Part shown: positions 1-64,000 of the stretch, piece after piece
How positions within the stretch are numbered: the stretch's first letter is position 1
Layout of the letters: each line of letters opens with the position of its first letter
Origin: Lachnospiraceae bacterium
Lineage (GTDB): Bacteria > Bacillota > Clostridia > Lachnospirales > Lachnospiraceae
Length of the DNA: 64,000 bases
Direction: 5' to 3'
Assembly (NCBI GenBank): GCA_016286555.1
Contig: JAEETA010000007.1
Location: forward strand, 40,783-104,782
Position numbers and translations under genes: made by a program
Notes under the pieces: generated by a model
Told to the model about the DNA's origin: nothing
The model's database searches: none
What the model saw: only the letters and a program-made list of their open reading frames with translations

Positions 1-158
1 TCGATGGGATTTTCCTGTACGATGCAGTCTCCGATAAGAGCCAGGATCACACCCACCTCGGAGATACAGGAGAAAATCAGGAAGACCCGCTCATACAGCT
101 CTCTGTGGGGATCCCTGATGGCGTCACGGACATATTTAAAGAAATTTATGATCTTCAT
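1..158 (-). CDS. Partial membrane protein, probable N-terminus of a sensor protein (runs off the window)
   Basis: Only the first 52 codons lie in the window; the gene continues past base 1. It begins MKIINFFKYVRDAIRDP and has a hydrophobic stretch at about residues 26-45 (FLIFSCISEVGVILALIGD), which looks like a first membrane segment. The ATG overlaps the stop of the upstream hybrid histidine kinase as ATGA, so the two are probably translationally coupled. Given that neighbour, it may be another membrane sensor kinase, but no catalytic domain is visible and this is inference. Confidence 0.6.
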   Translation of the reverse strand, partial: MKIINFFKYVRDAIRDPHRELYERVFLIFSCISEVGVILALIGDCIVQENPI

Positions 159-2206
159 TGCCGTTCACCTCCCCTGTCAACCTTGGAGTCGGGAAGGACC
201 TGCAACATCACTCTCTCAAAGTCGGAGAGGTTAATGGGCTTGGCGATGAATCCGTTAAATCCTTCTTTCAGGAACATTTCTCTGGCACCGGATACCACAT
301 TTGCGGTGAGAGCGATCACCAGAGCGCTTCTGCCCATATCGGCTGCCGCCTTCTTAATGATCTTCATGGCTTCCACGCCGTCCATTTCAGGCATCATGTG
401 ATCCATAAATATCACATCGTAATCTCCGTCACAGTACTTTCGAATGGCTTCCTTGCCGCTTTCTGCAGTATCGATATCAATGTGGTAATCGGCGAACAGA
501 CTGGATGCCACCACCAGATTCATGGGCTCATCATCCACAATGAGTGCCTTCAGGTTTTTGAAGACAGGTTTTACGCTGTGGCCGGAATACTCCGGATTTC
601 CGGCGGCCTTCCCCTCGTTCAGGATCTTCACCACGGGATAACCGTAGAGCGGCTTGGGCATGGTGATCACTCCGCTGCCGGGGTTGGGCTGAAATCCCGC
701 GTAAGCGGACACTGCCACTACCACATCGCCCTTGCTGAGCTCGTCAAAGTAGGCAGCATTCTCCTCATACTCCTCCCGCCCCATAAAGATATAAGTGACA
801 TTCAGCTTCTCCCGCAGACGCTCCACCTCCGGAATCGTTTCGGCGGAATAGAGAGGCACATGGATCCCCCTTGCCATATGGGTTGCCATATGACGATAGA
901 AATCACGGACCTTCGGCACCTTGTATTTACCTGATCTGACATGGAAGAGGATATCCCCCGTAAAGTTGCCGGACAGAGACAGGCAGGGATGGGCATCCAC
1001 CACTCTCTGAGGAATGGTGACACGAACGGTGGTACCGCTCCCTTTCTCGCTCTCGATCTTCACAAAGCCGCCCATACTGTGGGCAAATCCGTACACGATA
1101 AAGAGCCCCAGTCCGATACCGCCGGAGCTTCTGTTTCGCCGTTTGTTGACCTGGTACATTCCCTCGGATACCGCCAGGATGGATTGTCTGTCCATGCCGA
1201 TGCCGGTGTCCGTCATTTCGATACAAAGGTTTGCACCGTATTCCATTTCTTCCGAGGTGATCCGGATATAAACGCCGCCCTTCTTGGTGAATTTCACGGC
1301 ATTTTCCAGTAGATGGCGGAAGATCTTGCCCAGTTTTTTGATGTCGCCCCGCATGGAGGCAGGTACCGAAGGATCCAGATCCACCACCAGTTCCAGGTTG
1401 TCCGTATTTTCCATGCTTCTGAATCCGGCAACCATGTCGTTTACCAGAGAGGTACAGGTGTAGTCCTCCTCCTCCAGGGTGACCTTGCCGCGCTTGCATT
1501 CGGTGTAGTCCTGGATGTCCTCAATCTGATAGGCCAGACGGATCCCCGCTTCCTTGATGGAGACTGCTTCTTTCCCCGCGCTTTTCTTGATGAGCACATC
1601 GCTCATACCGTTCACCACATTGACGGGGGTACGCAGTTCATGGGAAATGTTGGTGAGGAAATCCTCCATGTCCGCGTTGTAATACTCGATCTGCTCGTCC
1701 TTCTTCCGATGGATCTCCTCCGTCTCCGCCCGGTCGTCGATGAGCTTGATGCAGACAAAATAGATCATCACCACCACCGCACAGTGGAGCACCAGCCGGG
1801 AAATGCTTAGGGGGGTAAAAAGTTCTTCCGGATTCGACAGGGTGAGCATGAACTGGATGCACATGAGGATGCCGTACTCTCCCAGGAACAGGTTCATCAT
1901 GAACCTGGCATCAAAGAAGGAGTAGGCGATCATCAGCAGCACGATCACCACGGAAATATCAAACAGACTGGTTTCATGGACTCCGTGGTAAAAGACTGCC
2001 AGCAAAGCATACAGGAGATAATTACCCTTCCGGATGGGGAAAGAGGGCTTGCCGCTGAGGTTCATGGCCCACAAAAGGATGGCACCCGCGATGAAGAGGG
2101 GGGGCACCCAGAATTCCCAGCCCAGCAATATACTCTCCACCGTTAGGCTGAAAGCTCCCAGCGTTACCAGAAGGAGGATGAAGTTTTCGGTTTTACGTTG
2201 ATTCAT
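155..2206 (-). CDS. Membrane hybrid sensor histidine kinase with C-terminal receiver
   Basis: 683 residues. About five or six membrane segments fill residues 8-155 and there is no large extracellular domain, so the input is probably sensed in or near the membrane. A short coiled linker leads to the HisKA box NISHELRTPVN (phospho-acceptor His189), then the N box ENAVKFT, G1 DTGIGM and G2 GIGLGL of the HATPase. A segment of about 150 residues of receiver-like size without a clear phospho-Asp follows, then a complete receiver (LIVDDEPMN, phospho-Asp in IFMDHMMPEMDG, LTAN, KPI). It lacks its own HPt domain, so it may pass phosphate to the HPt of a neighbouring kinase. A ribosome site GAGGAAGG supports the start. 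It follows the next hybrid kinase by 18 bases. Confidence 0.9.
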   Translation of the reverse strand: MNQRKTENFILLLVTLGAFSLTVESILLGWEFWVPPLFIAGAILLWAMNLSGKPSFPIRKGNYLLYALLAVFYHGVHETSLFDISVVIVLLMIAYSFFDARFMMNLFLGEYGILMCIQFMLTLSNPEELFTPLSISRLVLHCAVVVMIYFVCIKLIDDRAETEEIHRKKDEQIEYYNADMEDFLTNISHELRTPVNVVNGMSDVLIKKSAGKEAVSIKEAGIRLAYQIEDIQDYTECKRGKVTLEEEDYTCTSLVNDMVAGFRSMENTDNLELVVDLDPSVPASMRGDIKKLGKIFRHLLENAVKFTKKGGVYIRITSEEMEYGANLCIEMTDTGIGMDRQSILAVSEGMYQVNKRRNRSSGGIGLGLFIVYGFAHSMGGFVKIESEKGSGTTVRVTIPQRVVDAHPCLSLSGNFTGDILFHVRSGKYKVPKVRDFYRHMATHMARGIHVPLYSAETIPEVERLREKLNVTYIFMGREEYEENAAYFDELSKGDVVVAVSAYAGFQPNPGSGVITMPKPLYGYPVVKILNEGKAAGNPEYSGHSVKPVFKNLKALIVDDEPMNLVVASSLFADYHIDIDTAESGKEAIRKYCDGDYDVIFMDHMMPEMDGVEAMKIIKKAAADMGRSALVIALTANVVSGAREMFLKEGFNGFIAKPINLSDFERVMLQVLPDSKVDRGGERQ

Positions 2207-2224
2207 GGTCCTTCCTCAAATCAC

Positions 2225-5011
2225 TCAGATTTTCCCTGCCAGGAGGGAGACAACCGCGTCATAATCATAGCCGTCGGATGCTTCCCGCAGTTTCTCCCAG
2301 AGAGCCGCATCAGCTTCCGGCACGTTGTAAGCATTCATTTCTTCAAAAATGGACTGAAGCTTGTTGCAATCCATATCTTCGGCGGCGGAGCGCAGCTCCG
2401 AGAAGACCTCCTTCATCAGGTCGGGATCCGCTTCCGGTCTGTCGGCCTTCCCCGGGTCCTCCACAAAGAGTCCGCTCAGGAGTTCATCAAAGGTCTTGTA
2501 ATCCCGCAAAAATCCTGCATGATGCTCCTGCAGATAATCCACGTCGCCGCTCTTTCCTGCATTTTCCAGCGCCTGGGCCTTCTCGCCGAAGGCTTCCGCG
2601 CCGATGATCCGGGCGGAGGATTTCAGGGCATGAACCTTGATGGTGTAGTCTGCCAGGTCGCCGGTCTTGATGTACCAGTCCAGCTCCTTGGAACGCTCCT
2701 CGATGGATTTTGCAAAGATCCGCAGGAGCGGGAGATATGCCGCGACACTTCCGCTGTTCTTGATGCCGGCACGGACGTCGATGACGCCCTGTCCCTTCTC
2801 TTCCAGTTCCTTCAGACGGTCCGGGATCTCCTCCACTGCCTGGTCGTACGGGTTCTTCTCCTGGATCAGTTTCTCCACCTTGCGCTCGTCCAGGAAGGAA
2901 ATGATCATTCGCTCCAGAAGCTCCGCATCGATGGGCTTGGTCAGGTAATCGTCAAAGCCCTCTGCCAGATACTGCTGCTTTGCACCGGAAATGGCATTTG
3001 CCGTCAGGCACACCGCGGGCGTCTCGGAATTGGGACCGGGCCCCATCTTCCGCAGTTCGTGCAGAGTTTCGATGCCGTCCTTGTTGGGCATCATATGGTC
3101 GAAGAAAATGATATCGTAGGCGTTCACTGCTGCCAGAGCAAGGCCTTCGTCGCCGCTGACAGCAGTGTCGATCTTCATCTCCGTCTGCTTGAGCAAGCTC
3201 TCAAAGACCACCAGGTTCATGGGATTGTCATCGATGACCAGGATCCTTGCGTCGGGTGCCCGGAAGGACTCACGATAAACCACATGCTTTTCCAGCGCGG
3301 CGTTGTAGGACGCCTGGAAATCGCCCAGGGGTTCCGGCCCGGTAGTAGCCTGCTTTAAGGCGAAATAGAACTTGGATCCCACACCGTATTCGCTCTCCAC
3401 CTGCAGGGTACTGCCCATCATTTCCAGAAGTCCTCTGGTGATGTTCATTCCCAGGCCGGTGCCTTCGATGTTGCGGTTCCGCTTTTCCTCCAGCCGGACG
3501 AACTCGGCGAAGAGCTTGTCCATGTCTTCCTGGCGGATACCGATGCCGGTGTCTTCCACGCAGATGTTCAGGATCACGCTGTCCTTCACGCCCCGGTCCT
3601 CGGAGTAGCCTACCCGGAATGTGATGGTGCCGCGCTCGGTGTACTTGATGGCGTTGGTCAGCAGGTTCAGGATGGCCTGCCGGATCCGCATCACGTCTCC
3701 CACCAGCTGCTTCGGCGTCCTGGGATCAAAAGCAAGCTCCAGCTTGAGGTCTTTCTCGTCCGCTCTGGTGCGGATCATGTTGATCAGGTCGTTTAAAAGC
3801 GATGCCAGATCGTAGGGCGCAGGCATCAACTCCATCTTGCCCGCCTCGATCTTGGAGAAATCCAGGATATCATTGATGATGCCCAGAAGAGTATTTCCGG
3901 CGGTCTTCACATTTTCTGCATAGGCCAGCACATTCCGGTCGTTGCTTTCCCGCAGGATCATCTCGTTCATTCCCAGCATGGCATTGATGGGAGTGCGGAT
4001 CTCGTGGGACATATTGGACAGGAAAGCGGATTTGGCCTCATTGGAAGCCACTGCCTGATGTGCGATAATGTTGCGCTTGTAGGAGATGGCCAGCATGATA
4101 CCGATGATGAGGACCACGGCGATGGAGAAAAAGACGGTAATCCCCAAAATCCGGTTCAGGGACCGGAAGACGGTGGTGGTATTGTGCACGGAAATACAAT
4201 GCCAGCCGCCCGCAAAGGATGCATCGTAAACGATGTAATGCATCCCCAGGTAATTAAACTCGAAGAAATGGTCCTCTGACTGCTGCAGTTCCCGGACAAT
4301 GGTGCCGCCCAGGGTATCCATTTTCGGCAGATAGGTGCGTCCCACCTGGGTGATATCGGAGTGGGTGACCACCAGACCGTCCGGCGTCAGCACCATCTCG
4401 ATGTCGGAGCCGCCACGCTTAACGGCATCCTCTGTCATCTGCTGCATCCTTTCCAGAGACACATCCACGCTGATGACGCTTACCCCATCCACCAGGGTGG
4501 TGCCCAGAGCGATCATGGTGGTACCGGACTGCTCATCCACATAAGGCTCCAGAATGGTCAGGTTTCCGGGAGATGACATAGGTCTGGTATACCAGGGACG
4601 CTTGGTGGCGTCGTACCCCTCCGGGGGCTGCCATCTGGTACCGCTGACGAACCTGCCGTTGATATAGCCGTAGAGGCCGGTGTAATTTTCCTCCACCGTG
4701 TTTTCAATAGCCGTGGACTGTCCCACCAGGTACTCCTGGATTTCCTCATCGGAACGATGCTCAGCGAGCATTTCATTCAAGGTATAAGAAGTCAGCCAGA
4801 CCAGATCCTCATGCGTAGACAGATAACTGCCGAATTCGTAAGCAGACTGGTCCGCTGCCATTTTTCCGGACTTGATGATACCGGATCTGGTCTCCTCGTA
4901 GACCATGTTGTAGTACATCAGAATGATCCCTACAAAAAAGAGGATCACCAGGATTCCGATACCCAGGGTTCTTAATGAACTTTTGTTCAGATATTTGAAA
5001 GATTTTTTCAT
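2225..5011 (-). CDS. Cache-domain hybrid sensor histidine kinase with receiver and HPt domains
   Basis: 928 residues. Membrane segments at about 17-34 and 290-310 flank an extracellular region that looks like a dCache ligand-binding domain (RPWYTRP, then SVISVDVSLE). The cytoplasmic part has the HisKA box NMSHEIRTPIN (His336), the N box NAIKYT, G1 DTGIGI and G2 GTGLGM. A receiver follows (ILVIDDNPMN, phospho-Asp in IIFFDHMMPNKDG) and then an HPt module with HALKS. The protein therefore contains a whole His-Asp-His relay. Its ATG overlaps the stop of the receiver-GGDEF gene upstream, which suggests coupled translation and possibly a shared pathway. The ligand is unknown; Cache domains usually bind small molecules such as amino or organic acids. 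Confidence 0.92.
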   Translation of the reverse strand: MKKSFKYLNKSSLRTLGIGILVILFFVGIILMYYNMVYEETRSGIIKSGKMAADQSAYEFGSYLSTHEDLVWLTSYTLNEMLAEHRSDEEIQEYLVGQSTAIENTVEENYTGLYGYINGRFVSGTRWQPPEGYDATKRPWYTRPMSSPGNLTILEPYVDEQSGTTMIALGTTLVDGVSVISVDVSLERMQQMTEDAVKRGGSDIEMVLTPDGLVVTHSDITQVGRTYLPKMDTLGGTIVRELQQSEDHFFEFNYLGMHYIVYDASFAGGWHCISVHNTTTVFRSLNRILGITVFFSIAVVLIIGIMLAISYKRNIIAHQAVASNEAKSAFLSNMSHEIRTPINAMLGMNEMILRESNDRNVLAYAENVKTAGNTLLGIINDILDFSKIEAGKMELMPAPYDLASLLNDLINMIRTRADEKDLKLELAFDPRTPKQLVGDVMRIRQAILNLLTNAIKYTERGTITFRVGYSEDRGVKDSVILNICVEDTGIGIRQEDMDKLFAEFVRLEEKRNRNIEGTGLGMNITRGLLEMMGSTLQVESEYGVGSKFYFALKQATTGPEPLGDFQASYNAALEKHVVYRESFRAPDARILVIDDNPMNLVVFESLLKQTEMKIDTAVSGDEGLALAAVNAYDIIFFDHMMPNKDGIETLHELRKMGPGPNSETPAVCLTANAISGAKQQYLAEGFDDYLTKPIDAELLERMIISFLDERKVEKLIQEKNPYDQAVEEIPDRLKELEEKGQGVIDVRAGIKNSGSVAAYLPLLRIFAKSIEERSKELDWYIKTGDLADYTIKVHALKSSARIIGAEAFGEKAQALENAGKSGDVDYLQEHHAGFLRDYKTFDELLSGLFVEDPGKADRPEADPDLMKEVFSELRSAAEDMDCNKLQSIFEEMNAYNVPEADAALWEKLREASDGYDYDAVVSLLAGKI

Positions 5012-6363
5012 CGTCCGTCCTCTTTCTCTTCTTCGATGCAGGAAAGGGCATAGACAACCTTTACGGGACTGTGGGTTTCATCCCGTTCCCAGGCGGCCAG
5101 GAATCTGCCAACCTCCTCCCGGGCTTCCTCTTCCGTCCGTTCGGGCAGGAGCACGACATACTGGTTGAATTTGTTCTGGTTGATGAGGTCACAGGGACCG
5201 AAGGACTCCCGGAGAAGTCTTCCGAAAGCAGCCGCCACTTCCGGCAGCGTCTGCTCGTTTTCCTCACTCTCCGCAGTGAGTTCAAACAGGATCCTTGCGG
5301 ATCTGCCGCCGAAGGTCCTGTGATATCTGCAAAGGAAACGGTACACGATGGGGAAGGCTTCTCTTCCCAGAAGGATGGCCTCCCTGCTTCCGCCCCGCTC
5401 CTCTGCGATACGGATGATGCGCTCCAGCATCTGCTCCGGCGTCATCTCATCACTCTTCTCTTTCGTGACGGTTCTGTCATAAATCGCAAACCCGGATTTT
5501 CCGTTCTGCTTTACGGAATACAGTTCACTGTCCGCCAGGGAAAACAGGGTTTCATAGTCTCTTCCGTGCTCGGGGACCATAACAACTCCGAAGGAGATTC
5601 CCAGGGGCAGTCCGTGTTCTTCTCCCATCAGCGCCGCCGCTTCCTTCAGGAACTGCTCATTCATTCGCTGGGACAGGGAAGCTACGGCCTCGCTCTGGCT
5701 GACCCCTTCAAAGAAACACATGAATTCGTCGCCGCCGATCCTGCTGATCACATCCTTCTCACGGGTGTTGTGCCGCAGGACCTCGGAAAAGGCCCGCAGG
5801 ATCCGGTCTCCCATGTCGTGGCCGAAGATATCGTTCACCAGCTTGAAATTGTCCATATCCATCACGGCCAGAGCGCCCGAGTCGATCTCACACAGCGCAG
5901 CGATCCGCTCCGTTCCGCTGGCCTTGTTGAAAAAGCCCGTCAGTTTGTCCACTGCGGCTTCTTCCGTCAGGGACTCGATGGTCTTGTAACTGGAAATGGT
6001 GTTGCGGATCCGTCGGATCAGGATCTCCTCGTTAAATGGCTTGCGGATAAAATCGGATGCGCCGGCGGTCAAACCTCTGCGCTCCGACTCCATGTTCCTC
6101 TCTCCGGTGAGGAAGATCACGGGGGTGTGTGCCTTGCCCGCTTCGTCCTCCCACATCCGCAAAGCAGAATAGGTTTCAAACCCGTCCATTTCCGGCATCA
6201 AAATATCCAGCAGGATCAGATCCGGCTCATTTTTTTCCACGAATCTTAACAGCTCCCGACCGGAGCGAAGACAGCTGACCTTCATGCCGGCGTCATCCAG
6301 CATGCCTTTGGCGTTGGTCAGACTCAAGATATCGTCGTCAACAATCACTACCCAATAACCCAT
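5008..6363 (-). CDS. Receiver-GGDEF diguanylate cyclase with a degenerate second GGDEF-like domain
   Basis: 451 residues with the start chosen at MGYWVVIVDDD, which has GGAG six bases upstream; a longer open frame to 6507 has no ribosome site and crosses the promoter region. An N-terminal receiver (DDD at 9-11, phospho-Asp53 in LLDILMPEMDG, LTG, KPF) is followed by a GGDEF domain with intact GGDEF at 210-214 and an inhibitory I-site REKD at 201-204, so it should make c-di-GMP and be feedback-inhibited. The last 110 residues resemble another GGDEF fold with the signature replaced by NKFNQ just before YVVLLPERTEEEA; this is an inference from layout. It overlaps the next hybrid kinase by ATGA and is probably phosphorylated by these kinases. 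Confidence 0.88.
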   Translation of the reverse strand: MGYWVVIVDDDILSLTNAKGMLDDAGMKVSCLRSGRELLRFVEKNEPDLILLDILMPEMDGFETYSALRMWEDEAGKAHTPVIFLTGERNMESERRGLTAGASDFIRKPFNEEILIRRIRNTISSYKTIESLTEEAAVDKLTGFFNKASGTERIAALCEIDSGALAVMDMDNFKLVNDIFGHDMGDRILRAFSEVLRHNTREKDVISRIGGDEFMCFFEGVSQSEAVASLSQRMNEQFLKEAAALMGEEHGLPLGISFGVVMVPEHGRDYETLFSLADSELYSVKQNGKSGFAIYDRTVTKEKSDEMTPEQMLERIIRIAEERGGSREAILLGREAFPIVYRFLCRYHRTFGGRSARILFELTAESEENEQTLPEVAAAFGRLLRESFGPCDLINQNKFNQYVVLLPERTEEEAREEVGRFLAAWERDETHSPVKVVYALSCIEEEKEDGR

Positions 6364-6436
6364 AGTCGTCTCCAAAGAAAGAGTGCGGCGGATCGCCCCC
6401 CCGATTTTCGTATCGTTTCTGCCGATACGCCATAAT

Positions 6437-6465
6437 ATATTAACATAAATGACGGATTTTCGCAG
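6437..6465 (-). promoter_or_regulatory. Candidate sigma-A promoter of the GGDEF/kinase operon, with a downstream inverted repeat
   Basis: On the minus strand CTGCGA (6465-6460) lies 17 bases before TAATAT (6442-6437). About 75 bases separate it from the GGDEF start. A 7-bp inverted repeat CGTATCG/CGATACG (6409-6415 and 6423-6429) lies in the leader and could be an operator or a hairpin. The -35 box is weak. Confidence 0.45.
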
Positions 6466-6474
6466 TTTTTTCGC

Positions 6475-6513
6475 AAAAAAATACCGCTTTTGAATCAAAA
6501 AATTCAAAAGCGG
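6475..6513 (-). terminator. Rho-independent terminator after the GH43 gene
   Basis: An 11-bp stem CCGCTTTTGAA/TTCAAAAGCGG (6484-6494 and 6503-6513) is followed on the minus strand by TATTTTTTT. It ends the leftward transcript of the GH43 gene just before the GGDEF operon promoter. Confidence 0.85.
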
Positions 6514-6531
6514 TTTCCTATGACCATGTAT

Positions 6532-8112
6532 TTACGCTTCGTAGCGGAAATCGGAAAAGCCTGCTGCCCCGCCAGCTTCTGAGCTGCTCATGACAAAGAG
6601 GCCGAAGCGGCAGCCCGTGAAATGATCCAGTCGGAACCGCAGTCCCTGTTCCGGTCCGATCCTGCGCAGCTCCTCTCCCATGCGGAGATAGCCTGTCGCA
6701 GAATCCGTCTCCCGGGTCTTTCCGTCCGCAAAGCTGACCTCCAGGCGCACCCGCAAGGAGCTGCCCTCCAAAGGGATCTCCTCCCGAAGGACGGCAGGCT
6801 CCTCTCCCAGGGCCCAGACATCGCCGCTCTCGTTGGTGTAGGTAGCGGCAAAGGCGTAGTATTTTCCATCCTTTCGCCGGATGCCCACCTGGAGATAATC
6901 TCCCTGGAAGGTGACGAGTCCTGCAAAATCTCCGTCCCGAAGCCCCGTGCCATCCAGGGTCACTTCCCCTGCGCAGCCCGGCGCCAGCATCCGCTGGGTC
7001 AGGATGTTTTTCGCATGAAAGATATTCGTGACGGTTCTGTCGGTTTTTATCCGCAGCTCTCCCTTTGCGGCATCACAGGATACCAGGGACAGATCCGGCT
7101 CGTGGTTAAACTGCCAGAAGCTCCGGTACCCGAAGCAGCCGAAATGCTGCGGATCCTCCGCGTATTTTGCCTTAGGATCGTACCGGAAATCATCGCTGCC
7201 ATAGAGCGGTGCATAAGCATATCCGGGGCGCAGATCCGCGGTCTCGATCTCCTCCGCCGCTTTACCGTCTGTTCCGAAGACAAAGGTCTCTCCCGTATAG
7301 GTTACGGGAACCAGTACCGGGATCCGTCCTGCGGCGCCCCGATCCTGGAACAGTACCGCGTTCCAGACCCCCTCCGGGCCTTCCACGATACCTCCCTGGG
7401 CGATGCCGGAGCCCATAAAGCCCAGATCGTCGTCAAACACATCGCCACCCGTGAACTCTCCCTCCAGAGAATCCGCGGAGAACATGGCCTCCACTCTCCG
7501 CCATCTGTCACGCCTTGAGTGAATGAAAAAGACATAATATCTGTCTCCGATGCGGTAGAGATGCGACCCCTCGTACCCCAGGGAAGGATTTCCCGCATCG
7601 CTGACGATCATCCGGTGGAGTCCGCCCTCCCGGGGGCCCGTCAGATCATCGTTTAATTCCGTGAGCCACACATCCCGGTTGCCGTAGACCAGGTAAGCTT
7701 TCCCCTCGTCAAAGAGCAGGGAGCAGTCGTGGTAGAAGCCCTCGATGGTGCTCTTTTTCCAGGGGCCCTCCACGGCAGGAGCGGTGTAGAGGTAGGTCTT
7801 GTGGGTGTCGTTGCAGACGAAGACCACATAGAACAGTCCCTCGTGATACCGCAGGGAAGCAGCCCACATTCCTTTTCCGTAGATCTGCTTTCCGTTCTCC
7901 AGACGCTGGGCATCGGTGCCGTCGATGGACTCGCAGACGTAAGCCGCATGCTCCCAGTGAATGAGATCATAGGACCGGAGGATCTGGACCCCCGGGAAGA
8001 AATGCATGGTGGTGGTGACCAGATAAAAGGTCCCGTCCACAAAAATGACATCCACGTCGGGAAAGTCCATTTTCAACAGGGGATTCGTCCCCTTGGCTTT
8101 TGAATGGTTCAT
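6532..8112 (-). CDS. Glycoside hydrolase family 43 protein (beta-xylosidase/arabinofuranosidase type)
   Basis: 526 residues with the start at MNHSKAKG; an in-frame ATG 24 bases upstream is possible. The N-terminal five-bladed propeller of GH43 is recognisable: the general base Asp in FPDVDVIFVDGTFY, the pKa-modulating Asp in HDCSLLFDEGKAYLVYG and the acid Glu in YEGSHLYRIGDRYYVFF. The C-terminal 200 residues look like the beta-sandwich domain often attached to GH43 xylosidases. There is no signal peptide, so it would act on imported xylo- or arabino-oligosaccharides in the cytoplasm. It starts 33 bases after the CPBP protease gene and is probably read through from that operon. Exact specificity cannot be told from sequence alone. 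Confidence 0.88.
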   Translation of the reverse strand: MNHSKAKGTNPLLKMDFPDVDVIFVDGTFYLVTTTMHFFPGVQILRSYDLIHWEHAAYVCESIDGTDAQRLENGKQIYGKGMWAASLRYHEGLFYVVFVCNDTHKTYLYTAPAVEGPWKKSTIEGFYHDCSLLFDEGKAYLVYGNRDVWLTELNDDLTGPREGGLHRMIVSDAGNPSLGYEGSHLYRIGDRYYVFFIHSRRDRWRRVEAMFSADSLEGEFTGGDVFDDDLGFMGSGIAQGGIVEGPEGVWNAVLFQDRGAAGRIPVLVPVTYTGETFVFGTDGKAAEEIETADLRPGYAYAPLYGSDDFRYDPKAKYAEDPQHFGCFGYRSFWQFNHEPDLSLVSCDAAKGELRIKTDRTVTNIFHAKNILTQRMLAPGCAGEVTLDGTGLRDGDFAGLVTFQGDYLQVGIRRKDGKYYAFAATYTNESGDVWALGEEPAVLREEIPLEGSSLRVRLEVSFADGKTRETDSATGYLRMGEELRRIGPEQGLRFRLDHFTGCRFGLFVMSSSEAGGAAGFSDFRYEA

Positions 8113-8145
8113 GGTTTTCTCTCTTTCGTTTTTCATTCTCGGAAA

Positions 8146-9087
8146 CTACGCAGCGCGGTCCGTTTCCCTCACGGGCTTCGATGCTTCCTTCGCATCCGGC
8201 ACCCGGTTCCAAAGGATCAGCAGCACCGCAGCGATCAGAAGGATCGATATGAGCCGACCGGAAAACAGGAAGGAAAACAGTCCCTGCTCCGCTCCCTCCT
8301 CCGGTCTCACAAATCCGTTCAGGATGGAGGGTCCTGCGTTGCCCACGGCGTGCAGGATGGCTGCGGGCCAGACAGAGCCGCTTTTTTCCGTAAGGAAGGT
8401 CAGGATCACGCCCAGGAAGATACATAAAATACACATCTTCAGGATTCCCAGCCAGGGAAAGCCGGGATAATCGGTGCCGAAATTATGCCCGATGGCAGTG
8501 AGGGGTGCGTGCCAGAGTCCCCAGATGACGCCTCCCAGGATCAGAGCCGGTGTCCTTCCCATGAGGCGCAAAAGCCTGGGCATCATATACCCCCTCCAGC
8601 CTCCCTCTTCCCCGAAGGCGGCAAAAGAGGCGATCACGCCGGAGGTAATGGCTGCCAGGGGGAACAAAAATACGGTCCTTTTGTCCATGCCGTACTCCAG
8701 GTAATACTCCGGGTCAAAAACGCCATTCCCCAGCAGCAGATCCAGGGCGTTTCCCATTTCACTATAAAGCCAGGGAAGGAAGATTGCCAGCAGAAAAATG
8801 ATCCATTTCCGATTTTTCAGATCGATGCCCAGCATCATGGAATCCCGGCCCGTCAGGGGACAGCCCTCCTTCGTAACAAGGCGGGTTGCTACATGAGCCA
8901 GGACAGGCCCCAACATTCCCAGCGCCATCAGACTCTGGACCATATCGGACATATCGTTCCAGAGCTGCCCACCGGTAAGGGCACGTATCGCCAAAAACCA
9001 GAGCCACACCGGCACAAAGGCAAAGAGCAGATAGATGAGGAGTCTTTTCAGGTCTTCTTTCCGGGATGCATTTTTCTCAGGAGCCAT
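8146..9087 (-). CDS. CPBP family intramembrane metalloprotease
   Basis: 313 residues, starting at MAPEKN because AAAGGAGG lies six bases upstream of that ATG. It is a multi-pass membrane protein with the CPBP/Abi glutamic-type motifs: EEGGWRGYMMPRLL (motif 1), the histidine motif in GLWHAPLTAIGHNF (motif 2) and LHAVGNAG near the end (motif 3). The family includes CAAX prenyl proteases and bacteriocin-immunity proteins; substrates here are unknown. It overlaps the end of the ABC permease gene by 11 bases and so belongs to the GntR-ABC operon, where it could have a role in envelope or peptide resistance. That role is inferred from context. Confidence 0.87.
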   Translation of the reverse strand: MAPEKNASRKEDLKRLLIYLLFAFVPVWLWFLAIRALTGGQLWNDMSDMVQSLMALGMLGPVLAHVATRLVTKEGCPLTGRDSMMLGIDLKNRKWIIFLLAIFLPWLYSEMGNALDLLLGNGVFDPEYYLEYGMDKRTVFLFPLAAITSGVIASFAAFGEEGGWRGYMMPRLLRLMGRTPALILGGVIWGLWHAPLTAIGHNFGTDYPGFPWLGILKMCILCIFLGVILTFLTEKSGSVWPAAILHAVGNAGPSILNGFVRPEEGAEQGLFSFLFSGRLISILLIAAVLLILWNRVPDAKEASKPVRETDRAA

Positions 9088-9856
9088 AGACATCCTCCTT
9101 TCTCTCATACAGTGCCGCCGTCAGACGGAAGGACAGATAATACAGCACCAGAACCAGTATGGGGCTCCCCGTTCCAATGGCCATCAGTTCGAAAGAATGT
9201 CTCTCCGCAGCGTCCATGATGCGGTCAAAATCCAGTCGGGAGATGATATCAAGGTCTCCGAACAGGGCATACCACGTCACAAGAAGCCCCAGAGTCAGGA
9301 AAAATCCCACTTCCACCATGTGCACCTTTTCAGCCCCCAGAAGCAGCAGCAGCGGAAGCTCTATGGCGGCAGCGAAGAGAAGAAACACAAACAGGACAAG
9401 GGACATGTACTCGATCAAATGGATCACGTCCCTGATCCTGTCGGTCTGTACTGCCAGGCCTCCCACGCAGATGCTCCAAACCATGGAAAGGGAGTAGAGT
9501 ACATAGAGCAGGATCCCCATCAGGACATATTTGGAGGCCACATACTCCCGCTTGCTGACAGGGAGAGAAGCCAGGTATCCCCGCCGCCTGCTCTGCTCAT
9601 CGCAGCGCACGCTCTCCATCAGATATTTGGGGAAAAAGCCCGCAACAAGGAACGAAAAGAAGGCAGGAAAATACAGCACGATATAATCCGGAAGAAAGAC
9701 CCGCTCCTCATCTATGGTGACATAACCGGCATTTCCCAGAACAAAATCGCTGAAAATGATACGGGTCAGAAACATCACTGCCGTCAGGACCAGAAGAATG
9801 GCGCAAAATCGCTTGCCTCTGATGGCGACAAAGTCTTTGTACAGGAGTCCTTTCAT
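9077..9856 (-). CDS. ABC-2 type transporter permease, second of a pair
   Basis: 259 residues with about six membrane segments; it begins MKGLLYKDF, a start shared by ABC-2 permeases of the YtrF/YhaP kind. It has the same opening pattern as the next gene (MKGL-x-KD), so the two probably arose by duplication and form a heterodimeric channel with the ATPase encoded upstream. The ATG overlaps the stop of the first permease as ATGA. Substrate is unknown; YtrA-type clusters are commonly induced by cell-wall antibiotics, which makes peptide or lipid export plausible. Confidence 0.82.
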   Translation of the reverse strand: MKGLLYKDFVAIRGKRFCAILLVLTAVMFLTRIIFSDFVLGNAGYVTIDEERVFLPDYIVLYFPAFFSFLVAGFFPKYLMESVRCDEQSRRRGYLASLPVSKREYVASKYVLMGILLYVLYSLSMVWSICVGGLAVQTDRIRDVIHLIEYMSLVLFVFLLFAAAIELPLLLLLGAEKVHMVEVGFFLTLGLLVTWYALFGDLDIISRLDFDRIMDAAERHSFELMAIGTGSPILVLVLYYLSFRLTAALYERKEDVYGS

Positions 9857-10647
9857 CAGATCACACCCCGCTTTCTCCTAAGGATCAGCACAGCGAGCCC
9901 GTAGCTGGCGCAGGTGACAAACAGTGCGCAAAGTACCGGAATGTAGGCTCTGTGCTCCAGCGTCTCCAAAAAGTCCCAGAGCCTCTCAATACTCATCTCT
10001 CCTTCCGTCTCTCCCCTGTCGCTTGCCGCAATGCTCAGTGCGATCTCCTTCCATTTCTCCCACCGGAGCAGAAGGTACAGTGCCACCAGGGTAAGAAGGG
10101 ACAGGACCTGCGCCACCGATTCCTTTCCGTGGCCCAGCAGAATGCAATACAGGATCGCAAAAGCAGAATACATTGCCACAACGGACGCGCCGGAGAAAAT
10201 GATCCCCAAAAGAGCGCCGAAGGTCAGGATATCCGCCAGAGCGCTCATGACACCGGCAACGAGAATATCCGCCAGAATGCCAATCCCCGCCAGGGCAAAA
10301 ATGGTCAGATATCTGGCCAGAAGCCTTTTCGGTGCGGAAAGAGGCAGACTCCCCGCAACCCTGGCAAAAGAAGCCTTTCCGTCCGCCGCAAACACATTTG
10401 TCATATCTCCCACCGCCACCAGCGGGATCAGCAAAAAGAAAATCGGCGGGATGGTGGCCATATAGTCCACTTCCAATGGACTGGCCTGGGCTCCTTCGAT
10501 GATCTTCCCTCCCACCGCCGCCAGGTTTCCGAAGCGGCAGCTCAGGACGTACATGGCCGCCACGGCCATGACACCCACGATACAATACCCGAAGACCATA
10601 AGCTGCTTTTTCAGGCACATGATGTCTTTCAGGATCAAACCTTTCAC
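9856..10647 (-). CDS. ABC-2 type transporter permease, first of a pair
   Basis: 263 residues, GTG start with AGAGGTGA upstream. It has about six hydrophobic segments, including one at 16-36 (MVFGYCIVGVMAVAAMY). The large loop after segment 1 contains MATIPPIFFLLIPLVAVGDM, a pattern seen in ABC-2 permeases. It lies 13 bases downstream of the ATPase gene and overlaps the second permease. Confidence 0.82.
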   Translation of the reverse strand: MKGLILKDIMCLKKQLMVFGYCIVGVMAVAAMYVLSCRFGNLAAVGGKIIEGAQASPLEVDYMATIPPIFFLLIPLVAVGDMTNVFAADGKASFARVAGSLPLSAPKRLLARYLTIFALAGIGILADILVAGVMSALADILTFGALLGIIFSGASVVAMYSAFAILYCILLGHGKESVAQVLSLLTLVALYLLLRWEKWKEIALSIAASDRGETEGEMSIERLWDFLETLEHRAYIPVLCALFVTCASYGLAVLILRRKRGVI

Positions 10648-10660
10648 GAAATCACCTCTT

Positions 10661-11557
10661 TCAGTGTCCTTTGTCTCTTCTGCCGGCGTTCACGTAATAG
10701 ATCATAATCTCCTCCAGCGCCGCAGGCTCCAGTACCATGTCAGGATAGAGCTTCTCCGCTGCTTTCCGGTCGTTCACGCAGACGGTTGCGCCGTAGGTTT
10801 CCTCCTCCACACCCACGATGAGAGAGGTACTCACCTTCGACAGGTCGGCCTTTTTACACTTCAGGAGTCCATGTTTTTCCAGGATCTCGTCCTTGTTTCC
10901 CTTCAGGACGATCCTGCCACCGTCGATAAAGACCACCTCATCCGCGATCTTCTCAAGGTCGGATGTGATGTGGGAGGAAAGCAGGATCGTATGATCCTCC
11001 TCCACCACGAAATCCCGGAAGATCTCGATCATCTCGTTGCGAACGATGGGGTCCAGACCGCTGGTGGGCTCGTCCATCACCAGAAGCTTTGCGTGATGGG
11101 ACAGGGCCACGGCGATCTGCAGCTTCATCCGCATGCCGCGGGAAAAATTGCCGCAGGCCTTACGGGAGGGCAGGGAAAAGCGCTTCAGATAGTCAAAATA
11201 TGCCGCTTCGTCCCAATTTTTGTAGATGTTTTTCATCATCAGGTTGATGTCCTTCCCCGTCATGAAATCGTGGAAGCCCATCTCGTCAAAGACCACGCCC
11301 ACATCCTCCCGGAGGTAAGCCTTGTCTCCGCCCACGTTCTCGCCGAAGAGCCTCACCTCTCCGCTGTCCCGGGCGATGATATCCAGGATGAGGTTGATCG
11401 TGGTAGTCTTACCGGCGCCGTTCTGACCGATGAAGCCGCACACGGATCCCTCCGGCACGGAGAAACTCACCCGGTCCAGCTTGAAGTCGCCGTAATCCTT
11501 CACCACGTCCTGAAGCTCGATCACGTTTTTTGTCTCGTCACTTTCCGTCTTTCCCAT
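10661..11557 (-). CDS. ABC transporter ATP-binding protein
   Basis: 298 residues. Walker A is GQNGAGKTT, the signature is FSRGMRMKLQIA (a variant of LSGGQ), Walker B is LLVMDEPTSGLDP and the H-loop is SSH. The C-terminal tail of about 75 residues beyond the nucleotide-binding domain is usual for ABC-2 exporters. It is preceded by the GntR regulator and followed by two permeases, giving a complete exporter. It resembles YtrB-type ATPases by organisation, but the substrate is not known. Confidence 0.9.
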   Translation of the reverse strand: MGKTESDETKNVIELQDVVKDYGDFKLDRVSFSVPEGSVCGFIGQNGAGKTTTINLILDIIARDSGEVRLFGENVGGDKAYLREDVGVVFDEMGFHDFMTGKDINLMMKNIYKNWDEAAYFDYLKRFSLPSRKACGNFSRGMRMKLQIAVALSHHAKLLVMDEPTSGLDPIVRNEMIEIFRDFVVEEDHTILLSSHITSDLEKIADEVVFIDGGRIVLKGNKDEILEKHGLLKCKKADLSKVSTSLIVGVEEETYGATVCVNDRKAAEKLYPDMVLEPAALEEIMIYYVNAGRRDKGH

Positions 11558-11623
11558 TTTTTTGTCCTCTCAGCCCGGTCTTTCAGGCCTTCTCTCCACG
11601 CGAAGCGCATTCCGAATGCAGCA

Positions 11624-12013
11624 TCAGCGATTTCCTTCCGCCTTCTCCTCGTAGATCAGGCGCAGCATCTCCTCCATCTCCTCCCGGGAAATCTTCCCCA
11701 GGAGCGCTTTATCCACCGCCTTGTCCAGGTATTCCTCAATGGCGTAGCGCATATTTTCCTTCAGCAGTTCGCTGTTGATGCCCTTCACGAAGCTGCCTTT
11801 TCCCACAACGGATTCGGTGTAGCCGTCCCGCTCCAGGTCTTCGTACGCTCTCTTGGTGGTGATGATGCTGATCTTCAGATCCTTCGCCAGGACCCGCATG
11901 GAGGGAAGGGCGTCCCCTTCGCTCAGCTCTCCCGACATGATCTGCTGCTTGATCTGCTCCTCGATCTGCTCGTAAATGGGCACTCCCGAGGAATTGTTGA
12001 TAATGATATCCAT
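11624..12013 (-). CDS. GntR family (YtrA subfamily) transcriptional regulator
   Basis: 129 residues. The N-terminal winged helix reads PIYEQIEEQIKQQIMSGEL, then LPSMRVLAKDLKISIITTKRAYEDLE and the wing GKGSFV. Only about 50 residues follow, too short for a FadR or HutC ligand domain, which is the mark of the YtrA subfamily. These regulators repress the ABC operon they head and are released by an effector, often an antibiotic. An inverted repeat over its own promoter fits autoregulation. A ribosome site AAAGGA supports the start. Confidence 0.9.
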   Translation of the reverse strand: MDIIINNSSGVPIYEQIEEQIKQQIMSGELSEGDALPSMRVLAKDLKISIITTKRAYEDLERDGYTESVVGKGSFVKGINSELLKENMRYAIEEYLDKAVDKALLGKISREEMEEMLRLIYEEKAEGNR

Positions 12014-12072
12014 GGATTTTTCCTTTACCGCGCGTTTGGGCGGAGGATGGCCTGTCCTCCACCATGCTTATT

Positions 12073-12093
12073 GTGTATATCCAATATATACAC
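12073..12093. promoter_or_regulatory. Probable GntR operator (inverted repeat)
   Basis: Half-sites GTGTATAT (12073-12080) and ATATACAC (12086-12093) form a perfect 8-bp inverted repeat around CCAAT. It covers the -10 region of the gntR promoter, so binding there would block transcription. GTGTA/TACAC half-sites resemble those known for YtrA-type repressors. Confidence 0.7.
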
Positions 12094-12112
12094 TTTGGAA
12101 ACCATATGTCAA
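12083..12112 (-). promoter_or_regulatory. Sigma-A promoter of the gntR-ABC operon
   Basis: On the minus strand a perfect TTGACA (12112-12107) is followed by TATATA (12090-12085, spacer 16) or TATATT (12088-12083, spacer 18). The operator overlaps the -10. Confidence 0.75.
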
Positions 12113-12130
12113 CACCATTTTTATAAATCA

Positions 12131-12167
12131 CCAAAACAAGAGCCGGAGAGGAAACCTCTCCGGCTCT
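12131..12167 (-). terminator. Strong hairpin terminator after the CbrC-like gene
   Basis: A perfect 13-bp stem AGAGCCGGAGAGG/CCTCTCCGGCTCT with loop AAA (12139-12167) is followed on the minus strand by TGTTTTGG. It separates the CbrC-like gene from the gntR operon promoter. Confidence 0.8.
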
Positions 12168-12179
12168 GAATACTGATAT

Positions 12180-13034
12180 TCATTCATGGATCTCTGAAAA
12201 CCCGCACAGCAGCTCCCCGCACTCCTTGCAGCGAAAGAGATGGCAGATCAGCTCCCCTCTGTCGAAGCGCCCCAAGGTGGCCCCGGGATCCGTCTCCCCG
12301 TAGGCATTTAACAGCCAGTTCCAGTTCTTCTCCAGCTCCTCCATCACATCCGGCGTCAGATCCTCCGGCTCCAGATTCCCCAGGTAGACGGCGGGGGCAT
12401 CGCAGTGATTCGCCCAGAAGGAAGTGTCCCTGCCGTTAATGTAGAAGGGCAGATTTCCTCTGAACACGCCGTTTTTCCCGTCAAAGATCCGGTATTCCTT
12501 TCCCAGATTTCGGAACAGGTCCTCCTGATTCTCCACCACGCATTTCGGGCAGATCTTCCTGGTTTTCTCCGCGAAGATTGCCTCGGGATCCTCGTAAGTA
12601 TCGCTGTAGTACAGATCCGTCTTTTTTCCGCAGATCTCGCACTCCGCTTCCGCCACCGTCAGGGTGCCGTCGGCGATGGGAAAAGGATGATAGGGGAAGG
12701 AATAGTCGTGGATCCGCAGGACTTCCGCCGCCACCTTGTCCACATTTTCCTTCACCACCCGGGCCTCATACTCGCTCTTTTTGTCCGGCTCACTGATGAG
12801 GACCTTTTCCATCTGCACCAGCTTCTCCCGGATATGAGGGTTGATGTAATCGCACAGCACGATCTGGTGCTTGTTCCGCACCAGCACCGCATGCTCACCG
12901 CCGCCGTAATGCAGCTCCCCCACCAGGGCTTTTCCCTTAAAGTACCCGGGGATCACCAGCATAAAGGCGGAATGATCCTCCGTAGCGAGGATATTGTAAT
13001 TGCTCAGGGGTTCGATCTCTCTGGGATCCCACAT
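12180..13034 (-). CDS. CbrC-like (UPF0167) zinc-binding protein with N-terminal extension
   Basis: 284 residues. From about residue 110 it follows the layout of the CbrC/UPF0167 family: FPYHPFPIADG, a first Cys pair CEICGKK, KICPKC, then a middle part with FWANHCDAPAVYLG and a terminal Cys pair FRCKECGELL. Three CxxC pairs suggest bound zinc. The first 110 residues are not part of the usual family and I do not recognise them. CbrC in E. coli is linked to colicin tolerance, but the biochemical role is unknown. It is soluble with no signal peptide. A good ribosome site (AGGAGG, spacing 8) fixes the start. It is the last gene of the run that starts with the small gene at 15911. Confidence 0.65.
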   Translation of the reverse strand: MWDPREIEPLSNYNILATEDHSAFMLVIPGYFKGKALVGELHYGGGEHAVLVRNKHQIVLCDYINPHIREKLVQMEKVLISEPDKKSEYEARVVKENVDKVAAEVLRIHDYSFPYHPFPIADGTLTVAEAECEICGKKTDLYYSDTYEDPEAIFAEKTRKICPKCVVENQEDLFRNLGKEYRIFDGKNGVFRGNLPFYINGRDTSFWANHCDAPAVYLGNLEPEDLTPDVMEELEKNWNWLLNAYGETDPGATLGRFDRGELICHLFRCKECGELLCGFSEIHE

Positions 13035-13071
13035 GGAATGTTCCTCCTGTTTGTTATGACAGTCCTGTCAT

Positions 13072-13866
13072 CTATGCAGTCTCTTCCGTCTCCACATAAC
13101 CGTAGCGGTTCCGAAGCATGTCAAAGGTCACTTCGTCCACGATCCGTTTTACGGTCTCAAAGCCGCAGAAATACCGACTCCTGCGCTCGTAAGCAATGAT
13201 CTCGGAAAGGTGTTCCCTGACACCTTCTCCCAGATCGAGACCCATGTCGGAAAAACAGCGAACGCCGTACTCCGTATACTCTTCGAGGGAGAAGGGCTGG
13301 CAACAGAGATCGTCCACATTCAGGAACCATCCGATGGTATTTTTCATTCGCTCGACATTTACCGCATCCATGGCGGGGACCCGGAAGATCAGGAACTGAT
13401 CCTTGACGGTCTCCCGGAGTCTGGCAAACACTGCCCGCATTTCCGGCCCTTCGATGCGGTCCATCCACTTGGTGATATCGATACAGAGCACTCTGGGGTA
13501 AGAGGGTGCCGTCAGGATCCCGTCGTTATCCAGCACGTGAAGCAGCAGATCCCGGTCCGAGGTGAGCTGCGGCCCCTCGGCCTCCACGATATCGGGGATC
13601 CGCAGGGAATAATACCCGATGGGCAGCTCGCCTGGGCGAAAGCATATGTTCCAGAGATCCCGCAGAGTCTTCACCCAGGTCTTGTATCCGTCTCCGTCAG
13701 CGATGGAAAGGAGCACTGCACGCTTTCTGAGGGAAAAATACTCATTGGTGTAGAGTGCGGAAAAAGTATCCCGGTAATCGGCCACGTAAGCCTTTAATTC
13801 CTCGGCCCCCAGCAGCTTTTCCGTTTTTTCTTTTAGTTCCTCATAGTTCAGCTCGACATCTTCCAT
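13072..13866 (-). CDS. Uncharacterised paralogue of the N-terminal half of the neighbouring AAA+ protein
   Basis: 264 residues with the start at MEDVELN (GAGG seven bases upstream). It has no Walker A or B motif. It aligns by eye with the non-catalytic N-terminal part of the AAA+ protein next door: LLSIADGDGYKTWVKTLRDL against LFSISGGDGFSRYISTLRQV, then SLEEYTEYGVRCFSDMG against TTEQYAQFAVQLLSRTG, and FCGFETVKRI against FYGFRSVEML. The second half resembles the last part of an AAA+ module and lid of the CbxX kind without the nucleotide pocket. It may be an inactive partner subunit or adaptor. Function is not known; the relation to the neighbour is the solid part. Confidence 0.7.
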   Translation of the reverse strand: MEDVELNYEELKEKTEKLLGAEELKAYVADYRDTFSALYTNEYFSLRKRAVLLSIADGDGYKTWVKTLRDLWNICFRPGELPIGYYSLRIPDIVEAEGPQLTSDRDLLLHVLDNDGILTAPSYPRVLCIDITKWMDRIEGPEMRAVFARLRETVKDQFLIFRVPAMDAVNVERMKNTIGWFLNVDDLCCQPFSLEEYTEYGVRCFSDMGLDLGEGVREHLSEIIAYERRSRYFCGFETVKRIVDEVTFDMLRNRYGYVETEETA

Positions 13867-13901
13867 TTTCTTTTCCTCTTGCATGAAAGGTGATCAGACC
13901 A

Positions 13902-15908
13902 TCAGACGAATCCCAGCCTGGTCTTCTTTTGCAGCAGTTCCTTGAATTCCTCCGCAGACTCCGCCTTCCGGAAATCGTCCGCCGTCAGGGTGATGAGGGA
14001 TGCATCCAGTGGTCTGCCGCCCAGCTGAGCCTGTACCCGGAGGGCAGCCTTGGCTGCGGTGCGCTCATAGAGATTCCGCACAAAGCGGGCGTTGGAGAAG
14101 GACTCGCTTTCCAGCACCTCCTGCGACAGCGCCATGAAATATTCCTTCGCCGCATCTGCCAGGTCGTCTTTGACCTGATAGGTCTTTGTCGCCATGCTCA
14201 TGAAGATCCGGTAGAGCTCGTCTCTGGTAAAGTTTCGGAACTTGATCTCGTGAGGGATCCTGCTCTTTAAGCCGGGATTGGCCTCCAGCATTTCCTTCAT
14301 GCGGTCGGAGTAGCCGGAGAAGATCACGATGAAATCCTGCCGGTGGTTTTCCATCTGGGTCAGCAGAGTATCCAGAGCCTCCTTGCCGAAATCCCGCTCG
14401 TCATTGTTGCGGTACAGGGTGTAGGCCTCGTCGATGAAAAGCACGGAACCGTAGGCATCCCTGCAGATGGCATTGGTGATGGGCGCCGTCTCGCCGATGT
14501 ATTTTCCCACGAATTCCCTGCCGGAGCGCTCGAAGAACTGCCCCTTGGAAAGGACGTTCCGCTCCTTCAGCACCTTCCCCAGGAGTCTGGCCACGGTAGT
14601 CTTGCCGGTGCCGGGATTTCCCGTAAAGAGCATGTGCATGCAGGGTTTCTGATCGGCGGGCATTCTCGAGGAAACCTCCAATTGCGCCAGGATCTCGTCC
14701 ACACGCTCCCGGATCTCGTCGATGCCGATCATTTCGTCCAGCCCCTCCAGGCCGCCCTGGTCCTGTCTGCAGCGAGCCAGCATGGGTGCCAGGTCTTCCT
14801 CCCGGATGGTTTTTCTGTCTTTTAAGTCGAACCCGACCTCCTGCGACATAGCTCTCCTCCTTATCTCCGTCCGCTGCTTCTGCACCAGGATATCCTCCGT
14901 CAGCATTTCCACGGAGCGGAAGCCGTAAAAGTGTTTCTGATTGCGTTTCTGGATGATCAGCTCTTCCAGCTCATCCCGGGCCCCGTCTTCCACCTGATAT
15001 CCTGTACGGGAAAGAAGCTGCACCGCAAACTGCGCGTATTGCTCGGTGGTAAAGGGCGGTACATCGATGACGATGAGAGGATAGACCTCCCGGATGGCCC
15101 GCAGGACCCGCTCCTTCTCCGCGCCTTCCATGTAGGGGATCTTAAACACGGGCAGAACCTCACTGCCGTTTTCCCGCATTTCCGTCATGAACTCATGGAA
15201 CCTGGCCGTACCCGCATCCACCGTCTTGAAGGTCAGGTCAAAGGCCACCATCTGTCCCTTCATCTGACTCTCTCCGATGATGGAAGTCATTTCCTCATAG
15301 GGACGATCCTTTTTCACCTCCCGGATTTTGGACGTCCTCCCCTGGATATCCCGGACATCGCAAAGGTAAAGCACCTGCCGCAAAGTGGAGATGTAGCGGG
15401 AAAACCCGTCTCCTCCCGAGATGGAGAAAAGAATGGCGCAGCGGGAGAAGAATTCCTGCTGACACTCCGCTCCGGGCGAGGTGGAAATGGCGACAATGTC
15501 GGCACAGAGCTTTTTAAAATCCTCCATGCCCACCAGGGTGTCCAGATTCGTCATGGTAAAAATGCTCCGGATTTTCTCCGGGCCACCCCCTTCGTCGTCC
15601 TCTTCCGCATCCTCGGGATCTTCTCCCCCGGTACTCGTAATATCCGCAACGGAATAAAAGGACTCTTCCGAAAGGTCCAGCGCCTTCCAAAGCTCCTCCG
15701 CGATGGTATTCAGGCAATGCTCTCTGGTGTTCAATACGCTGAATTCCAGGGACCGGCACGCCTCCTTGTGCTCGTCAAAGAGGTCCTGACGAAAGATCTT
15801 CCGGTAATGGTCCAGCACATAATCATCGATCTGTTTTTCTCCGATCTTCCGTCTGTCCTGAGGACCGAAGAAAAACATCATCTTAAAGACAGTCACTTTA
15901 TCATTCAT
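13902..15908 (-). CDS. AAA+ ATPase of the CbxX/CfxQ (SpoVK-like) type
   Basis: 668 residues. The C-terminal module is a classic CbxX/CfxQ AAA+ domain: Walker A in FTGNPGTGKTTVARLLGKVL at about residue 430, Walker B VLFIDEAYTL at about 490, sensor region IVIFSGYSDRM, arginine-finger region NPGLKSRIPHEI and the lid with FSNARFVRNLYE. The N-terminal 350 residues hold a degenerate AAA-like region without Walker motifs, repeated in the paralogue downstream. Relatives remodel protein complexes (Rubisco activase CbbX, EccA of ESX secretion). No Rubisco or WXG100 gene is nearby, so the client is unknown; the gene sits beside a TerY-P-like cluster. Acts in the cytoplasm. Confidence 0.88.
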   Translation of the reverse strand: MNDKVTVFKMMFFFGPQDRRKIGEKQIDDYVLDHYRKIFRQDLFDEHKEACRSLEFSVLNTREHCLNTIAEELWKALDLSEESFYSVADITSTGGEDPEDAEEDDEGGGPEKIRSIFTMTNLDTLVGMEDFKKLCADIVAISTSPGAECQQEFFSRCAILFSISGGDGFSRYISTLRQVLYLCDVRDIQGRTSKIREVKKDRPYEEMTSIIGESQMKGQMVAFDLTFKTVDAGTARFHEFMTEMRENGSEVLPVFKIPYMEGAEKERVLRAIREVYPLIVIDVPPFTTEQYAQFAVQLLSRTGYQVEDGARDELEELIIQKRNQKHFYGFRSVEMLTEDILVQKQRTEIRRRAMSQEVGFDLKDRKTIREEDLAPMLARCRQDQGGLEGLDEMIGIDEIRERVDEILAQLEVSSRMPADQKPCMHMLFTGNPGTGKTTVARLLGKVLKERNVLSKGQFFERSGREFVGKYIGETAPITNAICRDAYGSVLFIDEAYTLYRNNDERDFGKEALDTLLTQMENHRQDFIVIFSGYSDRMKEMLEANPGLKSRIPHEIKFRNFTRDELYRIFMSMATKTYQVKDDLADAAKEYFMALSQEVLESESFSNARFVRNLYERTAAKAALRVQAQLGGRPLDASLITLTADDFRKAESAEEFKELLQKKTRLGFV

Positions 15909-15910
15909 GC

Positions 15911-16168
15911 TTAGGATTCCTTCACGATAACGCCCTTTGTCTTCAGCTCCTCCACGGCATCGTATCCGCCGGCTGCCAGGATCCGTCCCCTTTCATCCAC
16001 CTCCACGGCGGTGCGGACATGGTCGGAATTCATGCTCCATATGTGTTCTTCCACGAAAAAGCCGCCTCCCGTGCGGGGTTTTTGCTCAAAGGAAGTATCC
16101 TCCATCCATTCCGTCCGGTGGATGATCTCCATCAGTTCCTCTGCAGTGATCGTTTTCTGTTCGCTCAT
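15911..16168 (-). CDS. Small hypothetical protein
   Basis: 85 residues starting MSEQKTITAEEL, with GGGAGGCGG as ribosome site; a longer open frame to 16408 runs into the divergent promoter and is rejected. It has an acidic N-terminus, a central GGGFFVEEHIWSM stretch and no membrane segment or Cys pair. It lies two bases upstream of the AAA+ gene and is probably its co-translated partner. I do not recognise a family. Confidence 0.6.
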   Translation of the reverse strand: MSEQKTITAEELMEIIHRTEWMEDTSFEQKPRTGGGFFVEEHIWSMNSDHVRTAVEVDERGRILAAGGYDAVEELKTKGVIVKES

Positions 16169-16208
16169 GTATCCGCCTCCCTTCAAAACGGGGCGTTCCC
16201 CCAAAGAT

Positions 16209-16214
16209 ATTATA
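16209..16214 (-). promoter_or_regulatory. -10 box of the small-ORF/AAA+ operon
   Basis: A perfect TATAAT on the minus strand lies 41 bases upstream of the small gene. No good -35 is visible (best are CCCATT or TTACCC), so it may need an activator. Confidence 0.5.
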
Positions 16215-16285
16215 TCACCCGGAAGGGCGTAATGGGTAATTCGACGGAGTTTCCCGATTTTTTTCCTGTTTTTTGTGCGTTTTCT

Positions 16286-16314
16286 TTGCCAGAACAGGGT
16301 TCCTTGTGTAAAAT
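16286..16314 (+). promoter_or_regulatory. Sigma-A promoter of the TerB-like gene
   Basis: TTGCCA (16286-16291), a 17-base spacer and TAAAAT (16309-16314) precede the gene by 53 bases. It diverges from the promoter of the AAA+ operon. Confidence 0.7.
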
Positions 16315-16367
16315 GGGTATATAACAAAAAACGGCTCCCGCAAGGGGCGCCCACAAGGAGGATTTCT

Positions 16368-16811
16368 ATGTCTGTTTTTGATGATACCTTACAGAGAATC
16401 GTTAACATGGACGACAGGGAGAAAATGGCTCTGGCCGCTTCCAGCTTCCGGGATGTCTATCCTGCAATGTGCCGTTTCGATGACGAGCCCGACGCAGACG
16501 GACATTACATCTTCACCATCATCCTTGCCGGCGTTCTGGCTGCAGACGGCAAGTTCAATGATTATGAGCTGGGCATGGCTGCCGGCATCCTGAAGGCCGT
16601 AGGATATGATTTCTCCTCTGACGAGCTTGCCAATATCCTGGCAAAGATCCTGAAGGGCCTGGATGTTTACAAGATCATCGGCAACTTCAACAATACGCTT
16701 GATGAGGATGAGAACGTTGCATTCGTCACCCTGGTGGCTACCATCTGCTCCATCGATGACAGGATCAGCAAGGAAGAGGTGGCTCTGATCCGCGATCTGC
16801 TGGAGGGCTGA
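16368..16811 (+). CDS. TerB-like protein
   Basis: 147 residues, AAGGAGG seven bases before the ATG; upstream in-frame ATGs are ignored because they overlap the promoter. All-helical and acidic, with two related metal-binding-like loops typical of TerB/DjlA-type domains: LAADGKFNDYELGMA at about 60-75 and ICSIDDRISKEEVALI near the end. TerB proteins are membrane-associated, calcium- or metal-responsive partners in Ter stress systems. No terC, terD or terZ is seen here, so tellurite resistance should not be claimed. The gene stands alone between the AAA+ operon and the peptidase/kinase cluster. Confidence 0.75.
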   Translation: MSVFDDTLQRIVNMDDREKMALAASSFRDVYPAMCRFDDEPDADGHYIFTIILAGVLAADGKFNDYELGMAAGILKAVGYDFSSDELANILAKILKGLDVYKIIGNFNNTLDEDENVAFVTLVATICSIDDRISKEEVALIRDLLEG

Positions 16812-16843
16812 TCCGGCCGCTGACTGTTTTCCTGATATATTCG

Positions 16844-16880
16844 AAGAACCGGAAGAGCATTGCTCTCCCGGTTCTTTTTG
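16844..16880 (+). terminator. Rho-independent terminator after the TerB-like gene
   Basis: Arms AAGAACCGGAAGAGC and GCTCTCCCGGTTCTT with loop ATT (one mismatch) are followed by TTT. It could also serve the convergent peptidase gene. Confidence 0.85.
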
Positions 16881-16932
16881 GTTGTATCAGTTTGGCAATC
16901 GGCTGCCGTGCTTGCACGGCGTCACCGGTTTT

Positions 16933-17814
16933 TCAATATCTGGAGTAGGACACCCCCAGCTCCTGCAACTTGGCGATGCGGTCATGAGGCTCGGGATGGG
17001 AGGAATACAGCGCCTTGAAGAAGGAACTCTTGGGTTTCCCCCAGGTGATGGTATCCAGCGCTGCTGCCAGATGATCGCCGTACCCGATCTCGTAGGCATA
17101 CCGGTCCGCCTCGTACTCATTGGCTCTGCTGGACCACATCAGGAAGAGCATGCAGAATTTCGTCCACAGGAAGACCAGCAGTGCGGAGAATATATCCAGC
17201 AGTCCGAAGATCAGACCCACGATATCATCCCCATCCTTCCGGAAGAGATTCAGGGTCGCCCAGGCCGCCTTGATGTAGTAGAACACCCGAAGGACCAGCA
17301 GGAATGTGGTAATGATGATATTTCCGCCGCCGATCATCAGCTGGATCACGGTATGATGCATGGCCAGATGCCCCAGCTCGTGAACCAGGATGCCTTCGAT
17401 CATCTCCTCCGGCAGATCCAGCAGCCCCTCCGTCACGCAGACAGTCCGCTTTCCGATGGCATAGGCGTTGGGTTCCGGATCATGCATGACCTTCAGGATG
17501 ATCACATCGGGAAGGGCGTTGCCGGATTTTTTCTCCGCCGCTGCCTGCACCCGCTGTATGATGGGGGTGATCTTCTCCCGCATGTCCAGTCGCCGCATTT
17601 TCCGTGCTCCGGCGAAAAATCCCAGAGCCCACTCCCCCAGAGGAGAGAGGGACAGGAGCACGCTGACGACATAAGCAATACCCACATATACCATCTTCCG
17701 AGGCTCACCGTCGGAAAACCAGACGATGATCAGGGCCGCATTCAGGAAGAAAAACACGATGGATCCCAGATTGCTGAGCCGAAAGATACTTTTGAGCACA
17801 TGGAACAGATACAT
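16933..17814 (-). CDS. M48 family membrane zinc metallopeptidase (HtpX-like)
   Basis: 293 residues. Zinc motif HELGH at 145-149 in LVHELGHLAMHH, third ligand Glu in the downstream NEYEADRYAYEIGYG. Membrane segments lie at about 17-33 and 42-58, with further hydrophobic stretches between the motif and EYEAD, as in HtpX, which degrades damaged membrane proteins. PNAYAIG and VTEGLLDLP before the active site are also typical of M48. It lies four bases downstream of the zinc-ribbon gene, so it belongs to the VWA-PP2C-kinase run and may be the proteolytic output of that pathway, which is inference. Confidence 0.9.
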   Translation of the reverse strand: MYLFHVLKSIFRLSNLGSIVFFFLNAALIIVWFSDGEPRKMVYVGIAYVVSVLLSLSPLGEWALGFFAGARKMRRLDMREKITPIIQRVQAAAEKKSGNALPDVIILKVMHDPEPNAYAIGKRTVCVTEGLLDLPEEMIEGILVHELGHLAMHHTVIQLMIGGGNIIITTFLLVLRVFYYIKAAWATLNLFRKDGDDIVGLIFGLLDIFSALLVFLWTKFCMLFLMWSSRANEYEADRYAYEIGYGDHLAAALDTITWGKPKSSFFKALYSSHPEPHDRIAKLQELGVSYSRY

Positions 17815-17817
17815 AGA

Positions 17818-18540
17818 TCACTCTCCTGCCTTGTTTTCTCTGCGTTCCCGCACTGCCTGCTCGAAGGGGGATAAGGCTTCCCCGGCGTCCTCTGCAGGAT
17901 CCTCTGTGAGACCACCCGCCGGGTCTTCCGTGAGATCCTCTGCGGCATTCGCTGCGGGGTCTTCCGTCTCCAACGTCTGCGGATACTGTACTTCCAGTCT
18001 GTCCGCTGTCTCCCGGTAATGCCGGACGCTCAGGCCGATCCAGATGATCAGCGGGATCAGAACGACAGCCAGAACCACCCTGCGAATAGTGCGGCTCCAG
18101 TAGCTCCGGGCATACTCTCTTGCCTTGCGATCCGACGCAGCTTTGGAGAGCTCCCGGGCCTTGCGCTCTGCCTCGGCCTTTGCTTTCTCTGCCGCCAGAC
18201 GCTCTGCTTCCAGTCTCTCCACTTCCGCTTTCGCCGCTTCTATCCCGGAGGCCGCCTCTTTTTTCAATGCGGTAAATGCATCCGTCTTTGCTTTCTCTTT
18301 GGAAAATTCGGGCGTGCTGTGGGAAGTACCCTCTGCTTTGGGCGGTTTCGGTGAAACGACCTTTTCCTCCGGCTCCGGTTTTTTGATGGGTTTCGGCCGA
18401 AATTTTTCCGCCGGAGGGGCCTCATGCTTCGGCGGATCGGGGCGCATGGAAACCCCGGCCGGCCTTGCCGCACCGCAGATATCGCATTCCGTTAAGGAAT
18501 CATCATTATATGCATCACACTGCGGACATTGCCAGCTCAT
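17818..18540 (-). CDS. Zinc-ribbon, coiled-coil, single-pass membrane protein
   Basis: 240 residues. The N-terminus has a RanBP2-like zinc ribbon: WQCPQCDAYNDDSLTECDIC with Cys pairs at 5/8 and 19/22. A Pro/Lys-rich linker (about 28-70) and an Ala/Glu/Lys coiled coil (about 90-150, KAEVERLEAERLAAEKAKAE) follow, then one membrane segment at about 155-173 (VVLAVVLIPLIIWIGLSV). The outer tail has short degenerate repeats rich in TEDPA. The zinc ribbon faces the cytoplasm. It may be a scaffold or substrate of the kinase/phosphatase pair encoded just upstream; zinc ribbons are frequent in TerY-P clusters. Confidence 0.7.
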   Translation of the reverse strand: MSWQCPQCDAYNDDSLTECDICGAARPAGVSMRPDPPKHEAPPAEKFRPKPIKKPEPEEKVVSPKPPKAEGTSHSTPEFSKEKAKTDAFTALKKEAASGIEAAKAEVERLEAERLAAEKAKAEAERKARELSKAASDRKAREYARSYWSRTIRRVVLAVVLIPLIIWIGLSVRHYRETADRLEVQYPQTLETEDPAANAAEDLTEDPAGGLTEDPAEDAGEALSPFEQAVRERRENKAGE

Positions 18541-18558
18541 CTAAGCCTCCTGCGTTTC

Positions 18559-18852
18559 CTACACCTTGCGGGCCATCTTTTGCACCACAAGCATTTCCGA
18601 ACGCAAAAACCGTCCGGATCCGTCCTCTTTGTAGAAGGTATAGCCCTTCACCCCGGAGAGCACGGTCTGCTCCGAACTCACATATCCCATGGATTTCAGA
18701 GCCTTTTTGTCAAATTCGATGCCATGCTCCGGCCAGGGCTTCGCAAATCCCTTCGCCACAGCAGCCTTTTTATCCTCTTTGTTCTTCTTCCGCAACCGAT
18801 AGGAGAGCTTTATCGCCTCCCAGTCGGAAAAAGCAACCGCGGTCTCTTTCAT
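18559..18852 (-). CDS. Small protein made of one PWPEH repeat domain
   Basis: 97 residues. After about 35 basic residues the protein is a single copy of a 60-residue unit that is present three times in the kinase encoded immediately upstream: PWPEHGIEFDKKALKSMGY, then GVKGYTFYKEDGSGRFLRSE and the ending VVQKMARKV, against VVQKMARKE in the kinase. The shared ending suggests recent duplication of the kinase tail. I do not recognise the domain. Being free of the kinase part, it could compete for or bridge the same partner. Confidence 0.75.
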   Translation of the reverse strand: MKETAVAFSDWEAIKLSYRLRKKNKEDKKAAVAKGFAKPWPEHGIEFDKKALKSMGYVSSEQTVLSGVKGYTFYKEDGSGRFLRSEMLVVQKMARKV

Positions 18853-20475
18853 TTACTCTTTCCTCGCCATTTTCTGCACCACAGCCATCTCTGCGCGGAT
18901 GAACTGATCGCTGCCGTCGGGGCGGCTGAACCGGTATCCGTTCACCCCACCGATGGTATCTCTGGCCACGGCGGAAAATCCCTTCTTTCCGATGACCTCC
19001 GGATCAAAGGTGATCCGATGCTCCGGCCAGGGATCGCACAGCTTCACACCGCCGGATACGGGGCCGTGAGTTGTCGTCTCCTTTTTCGTTTCCGGTGCAG
19101 GTTTGGGCACTGTCGTCTCTTTCCTTGCTTCCGGGGCCGCAGCCTTCGTTCCTGCGGAAGGAGAAGAGGCACTTCCGCCCCCGGCGTAGCCCATGCCCAC
19201 CACCATTTCCTTCCGGAAGAAGGTGTAGGTGGAATCCGCACGATAGAAACGATATCCCTTGATGCCGTCCATGAGGAAACGGCTCACGCCGACGAATCCG
19301 CGGCTCTTGATCTTCTCGACATTGAAGGAAATGCCGTGCTCCTCCCAGGGATCTTCAAATCCCAGGCTGCGCTTCAGCAGTCCTTCCAGGGCCAGTTCCA
19401 CCTTGGAAAGGACTCTCTTTTTGCCGTCAGAGGAGGTGAGCTCATACTTTTTCTCGGAGCCCTCCGTCACTTTTTTCAGCCCCTCGATGCCGCGCTTTTC
19501 AAAGGCCTCCGCATCCAGGATGATCTCATGCTCCGGCCAGGGTTCCTCGATGATCCGCTCCTCTTCCTTCAGACGCTTCAGCACCTCCAGTGCGGTGGGG
19601 CGCTCCTCGGGATCCTTTTTCAGCATATCCTCGATGAGGGAACGGTATTTCTTCTTGTCGATGGCGGGGCTGATCTTCAGCTTTGCCCCTGCATTCACGG
19701 CTACCCAGGCATAGATCTTCTTCCCCTTGGCAGCGCGCTTCTGCAGTTTCTCCGGAAGGTCCGTCACCTCCGGCAGTTCCCCGCTCAGGTAGAAATGAAA
19801 GATCAGTCCCAGGGAGAAAATGTCGGATTTCTGGGTCAGTGTATGGGCCGCAGCTGCCATTTCCTCCTCATCCTCCAACTGGGAGTAAAGTCCCAGCTCG
19901 GGGGAGTAGTAGTTCACGTCACCCACGATCTCATCCGGCTTGTCATCCAGGGGATAACTGCTGTCAAAATCGATGAGCTTTGCCACGTAATTGCCCGCGG
20001 CATTGCGCACCAGCAGCACGTTTTTCAGCTTCAGGTCACTGTGGACGATGCCCAGCTTATGGACGCTGGAAAGAGCTCCTGCCGCCGTCTGCATCAGGAG
20101 TTTTTTCACATCCACGGACAGGCTCCGCAGCACGCCCTCCAGCTCTTCCTCCGGAACCACGCCCTCGACGAATTCCGCCGCTTCCGCGTATTTGTTCTCT
20201 ATCATGAACTCCGCTTCCGGGATCACGATGTTACCGCCGGAGCCGGTGATGGTCCGGATCAGGGAGTTGACGGTGGTCCTGGTCTTTACGAAATGATCGA
20301 AGAGCTTCTGATTGTGGGCGAAGGTCTTGGCATCCAGGGTTCCGTTTTTCACGGGGGCCGCGGGAGTGTTGTATTTTTTCAGAAAATACTTCTTACCGCC
20401 CTTTTTCGCAAGGGCGGTCTCTCCGCACTGACTGTTTTTCCATTCGCCTATGACGGTATAGCCGTTTACGGTCAT
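18853..20475 (-). CDS. Hanks-type serine/threonine protein kinase with three C-terminal PWPEH repeats
   Basis: 540 residues, starting at MTVNGYTV with AAAGGAG eight bases upstream (a TTG six codons earlier is less likely). Kinase features: the ATP-binding Lys in KKYFLKKYN, catalytic loop VHSDLKLKNVLL (HSD instead of HRD, so a non-RD kinase), metal-binding IDFDSS in place of DFG, SPE for APE and KSDIFSLG in subdomain IX. All catalytic residues are present, so activity is expected. From about residue 320 three 60-residue repeats follow, beginning EEPWPEHEI, EDPWEEHGI and CDPWPEHRI; the last two carry GIKGYRFYR or GVNGYRFSR. No membrane segment. It sits between PP2C and the repeat-only protein, forming a kinase-phosphatase pair. 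Confidence 0.88.
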   Translation of the reverse strand: MTVNGYTVIGEWKNSQCGETALAKKGGKKYFLKKYNTPAAPVKNGTLDAKTFAHNQKLFDHFVKTRTTVNSLIRTITGSGGNIVIPEAEFMIENKYAEAAEFVEGVVPEEELEGVLRSLSVDVKKLLMQTAAGALSSVHKLGIVHSDLKLKNVLLVRNAAGNYVAKLIDFDSSYPLDDKPDEIVGDVNYYSPELGLYSQLEDEEEMAAAAHTLTQKSDIFSLGLIFHFYLSGELPEVTDLPEKLQKRAAKGKKIYAWVAVNAGAKLKISPAIDKKKYRSLIEDMLKKDPEERPTALEVLKRLKEEERIIEEPWPEHEIILDAEAFEKRGIEGLKKVTEGSEKKYELTSSDGKKRVLSKVELALEGLLKRSLGFEDPWEEHGISFNVEKIKSRGFVGVSRFLMDGIKGYRFYRADSTYTFFRKEMVVGMGYAGGGSASSPSAGTKAAAPEARKETTVPKPAPETKKETTTHGPVSGGVKLCDPWPEHRITFDPEVIGKKGFSAVARDTIGGVNGYRFSRPDGSDQFIRAEMAVVQKMARKE

Positions 20476-20489
20476 GATACCGGCTCCTT

Positions 20490-21749
20490 TCAATCTTCAC
20501 TGACATATCTGTCGGGAAATGCGATGTAATCGTGGAGATAGTTTTCAAACAGCGCTTCCTGCAGAGATCTCTTCAGCTGCAGCACGGTTTCGTCCGCAGG
20601 GGAAGGCTCCGCAGTGCCCTCCGGAACTGCCGGCTTTTCCTCTTCCGGCTTCAAGCTGATGCCGGTGGCATAGTCGTACTCCAGCAGGTCGGGCATTTTT
20701 TCCAGATATTTTTCCTGCAGCGCTTCCAGACGCTTTTTCGCGCTCTCCTGCAGGCTTTCAAAGGAGTCGTAGCCAAAGAATTTCATCGCCATGGTGGAGC
20801 TGTCGTCGTGCCTGCCGTGCTCTTTGAAAAAGTCGGTGAGGCGCTCTCCCATCTCCTTTTCCGACTTCGATATGACAGCTGTGTCAAGCAGCAGTTTTTC
20901 GAAGGCCATGGGCGACAGGAACTGTTTGGAATCAAAGCAGCCGTCGCTGGCGTTAAAGAGAATGCAGGGCTTTTTAAAGGTCATGAAATCACAGCGGATC
21001 CGGATGCCCTCGGTGTTGTTGGCCCGGATGTAATTCGTCATGCCGCCGTCAGGGCCTTCCTCGTCCGGCAGGAGCTGACGCAGTCCTTTGCTTTCCTCCC
21101 AGACGTAAGGTCTGGAATCACCCGCCGTCAGGTACACGGCCCGCACCCCGTCCTCGGTCTCACGATACAGGGTGAGGCACAGAGTGGTACCCAAAAGAGC
21201 CAGTCCGGAATACGCGGACTCATAGGTGAGTCCTGCCCGCTCCGCCACCAGCTTCAGGCCTTCCACGACCTCGGAGGTGAGATGTTCCTCTGCTTTTTGT
21301 AATTGTGCTCTTCGTTCTTCCGCGGGGAGTGCACTGAGATGATCGATCCAGCCCGGACAGTCAAAGGGCGGATCATTATAAAGAAATATATGCAAAAAAA
21401 TCCCGGCAACGATGCGGGATGCGAAATATCCGCTTTTCTTAATGTTGTTGACGTTGTCCGTGTAACAATCACGAACGGCAAACAGCTCAAAAAACGAATC
21501 TCTGATGTAAGTTTCAAATGCCGGCGGCATATCCCCGCCGTACTGCTGTCCGAAGAGAACCTTCGGAAGAAGTGCCGGATCAAAAAGCTCCGGGCGGATG
21601 TTCTGATGACGGATCGCAGCGGCTCCCCCAAGCCCGTCCGCAACCAGAAGCAGTCTGTCATTCACAAGGGGGAGAGCATCCTCCCCCTTGTAGACGATCG
21701 TACCGTCCGGCCGCTCTTTAAAAGCCTGCCTGTAAACCGTTAATTCCAC
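20490..21749 (-). CDS. PP2C-family serine/threonine phosphatase
   Basis: 419 residues, GTG start directly after the stop of the VWA gene. PP2C metal motifs are recognisable although divergent: VADGLGG (motif with the first Asp), GTTLCLTLY, YLTAGDSRPYVW, NASDGCFD and RHDDSSTMAM near residue 340. The stretch at 80-170 is an insertion compared with short PP2Cs. It has no membrane segment. It should reverse the action of the adjacent kinase, and with the VWA protein gives the three-gene set known as the TerY-P triad. Confidence 0.82.
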   Translation of the reverse strand: MELTVYRQAFKERPDGTIVYKGEDALPLVNDRLLLVADGLGGAAAIRHQNIRPELFDPALLPKVLFGQQYGGDMPPAFETYIRDSFFELFAVRDCYTDNVNNIKKSGYFASRIVAGIFLHIFLYNDPPFDCPGWIDHLSALPAEERRAQLQKAEEHLTSEVVEGLKLVAERAGLTYESAYSGLALLGTTLCLTLYRETEDGVRAVYLTAGDSRPYVWEESKGLRQLLPDEEGPDGGMTNYIRANNTEGIRIRCDFMTFKKPCILFNASDGCFDSKQFLSPMAFEKLLLDTAVISKSEKEMGERLTDFFKEHGRHDDSSTMAMKFFGYDSFESLQESAKKRLEALQEKYLEKMPDLLEYDYATGISLKPEEEKPAVPEGTAEPSPADETVLQLKRSLQEALFENYLHDYIAFPDRYVSED

Positions 21750-22436
21750 TTAGAAGGATCCCACCATCAGATCGATCGCAGACTGGATGTCCACATCCGC
21801 GAGACCGGTTCCTGCGGGGGAGAAAGCGGGCCAGTAACGGTTCCACGCCTGCATCTCCGTCCAGGGATATGCATTGGGAACGAATGCTACCAGTCTGCCT
21901 GCCTTGGGCTGATAATTGCTGGTAAGAGTCTGATCGGTGCCCTCCCACCATGCAGCCAGCTGCTTGATATCCTCGGGCATTCCCTGAGGATAGGATGCTT
22001 CGCCCTTGTTCTTGCCCAGCTCATGCGCGGGAGCATCGGAGAACACCAGGATCGCATGACGTCTCTTGGCACCCTCGGTGGTCCAGTCGGACTTCAGCGC
22101 CACAGCGATGGCTTCCAGTGCATCCTCTTCCGTGTCAGCGCCGCCGTTTGCTTCGATGCCGTTTACGAATGCCTTGAAATCGTCGGTCTCGTCGGGCAGC
22201 ACGAAGAATTTGGACTCATCCATGGGGCTGCGGTCTGCCTTATAGTCGCCGAATGCGATGACCTTGATGCGAAGCTGTTCCACTTCCTTGTCGTTCTCGT
22301 CCATCGCATCCACAAATCTCTGATAGAAGGAGAGTGCGTTGCTTTTCACCTCATCGATGATGGGAGCCATACTTCCCGTCTTATCGATGCACATGACGAT
22401 GTCCACGCAATACTCGCCCATACCCTGTCCAGCCAT
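21750..22436 (-). CDS. TerY-like von Willebrand factor A domain protein
   Basis: 228 residues, almost all one VWA domain. The metal-ion-dependent adhesion site is intact: DIVMCIDKTGSM at the N-terminus, the Thr in NGGADTEED and the Asp in ILVFSDAPAHE. It resembles TerY in size and in its neighbours (PP2C and kinase). TerY-type proteins are thought to scaffold or present substrates to the kinase/phosphatase pair. The start is fixed by AAGGAGG seven bases upstream, and it is the first gene after the minus-strand promoter at 22526-22554. Confidence 0.87.
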   Translation of the reverse strand: MAGQGMGEYCVDIVMCIDKTGSMAPIIDEVKSNALSFYQRFVDAMDENDKEVEQLRIKVIAFGDYKADRSPMDESKFFVLPDETDDFKAFVNGIEANGGADTEEDALEAIAVALKSDWTTEGAKRRHAILVFSDAPAHELGKNKGEASYPQGMPEDIKQLAAWWEGTDQTLTSNYQPKAGRLVAFVPNAYPWTEMQAWNRYWPAFSPAGTGLADVDIQSAIDLMVGSF

Positions 22437-22501
22437 ACCATATCCTCCTTGTATGCGCCTGCCCGTCCCCTCCTCACATAATTTCGGAAACTACAGGCAA
22501 T

Positions 22502-22530
22502 TTGATAGAAAATACCGTTAATTGTATGAT
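22502..22530 (+). promoter_or_regulatory. Sigma-A promoter of the RyR-domain gene
   Basis: TTGATA (22502-22507), 17-base spacer, TATGAT (22525-22530), 76 bases before the ATG. Shares its -10 with the opposite promoter, so polymerase can occupy only one at a time. Confidence 0.7.
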
Positions 22531-22554
22531 AAAATGTCTATTGCGGAGTTTCAA
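22526..22554 (-). promoter_or_regulatory. Sigma-A promoter of the VWA-PP2C-kinase operon
   Basis: Minus strand TTGAAA (22554-22549), 17-base spacer, TATCAT (22531-22526). Its -10 overlaps the -10 of the divergent plus-strand promoter. Confidence 0.7.
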
Positions 22555-22566
22555 GTGATTCCGCAA
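22541..22566. promoter_or_regulatory. Inverted repeat between the divergent promoters and the RyR-domain gene
   Basis: TTGCGGA (22541-22547) and TCCGCAA (22560-22566) form a 7-bp inverted repeat with a 12-base centre. It overlaps the -35 of the minus promoter and lies in the leader of the plus transcript, a suitable place for a regulator acting on both. Confidence 0.5.
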
Positions 22567-22606
22567 ATATTTCTCTGTTTTTCGTTACTTTGAAGGAGGG
22601 AACTCT

Positions 22607-24505
22607 ATGCTTTTATCCGGCATTTTTCACACGGGGGAAGGAATCTTCTGGATCCTCTGTTTTTCCGTGGCACTCATTCTCTTTATCGCCGGCATTGCTT
22701 ATCTGATCATCCAAAGAAAGGTACGGGGTGAGGATCTGGCCAAGGCAACGGTGTTTGAATTCATCGCAGCCGTCATTCTCTTCCTGCCGGGAGAACTCTT
22801 TGACAACGGTACATTGCGGGTGATCCCGGTACTGAAGGGCACGGAGAGTCTGCTGACCTCCATCCTGCGGACCATCAACATGTACATGGGCAACGACTAC
22901 TCCGAGGTGGCCCTGGAAGGACATCCCGTATTTTCCACCGCCTATGCGGCCCTGATGACCGCTACCAACATTGCTCTGCTGGTCTTTGCCTTCGGATTTT
23001 TGATCAAATTCCTGGACGGCCCGCTGCAGAAGCTCCGTCTCCTCCTGCGGGGGAAGAGAAATACCTATCTCTTCACGGACATTAACGAAAAGACCATGAC
23101 CATCGCGGGATCCGTTCCGGACAAAAACAGATCCCTGGTCTTCTGTTCCCAGGGCACCGAACTGACTCCGGAACAACGGGAACGGATCGAGGAAATGGGC
23201 GGCATCTATGTCAACGATCCCCCGGAGATTCTGATCCGCAAGGCCCAGAAAAAGGGAGAAAAGCTGGAGATCTTCCTCTTCGGAGACTCCGAGGATTCCA
23301 ACCTGTCGAAGCTTTCCGAACTGTGTGCCGTCTTTGAATCCCTGACACCGAAAAAGGTGCGGATCTATGTGGAACTTTCCCAGACTCCCTGGGATCTCTA
23401 CGATCACTTCCTGGAGCGCAACAACGCAGAATTCGGCGACAACCTCATCATCAATTTCGTCCGTACCGAAGAGAATTTCGCTTACAACCATCTGCTGAAG
23501 CACTCCATTTTCGAAGGCGCCATCCCGCAGAAGGCGGAGAATGGCGAAGAGCCCGCCCGGAAGATCGGCGTCCTCATCGCCGGCATGAACCAGCGAAACC
23601 TGGAGCTGTTCAAGGCCATCCTGCATCTGTCCCAGATGCCGGGCTACCGCCTTTCCATTCTGGTGCTGGATGCGGATCCCTTCGGCTGGGAGCACATGCT
23701 GCAGATGATCCCCGAGATCCACAAGAGCACGGAATTCAGCGATGCCCTCTATGACCTGCACTATTTCGAGGGTGTGGATTTTGCTACCGACAAGCCGGAA
23801 CAGGCTGCGGAAATGTATCTCCCCGATTTTACCTTCGCCTTCGTGAATGCAGAGGATGACCTGATGAATCTGAACCTGGCGCTGCGACTCCAGACCTTCC
23901 GCTATCGCAGAGGTCAGCTGGAGGGCTACCGGATCCAGGTCAACATCACCGACCGGAAGCTTTGCACCCACTGGAACACGGAACTCTTAAAGAACCTCAC
24001 CATCGTGGGCGACACGGCCTCCACCTACGATTACGGCTTCGTCACCATGTCCGACATCGAGCGCGCCTCCGTTGCCATCCATTATGTCCGCTATCCGAAG
24101 AACACGCCCGAGGAGGATGCGGCAGGCAAGAAACCCAATAAGACCTGGACCCAGTATTGCAACGACGAGTACAACCGCCATTCCGTTTATGCCCGTACCT
24201 TAAGCTTTAAGTACAAGGTGGCCATCATCGACGAGTTCTACGGCAGTGACTACAGCATCACCTCCACGGACCGGACCTGGAAGATCTACGAGCACATGCG
24301 CTGGGATGTCTACACCAGAACTCTGGGCTACGTCTTGACGGAGCAGCCTCTGAAGGATGCCGTGGGCAAGCCGGAGCGCCCCCTGCGGGATCTGGCCAAA
24401 GCCCACTCCGACCTGGTGCCTTACGAGGAGCTGGACGAGGAAACCAAATCAAAGGACGCCCTGAAGCTGACCCCCGAGATCGTAGCGATCCTGAAGAGCA
24501 TCTAA
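22607..24505 (+). CDS. Membrane protein with Rossmann-like region and C-terminal RyR domain
   Basis: 632 residues, GAAGGAGGG upstream. Three membrane segments lie in the first 140 residues (about 13-34, 48-63 and 113-137). The cytoplasmic part has a stretch beginning KRNTYLFTDINEKTM and a Rossmann-like strand-turn-helix RKIGVLIAGMNQRNLELFKA, reminiscent of TrkA-N/CASTOR-like NAD-binding proteins but with a degenerate Gly motif. The last 75 residues match the RyR domain pattern: YEHMRWDVYTRTLGY, then HSDLVPYEELDEETKSKD. Prokaryotic RyR domains are proposed to bind nucleotide-like signals. It is divergent from the VWA operon and its stop codon overlaps that of the TIR gene. Function is inferred only. 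Confidence 0.7.
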   Translation: MLLSGIFHTGEGIFWILCFSVALILFIAGIAYLIIQRKVRGEDLAKATVFEFIAAVILFLPGELFDNGTLRVIPVLKGTESLLTSILRTINMYMGNDYSEVALEGHPVFSTAYAALMTATNIALLVFAFGFLIKFLDGPLQKLRLLLRGKRNTYLFTDINEKTMTIAGSVPDKNRSLVFCSQGTELTPEQRERIEEMGGIYVNDPPEILIRKAQKKGEKLEIFLFGDSEDSNLSKLSELCAVFESLTPKKVRIYVELSQTPWDLYDHFLERNNAEFGDNLIINFVRTEENFAYNHLLKHSIFEGAIPQKAENGEEPARKIGVLIAGMNQRNLELFKAILHLSQMPGYRLSILVLDADPFGWEHMLQMIPEIHKSTEFSDALYDLHYFEGVDFATDKPEQAAEMYLPDFTFAFVNAEDDLMNLNLALRLQTFRYRRGQLEGYRIQVNITDRKLCTHWNTELLKNLTIVGDTASTYDYGFVTMSDIERASVAIHYVRYPKNTPEEDAAGKKPNKTWTQYCNDEYNRHSVYARTLSFKYKVAIIDEFYGSDYSITSTDRTWKIYEHMRWDVYTRTLGYVLTEQPLKDAVGKPERPLRDLAKAHSDLVPYEELDEETKSKDALKLTPEIVAILKSI

Positions 24506-26631
24506 GGCTCCAGGCCTCTTCTCTCGATCTCCGCTTCGTTTTCTTCCAGCTGCTTCCGGAAGACTTCGGATCCCGTGGCATTTGCCAGTTTCTCCAGGTA
24601 CTCGCTTAAGGCAAAGTACGCGTAGCGGATCTCCTTGTCCTTTTTCCGGCCTTTTCCCATCTCCTCCGCAAGCTCGATCAGGAGTCTGCAGTTTTCCACC
24701 TGGGTAAAGAGGTAATCCGGCCGCTCCTCCCGCTGGACGAGCAGGGCAAAGGCCATTTCCAGCATTTCCTTTGCTTTTTCGTACTCTCCCAGGATCCGGT
24801 ACATCACTCCGAAGGCACGGTAATAGCGCTCTCCGATCTCCAGCCCTTCTCCGGTCCAGCCGTTCTGGAAGAGCAGCACGCTGCCTGCCTTGACCGTGGG
24901 CTCATACTCTTTCAGATGATCCACCTGCCGCAGTGCATCCCGTTTTTTCAGATGGGGCAGTGCCTGGGCAGATACCTCGCAGAAATCACAGATCAGCTTC
25001 GAGAAGGAATAGGAAAGAGCCAGGAACCGTCTGTCAAAGGTGCCGTCCTCGTTCCGCTCCTTGCCCCGCAGGGACGCAAAATACATAGCTCCCAGACCTT
25101 CGTCCGCATAGAGTCCCAGCATGAAATTGTCCTCGCCGCTGACCTCCGTCATGGGACGCAGCATGGGCAGGATATCCCAATCGGGATCGTATACTTCCTC
25201 TCTCTCGAAAAGCTCCATGTAGGTCCCGCAGATATCTTCGTAGACGTCCATGATGAGCTTGTTCATCTGGGGCTGTTCCGCTTCCGGAATATTGGCATTT
25301 CGGAGCACCTCGGCATACTGAATAAGCACCTTAGCGCGGAGCACCTCTTCCCATTCGTCGGGGAAGCGTTTTTTCATCTCCATCACATGGCCGTAGGCCT
25401 GCCTTATGACTTCCCCTGCCTTCACATTCTGATCGCAGTCAAAAAGGATCTTCGCCAGATTTCTCTCGTAATCGATGATCTCCAGGTAGTCCTCCCGCTG
25501 CCAGGATTCCTTCCGCTCCTCCGTCTGGGCCACCATCCGCTGCTGGACTACCGCAGCCTTCAGATAATCCGCCTCCACATAGCGGCCTTCCAGGTAGATG
25601 TTCACCAGCCGCCTGGACGCTTCCAGACAGCCCCCTTCCGAGGATCTGGTAAGGAGCTTCACGGCTCTCTCCGTATCCGTCTCCACATCGATGCCGTAGA
25701 GGTACGCCAGCGCGATGAAAAAGAGATGATCGGGATCGTCGTTTTCCTTCATCCCTTCCACCTGAAACTGTCGGAGCAGCGCCTCGGTGACCTCGTCCTC
25801 ACGATTGACATCCACGGGATCCGGCAGGGCTTCGTACCCGTTTTTCAACGCCTCCCGGTCAGTGTCCACCGCCTGGATGGGAAGCACTGCCTTTCCCTGT
25901 TCCCGCACCATGGGATATTCCGTGCGCCTGATGTAATTGTCCTCATTCACCAGGTTGGGGGTCACCACCAGGGTCACCAGCTTTGACTTCAGGATGGCGT
26001 CCCCGATGGCGTCGTTGTAGTTTTCTCCCGGCACCAGATACTCATCGTACCAGATGGCCACATCCCGCATGAACTCGTTGTTGTGAATGAGTCGCATGAT
26101 CCGGTTGGCGTACTGCCTGTCCTTCTTGCGGTAGCTCAGGAAAATGTATGCATCAAAAGCATCCCGGATCCTGTCAGAGATCTTCTCATCCAGCAGGATG
26201 TCATCCAGAAAAGCGACGAGCTTATGCTCGAAAGAAAGGGCCGTCTCATCGTGTTTTACGGCATTGAGGTACTGGATCTTGCCGCAGACTGCACTGAAAA
26301 CGGAGGCAATGTCCGGCTCCTCCAGAATGGGAAGCAGAGCGATGTGTTTTTCCTGCACCCGGTAGAAGATTGCCTTCCGCTGGGCGCAATCGTCATGCAG
26401 GAAGGACAGGGTGACGGGACATACCGCCAGCCGCACGGAATCCAGCACTTCGTCCGTGATGTCCGCCGGATCTTTGGAATAATAGAATGCAACATCCGGA
26501 AACAGTTTCATGATCTGATCCGTGATGGGCTCCAGAAAAACATCAAAATCCTGTTCCGATGCAAAATACAGTACTCTTACCAGCCCATTGGGCTTTTTCC
26601 CCAGATACGTTCTGTATTGCAGTTCCCCCAT
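24502..26631 (-). CDS. TIR-domain protein with Sel1/TPR-like repeats
   Basis: 709 residues, start at MGELQYRTYLG (GGAG five bases upstream). The TIR domain lies at about 160-260: FDAYIFLSYRKKDRQYANRI (box 1), WYDEYLVPGENYNDAI (box 2) and RRTEYPMV, whose Glu is the likely NADase residue. Residues 10-130 look like a second, degenerate TIR-like fold (VRVLYFASEQDFDVFLEPI). Sel1-like repeats follow at about 300-380 (FIALAYLYGIDVETDTERAVKLL), then a long helical TPR-like region. No membrane segment. TIR proteins in bacteria cleave NAD or make nucleotide signals in immunity; together with the convergent RyR gene this suggests a signal maker and receiver, which is inference. Confidence 0.85.
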   Translation of the reverse strand: MGELQYRTYLGKKPNGLVRVLYFASEQDFDVFLEPITDQIMKLFPDVAFYYSKDPADITDEVLDSVRLAVCPVTLSFLHDDCAQRKAIFYRVQEKHIALLPILEEPDIASVFSAVCGKIQYLNAVKHDETALSFEHKLVAFLDDILLDEKISDRIRDAFDAYIFLSYRKKDRQYANRIMRLIHNNEFMRDVAIWYDEYLVPGENYNDAIGDAILKSKLVTLVVTPNLVNEDNYIRRTEYPMVREQGKAVLPIQAVDTDREALKNGYEALPDPVDVNREDEVTEALLRQFQVEGMKENDDPDHLFFIALAYLYGIDVETDTERAVKLLTRSSEGGCLEASRRLVNIYLEGRYVEADYLKAAVVQQRMVAQTEERKESWQREDYLEIIDYERNLAKILFDCDQNVKAGEVIRQAYGHVMEMKKRFPDEWEEVLRAKVLIQYAEVLRNANIPEAEQPQMNKLIMDVYEDICGTYMELFEREEVYDPDWDILPMLRPMTEVSGEDNFMLGLYADEGLGAMYFASLRGKERNEDGTFDRRFLALSYSFSKLICDFCEVSAQALPHLKKRDALRQVDHLKEYEPTVKAGSVLLFQNGWTGEGLEIGERYYRAFGVMYRILGEYEKAKEMLEMAFALLVQREERPDYLFTQVENCRLLIELAEEMGKGRKKDKEIRYAYFALSEYLEKLANATGSEVFRKQLEENEAEIERRGLEP

Positions 26632-26701
26632 ACCATCTCCTTTCGTATGTGCGCCCAAATGCGGGCGTGTTACCCGGTCTGCGAAACGCCTGCCCGGCAG
26701 G

Positions 26702-27904
26702 TCACTCAAAGTACATTGCGATGATGGCTACTTCTCCGTTCTTGATCACCACCTTCGCGACCATTCCGTCCTTCGTGTAGGTAAAGCCTCCCGTGCTCAG
26801 CTCCAGGGATGCGTTACCGTTCTTCACGAAGACGCCTTTCTCCGCCATTTTCTGATCAATGTGGAATCCCAGGAAATGCCACATATCCTCCTCGGAATCC
26901 CCCACCTCCAGACCGCCCAGGCATACGACGCCGGGCTTATCTATGACAATGTTGTCAGATCCGTCCTGTCCCAGGAGCTTGTCTCCCGCCGTAAAGGGAA
27001 TGGAAGTAAGCCCCAGCCAGCCGTGGATCTTGCGTTCCGTTGCGCGTTTGGTAAAGACGTCATCGATCCGGTCTCCCACACGGTCAAAGAAATTGTGGAT
27101 GTGCACCAGAGCCCGCTGGCCCCAGGTATAATCGGATGCCTTCCCCAGGGATGCGGACTGTCCGTCCTTGGTGATGATCAGCTCCCGATCCTCCGGGTTC
27201 ACCTTCGCCGGTTCCTCTGCATTCCCTTCCTGCGATTGTTCCGCAACGTCTGCGTTCTCTTCGGCACCCTCCGCCGCAGGAACTTCATCCTCTGTCTGTC
27301 CGGTGCTTTCCGTAAGATTCGGCAGGTCCCCCGCAAACTTTCGCTCTTCTCCCTGCTGCAGTTCCTGCTCCCGCAGCGTGCCTCCCAGGGAGGTACCGGT
27401 CCGGACGGAACCGTTCAATACGCTGACAGCGGTAAAGGGCTCACCGTCTTCCTCTCCCAGCTCCACCAGATAGACCGTCTGCTTCTCCAGGGGCGTCACC
27501 AGCACATTGGGGGTGGCCACCTGATAAGGGTCCTTTTTCGACGGTTTGTTGTCCTGTCCTGCGATGACGGCGCCCTCCGTCAGGAAGATCCGAAGCGCAC
27601 CCTTTTCTCCGGAAGAGAGTAAGACGAAATTCGCTCCGGTGTCGGCGTAGAGGTGCCTTTTCTCTCCGATGGAAAGGATGATATCGGCATTTTCCTTCAA
27701 CCGGATCCATTCCTGGGAAGATAGTCTCATCCCCTGAGAGATATCCCACACCGCATCGGCGTTAAAGGCGGTGGCGGTGGCGCTGCCGTTCAGTTCCGTA
27801 ACAATGATCTCTTGCGAGGCATCATTTTTTCCGGAGCTGCCGCAGCCCGTGGCGAACAGAGCGCTTAGGAGCATCAGGGCAAAAAGCCTGATCCTTCGCT
27901 TCAT
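26702..27904 (-). CDS. FecR-domain lipoprotein
   Basis: 400 residues. The signal peptide MKRRIRLFALMLLSALFATGC ends in a lipobox ATGC, so the protein should be anchored outside the membrane. A FecR-like domain follows: WDISQGMRLSSQEW, SIGEKRHLYADTGANFVL, RIFLTEGAVIAG and VSVLNGSVRTG. A Glu-rich linker at about 195-240 leads to a C-terminal domain of about 140 residues I do not recognise, with GFTYTKDGMVAKVVIKNGE at its end. No FecI sigma factor is nearby, so the iron-regulation role should not be assumed. Its ATG overlaps the stop of the SMI1/KNR4 gene. Confidence 0.75.
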   Translation of the reverse strand: MKRRIRLFALMLLSALFATGCGSSGKNDASQEIIVTELNGSATATAFNADAVWDISQGMRLSSQEWIRLKENADIILSIGEKRHLYADTGANFVLLSSGEKGALRIFLTEGAVIAGQDNKPSKKDPYQVATPNVLVTPLEKQTVYLVELGEEDGEPFTAVSVLNGSVRTGTSLGGTLREQELQQGEERKFAGDLPNLTESTGQTEDEVPAAEGAEENADVAEQSQEGNAEEPAKVNPEDRELIITKDGQSASLGKASDYTWGQRALVHIHNFFDRVGDRIDDVFTKRATERKIHGWLGLTSIPFTAGDKLLGQDGSDNIVIDKPGVVCLGGLEVGDSEEDMWHFLGFHIDQKMAEKGVFVKNGNASLELSTGGFTYTKDGMVAKVVIKNGEVAIIAMYFE

Positions 27905-28446
27905 ACATCCTCCTCCGGCCAGTCCTCGTCGTCGAGGATTTCCTCCGCGTCCTCCTCCCAGTCCTCATCGTCCAGGTCCTCTTCATACTCGTCCTCGCAG
28001 GCATATTCGTTGACGCTGCAGATGAAGAGCTCGTCATACTCGGAATACTCGTCGATGGGGAAGAGTGTCAACCCGTCCAGTACGTGGAAGCTGTCCTCGT
28101 CCTTGTCATAAACATAGATATCATCGTCGAAGCGTCCCAGGAGCAGGAGATGGTCCCTGCCTTCTCTGTTGTCATGCCAGACATCGTTCATATGGACGAT
28201 ATCCTTCAGCGTGTACCTGCCGCTTTCCGTGGTGGTCGCATTGCTTCCGAAAAATTCGAATCCATTCCAGGAAAAGCCGTTGGCTAATTGGAAGAATTCG
28301 ATGGCACCCGGCGGCAGAATGGGATATCCTCTCTCCGCCAGCGCCTTCTGGCAGGCTGCCAGAGATTCCCTTGTGGCAGGTGCAGGGATCAGGGGATCCG
28401 TGTCCTCCACTGCTCTGAAAATCTCCCGAATTCGCTCTGTATGCAT
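27901..28446 (-). CDS. SMI1/KNR4-like (YrhA-type) protein
   Basis: 181 residues, starting MHTERIREIF with GGAGGAGG upstream; a GTG eight codons earlier lies before the ribosome site. The fold pattern fits the SMI1/KNR4 superfamily: a helix, ILPPGAIEFFQLANGFSWNGFEFFG, DIVHMNDVW and LLLLGRFDDDIYVYDKDEDSF. The last 35 residues are almost entirely Asp/Glu/Trp. SMI1/KNR4 proteins often act as immunity proteins for polymorphic toxins, yet no toxin gene is adjacent. It is translationally coupled to the lipoprotein gene. Confidence 0.78.
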   Translation of the reverse strand: MHTERIREIFRAVEDTDPLIPAPATRESLAACQKALAERGYPILPPGAIEFFQLANGFSWNGFEFFGSNATTTESGRYTLKDIVHMNDVWHDNREGRDHLLLLGRFDDDIYVYDKDEDSFHVLDGLTLFPIDEYSEYDELFICSVNEYACEDEYEEDLDDEDWEEDAEEILDDEDWPEEDV

Positions 28447-28568
28447 CGTTCCTCCTCCCTCGGCGCTCACGCAGCCGTCCGCAGATCCTTATTTCATCCG
28501 CCCGGTCACTGTCAGTTTTCTGCCGTGCCTCGCTCATCCCATGTGACACCGGCGTCGTTTTCACTCTA

Positions 28569-29828
28569 TCACTGCGGCGACTGTTTTGCGAAAGCATCGC
28601 AGATCCGCATCAGGATCTCCACATTTTTCTCCATGGACTGTACGGGAACATACTCAAACCGCCCGTGGGCATTCTCATATCCTGCACTCAGGTTGGGACA
28701 GGGCAGTCCCCGGAAGGACAGCGCCGCGCCGTCGGTACCGCCCCGGAAGGGTGCGGTCACCGGAGTGATGCCACTCTCTGCAATGGCTTTTCGCAGGATC
28801 TCCACGAGTTCCGGCACGTCTGTCAGTTTTTCCTTCATGTTGCTGTACTGGTGCGTGATGGTGATCTTTACGCAGCTGTCCGGATGGGCTTTTTCCGTCT
28901 CCGCGCAGACTCTGCGCAGGAGCTCCTCCCGCTCTGTAAAGAGAGCCTTGTCAAAGTCCCGGATGATGTAGGTCAGTACCGCCCGTTCGCAGCTGCTCTC
29001 CAGGGAAATGAGATGGAAAAATCCTTCCCTGCCTTCCGTGTACTGGGGTTTTTCCTGTTTCGGAAGAGCCCCTGCGATGTCCACCGCCAGGTCGCTTGCA
29101 TTTACCATGATCCCTTTGGCGGTGCCGGTATGGACGCTCCTGCCGGTGATCTCGATGATGGCTTCGGAAGCGTAGAAGGTTTCGTCCTGATACTCTCCCA
29201 GATGGTCCCCGTCCAGGGTGTAGGCCACCCTCGCACCGAATCTCTCAAAATCCAGATCCTGCGCCAGGCCTCCCACCTCTTCGTCGGGAGTAAAGGCCAG
29301 AGAAATATCCCCGTGTGGGATCTCCGGATTGCTGCAATAGTACTCTGCCAGGGTCATGATGGCAGAGATGGATGCCTTGTCGTCCCCTCCCAGGAGAGTG
29401 GTGCCATCGGTCAGGATCAGATCCTGCCCCACATAGCGCTGCAGGTTGGGATAGTCCGCAGCCCGCATGAGGATCTGTTTTTCCTCGTTCAGGAGAATGT
29501 CCCCGCCGTCATAATGCTCCAGCACCCAGGGCTTCACATCTGTGCCTGAAGCGTCCGGCGCCGTATCCATATGGGCGATAAAACCGATGGCTCTGCCCGT
29601 TCCCTCCGGCAGGTTGGAAGGGATCCGTCCGTAAACCACGCAATGGGGCTCGTCGTAATACACCTCAGGAACGCCGATGGTGCGTAGCTCCTCCGCCAGC
29701 ATTTTTCCCAGATCCCGCTGCTTTGCGGTGGTGGGCCAGGTGCCCTCGTAGGGCTGGGACTGGGTATCCACACAGGCGTAACGAATCATCCGCTCCCGGA
29801 CTCTTCCGTAGATTTCGTCCTTTCTCAT
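28569..29828 (-). CDS. pepT: Peptidase T (tripeptide aminopeptidase)
   Basis: 419 residues, as usual for PepT. M20-family metal motifs are present: HMDTAPDASG, LGGDDKASISAIM and TPDEEVGGLAQ, with FRGGTDGAALSFRGLPCPNL near the end. It removes N-terminal residues from tripeptides in the cytoplasm. The start overlaps the stop of the pepC gene as ATGA, giving a two-gene peptide-degradation unit. No clear terminator is seen between its stop and the SMI1-like gene. Confidence 0.95.
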   Translation of the reverse strand: MRKDEIYGRVRERMIRYACVDTQSQPYEGTWPTTAKQRDLGKMLAEELRTIGVPEVYYDEPHCVVYGRIPSNLPEGTGRAIGFIAHMDTAPDASGTDVKPWVLEHYDGGDILLNEEKQILMRAADYPNLQRYVGQDLILTDGTTLLGGDDKASISAIMTLAEYYCSNPEIPHGDISLAFTPDEEVGGLAQDLDFERFGARVAYTLDGDHLGEYQDETFYASEAIIEITGRSVHTGTAKGIMVNASDLAVDIAGALPKQEKPQYTEGREGFFHLISLESSCERAVLTYIIRDFDKALFTEREELLRRVCAETEKAHPDSCVKITITHQYSNMKEKLTDVPELVEILRKAIAESGITPVTAPFRGGTDGAALSFRGLPCPNLSAGYENAHGRFEYVPVQSMEKNVEILMRICDAFAKQSPQ

Positions 29829-31138
29829 AGCCAGTCACCCTCCCAGGGCTGGATGCGCATGGGCTCCGTCTCCAGAAGCTTTGCCTGGCTTTCCGTCAGA
29901 TGCTTGCGGTGAATGATGACTTCATAGACATACTCTCTGAAGTACTCTTCGCTGCAAACAAAATAGCCCTTCTTTCCGGCTTCCTCCCCCCAGCTGTTCT
30001 CGATCTTCCAGCGGTTGGGAACGCCGTTCTCGTCAAAGTTCACACCCACCAGGATCATGGCATGGGTGGCAAAGCTCTCATGATACTCCAGGCGCTTGCC
30101 CTTCTCCATAAAGGTGTCGATGCCGCCCAGAAGCGCCTCAAACTGCAGGGTCGCGGGATCCCAGACACCCTTTTCCCGGTCGCCGTAAGCGCCGGAATCA
30201 CAGCCGAACCACACGGGCTCTCCGTCCCGCAGCTGTTTCAGGGTCAGCTCCTCCAGTTCCTCCATGGTGAGGTTCAGATTTTTCACATCACTCTCCGCCA
30301 TGGAACCCAGGTAATGGAAGGTGTAATGGCAGTTCATGGGGATGCCGCCGGTGGGATGATGGGTCACCGTCACATAGTCTTTCAGCACGGTTCCGATGTA
30401 TTTTTCATAGAAATTATGACCGGTGAGACCTCTTTCGCTGTGGAAATTGTTGTCCTTGTCACGGTAGGAAAAATCAAAGGTCTTCGGAGGCTCGCCGAAA
30501 GCGATGCACTCCATGCGATAGATCTCCTCCAGCATTTCCTTTCGCATGGGCTCCGGATCCTCGCCCCGCTGAATGGCTTCCCGCAGCAGGCAGGCATCCT
30601 TGTGCAAGAGGCTGTTGAAGAGCTTCATGAATTTCTCGGTATGGGTGGACTGATAGGTTTCGGGCATCACCTCCGCGGGCACTGCACCGTACTTGTTCAC
30701 CAGGTCCACCACCATATCCCAGTAACCACCGTCTCCCACGCCGTTTAACAGGTAGATGTTCATCTGATCCAGCAGGGGCTTGTCCGCATTTTCGATGATC
30801 ATGCACAGGAAGTTGTTGGCCTTCTCCAACTTGTCGTAGAAGGACAGATAATTCCCGGAGAGCTCGAAATGCTCCAGATTGCACTTCTCCGCAACGATCT
30901 CCCGCATGATGTTCATGGCAGAATAGATCCAGCATCTGCCGCTCTTCTGCTGCCAGGTAATGCCTCTGGTCTTCAGCTCGATCTCAAAGGCGCCGTTTAA
31001 TTTCGCTGCTTCCGCCGGCAGATACGCCAGCTCCTTGATCTCCGTTTTCGCGAGAGCCGCCTGCAGCGTCGCGATCTCCGGGCGCTTGCTTTCCCGCTCT
31101 CTTAATTCCTCCAGAAATTCCGTTGTGATGGCTGTCAT
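29825..31138 (-). CDS. pepC: Aminopeptidase C (C1 cysteine peptidase, bleomycin hydrolase family)
   Basis: 437 residues, full length. Catalytic Cys in QQKSGRCWIYSAMNIMRE (about residue 69), His in THAMILVGVNFDENG (about 358) and Asn in WKIENSWGEE (about 383) are all present. Family members are hexameric cytoplasmic aminopeptidases with the active sites inside the ring. GAAGGAGGAG supports the start. It precedes pepT and follows the SDR gene by 12 bases. Confidence 0.95.
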   Translation of the reverse strand: MTAITTEFLEELRERESKRPEIATLQAALAKTEIKELAYLPAEAAKLNGAFEIELKTRGITWQQKSGRCWIYSAMNIMREIVAEKCNLEHFELSGNYLSFYDKLEKANNFLCMIIENADKPLLDQMNIYLLNGVGDGGYWDMVVDLVNKYGAVPAEVMPETYQSTHTEKFMKLFNSLLHKDACLLREAIQRGEDPEPMRKEMLEEIYRMECIAFGEPPKTFDFSYRDKDNNFHSERGLTGHNFYEKYIGTVLKDYVTVTHHPTGGIPMNCHYTFHYLGSMAESDVKNLNLTMEELEELTLKQLRDGEPVWFGCDSGAYGDREKGVWDPATLQFEALLGGIDTFMEKGKRLEYHESFATHAMILVGVNFDENGVPNRWKIENSWGEEAGKKGYFVCSEEYFREYVYEVIIHRKHLTESQAKLLETEPMRIQPWEGDWL

Positions 31139-31150
31139 GATTCTCCTCCT

Positions 31151-31909
31151 TCAGTCCAGGGATCCCAGGTATCTGGGAACATCCTTCTCCGCGTGCGCCA
31201 CGGCTTCCTCCAGGGTCATGCCGTGGAAGAGTCCGGCTGCGAAATTGCGGCCGGATTTTTTGTCGTCGACAAAGGCACCGACGACGACGCCGGGAAGAGA
31301 GCTTTCCGGGGCGTTGGGGGCATGGGGACCGCCGAGATCGGTGCGGCACCAGCCGGGATCGGTGATATTGATCATGATGTCACTCCCGTCATACACATTT
31401 GCCAGGTCCATTGTGACCTTATCCAGCGCCGCCTTGCTTGCCGAGTATCCGGCCTGCTCCGGCTCGCGGCGGATCCCGCTGGTCGTATTGACGATCCGGC
31501 CAAACCCGCGCTCCTGCATCTTCGGAAGGAAGTGGTAGCAGATCATCATCGGCGCGATGGTATTGATGAGGAAGCTCTGCTCATAATCCGACACGGGTGT
31601 CTTTAAGTATTCCGTGCGGTACGCGATCTGCACGCCCGCGTTGTTTAAGACGATATCCACCGTCACACCGAGGCGGTCGATCTCCTCCAGCATTTTCTGT
31701 ACTTCTTCGGGCTTGGAAAGCTCCGCGCCCAACGCTACCGCTTCGACGCCGAGGGCCCTGGCTTCCTCCAGCGTGCTGCTGCAGTGCTCTTTGGTTCTCC
31801 CCTGAAGGATCAGATTACATCCCTTCCCTGCGAGAAACAGTGCTGCCCCCTTTCCGATCCCCCTGGATGCGCCGGTGACAAGTACCCAACGCCCTTTCAC
31901 ATCTACCAT
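31151..31909 (-). CDS. SDR family NAD(P)-dependent oxidoreductase
   Basis: 252 residues. Cofactor motif LVTGASRGIGKGAA at the N-terminus, NNAGV, the catalytic Ser in NTTSGIRREPEQAG and YSASKAALDK with the catalytic Tyr and Lys. The loop RTKEHC after the second strand suggests NADP preference. Substrate cannot be told. AAGGAGG gives the start; 12 bases separate it from pepC. Confidence 0.88.
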   Translation of the reverse strand: MVDVKGRWVLVTGASRGIGKGAALFLAGKGCNLILQGRTKEHCSSTLEEARALGVEAVALGAELSKPEEVQKMLEEIDRLGVTVDIVLNNAGVQIAYRTEYLKTPVSDYEQSFLINTIAPMMICYHFLPKMQERGFGRIVNTTSGIRREPEQAGYSASKAALDKVTMDLANVYDGSDIMINITDPGWCRTDLGGPHAPNAPESSLPGVVVGAFVDDKKSGRNFAAGLFHGMTLEEAVAHAEKDVPRYLGSLD

Positions 31910-31968
31910 GACATACCTCCTTAAAATGATTTCAACAATAGTACCAATGCAGAGCAGGCTTATCCGCC

Positions 31969-33165
31969 CTATTTCTCCTCCAGTACCTGGAAGATGTAGA
32001 ACTTCAGATAGTAGCTCTCGTCCGAGGACCAGAGGATGGGGTGGTCAGAGCCTTGCGTGCGGAACTCCACCTGCCGCAGGCGCTTGTGAGCGCCGTTTGC
32101 CGCTTCCCGGATGGTTTTGGCAAAAAGCTCCGGATCCATGAAGTGGGAACAGGAGCAGGTGCAGAGGAACCCGCCGTTTTTCACCAGCTTCAGACCACGG
32201 ATGTTGATCTCCCGGTATCCCTTCACCGCATTCTTGATGGATGCGCGGGATTTCGTAAAGGCCGGAGGATCCAGGATCACGATGTCGTATTTCTCGCCCG
32301 CCCGCTCCAGCTCGGGAAGCAGGTCAAACACGTCTCTGCATTCGAATGAAACGATATTCTCCAGGTGGTTCAGCGCCGCATTTTCCCTCGCCTGGGCAAT
32401 GGCCACGTCGGAGGCATCCACCGCCAGCACCTCCCGTGCCCCTGCATATGCTGCATTCAGCGCAAAGGATCCGGTGTGGGTGAAGCAATCCAGCACCCGC
32501 GCCCCCTTAGCGATGCGCTGCACCGCGGCGCGGTTGTATTTCTGATCCAGGAAAAATCCGGTCTTCTGACCGTCCTCCACGTCCACCATGTAGTGAACGC
32601 CGTTCTCTACGATCTCCACCTTGGTATCGAAGGGTTCTCCGATGAAGCCCTTGTAGCGCTCCAGTCCTTCCTTCTCGCGGACCTTCGCATCGCTCCGCTC
32701 ATAGACGCCGCGGATGGAAATGCCATCCTCCGCCAGCACCTTCTTCACCGCGTCCACGATGGTCTGCTTGTGCAGATCGATGCCCAGTGTCTCGGACTCC
32801 ACCACCAGCACGTCGCTGTATTTATCCACCACGATGCCGGGGAGGAAATCCGCCTCGGAGAAAATGAGCCTGCAGGAAGAGGTGTCGCAGGTCCGCTTCC
32901 GGTATTCCCAGGCGTCCCGCACCCGCTGCTCAAAGAAGGCGTCGTCGATCACCGCGTCCTTCTTTCGGGACAGGATCCGCACACGGATCTTGGAATGCTC
33001 GTTGATGTATCCGTATCCCAGGAAGTACCCGTCAAAGTCCAGCACCTCCACGATGTCACCGTTTTGATACTCGCCTTCATAAGAGCCGATCTCGTTGTCA
33101 AAGACCCAGGCGCCGCCCCCTTTCAGGAGCATTCCCTTGCCTTTTTGTAACTTCACTGCTGCCAT
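31969..33165 (-). CDS. Class I rRNA methyltransferase (RlmI-like, 23S rRNA m5C1962 type)
   Basis: 398 residues. An N-terminal PUA domain (GGAWVFDNEIGSYEGEYQNG) and a central EEHD-like region precede a SAM-binding domain: VLDCFTHTGSFALNAAYAGA, then VILDPPAFTKSR, and the Cys motif CTCSCSHFM. This order is that of RlmI/RlmCD-like enzymes that methylate 23S rRNA cytosine. Start supported by AAGGAG. Its start lies next to the divergent tRNA-Pro promoter. Confidence 0.88.
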   Translation of the reverse strand: MAAVKLQKGKGMLLKGGGAWVFDNEIGSYEGEYQNGDIVEVLDFDGYFLGYGYINEHSKIRVRILSRKKDAVIDDAFFEQRVRDAWEYRKRTCDTSSCRLIFSEADFLPGIVVDKYSDVLVVESETLGIDLHKQTIVDAVKKVLAEDGISIRGVYERSDAKVREKEGLERYKGFIGEPFDTKVEIVENGVHYMVDVEDGQKTGFFLDQKYNRAAVQRIAKGARVLDCFTHTGSFALNAAYAGAREVLAVDASDVAIAQARENAALNHLENIVSFECRDVFDLLPELERAGEKYDIVILDPPAFTKSRASIKNAVKGYREINIRGLKLVKNGGFLCTCSCSHFMDPELFAKTIREAANGAHKRLRQVEFRTQGSDHPILWSSDESYYLKFYIFQVLEEK

Positions 33166-33175
33166 ATTCTTCTCC

Positions 33176-33204
33176 TTGACAATGCAAATAGATTTCCCTA
33201 TAAT
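33176..33204 (+). promoter_or_regulatory. Consensus sigma-A promoter of tRNA-Pro
   Basis: TTGACA (33176-33181), 17-base spacer, TATAAT (33199-33204): a perfect match in both boxes, 19 bases before the tRNA, as expected for a strong stable-RNA promoter. Confidence 0.92.
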
Positions 33205-33223
33205 TCTAGTGTTATTCAGATAT

Positions 33224-33297
33224 CGGGGCGTGGCTCAGCTTGGTAGAGCGCCACGTTCGGGACGTGGAGGTCGCGTGTTCGAATCACGTCGCCCCGA
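33224..33297 (+). tRNA. tRNA-Pro (anticodon CGG)
   Basis: 74 bases that fold as a tRNA: acceptor arms CGGGGCG/CGCCCCG with discriminator A, D-loop TGGCTCAGCTTGGTAGAGC, anticodon stem CCACG/CGTGG around the loop TTCGGGA (anticodon CGG at 33258-33260), and T-loop TTCGAAT. The 3' CCA is not encoded. Reads codon CCG. Confidence 0.96.
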
Positions 33298-33300
33298 CGA

Positions 33301-33346
33301 AAAAAAGAAGCCCTGCGGCGAAGCCGCTAAGGGCTTCTTTTTTTTC
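33301..33346 (+). terminator. Terminator of tRNA-Pro
   Basis: Stem AAGAAGCCCT/AGGGCTTCTT with an inner stem GCGGC/GCCGC, followed by eight T. The stem extends outwards into the tRNA acceptor end (see findings). Confidence 0.9.
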
Positions 33347-33438
33347 GTCGGGGCGCATCGCAACCCCTACACCCAATTATATAAAAGAATAATTCTCTTA
33401 TCCACCGCTTCCTGTCCGATTCCCGCAAAATTGTTCTA

Positions 33439-33468
33439 TTGTTTTTCCCCCCGCTTATCTAGTAAAAT
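33439..33468 (+). promoter_or_regulatory. Candidate promoter of the chemotaxis receptor gene
   Basis: TTGTTT (33439-33444), 18-base spacer, TAAAAT (33463-33468), 57 bases before the ATG. No sigma-D (flagellar) type sequence was recognised. The rest of 33347-33525 shows nothing else. Confidence 0.5.
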
Positions 33469-33525
33469 ATTCCCACACGGCACTCTACTACCGGAACGCA
33501 AGCAGCAAAATTTGGAGGGTACGCT

Positions 33526-35247
33526 ATGAAGGTTCGAAAATTGGGGATTTCCGTCAAACTCATGGCGGCAGTGATAGGACTTTTACTGGTATCGGATCTT
33601 GTGATCGGTTGCGTGGTCTACAGCAAGTGTAAGGATGCCCTGGTCTCGCAGATCAAGGCAAGCGCCATGAACACGGCGCGGTGTGTCGCCGCTTCCCTGG
33701 ACGGAGACGCCCTTTGCACGATCCAAAGCGAGGAGGCCATGGAAACGGAGACTTTTGCGGAGATCTACAATCTCCTGACGGTCTTTCTGGAGAACAGCGG
33801 TGTGGAGTATGTCTACACCGTGGGAAAAAACGATGCGGGGACCGTAGTCTTCCTGGTGGACTCCGATCCCGAGGAGCCCGGCCTTCCGGGAGAGGATTTC
33901 GAGAGTGAGGACCCCGAGATCGCCCAGGCCTTCGCGGGACAGACGGCGGTAAACGACAGGCCCTACACGGATGAGTGGGGCACCCACATCAGCGCTTACA
34001 GCCCCGTCTACGGCAGCGACGGTAAGGTCAAGGCCCTGGCCACGGTGGACCTGTCGGTGGATTGGGTGAACGAGCAGACCGGTTCCATCGCAAGGATCAT
34101 TTTCCTGATCTGCCTGGTGGTGCTCATCGTCGGCGTTCTGATCCTGGCTCTGATCGGGCTGGCCGTGAGACGTCAGTTTGCGAAGCTCAACGACAAAGTG
34201 GTGGAGCTTGCGGAGGGAGGCGGCGATCTGACCAGAAAGATCGACATCGACTCCGGAGACGAGTTCGAAACCATCGGTTCCAATGTGAATCTCCTGCTGG
34301 AGTACATCCGGGGCATGCTGTTGAATATCTCCGGACAGACGGCTGCCCTGCTGGAATCCTCCAAAGGCATCACCGCGGATCTCGGAGAGACGCAGCTGGA
34401 TGCGGAAAATGTAACGGAGCGCATGGAGCGCCTGTCCGTTTCCATGGGAGAATCCGCCTCCACCATTTCCGATATCACAAACCTCATCGCAGGGATCGTG
34501 GATGCCTTCCATGAGATGGAGGGCGAAATCAGTGAAGGCACTGATTTTTCCAAAAAGATCCGGGATGGCGCGAAGGACACCGGCACGCAGGCCGTGAAGG
34601 AAAAAGACGGCGTGGCATCCCGCCTGGAGAAGATGCAGCAGTCCGTGAACGACAAGATCGAGCGTTCCAAAGCAGCTCACCGTATTGAAGAACTCACCGC
34701 AGGCATCATCGGCATCTCCAGTCAGACGAACCTGCTGTCCCTGAACGCTTCCATCGAAGCAGCCAGAGCCGGAGAGGCCGGGCGCGGATTTGCGGTGGTG
34801 GCAGAGGAGATCGGCTCTCTGGCCAAGGATTCCGCAGCCATTGCATCCCAGATCCAGGAGGTTTCCGGTGCCGTCATTTCCGCCGTGGAAGAGCTGGCCA
34901 ATGAGACCACGGAGCTCCTCTCCTTTGCGGATGAGATCGCAAAAAGCGGCTACGGCAACCTGGTGGATACCAGCAATGAGTACCGCGAGAGCGCGGACCG
35001 CATGAGCGAAATGATGGAGCGCTTCTCTCTGCTCTGCTCTCAGATGCGGAAGGACATCGATGAGATCTCCACCCACATCAGTGACGTGAACACCTCGGTC
35101 TGCGACGCAGCGGAGGGTGTGAGCGAAGCAACGGAGCGGACGCTGGATATGAGCGAACATCTGGGCAAGATCGGCGAGGAGGCCCAGACCAGCAGATCCG
35201 TCACGGACGAGCTTTTCTCCGAGGTTGGAAAGTTCAAGCTTTCCTGA
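33526..35247 (+). CDS. Methyl-accepting chemotaxis protein
   Basis: 573 residues. Membrane segment at 11-33, an extracellular Cache-like sensor domain (about 35-180, with [11 protein letters not shown] and [20 protein letters not shown]), a second membrane segment at 187-208 and a HAMP domain. The signalling domain carries the conserved hairpin tip [20 protein letters not shown] at about 400-420, then [15 protein letters not shown]. It should control a CheA/CheW complex; no che genes are in the window. GGAGGG precedes the ATG. It stands alone as one of the few plus-strand genes here. Confidence 0.93.
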
Positions 35248-35262
35248 GGATAGGGATAACGC

Positions 35263-35292
35263 AAAAGAAGCCCCTGCGCGGGGCTTCTTTTT
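35263..35292. terminator. Bidirectional terminator between convergent genes
   Basis: Stem GAAGCCCC/GGGGCTTC with loop TGCGC; T-run on the plus side and T-rich TTTTGC on the minus side. It serves the receptor gene and the convergent GHKL kinase gene. The same hairpin is at 42811-42842. Confidence 0.88.
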
Positions 35293-35317
35293 GTATCCCG
35301 GTATTCTTCTGTTTTCT

Positions 35318-36697
35318 TTACGCTTCCTCGATAGGGAACACCAGCTCCGTCAGGAACTCATACCCATAGGGCTTCTCTGCGCACTCCAGGGACATCTCTC
35401 CGCCGTATCTTCCGGCCGCCTCCCGGATGTTCCGCAGCCCGAACCCGTGGTTCGTCCGGTCGCTCTTTCCTGTCTCGATCCCGTCGTCTGTGATCTCCGG
35501 CTTTTTCGCGCAGGGATTACGCATGGAGATCATAAAGAACCGCTCCGTCCGCTTCAGCCGCAGGTCGATGACCTTATAGGAAGGATCCAGCTCCAGGAAG
35601 GCCTCATCGGAGAGGGCTTCCATCGCATTGTCCAGCATGTTGGCCAGGATCCGGCACATGTCTACGGGGGAGAACGCCGGTCCCGAGAAGACGCCTTCCA
35701 CATTCAGGGTGATCCCCAGGCTCTCCGCTTTTTCCCGCTTCTCCGAAAGAATGGCGTCAGCAATGGTATTGCCGGTGCGGGCGCTGATGTCCGTGCCGGA
35801 CAGGTCCGCTCCCATCTCCTCCAGATACTCCATCATCTGGTCGTATTCCTTATTTTCCAGCAGGAGCTTCAGGACCTGCACATTGTTTTTCATGTCGTGA
35901 CGGATGCTGCGGATCTTTTGGTTCGCCTCCACGGAGGCCTCGAAGTATTTTGCCTCGGTGGTGATGAGCTCCTCATTGATGAGGTTCAGCTCCCGCAGGT
36001 CGCTCCGTTCCTGCCTGGTGGCCCGGACATAGAACAGCAATGTCATCAGCGCCAGGGCGGAAAGCATGAAGATCACCCGGCCGGGCTTATCCATATCAAA
36101 GGGCACGTCCGCGTAATCGTCCGAGGGCATGAAGGAAATGTAGAGTCCCAGGATCAGTTCGATGCCCACAAGGATGGAAACAGGCACCGGCGCATCGTCT
36201 TTTTCCCTCCGCATCCGGGCGATGAAGGCAAAGAGCAGGAATTCCAGCGCCAGCATCACGCAGTTAAAGAGCACATACACCGCCATTGCGACGATCCTGT
36301 CATCCCAGGCGTTGCCCTCAAAGACCAGGTCACGGATTCGCAGGAAAATGAGACTCAGATTGGAAAGGATGCTGATGGACAGGAAGGGAACGATGATCCG
36401 GCGCCATCCCCGGATCTTCATATTGAACAACAGATAAAAGCCGAAGAACAGGGTGATGAGAACATAGGGCAACTCCGCCACTGCCACCGTATCCAGCTCC
36501 AGGGAACTGCCCAGCAGTGACAGGGAAACGCCGATGACCAGGCCCATTCCAGTGGAAACCAGGTACGCCACCCGGGGCCTGCGGATCTCATACCGCAGCA
36601 CCTCGTTCAGGAAATATACGTTGAGGGGTGCGGAGATCAAGGGCGGCAGGGTGATCAGGAGCGCATATAGAATGTTTATGAGTGCTGCTTCCTTCAT
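35318..36697 (-). CDS. AgrC/LytS-like GHKL sensor histidine kinase
   Basis: 459 residues. Six or seven membrane segments fill the first 230 residues, with no extracellular domain, as in peptide-sensing AgrC-type kinases. The cytoplasmic part has SIRHDMKNNVQVLKLLLE with the phospho-acceptor His (HPK10 type, HDMKN), the N box NMLDNAMEAL and G box GFGLRNIREAA. The ATG overlaps the stop of the LytTR regulator gene, so the two are a cognate pair. No gene for a signal-peptide precursor was recognised nearby. Confidence 0.9.
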   Translation of the reverse strand: MKEAALINILYALLITLPPLISAPLNVYFLNEVLRYEIRRPRVAYLVSTGMGLVIGVSLSLLGSSLELDTVAVAELPYVLITLFFGFYLLFNMKIRGWRRIIVPFLSISILSNLSLIFLRIRDLVFEGNAWDDRIVAMAVYVLFNCVMLALEFLLFAFIARMRREKDDAPVPVSILVGIELILGLYISFMPSDDYADVPFDMDKPGRVIFMLSALALMTLLFYVRATRQERSDLRELNLINEELITTEAKYFEASVEANQKIRSIRHDMKNNVQVLKLLLENKEYDQMMEYLEEMGADLSGTDISARTGNTIADAILSEKREKAESLGITLNVEGVFSGPAFSPVDMCRILANMLDNAMEALSDEAFLELDPSYKVIDLRLKRTERFFMISMRNPCAKKPEITDDGIETGKSDRTNHGFGLRNIREAAGRYGGEMSLECAEKPYGYEFLTELVFPIEEA

Positions 36698-37404
36698 CTG
36701 CCGTTTCTCCTGACGTAGGCAAATAGCTTCTGCTTCACCTCGGGGGCGGCGCTTCGGGACACGGGGATGCTGTCCCCGTTATCCATGGAAACCTCAGTGG
36801 TTCCCAGTTTTTTCACCCGTCCCAGATTGATGTGGTAGGACCTGTGGCAACGGAAAAAATCCCCGGAGACGCCATCGATGAGCTTCATGGCCTCGGAGAA
36901 TTTCATCCGGATCTCGGTGACATTTCCGTCAAAAACAAACCGCACCGAATTGTTGGCAGCCTCGGCGTAGAGGAGCTTCGATACGGGATACACCACCTCT
37001 TCTCCCTCCACCTTCAGAAGGAGCTTCTCCTCCACGCGGATCCGTTTTTCCAGCTCACGGAGGGTCTCCCGCAGCTTCTCGGGATCCAGGGGCTTCCCCA
37101 GGAAGCGGAAGGCGTTCACTTCGTACCCGTCCATGGCCATTTCCGTATGGCTGGTAAGGAAAATGACAGGGATATCCAGCCCCATCTCCCGCAGGGTCCT
37201 GGCGGTCTCCATGCCGTCCATGCCCTGCATCTCAATGTCCAGAAAAACAGCGTCGGGCTCAAAACCACCGCGGATGCCACGGATCAGCTCGCTTCCCTCC
37301 GCAAAATGGAAGCAGCTGGCGTTCTCCTTGCCATAGAGTGAGAGAATGGCACGGGCGATCTGCTCTCTGAATACGCTCTCATCATCCACAACGGCAATTC
37401 GCAT
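36694..37404 (-). CDS. LytTR-family response regulator
   Basis: 236 residues. The receiver has VVDDES, phospho-Asp in AVFLDIEMQGMDGMETA, the LTSH switch and GKPLD. The C-terminal LytTR DNA-binding domain reads FFRCHRSYHINLGRVKKLG and IPVSRSAAPEVKQ. LytTR regulators bind two direct repeats about 21 bp apart; such a pair is found upstream of the M13 gene at the head of this operon. GGAGGAG precedes the start. Confidence 0.93.
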   Translation of the reverse strand: MRIAVVDDESVFREQIARAILSLYGKENASCFHFAEGSELIRGIRGGFEPDAVFLDIEMQGMDGMETARTLREMGLDIPVIFLTSHTEMAMDGYEVNAFRFLGKPLDPEKLRETLRELEKRIRVEEKLLLKVEGEEVVYPVSKLLYAEAANNSVRFVFDGNVTEIRMKFSEAMKLIDGVSGDFFRCHRSYHINLGRVKKLGTTEVSMDNGDSIPVSRSAAPEVKQKLFAYVRRNGR

Positions 37405-37452
37405 GATCTCCTCCGGCTGCAGCGGTCAACGGTTCCGCTATCAGTTTACCAC

Positions 37453-38127
37453 TTATCCCACGGTCTTGCCATTGTCCAGGGTGATGATCCGGGTGCCGTA
37501 GGAAGCGCATTTTTCCGAGTGGGTGACCTGCAGGATGGTAAGGCCCTTCTCCGTGTTCAGCTTCGAGAAAAGCTCCATGATCTCCGCGGAGGACTTGGAG
37601 TCCAGGTTTCCCGTGGGCTCATCTGCCAGGATGATGGAAGGGTTCCCCAGGATGGCTCTGGCGATGGCCACTCTCTGCTGCTGTCCGCCGGAAAGGGTGG
37701 AGGGCATGGCCTTTCTTTTTTCCGTCAGACCGGTGATGGCCAGGATCTCGTCCAGGTCCTTTTTCAGCTCGCTCTTCTTTTTCCCATTCATGGTCATGGG
37801 CAGGAGGATGTTGTCCTCCACGTTCAGGTTCATGACCAGGTTATAGAACTGGAACACAAAGCCGATCTTCTCCAGACGAAGCTTCGAAAGCTTCGCATCC
37901 TTCATGTCGTGGGTCTCCTCCCCGGCGATGCTGATCCTGCCTTCAAACTCCCGGTCCAGGCCGCCGATGAGGTAGAGCAGGGTGGACTTGCCGGAGCCGG
38001 AAGCACCCATGAGGGAGACGAACTCCCCCTCGTTCACGTACATGCTGCACTCGTCCAGGACCCTGTTCAGATTGGTTCCCTTGCCAAAGGTCTTGCTCAC
38101 ATTGCTTACTTCGATAACACTTTTCAT
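37453..38127 (-). CDS. ABC transporter ATP-binding protein (MacB/LolD/BceA type)
   Basis: 224 residues, the compact size of the LolD/MacB/BceA group. Walker A GASGSGKST, signature LSGGQQQRVAIARAI, Walker B IILADEPTGNLD and the switch His in THSEKCA. It is paired with the FtsX-like permease immediately upstream in the operon. Such pairs either extrude peptides or lipids or act as mechanotransmission sensors; the adjacent two-component system fits antimicrobial-peptide sensing, which is inference. Confidence 0.94.
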   Translation of the reverse strand: MKSVIEVSNVSKTFGKGTNLNRVLDECSMYVNEGEFVSLMGASGSGKSTLLYLIGGLDREFEGRISIAGEETHDMKDAKLSKLRLEKIGFVFQFYNLVMNLNVEDNILLPMTMNGKKKSELKKDLDEILAITGLTEKRKAMPSTLSGGQQQRVAIARAILGNPSIILADEPTGNLDSKSSAEIMELFSKLNTEKGLTILQVTHSEKCASYGTRIITLDNGKTVG

Positions 38128-38160
38128 GATCGTCCTCCTAAGGATCGTTGCGAATGAACG

Positions 38161-40617
38161 TTACTCGTATTTGATCTGCTCCGAAAGCTTCATTTTCCGC
38201 ATATTGCGGATGGGGAAGAGCACACTTCCGGCAAAGACCAGGGTCATCAGGATCCACAGCGCGATCACCGGCTGCGCCTTCATTTCGATGGGAATGAGAA
38301 TGCCTTCGGAATAGTCGGCGGCTTTTTTGATGACGCCCACCAGGAGTACACCCACCAGGGTTCCCGCGGACACTGCGGTAAAGGAACTCAGCAGCATCTC
38401 CCGGAACAGGATCCCGGAGAGGGTCTGCTTGGTCATGGAGGTGGAGATCATCACGGCGCATTCTTTCTTTCTGCCTTCAAAGCCGATGATCTGGTTGCTG
38501 GACATACCGATGAAGGTCATGCCCATGGCCACCAGGATCACGATCTTCAGGATCCGGCCGGATTGCGCGTTGTCCTTGGCGTTCTGGTCCAAGATCTCCT
38601 GTCTGGTCTGAACCTCACTCACATGGCCCACGGCGTAGGTTTTGATAGCATCCCGCGCCTTTTCCGGGTCCTCGGCTCCCACCAGGAGCCGTCCGGGGAA
38701 ATCATGGAAGATGTCAATGTAATCGGACTCGGAGATCACGAAATTGTTCTTGAAACCCTCGTAGGTATCGATCTTAAAGTACCCTGCGATGACATAATCC
38801 TTCGCGATGGGGAAGACCCCTTTGGGGTCAAAGATCAGATGTAAGGGATCTCCGATGTCGTAGCCGTTCTTTTTCGCCCAGTCTTTTTCCACAAGGATAG
38901 TGCCTTTTTCCACCTTCTCGGGCATCTCAAAGAGGCCGTGGTAGTATTGGAACCCGCCCTCGGGATAGCCGAAGACCTGGGTGTTTTTCTCCTTCTCCAC
39001 ATCACCGATGTACACAGTGGACAGAGTCTCGTACAGGTTCTCGGTGCCTGTCACGCCCTCCAGGAAGGGAACGAAGGAATAGTACTTCGATGCGTCGCTA
39101 CAGGTGACAACAACGTCACAACTGTACACATCGGTGCTCAAGGTGCTGTTTAAGGAGGCGGCGATGATGTAGATGATGATACACATGGCTGCGGAGGTAG
39201 CGCAGAGGACGCCGCTTGCCACGGTACTTTTCCGGGACATGGCCTCTCTGGCGGCCAGAGCGATCTTCGCGCGCTCCCGCTTTTCCGCCAGGCGCTCCAC
39301 CCATCCCATGACCCATTTCAGGATGTGGGGATAGAGGAAGGCCAGAGCCACCACCAGGGCAACGAGGCTGATAGATGCGAAAGTGATGCTTTTTCCGAAG
39401 AGCGCCGCCACGCCGATCCCCATCAGCACCAGGCCGCGGATCAGGGAGCCTTTGGTGTATTTGTACTCCGTGTCACGGTTGTCAAAAATGATGTCCCGAA
39501 TGGATACGTGCAAAGCCTTCAAAATGGACTTCAGAGGGATCAGGCACTCGATGAGGATCGCCCCGAGGAATACGCAGATCACCAGTCCCGCGGACAGATC
39601 CGGGGTATCCAGGGTCACATCCCCGGAGACCACGACCACGGACTCCATCATACCGGGCCGGATGGCCACATAGAGCAGCACTCCGGGAATGGCTCCCAGG
39701 ATGGCGTAGATCACATTCTCAGCCAGCAGGATCAGTGCCGTGCCGCCGGAGGTGACTCCCAGACTGCGCAGGGTTCCCACAAAGGCCATGCGGTCACTGA
39801 CAATGCGCTCTCCGATGGAGAAGGTGATGAAGATCACCAGCAGGAAGGCGATGGCAAACAGCAGGAAAAGGATCCCGAAGAGTTCATTGAAGAACTGCTC
39901 CGACTCTTCGTCCAGCGTCGTAGTGCTGACATTGTCCTCACCGTAGACTTCCTTCATGATCTCTTCCGCTTCGGGGATCCTTTCATCATCGGTGACATCC
40001 ATCAGGATGATACCGCTGACGGGCTTTCCGAGGGTGAGCATGTTCATGTCTTCCTCGCAGACGATGACGGTATTTCCCCGCTGCATCACGCGCCTGTTGT
40101 CTCCATCGTTGATCTTTACCACGGTAAATTCATGTGTTTCGCCGATCTTGTCGTGGACCGTGATCCGGTCTCCCTCCGAGACGCCGTAGGCATCGGCATA
40201 TTTTTTTGTGACCATGGTCTCACCGGGATGTAAGCTCTCGATGGGCACGTACCCCATCTGATAGGCTTTGGCCAGATCCACACTGCAAACAGTCATTTTG
40301 TCGGTGGTCACCACGTTGTACTCCCCGGAGATCTCCTTGTACAATGTCTCCGACATGGTCGAGAGAACAATGTGCTCGTTCTCGGGAAACCCCTCCGGAA
40401 TCTGCAGATCCGATGTGATGACGGGAACCGATATAGTCAGATCCGCATCGGCATAGATGGAGGTCAGGAGACCCCGGATCTGGGTCTTTTCCGACTGCAC
40501 CAGATCGAAGTTAAAGAGGGCCGCCAGTACGCACACAAAGATGGAAAAGATCACCAGCAGCGAGCGAAACGGCTTCCCAAAGACATTTTTTAGGATGGTT
40601 TTCAATAAAATCCGCAT
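38161..40617 (-). CDS. FtsX/MacB-type ABC transporter permease
   Basis: 818 residues. One N-terminal membrane segment (about 17-37), a large outer region of about 200 residues, three segments at about 245-380, a further segment pair, a second outer region and three last segments. This is the duplicated FtsX arrangement typical of single-gene permeases of the MacB/BceB group. It works with the ATPase encoded 33 bases downstream. A ribosome site AAGGAG precedes the ATG. Confidence 0.9.
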   Translation of the reverse strand: MRILLKTILKNVFGKPFRSLLVIFSIFVCVLAALFNFDLVQSEKTQIRGLLTSIYADADLTISVPVITSDLQIPEGFPENEHIVLSTMSETLYKEISGEYNVVTTDKMTVCSVDLAKAYQMGYVPIESLHPGETMVTKKYADAYGVSEGDRITVHDKIGETHEFTVVKINDGDNRRVMQRGNTVIVCEEDMNMLTLGKPVSGIILMDVTDDERIPEAEEIMKEVYGEDNVSTTTLDEESEQFFNELFGILFLLFAIAFLLVIFITFSIGERIVSDRMAFVGTLRSLGVTSGGTALILLAENVIYAILGAIPGVLLYVAIRPGMMESVVVVSGDVTLDTPDLSAGLVICVFLGAILIECLIPLKSILKALHVSIRDIIFDNRDTEYKYTKGSLIRGLVLMGIGVAALFGKSITFASISLVALVVALAFLYPHILKWVMGWVERLAEKRERAKIALAAREAMSRKSTVASGVLCATSAAMCIIIYIIAASLNSTLSTDVYSCDVVVTCSDASKYYSFVPFLEGVTGTENLYETLSTVYIGDVEKEKNTQVFGYPEGGFQYYHGLFEMPEKVEKGTILVEKDWAKKNGYDIGDPLHLIFDPKGVFPIAKDYVIAGYFKIDTYEGFKNNFVISESDYIDIFHDFPGRLLVGAEDPEKARDAIKTYAVGHVSEVQTRQEILDQNAKDNAQSGRILKIVILVAMGMTFIGMSSNQIIGFEGRKKECAVMISTSMTKQTLSGILFREMLLSSFTAVSAGTLVGVLLVGVIKKAADYSEGILIPIEMKAQPVIALWILMTLVFAGSVLFPIRNMRKMKLSEQIKYE

Positions 40618-40639
40618 GAGATTTGCTCCTTAGTTGCTC

Positions 40640-42655
40640 CTATTTCCAACGACTGATCCTGTTTTCCGGCGCGATATACATCCCGTCCCCTTCCTTCACG
40701 TCATAGGTCTCGTAGAAGGCGTCCAGAGTGGAGAGGATCGCGTTGGTCCGAATGACTGAGGGACTGTGCTCGTCCGTGTTCAGCTGGTCCAGGAGCGCTT
40801 CGTCCACCCGCTTCTCGCACCAGATCCGGGCGTAGTTCTCAAAGAGACGCTCCCGCTGCTCCTTCGTCCGGGCCAGGGAAGAGACACATTCCATGCCACC
40901 CAGGTCCGCGTAGTTTTCCCCCAGGGTCTGCTCTCCGTCCACATGATAGACACCGAAGACGGTGAAGAAATCCTCAAAGTATTTCACGGCCTTCCGGTTC
41001 CGCTCCTCCAGCACTGCCCGGTCCTCTTCCGGGATCCAGGAAGGATCGTAGATGCCGTTTGCGTCAAACTTGATGCAGTTGCTGTCAAAGGCGTGGCCCA
41101 TCTCGTGAGCGATGACCATCCCCAGGCCTCCCAGGTTGGTGTATTCATCCGCCTCCATGGAGAAGAAGGGCGGGATCATGATGGCCACGGTGATATTGAT
41201 ATGGTTGAAGGCCGGATTGTAGCAGGCGTTCACCATCTGCATAGGCATGGTGGGCACCTTCCGGTCCGGAGCCTCCGCCAGGGAAGCCCGCGCCATGGCA
41301 TTTTTCAGCCGCTTGTAATGCAGCTGGTAGGCAAAGTAATCGGAACCCGTCAGGTCCTTATACGCCGCATTATCGTGGCGCTGCAGATCCATGCCGGTGA
41401 CATAGACGATGTTCTCCAGTTTCGTCAGGAGTCCCTCCCGGGTCTTGCTGCTAAGCCAGTCCGCGTTTTTGATCAGGCCGCGGTATCCTTCCCTGATCTC
41501 ATCACACATGGCGATGAGGCGCTCATCCATGGCAGCGTTGTAGTACTGCTCCACGTAGAGAGGATCCGTCTCTTCGTAAAAACCGGTCATGACCTCGTCC
41601 GCAGCCTGCTCCTCCGGATCACGGTAGTCGATCTGCAGATATTCGTCCAGTCCCGGGTATCTGCCGGCAATAAATCTGCGGTAGCTCGTTCCGAACTGGC
41701 AGAGCTTCCAGGTCTTCAGAGCTTCCAGGTGTTCCTCCGTCAGGAGGGCGTTGAGTCCCGCCAGCTGTCCCCGGTCCACGAAGGTCAGCTTTCCGCAGTC
41801 CTTCAGGTCATAGCCCAGATCCGTCAGATAGGTATCCAGGTCCACATTGCTCAGGATCTCATCCGCTTCCTGCTTCGTGACGGTCTCCTGGAACTCGTAG
41901 AACATGTCGTGCATCACCACGACCATGTCCGTTGCGGTGTAAAGATCCATGGCCAGGAGTCCCAGGTCCTTCCCCAGGGCGTCGGCCTCGGCCTTTTCAT
42001 GGCCCAGGGCCTTTCGCATAACGCTGCCTGCCCTTTTCAGGCTGTTTAAGGGCGTGTAGGATTCCTCCAGATCTTCGAATGCCACATCCAGGACCCCGGA
42101 GTACTGACCGAAGGCCAGGGCATTTGCTCCCCCATTCCGGTAGTCGCTGCCTACCTGCAGATACAGGATGTTGGTGACACCGTAGTCTCTGTCCAGCTTT
42201 GCGTCCACCCGGAAAAACTCCTCCATGGAGGAGATGCCGTCGATCTCATACAGCAGCGCATCCAGCTCCGCGGGAACCGGCGCGTTGTCGAAATCATAGT
42301 CCAGGTACAGGTCGTAGGCGGTCTTGATGATGGCTTCCTCACTGCCGGGGGCGTAGCCGCTTCCCGCAGCCACCGTCCGGATGATGTCCTTCACCTGATC
42401 TCCCGCCAGATCCTCATTAAAGCTTCCCACGGACATGTCGCCATAGCCGAATTCCATATTCCGTAGGGTTTCTTCATTGATATACCGGTAGAAATCCTCT
42501 GTGGGGCCGGCGGGGGAGATGGTGTTTTCCGGTTCTTCCGTCACCTCCGCAACTGCATCCGGGATCTCCGGCGTATCTTCCACAGCGACGCCGCATCCTG
42601 TCAGGGCGAAGAGCCCAGCCAGCATGAGGGCAGATGTTCTCCTGAATCGTTTCAT
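40640..42655 (-). CDS. M13 family (PepO/neprilysin-like) metallopeptidase lipoprotein
   Basis: 671 residues, start at MKRFRRTSALML with AAGGAGG upstream (a longer frame to 42808 crosses the regulatory region). The signal peptide ends in LFALTGC, a lipobox, so the enzyme should be lipid-anchored on the outer face of the membrane. Zinc motif HEMGH in VIAHEMGHAFDSN (about residue 515) and ENYADLGGMEC (about 577) are the M13 active site; the Arg-binding and NAFY-like motif is MVNACYNPAFNHI. It heads the ABC-LytTR operon, so it may trim or destroy the peptide that the system senses or exports. That link is inferred. Confidence 0.9.
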   Translation of the reverse strand: MKRFRRTSALMLAGLFALTGCGVAVEDTPEIPDAVAEVTEEPENTISPAGPTEDFYRYINEETLRNMEFGYGDMSVGSFNEDLAGDQVKDIIRTVAAGSGYAPGSEEAIIKTAYDLYLDYDFDNAPVPAELDALLYEIDGISSMEEFFRVDAKLDRDYGVTNILYLQVGSDYRNGGANALAFGQYSGVLDVAFEDLEESYTPLNSLKRAGSVMRKALGHEKAEADALGKDLGLLAMDLYTATDMVVVMHDMFYEFQETVTKQEADEILSNVDLDTYLTDLGYDLKDCGKLTFVDRGQLAGLNALLTEEHLEALKTWKLCQFGTSYRRFIAGRYPGLDEYLQIDYRDPEEQAADEVMTGFYEETDPLYVEQYYNAAMDERLIAMCDEIREGYRGLIKNADWLSSKTREGLLTKLENIVYVTGMDLQRHDNAAYKDLTGSDYFAYQLHYKRLKNAMARASLAEAPDRKVPTMPMQMVNACYNPAFNHINITVAIMIPPFFSMEADEYTNLGGLGMVIAHEMGHAFDSNCIKFDANGIYDPSWIPEEDRAVLEERNRKAVKYFEDFFTVFGVYHVDGEQTLGENYADLGGMECVSSLARTKEQRERLFENYARIWCEKRVDEALLDQLNTDEHSPSVIRTNAILSTLDAFYETYDVKEGDGMYIAPENRISRWK

Positions 42656-42759
42656 GGTTTTCCTCCTTCGGCCGGTCACCGGATCCTTTCGGCATGGAAA
42701 CCCGGCGACGTGCTTACCATGGTCACCATAGCACCTATTTTTGCAAAAATGTTGATTTT

Positions 42760-42788
42760 GTGGTGAACTGCATCTTTTCCGTGGTGAA
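42760..42788. promoter_or_regulatory. Candidate LytTR binding site (direct repeats 21 bp apart)
   Basis: GTGGTGAA occurs at 42760-42767 and again at 42781-42788, exactly 21 bases start to start, the two-turn spacing of LytTR/AgrA sites. On the coding (minus) strand the repeats read TTCACCAC and lie upstream of a weak -35 (AACATT) 17 bases before TATGGT. It would let the LytTR regulator of this operon control its own transcription. Confidence 0.55.
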
Positions 42789-42810
42789 TGGTGGATGGAA
42801 ACGCGCATAA

Positions 42811-42842
42811 AAAATGAAGCCCCTGCGCGGGGCTTCTTTTTT
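42811..42842. terminator. Terminator after the double-receiver gene
   Basis: Stem GAAGCCCC/GGGGCTTC, loop TGCGC, with ATTTTTTA on the minus side (serving the receiver gene) and TTTTTT on the plus side. Identical hairpin to that at 35263-35292. Confidence 0.85.
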
Positions 42843-42868
42843 GTATCTTGCTTTCTCCGGAATGATGC

Positions 42869-43687
42869 TTATCCGATGAGGCTCTCGATGGTGGCAAAGA
42901 TCTTGTCGGGGGTCGCGGGCTTTAACATATAGCCCTCGGGCTTTAATGCCATGATCTCCATGATCTTCTGTTTATCATTGACTGCAGTCAGGAACACCAC
43001 CGGGATCTGGGAAAGGATCTCATCCTGCCGGATACTGGCCAGCACATCCTTTCCGGACATTCCGGGCATCTCGTAATCCAGAAAGACCATGGCAGGGAGA
43101 TTGGACTGCATCAGCTGCAGGCCCTTCTCTCCGGAGGGCGCGATCAGCACACGGTAGCGACTCTCCAGCACGCTCTTCATGATACGCAGAAGGGAGGCGT
43201 TGTCGTCAATGATGAGGATGGTACGCTTTCCTGCCATCGGTGTGGGCGCTGCGCCTGCTGCGGCTGCTGCACCGGCGGGTGCGCCTGCTCCGCCTGCGGG
43301 TGCCTGGGGAGCGGGTTCGGGCTCCGGTGTTCCCAGGTAGTTGTTCAGAATGTACCTGGTCTTTCCCCAGTCAAAAGGCAGTTCGATCAGCTCCATCTCC
43401 TTTTCCATCACGGCACACACAGGGCCTCTGTCCTCCTGATGTCCCATGATGACCGCGGGGATATTCTGGTCCGGATCTCCGAAAAAGACTTCCCGATACG
43501 CATCGATGGTCTCCAGATTCATCCACTCGGTGAGTCCCACCAGAAGGGCGGGGCCCAGGATCTTGATCAGGTTCGTGGCATGCGTCGGGGTTTTGGCGAC
43601 CTGAACACTGTATTCTTTCTTCAGTTCTTCAATGGCAAAATTCGCTTCGTCATTGGGCTCACCGACGATCAGGATGATTTTTTTCAT
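42869..43687 (-). CDS. Double-receiver response regulator without output domain
   Basis: 272 residues. A degenerate receiver-like N-terminal half (about 1-118, KKIILIVGEPNDE, no phospho-Asp in the expected place) is joined by an Ala/Pro/Gly-rich linker at about 120-152 to a canonical receiver (ILIIDDNASLLRIM, phospho-Asp in MVFLDYEMPGMSG, FLTA, LKPAT). There is no DNA-binding or enzymatic domain. It starts five bases after the stop of the 1642-residue hybrid kinase and is a likely phospho-acceptor from that kinase's HPt domain. Confidence 0.85.
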   Translation of the reverse strand: MKKIILIVGEPNDEANFAIEELKKEYSVQVAKTPTHATNLIKILGPALLVGLTEWMNLETIDAYREVFFGDPDQNIPAVIMGHQEDRGPVCAVMEKEMELIELPFDWGKTRYILNNYLGTPEPEPAPQAPAGGAGAPAGAAAAAGAAPTPMAGKRTILIIDDNASLLRIMKSVLESRYRVLIAPSGEKGLQLMQSNLPAMVFLDYEMPGMSGKDVLASIRQDEILSQIPVVFLTAVNDKQKIMEIMALKPEGYMLKPATPDKIFATIESLIG

Positions 43688-43692
43688 AGTTT

Positions 43693-46600
43693 TCAGTCCG
43701 CCTTTCCGAGTATTTTTCCGATGATTTCATTCACCGCATCTTCGTTCAATTCCGCTACCGCTGCGGAGAGATCCGGGATCAGGGCATCCGCCTCATCCGT
43801 GAAATGATATCCCTTCATCTTCGCCAGGATCGCATCCGCCGTATCCACATCCATATCCGCCATGGCGGAGGAAAGTGTCGTCAGGAAGGTTTCCAGCATC
43901 CAGTCTTCCGCCTGTTCCTTCTCCACCGCGGCTTCTTCAGCACCGATGTCGAAGACGCCTTTCAGCTTCTCCCTGTAGGACTCCCACTCCTGAATGAAGG
44001 TGGTATGCAGGGCCACAATGCGCTCCAGCTCATGATCTCTCGCCGCAAATTCCAGTACCTTCGCCATACCGCCCAGAGGGAAGATACCCAGGGTATTGGC
44101 GGATCCCTTCATGGCATGTACCTGGATCCGGTACGCATCGTAGGCTTCGTCGCTGCCGGATGCCATCAGATCATCATACTGGGACGATAGCTTTTTGCTC
44201 TGGCTCAGAAGCAGTTCGTAGAAATCGGAAAGTCCGCCCTTCAGCAGGTCCATGGAAGGAAGCCGCAGCCATGCGATCTCCCAGTCCAGACCTTCCACCA
44301 TGGGCAGGTCATTCGGCATGAGATTCCCCGATTCGGAAGGAAGCTCCACGTCGTCCGGCAGCGGGAACTGCTTGTCCGCCGGCAGATAAGTATGGAGTGC
44401 TTCCAGCAGTTTTTCGAACAAAATGGGCTTGGACAGGAATCCGTTGAATCCTTCGTCCAGGTATTTTTCCTTGGCTCCGGCCACGGCGTTTGCCGTCAGC
44501 ACGTAGATGGGGGTCTCCTTATTCAGGGAGTCCACATCCTCCCGGATCCGATGAAAGGCCGCGATACCGTCGATCTCCGGCATCATATGATCCATGAAGA
44601 TCATATCAAACCGCTCGTTTTTCGCAAACTTGATGGACTCGGCACCGCCGTTTGCTTCGATGACCCGGATCTGGGTGATCTTCAGAAGGGAACGGAACAC
44701 CCGCAGATTCATGGTGGAATCGTCCACCACCATGACGGAGCAGTCGGGGGCGATAAATCCATTGTTCAGTTTGACTGTCTCGTCCGTAGACTCGGATACC
44801 CGGGCATTGAAATCGCCGATGGGTTCGGGATCCACGATCTTCTGAACCACGTCAAAGGAGAATTTGGAACCCTTGCCGTATTCACTCTCCACCTTCAGTT
44901 CGGAGTGCATCAGCCGCAGGAGGCTGGTAACGATCCCCAGTCCCAGACCGGTTCCTTCGATGTAATGGTTCTTATGGTTATCAAAACGCTTGTAGGCATC
45001 ATACAGGTGTGGAATGTTTTCCTTCTTGATGCCGATACCGGTATCCTCCACCTCTACGTGGATGGTGGCGTATTCCCCACCGGTTGTGGAGCTGATCCGG
45101 AACCAGACGGTACCTTCCTGGGTGTATTTTACGGCGTTGGTCAGCAGGTTGGTGATACACTGCTTGACGCGGACATCATCTCCGTAGAGCTTGTAGGGGA
45201 TATTGGGATCCACCGTCATCTCCAGGGCCAGATTCTTCGCATCGGCTCTCTGGGCCACCATGTTGTACAGGTCATGGATCAGGGAGGAAACCTCGTATTC
45301 CACTTCCACCAGTTCCATGCTCTCGGACTCGATCTTGGAGAAGTCCAGGATCTCATTCACCAGGGACAGCAGTGTACGACCGGCATTGTAAATGTCGGAA
45401 GCATACTCCTGCACATTTTTCTCCCGGCTCTCACGCAGGATCATCTCATCCATACCCAGGACAGAATTGATGGGGGTCCGGATCTCGTGGGACATCTGGG
45501 CCAGGAATCTGGTCTTGGCACGGTTTGCGCGCTCCGCCTCGTCCTTGGCGATCCGGATCTCCTCGTACTGCTTGTTGATGGTGGAGATGGAACCCAGCTT
45601 TGCCACCGTCCAGGAGATGAAGAAGACAAAGGTCAACAGCACGGAGTACAGGTACATCCTAAAGAACCGCTGCTCGTACAACAGAGGTGCCTTGGTCATA
45701 GAGAATTCCGCGGTGCGCAGGACCTCTCTGGTGAGCTCATCCAGAATCTCCACGGTGACCGTGTAATTCCCGCTTTTGGGATGTGAGAGCACCAGCGCTG
45801 TGTAGTCCAGGTGGGAGGCGTACTCTTCCATCTGCATGGGGCCGTCCAAGCTGATATGCAGATACAGGTTGGACGCGGAATAGTCCAGGATCACGGGACG
45901 GATCTCCAGCTTTTCCACGGAACCGTCGATCTGGAAAACGCCCTTGGAATCGGGCTTTACAGGATCCTGATCCGTCTTGATCTCCTCCAGCAGGATGGGA
46001 GTATCCTCGGAATACTGGTAATGTTCGCTGATATCCAGGGAGTACGGGCCCTCTCTGCCGCAGAAATACAGGGTATTGTCATAGTAGGAATGGTGCGCGT
46101 TCTCCAGGGGCGTGCTCTCCAGTCCGCTGTCGCTGTTGATCAGAATGTAGTGGTATCCGGGTTCGTTGGCCACCAGGTCGTCGCCATTGACGATATGGAT
46201 ACCGACGGAGCTGATGACATAGCATTCCCCGTTATCCATGACACAAATGTCATAATTGTTGGAATAAGGGAACTGATCCAGTCGGTACACATCTTCCCTG
46301 TCATCATAGAAGATGGCGTTACTGGTCAGATAAAAATAGCCGTCTTTGAACTTCCGAATGGCCTTCACGTTCTCGTTGGTCAGGCCGTTGGAAATGTTCA
46401 GGATCTTGTAAATGCCGCCTTTTTCCAGCACTACCACGCCGGAATCTGCCGTGGCCACCAGGACACGTCCGGGGGATCCCTGGGCGATGTGATTGATCTT
46501 GCTCGTGGTCAGGCCTTCCGCAGGTCCCACCACCTGCTCGGCGATGTCGTTCCGGTAAAAGACAGCCCTGTGCTGGGTGCCGGCCACCAGCGTCCCGTCC

Positions 46601-48621
46601 GTCAGAACGGTGGCACAGAGGAAGTACTCACCCTCCTCCAACCCGAATCCCTGCAGGTAGGAAATCTCATCCGCTGCGGAGATTTTGGTAAGCCTGTCCT
46701 CATCCTCAATGCACAGGTACACATCCCCGGCCTCGTTTCCTGCCATGTAGAGGATATGTTTACCGTCAATCTGAGACAGATAGGGCTTGTTCAGCACTTC
46801 TCCGGTGACCCGGTCCAGCACCACCAGACCATCGGTCTTACCGATGAAGAGATATTTCTCGTTGGGATAAATACAGGTATTGTTGTCCAGCTCCAGGTCT
46901 GTCATCCTGCTGTAGTCGCAGAACTGTCCGTTGCCGGATTTGGTCACGCCCTCGGATTCCGATGCCAGCCAGACATTCGCCTGATCATCCATGATGACAT
47001 CGGTGTATCCTGCGCCGCCGTAGCGGGAATGCAGTGCGGAGAGCTCGTAAGTGCTGTTAAACAGGAGCTGGCGGTCGCCTGCGATACAGACGTAATTTCC
47101 CGACACATTACTGTGAATGATCTTCTCGATCCGGTCGTATCCGGAGTAGGAGCCGTGGATCATCTGCTTCAGCTCCCCGTCAGTGAACCGGAACACCAGG
47201 TAATCCGGGGACTTGCAGGTCACCAGGAGTTCATTGTCATCACCCCAGCAGCAGGTATAGAACTTCCCGGCATCGCCGCTGCTCTCCAGGGTCTGTACCA
47301 CCTTCCCACCTTTCAGCAGGAAGAGGACGCCATCCTCCGTCACGCCGGCGATATAGCCGTTCGGGGATGCGCTCATGGATCTGGTGCCGATGAGCTCCTC
47401 GTTTGCGTAGTAAACGCCCACGATGCCTGCACTGGAAATGTTCACCAGATAGGAATCGGTACCCACGTAGATGTTTCCCAGCTTGTCCTGCGTCACCGCA
47501 TAAATGCTGGCAGACAAGGCGCTCCAGGCCATGTCGTAATGGGTCAGGGATCCGGTGACGGGATTATAGGACATGAGTCCGTCATCGTTACTGCCGATCC
47601 AGAGTCTGCCCATGGAATCGCCATACAGAGCGGATACGGATGCGATCTCGTTCTCGGGATTGAAGTATTCAAACCGCTGTCCGTCGTAACGGTAGAGACC
47701 GGAGTCGCCGCCCGCCCAGATATAGCCATCCTTCGTCTGTGCCAGGGCACTGATCTGGGAGGACAGGAGGCCGTCCCGGAAACGGTAATTGATCTCCGTG
47801 CATCTGGCCAGATAGGCGGCGTTTTCCAGCTTCGAAAAAGCGGCCATGGAATGAATCGTCGAGGCATACAGCGCCAGCAGGACCGTTCCCGCCAGGAGCA
47901 TTGCTCCGGTGGCCTTCGCCGCTTTCCCGGATTTCTTTGTTTTCTTTGTTTTTTCTTTCCCGCCTGCAAATTTTTTCCCGGAGGATGACTGCTTTCCGCT
48001 TGCATTCTTCGGACTTTTTTTGCCGCCCAGGAGGGTTTTCCCCCGTTTTACCGTATGCCCGGCACCTACCAGAAGGATGGTACTGACAACCTTGTCAGGA
48101 AAATCCACAAAGAGCTCCGCAATAAAGGCGATCACTATCATCTGACGAAGACCGGTTCTGGTAAGGATCATCTCCACCAGCGCGTCTCCCCAGCTGTTTC
48201 CGGTGTATCCGCCGTAGAGGAACATGTTGACCACAGTACTGATGGCCACGGGCATAAAGGTGGCCCGCATGGTGGCCAGACAGTAATCGTAGGAAGTGCG
48301 GTTGATCTTGCTTAAGGTGCGGCCCACCACGTAACCGATGACCACGGAAACCGGCAGAAACCAGATGGCGGTGTGATCCCAGATGGTCACCACCAGACTC
48401 ATGAGAGCACCGGTCAGGGCTCCCGCGAAGGGTCCCAGGGCGGATGCAACATAAAAACTGCCCAGATTGTCAAACCAGATGGGCAGGTCAAACTGCTTTG
48501 CGATCACGCGGCCTCCGATGTTGACTGCAGCGCAAACAAGGATCATCAATATGTTTTTCCAATTGAGACTAAACTTATCTCTTTCGAAACGCTCGCTGAT
48601 TTTTTCCCTGATTCGCCCCAT
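43693..48621 (-). CDS. Giant hybrid histidine kinase: membrane domain, two-component propeller, kinase, receiver, HPt
   Basis: 1642 residues. Residues 1-175 form a membrane domain of about five segments with a pattern like ECF transporter S components (FYVASALGPFAGALTGALMS). A Lys/Ser-rich cytoplasmic linker (about 180-240) and a further membrane segment lead to an outer beta-propeller region (about 265-900) with two-component-propeller repeats such as DGYIWAGGDSGLYRYDG and GRLWIGSNDDGLMSY, followed by a Y_Y_Y-like domain and a last membrane segment near 1000. Then HisKA QMSHEIRTPIN (near 1043), NLLTNAVKYT, DTGIGI, GTGLGLG, a receiver (phospho-Asp in IFMDHMMPEIDG) and an HPt with HAMKGSA near 1503. 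Propeller kinases of this kind usually sense glycans; the ligand here is unknown. Confidence 0.9.
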   Translation of the reverse strand: MGRIREKISERFERDKFSLNWKNILMILVCAAVNIGGRVIAKQFDLPIWFDNLGSFYVASALGPFAGALTGALMSLVVTIWDHTAIWFLPVSVVIGYVVGRTLSKINRTSYDYCLATMRATFMPVAISTVVNMFLYGGYTGNSWGDALVEMILTRTGLRQMIVIAFIAELFVDFPDKVVSTILLVGAGHTVKRGKTLLGGKKSPKNASGKQSSSGKKFAGGKEKTKKTKKSGKAAKATGAMLLAGTVLLALYASTIHSMAAFSKLENAAYLARCTEINYRFRDGLLSSQISALAQTKDGYIWAGGDSGLYRYDGQRFEYFNPENEIASVSALYGDSMGRLWIGSNDDGLMSYNPVTGSLTHYDMAWSALSASIYAVTQDKLGNIYVGTDSYLVNISSAGIVGVYYANEELIGTRSMSASPNGYIAGVTEDGVLFLLKGGKVVQTLESSGDAGKFYTCCWGDDNELLVTCKSPDYLVFRFTDGELKQMIHGSYSGYDRIEKIIHSNVSGNYVCIAGDRQLLFNSTYELSALHSRYGGAGYTDVIMDDQANVWLASESEGVTKSGNGQFCDYSRMTDLELDNNTCIYPNEKYLFIGKTDGLVVLDRVTGEVLNKPYLSQIDGKHILYMAGNEAGDVYLCIEDEDRLTKISAADEISYLQGFGLEEGEYFLCATVLTDGTLVAGTQHRAVFYRNDIAEQVVGPAEGLTTSKINHIAQGSPGRVLVATADSGVVVLEKGGIYKILNISNGLTNENVKAIRKFKDGYFYLTSNAIFYDDREDVYRLDQFPYSNNYDICVMDNGECYVISSVGIHIVNGDDLVANEPGYHYILINSDSGLESTPLENAHHSYYDNTLYFCGREGPYSLDISEHYQYSEDTPILLEEIKTDQDPVKPDSKGVFQIDGSVEKLEIRPVILDYSASNLYLHISLDGPMQMEEYASHLDYTALVLSHPKSGNYTVTVEILDELTREVLRTAEFSMTKAPLLYEQRFFRMYLYSVLLTFVFFISWTVAKLGSISTINKQYEEIRIAKDEAERANRAKTRFLAQMSHEIRTPINSVLGMDEMILRESREKNVQEYASDIYNAGRTLLSLVNEILDFSKIESESMELVEVEYEVSSLIHDLYNMVAQRADAKNLALEMTVDPNIPYKLYGDDVRVKQCITNLLTNAVKYTQEGTVWFRISSTTGGEYATIHVEVEDTGIGIKKENIPHLYDAYKRFDNHKNHYIEGTGLGLGIVTSLLRLMHSELKVESEYGKGSKFSFDVVQKIVDPEPIGDFNARVSESTDETVKLNNGFIAPDCSVMVVDDSTMNLRVFRSLLKITQIRVIEANGGAESIKFAKNERFDMIFMDHMMPEIDGIAAFHRIREDVDSLNKETPIYVLTANAVAGAKEKYLDEGFNGFLSKPILFEKLLEALHTYLPADKQFPLPDDVELPSESGNLMPNDLPMVEGLDWEIAWLRLPSMDLLKGGLSDFYELLLSQSKKLSSQYDDLMASGSDEAYDAYRIQVHAMKGSANTLGIFPLGGMAKVLEFAARDHELERIVALHTTFIQEWESYREKLKGVFDIGAEEAAVEKEQAEDWMLETFLTTLSSAMADMDVDTADAILAKMKGYHFTDEADALIPDLSAAVAELNEDAVNEIIGKILGKAD

Positions 48622-48639
48622 GCAGTCTCCTCTGTCGCG

Positions 48640-49992
48640 TTAGATGGTAAAGGTTTTGATCATATTTTCCCTGATACGGAAGGTAACATGATCCGCTTTT
48701 CTGGTAAGAGAAGATGTAATATTGTCGATCTGGACAACACTGTTGGGATATGCGGTGCCAAATACCGTGATGAAGGTGTCCTTGGCCTGGGAAAGAGTTT
48801 CCCGCATCTCCGTGATCTTGGCAGCCACTTCCACTTTAAAGTCCACGGTTTTGCACAGTTCGGCTACCATATCGTCGTAATCGGGTGCGTCAAACTCCGT
48901 ATGCACCCGCTCCTCATAGACCTGAATCTTGGTCTCCAGCTCCTCTTTCATATTCTGCAGCTCGGAGAGTCTGGAGAAAAAGCCCGTATCCACACCCACA
49001 TGAACCCAGGTGGGCACATCGGCATCATTCCCCAGATTGTTGGTTTTCACAAAGGTAAAGCTTCTGGTACGGCCGCCGATGATGCAGGCTTTTCTGCCCT
49101 CCACCACCACGCCGGCTCTTCCGGTGACGTCGGAATTCAGCAGATAATTGCACTTTATCTGTCCCTTGGCAAAGACTCTGGCACTCTCAATGAATTTTCC
49201 CACCACGTCGCCTTCACAGGTGATGTGGCAATCATTTCCGCCCACCACGCCGGAGCGCAGCAGGATTCCTTTCTCCGAGGACAGATCGGCGCCCTCCACA
49301 ATGCCGTTTACCGTCAGGGTTCCGCCCACCTTCACGGACATGCCGGATCTCACGGCGCCCTTGATGACCACGTCTCCCCTGTAATCGATGTTGCCGGTGG
49401 TCAGATCTACATCGCCCTGAATCTCCAGCACATTGCTGATCTCGATCCTGCCGTTTTTGTACTCGATCTTACCCTCGATGTTGGAAAAATATTCCATCCC
49501 GTCTTCGGACATGCGCAGGTTCGCACCCTTGATGGGCGGCAGATCTCTGCCCTTTTTCGGCATCAGGATCTGTCCCGTGACGGAATACCCTGCGGTACCG
49601 CCGGTAAATTTGTGATAAACGCAGACCTTCTGATCCTTCTGCACGGTCTCGTAGATACACACGTCCTTGTAATCCACGGAGCCGTCCTCGTTCTGCTTGG
49701 GATGCGCCACCACATTGGTGTTGAACAGGAATTCAAAATAGCCGTCCTTCCCGTCCTCAGGGAGCTTTCCCTTGGCCACAACGGTGGGAACGCCGTATTT
49801 TTCCTCCAGGAGCATGGCGATCAGGGCATCATCATCCACGCCGTGCTTCACATTGGCGTTCCGCAGGATGTCCTTCAGTTCCGAAAGATCGTAGGGCATA
49901 TCCTCCGTGCGCCTCTGGAGGGTCAGATAGGCCGTCATCCCCTCATCATCGTATGCAATGATATTTCCGTATTGATCCGTCAATCTCTGCAT
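48640..49992 (-). CDS. FapA family protein (DUF342)
   Basis: 450 residues, start at MQRLTDQYG with AGAGG seven bases upstream. The FapA core is recognisable: VHGVDDDA-like KHGVDDDALIAMLLEEKYG, then right-handed beta-helix-like repeats (EISNVLEIQGDVDLTTGNID, GDVVIKGAVRSGMSVKVGGT, VEGADLSSEKGILLRSGVVG) and a C-terminal coiled coil. FapA/DUF342 proteins are polymer-like cytoplasmic proteins whose exact function is unclear, often next to chemotaxis or flagellar genes. It sits between the OmpA-like gene and the giant kinase. Confidence 0.85.
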   Translation of the reverse strand: MQRLTDQYGNIIAYDDEGMTAYLTLQRRTEDMPYDLSELKDILRNANVKHGVDDDALIAMLLEEKYGVPTVVAKGKLPEDGKDGYFEFLFNTNVVAHPKQNEDGSVDYKDVCIYETVQKDQKVCVYHKFTGGTAGYSVTGQILMPKKGRDLPPIKGANLRMSEDGMEYFSNIEGKIEYKNGRIEISNVLEIQGDVDLTTGNIDYRGDVVIKGAVRSGMSVKVGGTLTVNGIVEGADLSSEKGILLRSGVVGGNDCHITCEGDVVGKFIESARVFAKGQIKCNYLLNSDVTGRAGVVVEGRKACIIGGRTRSFTFVKTNNLGNDADVPTWVHVGVDTGFFSRLSELQNMKEELETKIQVYEERVHTEFDAPDYDDMVAELCKTVDFKVEVAAKITEMRETLSQAKDTFITVFGTAYPNSVVQIDNITSSLTRKADHVTFRIRENMIKTFTI

Positions 49993-50015
49993 ATGGTAAC
50001 CTCTTTGAAATGCTA

Positions 50016-50978
50016 TCAGTCGTTCAGCACATCCTCGATCCGTGCCATCATTTCCTCTTCCTTCAGGCGGAACTTGATCTCCACGCGTCTGCACGCGTCC
50101 ATGTCGATCTCGGTGGTGTCATTCCCAAAGCTGTCTTTCACATAGACGGGAGAGCTGTAGGATTTTCCGTTGACCGTCAGGAGCTTCTGCAGTTTCTCGA
50201 TCTGGTCGGCATTGAGGCCGTTTTTTTCATTCAGGCAGAAATCCGCCACGGCCTTGGCGCGCTCATAGGAAAGATCCTGGTTGTATGCGTAGGAGCCGTT
50301 GGTGTCGGTGTGTCCCTCGATGATGATCTCGGAGATCTCATTCCGGTAACGGTCCTGAAGCAGCACCGTCAGGTACTTGGGGATCACCTCCGAAAGCTCC
50401 GTCTTGCTGGCTTTCGTCAGCTCCGTGCTGTCAAATCCGAAGAGCACATCCGAGGAGAAGGTGATGGATCCCGTCTGGGCGTTGACTTCCATTTTGGAAT
50501 TCTGGAAGGCGCTCTGAAGCTCTCCGATGAGATCCGTCCGAATGCCCACGATGGCCTGGAGTTCGCTCTTGGTGGAAGCCAGCTCGGACTGGGTGTCCGC
50601 GATCTGGAGATAGGCGCTGTTTAAGGCGTTCTGGGTCTCCGCGATCTTCTGATAAGCTTCCTTCAGCTGCTCGTCCGTCAGGGCTGCCTGATCATAAGCC
50701 TGCTGAAGCTCCAGGATGGAGTTTGCCAGGTCCTCATTGTATTGTTCGATCTGGGCTCTGGAATTCTCCAGTTCCAACCGCGCATTTTCCAGCTGTTCCT
50801 GCGAGTTCTGCAACTGGAGGCGGGTATTGTCCAGATCCGTTGTTTTCCGTTTGTAGATCGCCAGCGTAATGGCAATGATGATGATGAAGATCAGAAGAAG
50901 GGCTGCCATCATGTCGGAGTACGACTGCCAGAAGCTGTGATCCTGAAACGCTTCCCTTGCCCTTTTTCTAGTTTTCAT
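50016..50978 (-). CDS. OmpA/MotB-like protein with long coiled coil
   Basis: 320 residues. A single N-terminal membrane segment preceded by WQSYSDMMAALLLIFIIII has the Asp in the place of the MotB proton-binding Asp. A coiled coil (about 40-140) follows, then an OmpA peptidoglycan-binding domain (FGFDSTELTKASKTEL, IIIEGHTDTNGSYAYNQDLS, RRVEIKF). Its start overlaps the stop of the MotA/ExbB-like gene, so the two make one proton-driven stator-like unit. The architecture is also that of ZorB, but the long coiled coil and the neighbours do not decide between the two. Confidence 0.88.
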   Translation of the reverse strand: MKTRKRAREAFQDHSFWQSYSDMMAALLLIFIIIIAITLAIYKRKTTDLDNTRLQLQNSQEQLENARLELENSRAQIEQYNEDLANSILELQQAYDQAALTDEQLKEAYQKIAETQNALNSAYLQIADTQSELASTKSELQAIVGIRTDLIGELQSAFQNSKMEVNAQTGSITFSSDVLFGFDSTELTKASKTELSEVIPKYLTVLLQDRYRNEISEIIIEGHTDTNGSYAYNQDLSYERAKAVADFCLNEKNGLNADQIEKLQKLLTVNGKSYSSPVYVKDSFGNDTTEIDMDACRRVEIKFRLKEEEMMARIEDVLND

Positions 50979-52119
50979 ACAGTTTCCTCATCTGTCCGAA
51001 GGTGTACAGTTGATTTCCGATGTCCTCACAGGTCCGGTCCAGCCGTTCTCTCTGGTCCCCGATCTCTCTGGAAAGAGCTGCCTGCTCTTCCTGCACCTGT
51101 GTCATGGTCTCCTGGAGTCTCTGATTAGCCGCCAGCAGTTCATTGATGGCAGCGGTAAGGATCCGGTTGTTCTCGTTTACGCTCTCCTGGGAAACAGTGA
51201 CATCAGACAATGCCTGGGAAAGTCTTGCGAAGGAATCCCTGCTTCCGGTGGTCATCTGATCCAGGAAACGGTCCACGATCACCTCCAGAGCTTTGGTCTG
51301 GTCTGCGGAAGTGCCCTTTTGCAGATCCAGAAGTTCCTTCAGTGCGGTGGCCATATTGGCCTGATAGATCAGCATGGCTGCGGCATCCGCGTCGGAATCC
51401 GTCACGGAAGGCTGCGCATACTGACGGAAGGTCTCGATGAAGCTCTCGACCTTTTCATAAGCGTCCGCCATAATGCTGCGGTAGCACAGATTGAATAACA
51501 GGGAGAAAAAGATACCGTATACGGAGGTGTGGAATGCAACCTTCATACCGGAAAGAAGGGGCCCTACATTATCGGAGATGGTAAAAATGTCGTTCCCCTG
51601 GAAGGAACCGAGTCCGATGGCAAGGCCGAGGAAGGTCCCTAAGATACCGAGACCGGTCATGGCTCCGGAGATGCCGGAGTTGAAATAGTTCATGCCGACG
51701 CGATCAATGAGATCCTCATTGATGAAGTCCTCGATGTCCGCCTTGGATGAATACCCTGCTCTGGTCTTGTATTTTTCCAGGCGCACGCAATAGCGGTACA
51801 GAGCTCTGCGGAGCTCGGTACCCGAGAACATCTCTGCGTAATTGCTGCTGTCCACCACCGTAGACTGGTTTCCCTTCTCCTTATAGCCGCGGATCATGGC
51901 GGAGCGGGCAGTATCCAGTTCCCTTGTGGTGTGATTGATCCTTGCAAAACTGACGGAAGATACGGTAAGGAGGATCCCGATGATCAGCAAAAAGGCCAGG
52001 TTGATGATCAGGTTCACGGGGGAAACAATCTGTCCCGTAAACACACCGTTGATCGCCAGAATGACAAAGATCGTGGCTGCATAGGCCACAAAGAGCAGAT
52101 AATACAGTTTGTTTTTCAT
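50968..52119 (-). CDS. MotA/TolQ/ExbB-like proton channel protein
   Basis: 383 residues. Membrane segments at about 7-26, 33-53, 150-175 and 190-215. The conserved core reads GMTGLGILGTFLGLAIGL-like (GAMTGLGILGTFLGLAIGLG), LLSGMKVAFHTSVYGIFFSL, matching the MotA/TolQ/ExbB signature. A C-terminal coiled coil of about 130 residues (ITAAINELLAANQRLQETM) is longer than in MotA. It should form a channel with the OmpA-like partner that uses ion flow to do work at the cell wall. GGAGGG precedes the ATG. Confidence 0.88.
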   Translation of the reverse strand: MKNKLYYLLFVAYAATIFVILAINGVFTGQIVSPVNLIINLAFLLIIGILLTVSSVSFARINHTTRELDTARSAMIRGYKEKGNQSTVVDSSNYAEMFSGTELRRALYRYCVRLEKYKTRAGYSSKADIEDFINEDLIDRVGMNYFNSGISGAMTGLGILGTFLGLAIGLGSFQGNDIFTISDNVGPLLSGMKVAFHTSVYGIFFSLLFNLCYRSIMADAYEKVESFIETFRQYAQPSVTDSDADAAAMLIYQANMATALKELLDLQKGTSADQTKALEVIVDRFLDQMTTGSRDSFARLSQALSDVTVSQESVNENNRILTAAINELLAANQRLQETMTQVQEEQAALSREIGDQRERLDRTCEDIGNQLYTFGQMRKLYEN

Positions 52120-52157
52120 CTGTTCCCTCCTGTATCCGTATGAAAATGAAAATGTCC

Positions 52158-52811
52158 CTAGTCAAAAAGGGGACAGAGCGCTCTCAGGTTTTCCTGCACA
52201 TCGCCCTTAAAGACAGCGGAACCGGCTACAATGACATTGGCGCCGGCGTCCATTGCCTCCCGGAGATTCTCCCGGGTGATGCCGCCGTCCACCTCGATGT
52301 CGGTCGGAAGGCCGCGCTCATCGCAGATCCTGCGAAGCTCACGTACCTTTTCCAGACATTCGGGGATCAGCTTTTGTCCGCCGAATCCGGGCTCCACGGT
52401 CATGACCAGCACCATGTCCACCTGCTCCAGATAAGGGAGAATGGCGGATACGGGGGTGGCGGGCTTAAAGGTGATTCCCACCTTTTTGCCGCAGGCGCGG
52501 ATCTTTCGGATCACCGCTGCGGGATCCTCCGTGGATTCCACATGGAAGTCGATGAGATCGGCTCCTGCTTTTGCGAACTCTTCCACATAGCGCTCGGGCT
52601 CCGTGATCATCAGGTGCACATCGAAAAAGAGCTTCGAGTGGGGCCTGATGGTTTCGATCACGGGAATCCCGAAGGAGATGGACGGGACAAAGGTCCCATC
52701 CATCACATCAATATGCAAATACGAAACGTGCTCCCTCTCCACTGCGGCGATCTGGTCCCCCAGGGTCCAGAAATCCGCCGCTAAGATGGACGGAGAAAGG
52801 ATTTTTTTCAT
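52158..52811 (-). CDS. rpe: Ribulose-phosphate 3-epimerase
   Basis: 217 residues, full length TIM barrel. SPSILAADFWTLGDQI, the metal-binding HIDVMDGTFVPSISFG, FFDVHLMI, TVEPGFGGQKLI and EVDGGI are the family motifs. It interconverts ribulose 5-phosphate and xylulose 5-phosphate. The ATG overlaps the stop of the transketolase C-subunit gene, so it is the last gene of the pentose operon. A weak hairpin (GTCCC/GGGAC near 52154-52174) precedes the MotA-like gene. Confidence 0.95.
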   Translation of the reverse strand: MKKILSPSILAADFWTLGDQIAAVEREHVSYLHIDVMDGTFVPSISFGIPVIETIRPHSKLFFDVHLMITEPERYVEEFAKAGADLIDFHVESTEDPAAVIRKIRACGKKVGITFKPATPVSAILPYLEQVDMVLVMTVEPGFGGQKLIPECLEKVRELRRICDERGLPTDIEVDGGITRENLREAMDAGANVIVAGSAVFKGDVQENLRALCPLFD

Positions 52812-53749
52812 GCCAGAAATTCCTTCACAGAATTGTATACGCCCTCTGCATCCAGACCGTACTTGTGGATCAGAGCGGCTGCGGAGCCGGACTCACCGAA
52901 GACGTCCTGCATACCCAACTTCTTTACGGGAGTGGGCTGCTTTGCACACAGGCAATCGCAGACTGCGCTGCCCAGGCCGCCGATGACGGAGTGCTCCTCA
53001 ACGGTGACCACCTTGCCGGTCTTCTTTGCGCTGGCAACAATGAGATCCTCATCCAGAGGCTTGATGGTGCAGATGTTGATGACCTCTGCGTCCACGCCGT
53101 CAGCCTTCAGCATCTCGGCTGCTCCCAGAGCGGCATCCACGCCGATACCGGTAGCAACGATGGTGACATCCTTGCCCTCGCGGACCACGGTGCCCTTGCC
53201 GATCTCAAACTTGTAATCGGGGCGGTCATTGATGACGGTGCATGCTGCACGGCCGAAGCGGATGTAAACGGGGCCCTGGTACTCCAGAGCTGCACGAACC
53301 GCTGCCTTTGCCTCCACATCATCGGAGGGGCACATCACTACCATGCCGGGGATGGTGCGCATAAGAGCGATATCCTCGTTACACTGATGGGAAGCACCGT
53401 CCTCACCTACGGAGATGCCGGCATGGGTAGCGCCGATCTTGACGTTCAGGTGGGGATATCCGATGGAGTTACGAACCTGCTCGAAAGCTCTGCCTGCAGC
53501 GAACATTGCGAAGGAGCTTACGAAGGGGATCTTGCCGGTGAGGGAGAGGCCTGCTGCCACGCCCATCATGTTGGACTCAGCGATACCGCAATCGATGTGA
53601 CGATCGGGATATGCCTTCTTGAAAATGCCGGTCTTGGTAGCTGCTGCCAGGTCCGCATCCAGCACCACCAGATCCGGGAACTCCTCAGCCAGCTCCTTCA
53701 GTGCATTACCATAACTTTCGCGGGTTGCGATCTTCTTAACATCTGCCAT
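52808..53749 (-). CDS. Transketolase, C-terminal subunit
   Basis: 313 residues, covering the pyrimidine and C-terminal domains of transketolase: ATRESYGNALKELA, IDCGIAESNMMGVAAGLSL with the catalytic Glu, SFAMFAAGRAFEQVRNSI and VVTVEEHSVIGGLGSAV. It works only with the N-terminal subunit, encoded two bases upstream. The split form is common in Firmicutes. Together they move two-carbon units between pentose and triose/hexose phosphates, using thiamine diphosphate. Confidence 0.94.
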   Translation of the reverse strand: MADVKKIATRESYGNALKELAEEFPDLVVLDADLAAATKTGIFKKAYPDRHIDCGIAESNMMGVAAGLSLTGKIPFVSSFAMFAAGRAFEQVRNSIGYPHLNVKIGATHAGISVGEDGASHQCNEDIALMRTIPGMVVMCPSDDVEAKAAVRAALEYQGPVYIRFGRAACTVINDRPDYKFEIGKGTVVREGKDVTIVATGIGVDAALGAAEMLKADGVDAEVINICTIKPLDEDLIVASAKKTGKVVTVEEHSVIGGLGSAVCDCLCAKQPTPVKKLGMQDVFGESGSAAALIHKYGLDAEGVYNSVKEFLA

Positions 53750-53751
53750 TA

Positions 53752-54591
53752 TCAGCGTCCCTCCTTTTCCAACTCTTCATCGATCTTTGCCAGGTCCGCC
53801 ATAGCGACAGCATACTCCTCGTCGTTGGGTGCCTTGCCGTGCCAGTCCACGCTGCCCTCCATGAAGGAAACACCCTTGCCCTTCAGGCTGTGCATGACGA
53901 TGCAGGTGGGCATGCCCTTGGTTTCGCGAGCCTCGCGGAACGCACTGCGAAGAGCGTCGAAATCATGTGCATCCACATTGATCACATGGAAATTGAATGC
54001 CTCAAACTTCTTGTCGATGGGATAAGGGGAGCAGACCTCATCGATGGGTCCGTCGATCTGCAGGCCGTTGTTGTCAACGATCACACAGAGGTTGTCCAGC
54101 TTACGGAAGCCTGCGAACATTGCTGCCTCCCAGACCTGGCCTTCCTCCAGCTCGCCGTCGCCCAGCAGAGTGTAGACGCGGAATTTTTCCTTGCCCAGCT
54201 TGCCGCCCAGTGCCATGCCTGCTGCGGCGGAAATGCCCTGTCCCAGGGAACCGGATGCCATATCGACTCCGGGAATATGCATATTGGGATGTCCCTGCAG
54301 GTAGGAACCCAGCTTACGCAGGGTCGTCAGGTCCTCCACGGGGAAGAATCCTCTGTAAGCCAGTGCGGCATACAGACCGGGAGCGGTATGTCCCTTGGAG
54401 AGCACGAAACGGTCACGATCCTCCTTCTCAGGATTCTTGGGATCGATGTTCATCTCCTCAAAATACAGAAAAGTGAAAACATCTGCTGCGGAAAGAGATC
54501 CGCCGGGATGTCCGGCCTTTGCCGCATGGGTAGATGTGACAATGCCCTTACGGACATTGTTCGCCTGTTTTTTCAGTTCCAGATTGTCCAT
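53752..54591 (-). CDS. Transketolase, N-terminal subunit
   Basis: 279 residues, the thiamine-diphosphate-binding half: AAKAGHPGGSLSAADVFTFL, FVLSKGHTAPGLYAALA, GSLGQGISAAAGMALG, and the cofactor motif LLGDGELEEGQVWEAAMFA through IVDNNGLQIDGP. It is 50 bases downstream of araD in the pentose operon and followed directly by its C-terminal partner. AGGAGG-like GGAGG precedes the ATG. Confidence 0.94.
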   Translation of the reverse strand: MDNLELKKQANNVRKGIVTSTHAAKAGHPGGSLSAADVFTFLYFEEMNIDPKNPEKEDRDRFVLSKGHTAPGLYAALAYRGFFPVEDLTTLRKLGSYLQGHPNMHIPGVDMASGSLGQGISAAAGMALGGKLGKEKFRVYTLLGDGELEEGQVWEAAMFAGFRKLDNLCVIVDNNGLQIDGPIDEVCSPYPIDKKFEAFNFHVINVDAHDFDALRSAFREARETKGMPTCIVMHSLKGKGVSFMEGSVDWHGKAPNDEEYAVAMADLAKIDEELEKEGR

Positions 54592-54640
54592 GATTACCTC
54601 CGTTTGATATATATTGATTCTGCTAAGAGCAGGGAATCAC

Positions 54641-55336
54641 TTAGTTTTGCCCGTAGTAGGCGTTTGCTCCGTGCTTGCGGTAGTAGTGCTTGTCCTGCAG
54701 CTCCTGGGGTGCGGGCTGCACCTCGGGATTGATGGTCTCGCACCGGTATGCCATCTTGGCCACTTCTTCCAGCACCACTGCGTTGTGAACGGCTTCATTC
54801 GCATCCTTGCCCCAGGTGAAGGGACCGTGGTTCTTGCAAAGTGCTGCGGGGACGCCCAGGATATCCCGGCCCGTCTCCTTGAAGTAGTTTACGATCAGAT
54901 GACCGGTGTTGGCCTCATAGGCCTCGTCGATCTCTTCCTTCGTCAGGCAGCGCAGGCAGGGCACCGCGCCATAGATGTAGTCGGCGTGGGTGGTTCCGTA
55001 GCAGGGAATGTCTCTGCCGGACTGGGCCCAACTGGTGGCGTAGGAGGAGTGGGTGTGTACCACACCGCCGATCTCCGGGAATGCCTTGTAAAGCTCCAGA
55101 TGGGTGGGGGTGTCGGAGGAGGGCTTGTATTTTCCTTCCACCCGGTTGCCCTCCAGATCCATGACTACCATGTCGTCGGGGGTCATGGTCTCATAGTCAA
55201 CGCCGCTGGGCTTGATAACGAAGAGCCCGGAAGCGCGGTCGATCTGGCTCACATTACCCCAGGTAAAGGTCACCAGGCCGTACTTCGGAAGCAGCAGATT
55301 GGCTTCACATACGATCTTTTTTAATTCTTCCAGCAT
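54641..55336 (-). CDS. araD: L-ribulose-5-phosphate 4-epimerase
   Basis: 231 residues, the usual length of AraD. It has [30 protein letters not shown], the zinc-binding [20 protein letters not shown] and the second His in TTHADYIYG, and ending [10 protein letters not shown] typical for AraD. It converts L-ribulose 5-phosphate to D-xylulose 5-phosphate. Next to an FGGY kinase it completes the lower part of an L-arabinose or L-ribulose route. No araA isomerase gene is seen in the window. Confidence 0.93.
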
Positions 55337-55370
55337 ATTTCCTCTTTCCGAAAGGGAAGCTTCCTCCCTC

Positions 55371-56978
55371 TCATGCCTCCTTGAAATGCTCCGCTGCGGC
55401 CTTCTCTGCTTCCAGTACCTGGCGGTAGCTCACCAGGAACTTATCGAAGCCTGCCACATCCTCGGGAACGGGCTGAATGGTGGTGCCGCTCTGTCCCGCA
55501 AAGATCTTATTGTCCAGGTAATCGGGAAGGGTCTCGCCCTCGCCCTTCTCCAGCATGTAAGCGGTGAGCACTGCCATACCCCAGGGGCCGCCCTCGCTGG
55601 CGGTATCCATAACGGTGACAGGTGCGTTCAGGGCTGCTGCCAGAAGCTGCTGTCCTACCACGGGAGTCTTGAAAAGTCCGCCGTGGCCCATGAGTCTGTC
55701 GATGGGTACGTTCTCCTGCTTTGCCAGGATGTCGTTGCCGATCTTCAGGGTAGCCAGCGCACTGTAGAGGTTGCTGCGCATGAAGTTGGCCAGGGAGAAT
55801 TTCGCATCCGGCTGACGGACCACCATGGGGCGCCCTTCCGCAAGGCCCGCAACAGGCTCGCCGGAGAAGAAGTTGACGCTGACCACGCCGCCGCAGTCCG
55901 TATCTGCCTTCAGTGCCTCCCGGTAAAGTCTGCCGTAGATCTCGTTTTTATCCACGGGATTGCCCATGAGGGAAGCAAACTCGTCAAAGAGGTTCACCCA
56001 GGCATTCAGGTCGGAAGTGCAGTTGTTGCAGTGAACCATGGCAACGGGGAGGCCGTCGGGTGTGGTAACCAGATCCAGCTCCTCGTAGTAATTTTTCATA
56101 GCCTTCTCCAGGACCACCATGGAGAAAATGGAGGTGCCCGCAGAAACGTTTCCGGTGCGGACTCTGACAGCGTTGGTAGCGGTCATGCCGGTGCCTGCAT
56201 CGCCCTCGGGAGGCGCCATGGGGCATCCGGGCTCCAGGGTTCCCGTGGGATCCAGGAACTTCGCGCCCTCCGCCGTGAGGGTACCTGCCTTCTCGCCTGC
56301 CACCAGGACCTTGGGAATGATGTTCTCCAGCTTCCAGCCGATGCCCTTGCCTGCAACCAACTGATCAAACTTTGCCACCATATCCGCATCGTAGTCCATG
56401 CGCTCGGAGTCGATGGGGAACATGCCGGAGGCTTCGCCCACACCCAGCACCTTCTCCCCGGTGAGCTTCCAGTGGATGTAGCCCGCAAGGGTGGTAAAGA
56501 AGGTGATGTCCTTCACATGTGCTTCCTGATTCAACACTGCCTGATAGAGATGAGCGATGCTCCATCTCTGGGGAATGTTGAACTGGAACAGAGGCGAAAG
56601 CTCTGCCACCGCAGGTCCGGTGATGGTGTTTCTCCAGGTGCGGAAGGGAACCATCAGCTCGCCTGCCGCATTGAACGGCATATAGCCGTGCATCATTGCG
56701 GAGATGCCCAGGCCGCCCAGCTTTTTCAGCGGGATGCCGTAGGTCTTCTGCACATCGGCTGCCACGCCTGCGAAGGTGTCCTGCAGACCGGTGGTGATGT
56801 CCTCCAGAGAGTAGGTCCAAATACCGTCTTCCAGGCGGTTTTCCCAGTCATGGGTGCCCATGGCGATGGGATTGTGGGTCTCGTCGATGAGTACGCCCTT
56901 GATCCTGGTGGAGCCGAACTCGATACCCAGTACCGCGCGGCCCTCTTCAATGGCTTTTTTTGCACTTTCCATGCTCAT
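55371..56978 (-). CDS. FGGY-family carbohydrate kinase (probable ribulokinase)
   Basis: 535 residues. The N-terminal ATPase motif [15 protein letters not shown] and the C-terminal FGGY parts ([37 protein letters not shown]) are present. Its length fits ribulokinases or the related xylulokinase-like group. It heads the pentose operon and is followed by araD, which favours L-ribulose as substrate, but D-xylulose cannot be excluded by sequence alone. GGAGG eight bases upstream of the ATG. Confidence 0.85.
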
Positions 56979-57063
56979 AATGATCCTCCGTTATAGAGTT
57001 CTTTGATGTGTTACTTCCAAAAGCCTTGTATTGCCGTAAAAGCAACCGATTTTCGCACAGTAT

Positions 57064-57092
57064 ATTCTATCATATTCCCCTGTAATCGGAAA
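57064..57092 (-). promoter_or_regulatory. Candidate promoter of the pentose operon
   Basis: Minus strand TTTCCG (57092-57087), 17-base spacer, TAGAAT (57069-57064) with an extended -10 TGA directly before it. It lies at the end of the YolD-like gene, about 85 bases before the kinase start. The -35 is poor. Confidence 0.4.
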
Positions 57093-57417
57093 CTGATTTT
57101 TCAATCTCCAGGCGGGAAATATCGGCAAAATAGATCTTCGTATCCACCACCTTCATGTATTTCCCGTCCATGTCAATCCTGGAAACCACACCCGTCAGCT
57201 GCAGGTACTCTCCCTTACAAAAATAGACCACACTTACCAGGTCCATTTCCCGGATCCCGGATAAGGTGTAGTCCAGCTCTTCCTTGCGGTCCTCGGACAG
57301 CTCCATCCGGGGCACCACGATATGTTCTTTGGCACGCAAAGCCTCCTCGTAGCCCTTCAGGGCCGCGAAGGGCATAAACTGCTTTGCGCGTTGCTGCCGA
57401 TCCATCTTCGGTCTCAT
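57070..57417 (-). CDS. YolD-like protein
   Basis: 115 residues. MDRQQRAKQFMPFAALKGYEEALR at the start, then a YolD-like beta-rich part: DLVSVVYFCKGEYLQLTGVV and VVDTKIYFADISRLE. YolD-like proteins are commonly encoded beside Y-family DNA polymerases in Firmicutes and are thought to take part in translesion repair. No polymerase gene is adjacent here. GGAGAAAAG precedes the ATG. Confidence 0.8.
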   Translation of the reverse strand: MRPKMDRQQRAKQFMPFAALKGYEEALRAKEHIVVPRMELSEDRKEELDYTLSGIREMDLVSVVYFCKGEYLQLTGVVSRIDMDGKYMKVVDTKIYFADISRLEIEKSVSDYRGI

Positions 57418-57468
57418 TACTTTTCTCCACGAAGGGAAATCGCAAATGCGATCTCCTGAGTTGAGAGC

Positions 57469-57645
57469 TTACATCTGATGCCGCACCACGGCATATTCAT
57501 CGTCCAGCCGGAAAAACGGGCATTCCTTGGCGCCTCCCGTCAGAAAATGATACATGTCATCCTCGTCCAGGTTCGCCAGGCAGTCATATACCTCGTCCTC
57601 CTCGTCATAGACATAATTGACGCACATTTCGCAATCCGCGCTCAT
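57469..57645 (-). CDS. Small acidic four-cysteine protein (DUF6472-like)
   Basis: 58 residues, found by reading the gap; GTAGGAGGCAAC precedes the ATG. Cysteines at 5, 8, 22 and 42 (MSADCEMCVNYVYDEE, YDCLANLDEDD, ECPFFRLDDEY) form a probable single zinc site. Small proteins of this layout (C-x2-C-NYVYDEE, CPFF, EY) are common in Lachnospiraceae; I believe the family is DUF6472 but could not check. Function unknown. Confidence 0.75.
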   Translation of the reverse strand: MSADCEMCVNYVYDEEDEVYDCLANLDEDDMYHFLTGGAKECPFFRLDDEYAVVRHQM

Positions 57646-57686
57646 GTTGCCTCCTACTCTTAAGCGCCCTCACAGATGCCGATCCG

Positions 57687-58550
57687 TTACGCTTCGTCTT
57701 CCGCTTCGCCGGCTTCCAGAAGGGCCTTGTAGATGTCCCGCTTTCCGAGACCTCTGTCCTTCGCCACCGCCTTCATGGCTTCCTTCCGGTCCATGCCCTG
57801 CTGCAGGTAGATCTCCATGTGCTCCGGGATGCTCATGGTTTCCCACTCGGCCTGTTCCTCCCGCTGCAGCACTTTCCGGTCCGCCCCTTCCAGCACCAGC
57901 ACGTACTCTCCTCTGGGCTCCTCTTCTTCCGTCAGTGCCAGAGCCCCGGACAGGGTGGTGGGCACGATGGTCTCAAAGCGCTTTGTCAGTTCCCGACACA
58001 GGGTGATCTTCCGGTCTCCCAGGGCACTGAACAGTTCTCCCAACGTCTGCTTTAAGCGATGGGGCGCCTCGTAAAGGATGATGGTACGAGTCTCCGTTTT
58101 CAGTTCCTCCAGGATCTCTCCCCGCTCCTTTTTTTCCGGCGGGAGAAATGCTTCAAAGCAAAAGCGCCTGGTGGAGAGTCCCGACAGGGTTAGGGCGGTG
58201 ATGCAGGCACAGGGGCCCGGCAGGGAAGTCACGGTGATCCCCGCTTCCATGCACATCCGCACCAGCACCTCTCCGGGATCGGAGATGGCAGGAGTACCTG
58301 CGTCGGTGATGAGGGCGATGTTCTGTCCCTCCCGGAGCTTTCCGATGAGGACCGCCGCCTTCTCCACCTTGTTGTACTCGTGGTAGCTGGTCATGGGGGT
58401 ATGAATATCAAAATGGGTCATCAGCTTTCTGCTGTTCCTGGTGTCCTCCGCCGCGATGAGATCCGCCTGCTGCAGGGTCTCCAGGATCCGGGGGCTCATG
58501 TCCCCCAGGTTGCCGATGGGTGTTGCGCATAAATACAGGATTCCGCTCAT
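57687..58550 (-). CDS. rsmI: 16S rRNA (cytidine1402-2'-O)-methyltransferase
   Basis: 287 residues, start at MSGILYLCATPIGNLGDMS. The tetrapyrrole-methylase fold motifs are clear: CATPIGNLGD, DLIAAEDTRNSRKLM, ALITDAGTPAISDPG and the C-terminal GxRKEA-like MDRKEAMKAVAKDRGLGKRD. It methylates the ribose of C1402 in 16S rRNA. The gene lies between trmN6-like and the DUF6472-like gene. A long upstream in-frame extension to 58766 overlaps the methyltransferase gene and is not used. Confidence 0.93.
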   Translation of the reverse strand: MSGILYLCATPIGNLGDMSPRILETLQQADLIAAEDTRNSRKLMTHFDIHTPMTSYHEYNKVEKAAVLIGKLREGQNIALITDAGTPAISDPGEVLVRMCMEAGITVTSLPGPCACITALTLSGLSTRRFCFEAFLPPEKKERGEILEELKTETRTIILYEAPHRLKQTLGELFSALGDRKITLCRELTKRFETIVPTTLSGALALTEEEEPRGEYVLVLEGADRKVLQREEQAEWETMSIPEHMEIYLQQGMDRKEAMKAVAKDRGLGKRDIYKALLEAGEAEDEA

Positions 58551-58570
58551 AGTCTCAATCTTTAATGGTT

Positions 58571-59359
58571 CTAGAAGCCGTAGAGTTCGGCCACTTCCTC
58601 GGTGTACACGTCCTTTTCCCGGAACAGGATCAGAGGTTTTTCCACGCTGATCCGGCTCCTGCCGCCCCGCACTGCCTCGATGAGCACCATGGTGGGCTCC
58701 CGATCCGCATAGGGGTAGACCAGCCGCATCCGCTTGGGTTCCAGCTTTTCCGCCGTGAGAGTACACAGGATCTCCGAGAGCCGGAAAGGTCTGTGCACCA
58801 GGAAAAAATGTCCCCCGGGCTGCAGAACTCTCGCCGTCTCCCTTGCCACATCCGCAAAGGTGCAGCAGATCTCATGCCTGGCCACGGCCTTGGCATCCCC
58901 GGGATTTTTGATGCCGTGCTCCCCGATCATGTAGGGCGGATTGCAGGTCACAATGTCAAAAGAAGCAAGCGGAAAAATACTGCTTGCCTCTTTCAGATCA
59001 CCTGTAACGATGTCTACCCGTTCCTCCAGTCCGTTCATGGCGACGCTCCTGCGGGCCATGTCGGCGCTCTCCGGCTGGATCTCCAGGCCCGTCAGATGGG
59101 CACATTCCGTTTTGGCCGCCAGCAGGATGGGCAAAATGCCCGTGCCGGTGCCCAGATCCAGGAGGGTTGCTCCCTTCGTCGCCTTTACAAAGCCCGAAAG
59201 CAGCACCGCGTCCATGCCGAAGCAGAAGCGCTCCGGATCCTGGATGATCCGGAAGCCGCAACGCTGGAGATCGTCAATTCGTTCCCCCGTTTTCAGGAGT
59301 GGACTGGGGTTTTCTGTTTTTGTGGTTGTGATGTCTTCTGTGGTCACGATTGCCGCCAT
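58571..59359 (-). CDS. tRNA1(Val) (adenine37-N6)-methyltransferase-like protein
   Basis: About 262 residues if it starts at MAAIVTTED. The catalytic core matches the TrmN6/YfiC family: ERIDDLQRCGFRIIQDPERF, FGMDAVLLSGF, LDLGTGTGILPILLA, VTCNPPYMIG (NPPY catalytic motif). The first conserved residues (LKTGERIDD) lie just before the stop of ricT, so the gene must start inside ricT or use an unusual codon; the ATG at 59359 overlaps ricT by 86 bases. A GTG at 59347 is an alternative. Confidence 0.8.
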   Translation of the reverse strand: MAAIVTTEDITTTKTENPSPLLKTGERIDDLQRCGFRIIQDPERFCFGMDAVLLSGFVKATKGATLLDLGTGTGILPILLAAKTECAHLTGLEIQPESADMARRSVAMNGLEERVDIVTGDLKEASSIFPLASFDIVTCNPPYMIGEHGIKNPGDAKAVARHEICCTFADVARETARVLQPGGHFFLVHRPFRLSEILCTLTAEKLEPKRMRLVYPYADREPTMVLIEAVRGGRSRISVEKPLILFREKDVYTEEVAELYGF

Positions 59360-60440
59360 TTTTTCCGCCGGCATTACCGTTTCCGTCGGTCCGGCCTGCA
59401 TTTGCTTCGGAACGATCCTCCGCGGGCGCACTTGCTTCCTGCGGTGCCTGAGGCTTGGGGTTCCGATCCTTGTTCTCGTCGCCGCGATCGTTCTTGCGGC
59501 CGCCCCGATTTTTCCCGGGCTGCTTCTCCTGCTTGCCGGCATCCTCGCCCTGCTGGGCTTCTCTCGCCTGGCGCGCAGCACGCTCCGCAGCCGCCTGCTC
59601 GCTGAGCTCCTTCTTGCGGATCTTCCGCTTCTTGATGAGGGTCAGCTCGGAAGTGGGATACTCCTGCATTTCCTTGTCACCGCCCACATCCACCAGGATG
59701 CGCACCGTCTGGCGCAGGATGTTGGTGCTGACCACGTCGCCCAGGGTGCCGTCGGGGGTCTGCATGTAATCTCCCACATCGGGCATGGTCCGGTTCAGCT
59801 CCTCATACACGTCCTCCTCGTACTTCAGGCAGCACATGAGTCTGCCGCAGACACCGGAGATCTTGGTGGGATTCAGGGCCAGGTTCTGTTCCTTCGCCAT
59901 CTTGATGGAGACGGCGATAAAATCATTCAGATAAGAGCTGCAGCAAAGGGGTCTGCCGCAGGGGCCGAAGCCGCCCAGTGCTCTCGCTTCGTCTCTCACA
60001 CCGATCTGCCGGAGCTCGATGCGGGTGTGGAACACCGATGCCAGATCCTTCACCAGCTCACGGAAATCCACTCTACCCTCGGCAGTGAAGTAAAAGAGGA
60101 TCTTGCTGTTATCGAAGGCGTATTCCGCCTCCGTCACTTTCATGTCCAGTCCGTGCTCTCTGGCCTTCTCCTGGCAGGTCCGCAGGGCGGATGCTTCCTT
60201 TTTGGCATTGTCCCTCACCTGCTCATCGTCCCGCTCCGTGGCCTTGCGGATCACGGGCTTTAAGGGCTGAAGCACATTTTCGTCACCGATGCTGCGCACC
60301 GGGCTCACCACCTCACCGTACTCAAGACCCTTTGCGGTCTCCACGATGGCATGGTCACCGATCTCGAAGGTGAAATCCTTGGGATCGAAAAAATAAGTCT
60401 TTCCGGTATTTCTAAACCGTATTCCTACTACCTTTGTCAT
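59274..60440 (-). CDS. ricT: RicT/YaaT-like PSP1 domain protein
   Basis: 388 residues. The PSP1 domain is clear: KGLEYGEVVSPVR and the Cys-rich ALGGFGPCGRPLCCSSYLNDF and ISGVCGRLMCCLKYEED, whose cysteines bind an Fe-S cluster in the RicAFT complex. In Bacillus RicT takes part in RNA processing with RNase Y and in sporulation. From about residue 285 a low-complexity tail rich in Lys, Arg, Asn, Gly and Asp follows, longer than usual and probably disordered. GGGAGGAAT precedes the ATG. Confidence 0.92.
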   Translation of the reverse strand: MTKVVGIRFRNTGKTYFFDPKDFTFEIGDHAIVETAKGLEYGEVVSPVRSIGDENVLQPLKPVIRKATERDDEQVRDNAKKEASALRTCQEKAREHGLDMKVTEAEYAFDNSKILFYFTAEGRVDFRELVKDLASVFHTRIELRQIGVRDEARALGGFGPCGRPLCCSSYLNDFIAVSIKMAKEQNLALNPTKISGVCGRLMCCLKYEEDVYEELNRTMPDVGDYMQTPDGTLGDVVSTNILRQTVRILVDVGGDKEMQEYPTSELTLIKKRKIRKKELSEQAAAERAARQAREAQQGEDAGKQEKQPGKNRGGRKNDRGDENKDRNPKPQAPQEASAPAEDRSEANAGRTDGNGNAGGKNGGNRDHRRHHNHKNRKPQSTPENGGTN

Positions 60441-60466
60441 ATTCCTCCCGTGCGGATGACGATGGG

Positions 60467-61462
60467 TCAGCCTTTTTCCTGCATCGTCATCAGTAACAGT
60501 TCCATAGTCATTTCAAAATTCACGTTGGCTCTGAGTCTGGCCTTGGCCTTCTCGATGGCTTCCAGCACTTCCTCAATGCCCTCGTAGCTGCAGCGGTCCG
60601 CCACTTTGCGGATCACCGCCAGATCGGAGGCGTTCACCAGGCGCTCGATCTCTCCCGTGGCCTTGTACAGGAGCACGTCCCGGTACCACACCAGCACCAC
60701 ATCCAGAAATTCCTCGGGATCCATCTTGTATTTGGCCATGCTCTGGACCAGGGAGATCTTCTCGGAAAGGGGCATCTCCTGGTGCTTTTTCACCAATGCC
60801 ATGGCGGCCTTGCGGATGGTCTCGAACTCATCGCTGTTGTTCAGCTGCAGCGCTTTGCCCACATTTCCCTGGGCATAAGCGACACACATGTCGGTATGAT
60901 AATCCGGCATGCCTTTTTCTTCCATGAGGAACCTGCGCAGCTCCGCGTCGCTCACCGGCTTCATGGCCAGCTCTTCGCAGCGGCTGCGGATGGTGGGCAG
61001 AAAAACGCTGGTGGCGGTGGTCAGAAGCATGATCACCACATAAGCAGGGGGCTCCTCCAGGGTTTTGAGCAGCGCGTTCTGGGCCTGGGGCGTCAGCTTC
61101 TCCGCTTCCGGCACCAGGTAGACTTTGTAAGGCGCGCTGTAGGGCCGGATGATCACGTCATCCACGATCTGGTCCCGGACCTCGTCCACACCGATGGAGT
61201 TGGGGTGGTCCTCATGGGTCACGGTGATGATGTCGGGATGGTTGCGATGTTCCGCCAGGACGCAGGCATGGCATTCGCCGCAGGGATCCGTGCCGCCCTT
61301 CTCGCAGACCAGGGTCTGAGCCAGGGTCCTTGCCAGGAATTCCTTACCGCAGAAGCGCTCTCCGCTGATGATGTAGGCATGGCCTACCTTTCCCTCTTCG
61401 ATGGCGCTCTTCACCTGCATCTTGATATGCTGTTGTCCTACGATATCTTTGAATTTCGGCAT
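60467..61462 (-). CDS. holB: DNA polymerase III delta' subunit
   Basis: 331 residues. The AAA+ clamp-loader layout is present: GQQHIKMQVKSAIEEGKVGH, the zinc site with CGECHACVLAEHRNHPD, LVPEAEKLTPQAQNALLKTL, EEPP and the SRCEELAMKP sensor. The nucleotide-binding loop reads GERFCGKEFLA, lacking the canonical GxxGxGKT, as expected for a non-hydrolysing delta' subunit. The gene lies between ricT and yaaR, the usual order in this group. Confidence 0.93.
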   Translation of the reverse strand: MPKFKDIVGQQHIKMQVKSAIEEGKVGHAYIISGERFCGKEFLARTLAQTLVCEKGGTDPCGECHACVLAEHRNHPDIITVTHEDHPNSIGVDEVRDQIVDDVIIRPYSAPYKVYLVPEAEKLTPQAQNALLKTLEEPPAYVVIMLLTTATSVFLPTIRSRCEELAMKPVSDAELRRFLMEEKGMPDYHTDMCVAYAQGNVGKALQLNNSDEFETIRKAAMALVKKHQEMPLSEKISLVQSMAKYKMDPEEFLDVVLVWYRDVLLYKATGEIERLVNASDLAVIRKVADRCSYEGIEEVLEAIEKAKARLRANVNFEMTMELLLMTMQEKG

Positions 61463-61489
61463 ATCCTTCTCCGTTTTGAAAAGGCATGT

Positions 61490-61930
61490 TTAAGTAAAAA
61501 TATCCAGTAGCAATCCTTCAATCTCGCCGATCTTGCTGAGGATGGCCAGATTGTCCTGCTCATCCTTCATCAGCTCCTGGGCCAGCTGGTCCAGGTTCTC
61601 GTCCACCAGGCGGACGATCCCGTAGACTCTGTGTCTGCCCTTACGATCCAGGAAATTCTCTCTGGAAAATTCATGAGAGCGGGACACGATCTCGTTCAAA
61701 AATTCCTTTACCAGCCCCCGGTAATGCTTCATATCCTTCACATCCCGGCGCTTCGCCAGCTTCTTTCCTTCGGCGGTGATCTCCTCCATCAGAGCGTTCA
61801 GCTTCGCCTGAAGCTCGCCCTCGGCGATATTGCTGGCAAGCATGAACTTGAAGGTGCCGTCGGACTGCTGTACCTGAGAAGGCGCTTCGACGGGATTCGG
61901 CTGGCTGATTTGATTGACCTTGATATCCAC
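61490..61930 (-). CDS. yaaR: YaaR (DUF327) family protein
   Basis: 146 residues. GTG start (MDIKVNQI) eight bases after AGGAGG; the GTG three codons earlier sits inside the ribosome site. Helical, with the family pattern [28 protein letters not shown] and [17 protein letters not shown]. Function unknown; always near holB and ricT in Firmicutes. Confidence 0.9.
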
Positions 61931-61960
61931 GCGGCTCACCTCCTGTTGGGTATTCTACTA

Positions 61961-62560
61961 TTATACCGTATTTTCTCTGTTTTTCACATAGGAAATAATG
62001 TCTGCGAGGCACTGCTCCAGTTCATCGTTTCGGATCCGGACATCGATGCCGGTCTCCCGGATCTTGTCCTCGGAAAAATCCTCGCTGTCCGCCAGAAATC
62101 TGCGGCACATTTCCTCGTATTTCGGGGTCTCCTGCTTCCGCTCACGGTTCAGGGCCCGCTGCAGTCTGTCCCCGTCGTCCACATCGATGAGGATGGAACG
62201 CACATTTTCCGCGCCGTAATAGTCCCGGATCCCCCGGAATGCCACCAGGGTGCCGGCGGTGATGAGATAGTCCCTCTCCTTCGGATCCACGGACTCCTCC
62301 GCCACCGTAAAGTACCGCCATAAACCGTGAACGGTGTTGTAGGCCCGCTCCTCGATGACCCGTCCCGCTTCCCGCAGGGACTGGTACAGGGCTTCGTCCG
62401 CGAAATGGTATTCCACCCCTTCCCGCTCGCCTTCCCGAATAGGCCGGGTGGTGTAGGGGATGATGGGCGTCAGATCCAGTTCCTCATTTTCCGTCAGTCT
62501 TTTATAAATCGTGTCCTTCCCGGTAGAGCTTTTCCCCAGGAGACAAAAGATAGTTCCCAT
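61961..62560 (-). CDS. Guanylate kinase-like protein
   Basis: 199 residues, start at MGTIFCLLG. P-loop GKSSTGKDTI, the GMP-binding PYTTRPIREGEREGVEYHF and a region with YLITAGTLVAFRGI fit the guanylate kinase fold. The catalytic order is close to true Gmk, but the P-loop and shorter middle part differ, so it may be a Gmk paralogue of this gene neighbourhood rather than the essential enzyme. Confidence 0.8.
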   Translation of the reverse strand: MGTIFCLLGKSSTGKDTIYKRLTENEELDLTPIIPYTTRPIREGEREGVEYHFADEALYQSLREAGRVIEERAYNTVHGLWRYFTVAEESVDPKERDYLITAGTLVAFRGIRDYYGAENVRSILIDVDDGDRLQRALNRERKQETPKYEEMCRRFLADSEDFSEDKIRETGIDVRIRNDELEQCLADIISYVKNRENTV

Positions 62561-62579
62561 AGGTGTCTGTCCTCCGCTT

Positions 62580-64000
62580 TTATTGTACCACAACCGGGAC
62601 ATAGATCCGCGCTTTTCCGTCAGGGCCGGGTGCGATGCGGATGCCGTTTACCTCGGCGCCGCTTCCCGCGCTCCTGCGGATGGCATCCATCTCCCGCTGC
62701 CGGATCTGCTCTCCCGGCAAAAAGATGGGAGTGCCGGGGGGATAGGGACAGACGAACTCGCCACAGATGCGCCCTTCCGCTTCTTCCAGGGGAATCTCCT
62801 CCGTCTCCAGGTCCCAGGCCTGCCACAGGGGCAGGACCACCTCGGGCAGAGCAAACTCACCGTACTCTTCCGCAAGGGCATTTTCACAGGCATGCAGGAT
62901 CCGGTCCGCGGGGCTTTCCTGCTGCGCTTTGGCGTCCTGCGGGATGCCGCTGCCCGGCACGACAGAGCGCAGAGCCCCCTCGGTGCTTTGGCCGGTCTCG
63001 TCGCCTGCCAGTCGTCTGTCAATGTCCAAAAGGGCGTCACCCAATCGCTCAAAAGAGGCCACGTTATCCGCCACCGTCATCATGGCAAGCACGTACTCGG
63101 GAGCGCTCATTTCCGTTTCGATGGCATAGTCCCTGCGCAGGAACTCTGCGAGCGCTTTTCCGCTGATCCCCGCTTTGTCGCAGAGGATCAGGACTTTTCC
63201 GGGGTCCTGGGCCCTGGAAGCCGGCATCAGCCGGAGGCGCTTGCACTCCGCCAGCCGAAAATGCAGTTCGTCGCAGAGGTGATTTAAGTTTTCGATCCGG
63301 ACAGCGCCCTCTCTTTCCATGAAGGAAAGGGCGTTGTCAATGCCCGCCATGAGCGGATAGGAAGGGCTGCTGGTCTCATAGATCCGCAGAAATCTGCGGA
63401 TGCGGGCTTCCTCCACCCGGTCCGAGCACAGGTGCAGCAGCGCCGTCTGGGTGGGAGCCGGCAGGGTCTTGTGGGTACTCTGGATCACCAGATCCGCCCC
63501 GGCCTGGGCCGCACTTTTCGGCAAAGCAGTGCACCATCCCAGATGGGCCCCGTGAGCCTCGTCCACGATGAGGATTTTTCCCGCGGCATGAACCAGTTCC
63601 GCAATCCTGCCCACCTTCGCAAAGCGTCCCTCATAGGTGGGGCAGGTAATGAGCACCGCGGAAGCCTCCGGGTAGAGGATCAGTTTTTCCTCCACCTCCT
63701 CCGGCGTGGGGGGCTCGGGGATACCGCAGGCCGTCAGGTCATTTTCCAAGTATGCGGGGGTGATCCGCCGCAGATACAGGGCATGGTATACGGAGCGATG
63801 GCACCCTCTGGGCAGGAGGATGCTTCCCCCCGCAGGCACCGCCGCGCTGATGGCAGCCAGGATTCCCGCGGTGCTTCCACCCACCAGGAAAAAGGTCTTC
63901 CGTGCATGGCAAAGCAGGGCCGCCCGGTCCTGGGCGTCCTTCAGGATGCCCTCCGGCGCATGGAGATTGTCGGTGCCCTCCACCTCCGTAAGGTCTATTT
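62580..64000 (-). CDS. Aminotransferase class V / Orn-Lys-Arg decarboxylase family protein, 5' end outside window
   Basis: At least 473 residues are visible and the frame stays open to base 64000 (IDLTEVEGTDNLHAPEG), so the true start lies outside the window. PLP-fold motifs: FFLVGGSTAGILAAI, the Asp in ILIVDEAHGAHLG and the Schiff-base Lys in IQSTHKTLPAPTQTALLHL. The C-terminal domain has GEFVCPYPPGTPIFLPGE, typical of small Orn/Lys/Arg decarboxylases (YaaO/SpeA-like). It may make agmatine or cadaverine; the substrate is not known. Its stop is 19 bases before the guanylate kinase-like gene. Confidence 0.9.
   Translation of the reverse strand, partial: IDLTEVEGTDNLHAPEGILKDAQDRAALLCHARKTFFLVGGSTAGILAAISAAVPAGGSILLPRGCHRSVYHALYLRRITPAYLENDLTACGIPEPPTPEEVEEKLILYPEASAVLITCPTYEGRFAKVGRIAELVHAAGKILIVDEAHGAHLGWCTALPKSAAQAGADLVIQSTHKTLPAPTQTALLHLCSDRVEEARIRRFLRIYETSSPSYPLMAGIDNALSFMEREGAVRIENLNHLCDELHFRLAECKRLRLMPASRAQDPGKVLILCDKAGISGKALAEFLRRDYAIETEMSAPEYVLAMMTVADNVASFERLGDALLDIDRRLAGDETGQSTEGALRSVVPGSGIPQDAKAQQESPADRILHACENALAEEYGEFALPEVVLPLWQAWDLETEEIPLEEAEGRICGEFVCPYPPGTPIFLPGEQIRQREMDAIRRSAGSGAEVNGIRIAPGPDGKARIYVPVVVQ

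Follow-up and report, generated by a model that had tools for sequence, protein, structure and literature searches.

A TerY-P-type triad whose kinase shares a repeat domain with a small partner protein and may act on zinc-ribbon proteins and an HtpX-like peptidase

Introduction

The concept of the TerY-P triad brings together a VWA protein, a PP2C phosphatase and a Ser/Thr kinase (available parts of PMC11090510 and PMC4978471). In the accessible sections of PMC11090510 such triads are reported to be phosphorylation switches that are hypothesized to sense metals, and passages of PMC10889362 and PMC7699616 report that they act against phages, with T7-like phages among the targets. A second point of comparison is provided by the effector-associated domains (EADs) of conflict systems; these are small domains found on a core protein and again on a neighboring one, and a coupling role has been proposed for them (excerpts of PMC7159879).

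Here we analyzed a triad locus in a stretch of 64,000 nucleotides from a Lachnospiraceae bacterium, referred to below as the window. A 60-residue repeat domain, which we named W-EH, was found three times at the end of the kinase and once at the end of a small protein. Our tentative reading, to which we give nearly but not quite an even chance, is that the locus encodes a TerY-P-type triad with three W-EH domains on its kinase and a W-EH-bearing small partner, and that, by adding and removing phosphate, the triad likely turns an HtpX-like peptidase and proteins with zinc-ribbon heads on and off at the membrane. A search of the open-licence literature found no paper linking such a triad to HtpX or to the W-EH domain.

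A row of six genes on the minus strand

Six genes run head to tail on the minus strand in the order VWA protein, PP2C phosphatase, kinase, small protein, zinc-ribbon protein and M48 peptidase. Counted from a kinase start at ATG 20475, which an AAAGGAG site favors over TTG 20493, the gaps along the row are 0, 14, 0, 18 and 3 nt. A preliminary description of this DNA had assigned the VWA protein, the phosphatase and the kinase to one minus-strand operon, and the open frames were confirmed across 18853-22436. It had also described the small protein, the zinc-ribbon protein and the HtpX-like peptidase as closely spaced behind the kinase, in agreement with the last three gaps (0, 18 and 3 nt); the zinc-ribbon and peptidase genes themselves fall just outside 18559-22436. 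The features of the row are as follows.

21750..22436, minus strand: VWA protein (TerY-like), 228 aa; Pfam VWA_4, 40.1 bits; metal-site motif DKTGS
20490..21749, minus strand: PP2C-type phosphatase, 419 aa; motifs ADGLGG, GDSR, ASDG and DDSS; Pfam PP2C_2 below cut-off
18853..20475, minus strand: Ser/Thr kinase, 540 aa (from ATG 20475); Pkinase, 82.2 bits; three W-EH domains
18853..20493, minus strand: kinase from the alternative start TTG 20493, 546 aa
19366..19545, minus strand: W-EH copy 1 of the kinase; own profile, 66.4 bits
19177..19353, minus strand: W-EH copy 2 of the kinase; own profile, 87.8 bits
18856..19035, minus strand: W-EH copy 3 of the kinase; own profile, 85.1 bits
18559..18852, minus strand: small partner protein, 97 aa, an FSDW motif followed by one W-EH; own profile, 99.4 bits
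18826..18828, minus strand: Ser9 of the FSDW motif of the small protein; invariant in 11 of 11 aligned small proteins
17818..18540, minus strand: zinc-ribbon protein, 240 aa, with one predicted membrane segment; Pfam and a crude hydrophobicity count
18442..18537, minus strand: RanBP-type zinc-ribbon head, WxCxxCxxxNx6CxxC; Pfam genome search and motif
16933..17814, minus strand: M48 peptidase, HtpX-like, HELGH, 293 aa; Pfam Peptidase_M48, 93.7 bits

When each protein was searched against Pfam, the VWA protein, the kinase and the M48 peptidase scored above the cut-off, the phosphatase scored below it and the ribbon was borderline.

Conservation of the triad and its enzymes

Of 7994 candidates scored, 458 were relatives of the kinase at E 1e-5. 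One-genome-per-species contigs contained 42 kinase loci (hereafter numbered with the prefix L), which are mostly from rumen and gut Clostridia by record titles; one kinase-relative contig is filed under Planctomycetota. Relatives that are free of the repeat came from Clostridia, Chloroflexota, Nitrococcus and Streptomyces. The kinase is present in 3 of the 31 genomes of the same genus. A sample of 397 genomes from the family, which omits the two other carriers of the genus, yielded a kinase match in six genomes, and only the match in the window's own genome spanned the W-EH part. In the kinase tree the W-EH kinases, including that of L042, split from eight repeat-free kinases with 100% SH-aLRT support, and long branches meet at this split.

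The VWA and PP2C genes lie upstream of the kinase, with VWA first, in 28 of the 34 W-EH loci, and in each of the remaining six a contig end cuts the locus at most 4.6 kb upstream of the kinase. Both the triad reading of the preliminary description and its conservation are borne out by these counts. Spacing is not constant, as VWA and PP2C are up to ~2.3 kb apart in the Ruminococcus loci.

The window has in common with TerY-P triads the side-by-side VWA, PP2C and Ser/Thr kinase genes, and TerB-like or TerD genes are nearby in several of these loci. The main difference concerns the end of the kinase. Whereas the TerY-P kinases described in the available portions of the literature carry a C-terminal zinc ribbon or an OB-fold, the window kinase carries W-EH domains instead. 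A zinc ribbon was sought on its C-terminus and not found, with no CxxC pair in the W-EH tail and no Pfam ribbon family; Pfam likewise showed no OB-fold on the kinase, and the fold search with W-EH gave no clear match of any kind. In the triads described in the accessible text of PMC11090510 the zinc ribbon sits on the kinase C-terminus, whereas here it is found on separate downstream proteins. We read the system as a variant of the TerY-P-type triad in which the zinc ribbon has its place on separate partner proteins.

For the VWA protein, Pfam VWA_4 scored 40.1 bits against a cut-off of 27, and a simple pattern search found a motif of the D-x-[TS]-x-S type in 38 of 45 VWA ORFs; the other seven are cut, N-terminally extended or without the motif. 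In Pfam and NCBIfam only general VWA models were matched. No TerY model matched the window VWA protein, and none matched the VWA proteins of the repeat-free triads either. The phosphatase scored 15.6 bits with Pfam PP2C_2, under the cut-off of 24; nonetheless, all four motifs that were sought were found in it, and the set is complete in 32 of the 34 listed PP2C ORFs.

The kinase domain is recognized with 82.2 bits by Pfam Pkinase (cut-off 31.7), and the predicted model of the protein has a mean pLDDT of 85. It had been called unusual for an HSD catalytic loop and for IDFD in place of DFG. Both features are present, but IDFD is no oddity of this kinase since eight repeat-free kinases of the same triad kind (L007 and L044-L050) also have it. 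The non-RD catalytic loop (HSD) and the DFD could nevertheless be taken to mean that the protein is a pseudokinase serving only as a scaffold. We consider this highly improbable, as 26 aligned kinases including that of the window all keep K39, which likely binds ATP, the catalytic residues D153 and N158, and the metal-binding residue D175 (546-aa numbering), the DFD is common to the eight repeat-free kinases, and an intact-looking PP2C lies alongside in 32 of the 34 listed ORFs. The motifs of the kinase and of the phosphatase speak for working enzymes.

A domain shared by the kinase and the small protein

The W-EH profile was built from the kinases, and the consensus reads EPWPEHxIxFDxDxIxxKGFVxxExxxxxGVKGYxFxRxDGxxxFxRxEMLxxxKxAxK. 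The repeat had been considered undescribed, which agrees with the lack of a match in Pfam, NCBIfam, PADLOC and PHROGs, and a search of the PDB gave no clear fold match. AlphaFold2 predicts a beta-alpha-beta-beta-beta-alpha-beta order for the W-EH of the small protein (pLDDT about 87-90), and elements resembling it appear three times in the kinase model. A Trp and a Tyr of the domain are invariant. In the scanned loci the profile matched kinase and small-protein ORFs only. The class sample contained the domain in 2 of 391 genomes, those of the window and of L032; both have four copies, of which three are on the kinase, one is stand-alone and none is elsewhere. Because the same domain occurs in the same places in relatives, the repeat is more than chance. 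The number of copies on the kinase differs between close strains; the L009 kinase, on the contig of genome G010, has one 64-residue unit fewer, in frame, and is otherwise 94-99% identical to that of the window. For all nine small-protein copies compared, the nearest kinase W-EH belongs to another genome, which weighs against our reading.

The preliminary description had cast the repeat domain as the output of the triad. It is not simply an output, as it sits on the kinase itself, and what stands is that it is also found on one partner. We suggest that the repeat likely couples the kinase to an adaptor, which in turn accompanies the HtpX-like peptidase. In this it resembles EADs, where the core protein ends in one copy and the product of a neighboring gene carries another. 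The L025 genome is included in this resemblance, although its partner copy is located elsewhere in the genome, because the core is present. Unlike EADs, W-EH is found three times on a kinase, copies from the same genome are more closely related to those of other genomes than to each other, and the small protein that carries the partner copy matches no Pfam family.

An alternative, which we think unlikely, is that W-EH is a ligand- or peptide-binding sensor, so that the kinase and the small protein would respond to one signal without ever contacting each other. A small alpha+beta domain with an invariant Trp and Tyr and no assigned fold would suit such a role, as would a copy number that varies between close strains. 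However, one copy on a core protein and another on its neighbor is the pattern reported for coupling domains (parts of PMC7159879), and the class sample shows W-EH solely on the kinase and the small protein.

Zinc-ribbon heads behind the kinase

The ribbon of the window protein scored 26.9 bits with Zn_ribbon_RanBP (PF00641) against a cut-off of 27, and 30.4 bits in the Pfam genome search. A RanBP ribbon above the Pfam cut-off occurs once in the window's genome, at this place, and in none of 14 control genomes. The head shares the arrangement W-x-C-x2-C-x3-N-x6-C-x2-C with RanBP-type zinc fingers (Nup153, HOIL-1L-type NZF and others in the PDB), which were weak matches; unlike in those zinc fingers, the ribbon forms an N-terminal head in these bacterial loci.

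The pattern WxCxxCxxx[NQ]...CxxC was used to search the 31 W-EH loci in which the sequence extends 700 nt or more beyond the kinase. In 30 of them a zinc-ribbon-headed ORF follows the kinase within 1300 nt, and in 26 the distance is at most 100 nt. All 47 zinc-ribbon-headed ORFs found in 653 kb are on the strand of the kinase. Among eight loci scored as lacking W-EH, a ribbon-headed ORF was present behind the kinase in two and upstream of the triad in three. The proteins that bear the heads are varied: Sel1 repeats follow the head in the Ruminococcus loci, and other carriers have leucine-rich repeats with membrane segments, membrane segments alone, or W-EH.

Genome-wide, the head profile gave matches in 4 of the 31 same-genus genomes. 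Two exceed 50 bits and both come from kinase carriers, while the two weak matches (21-26 bits), which weigh against our reading, are in G012 and G004, which are both without the kinase. The third kinase carrier, G010, had no head-profile match, and its contig ends in the small gene. Among 12 carrier genomes, head matches above 40 bits lie on the contig of the triad apart from two, of which the L025 and L036 genomes have one each; three weaker matches are located away from that contig in the L041 and L029 genomes.

A zinc ribbon is also part of many of the small proteins. The window protein was previously described as consisting of the repeat only; it does contain a single W-EH, but this is preceded by a 37-residue N-terminal part with the FSDW motif. 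No match to the small protein was found in Pfam, NCBIfam, PADLOC or PHROGs. In the small proteins of L022, L029, L032, L036 and L038 a zinc ribbon comes first, an FS motif second and W-EH last. The protein collection contains 36 homologues of the L022 protein; W-EH closes the chain in all of them, 35 have a ribbon as well, and 35 have a four-residue motif ending in FS or YS; the exception, P0147, is a 124-residue form without the ribbon. The ribbon is absent from the small proteins of the window, L010, L012, P0122 and P0123, which have the FS motif and W-EH, and in the window, L010 and L012 a ribbon heads the next gene instead of the small protein. Ser9 of FSDW is proposed as a candidate phosphate acceptor.

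The peptidase occurs together with the small protein

The peptidase scored 93.7 bits with Pfam Peptidase_M48 (cut-off 20.3) and contains HELGH. It has in common with HtpX the M48 domain, HELGH and best NCBIfam matches that are HtpX models. Unlike HtpX proper, it reaches no more than 49.8 bits in NCBIfam, where the cut-offs are 245-422 (the best match is 49.8 against 422), and it receives no HtpX call. Among the 31 same-genus genomes it occurs in 1, that of the window (89.8% complete), where no other M48 match was found, so a housekeeping role in the genus seems unlikely.

The six-gene order, for which the preliminary description had suggested a comparison with other genomes, recurs in two other loci only, L010 and, with ~1 kb before the peptidase gene, L012; elsewhere, intervening genes break it. 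The small protein and the peptidase are still paired where this happens. In the 17 W-EH loci with at least 8 kb behind the kinase, the small W-EH gene and the peptidase occur together in six and are jointly missing from 11. Genome-wide in 20 carrier genomes, a stand-alone W-EH and the peptidase are both present in seven and both absent in 13 (Fisher p 1.3e-5 for joint presence or absence, uncorrected for kinship). In the best kinase tree the joint trait changes four times, and only two of the changes are in pairs on well-supported branches, a number that does not suffice for a kinship-corrected test.

Individual genomes were also informative. No ribbon, small gene or peptidase is near the triad at L025, and in the same genome the small gene, the ribbon gene and the peptidase lie in a row on another contig, L074 (3250-3645, 2142-3230 and 1257-2138, respectively). 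L022 and L023 are colinear, with 67-79% DNA identity over matching pieces. Compared with L022, two places differ in L023: one is without the small gene, and the other is without the peptidase and the unknown gene that precedes it; neither the small gene nor the peptidase was found elsewhere in the L023 genome. One further strain, G010, speaks against the pairing: it has the kinase and the small gene, which is cut by the contig end, and the peptidase was not found in its assembly.

It could be argued that this is a plain TerY-P triad, with the peptidase and the small protein as chance neighbors that were carried along, and the joint absence of both from the 11 of 17 loci is in line with that argument. 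We find the argument very unlikely to hold in view of the seven joint presences and 13 joint absences in 20 genomes, the genome in which the block is unlinked from the triad, and the colinear pair that differs in both genes at two places. The link of the triad to the zinc-ribbon protein and the HtpX-like peptidase, proposed at the outset, is thus supported by the ribbon heads and by the joint presence and absence. The Ruminococcus loci, which are about half of the W-EH loci, lack the small protein as well as the peptidase, and the peptidase therefore cannot be the only output. Ruminococcus flavefaciens XPD3002, YRD2003 and MC2020 are among the carriers in which the small protein is absent.

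Proposed mechanism

We propose that the W-EH domains would tie the kinase and its partner together, either directly or through a common ligand, and that the VWA protein may sense or scaffold with its metal site. The kinase would phosphorylate the zinc-ribbon partner, with the constant serine in its [IV]VFS-type motif as the simplest site, and the PP2C phosphatase would reset the phosphorylated partner. The zinc-ribbon membrane protein and the peptidase could then act on membrane proteins. The trigger would probably be envelope, metal or phage stress. The membrane output may be the peptidase with the ribbon membrane protein in some systems and Sel1 and leucine-rich proteins in others. Turnover of membrane proteins, which the preliminary description had suggested, fits the link to the peptidase, and control of membrane proteolysis by the switch is what we infer from the gene content.

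A more specific arrangement, which we regard as doubtful, is a phospho-relay with an address tag, where the ribbon head would mark clients, W-EH would dock the kinase to the marked adaptor, and phosphate on the FS-serine would release or arm the HtpX-like peptidase. If true, membrane proteolysis would be under direct kinase/phosphatase control.

Returning to the broader reading of a triad that switches ribbon-headed proteins and the peptidase, the wiring seen in the clade comprises a domain common to the kinase and the partner only, a shared ribbon head and a peptidase that travels along, and therefore provides a short substrate list, a candidate phosphosite and a coupling domain. If this reading is right, a bacterial membrane peptidase would here be under the control of a kinase/phosphatase pair.

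Neighboring genes and a possible role against phages

The genes on either side of the row include the following.

13902..15908, minus strand: AAA+ ATPase of the SpoVK/CbbX kind
16275..16811, plus strand: TerB-like protein; Pfam TerB 21.0 bits, below cut-off
22607..24505, plus strand: divergent membrane protein whose end has a weak RyR-like match below threshold; also found in L009, L010, L012 and L022
24502..26709, minus strand: TIR + Sel1 protein; TIR genes also occur beside L010

The locus might instead be an anti-phage or conflict cassette, in which the triad would sense and relay the signal, with the ribbon proteins, the TIR protein, the channel-like protein and the peptidase as effectors that arrest or kill infected cells. 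The available parts of PMC10889362 and PMC7699616 describe protection by TerY-P triads against phages, including T7-like ones; TIR and RyR-like genes adjoin the locus in the window and L010; and the distribution is patchy, with carriers in 3 of 31 same-genus genomes. Against this, among the 34 W-EH loci as retrieved, 1 showed a TIR gene and 4 an RyR-like gene, and no pattern match in viral contigs encoded a relative. PADLOC had no match for the VWA protein, the phosphatase or the small protein of the window, but this cannot tell the readings apart because the VWA and PP2C proteins of repeat-free triads are unmatched as well. We judge a role of this kind to be possible but somewhat unlikely. 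Homologues of the TerB-like protein are found in L010, L011, L012 and L025, and the AAA+ ATPase gene also lies beside L012.

Gene surroundings of the triad and its relatives

The broader gene surroundings of the window's triad (12183-28470) were found again in L012, a related locus, where the following genes are common to both:
UPF0167-type gene
AAA+ gene of the SpoVK kind
TerB-like gene, on the opposite strand
RyR-like membrane protein gene
27904-28470, a further shared gene

In four other related loci (L022, L029, L032 and L036) the M48 peptidase gene is directly preceded by a gene of 408 amino acids (L022:14185-15408), for which Pfam gives only a weak, sub-threshold match. Upstream of its VWA genes, L022 also encodes (2310-5789) a double AAA+ protein that includes a peptidase domain of the M41 (FtsH) type; this protein has relatives in L010, L034 and L043.

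The phosphatase of L029 is preceded by five consecutive VWA genes (826-4789), with one more VWA gene downstream. On the contig of the L025 genome that holds the small W-EH, ribbon and peptidase genes unlinked from the triad, two SpoIIE-type phosphatase genes (L074:3765-7438) are divergent from that block.

The kinase of the same-genus genome G010 (contig C132, locus L009) is near-identical to the window's kinase minus one 64-residue repeat unit, in frame. At L037, a triad with a W-EH kinase is accompanied by a ribbon-headed gene, and the contig is assigned to Thermoguttaceae (Planctomycetota), a placement that would reflect either mis-binning or gene transfer.
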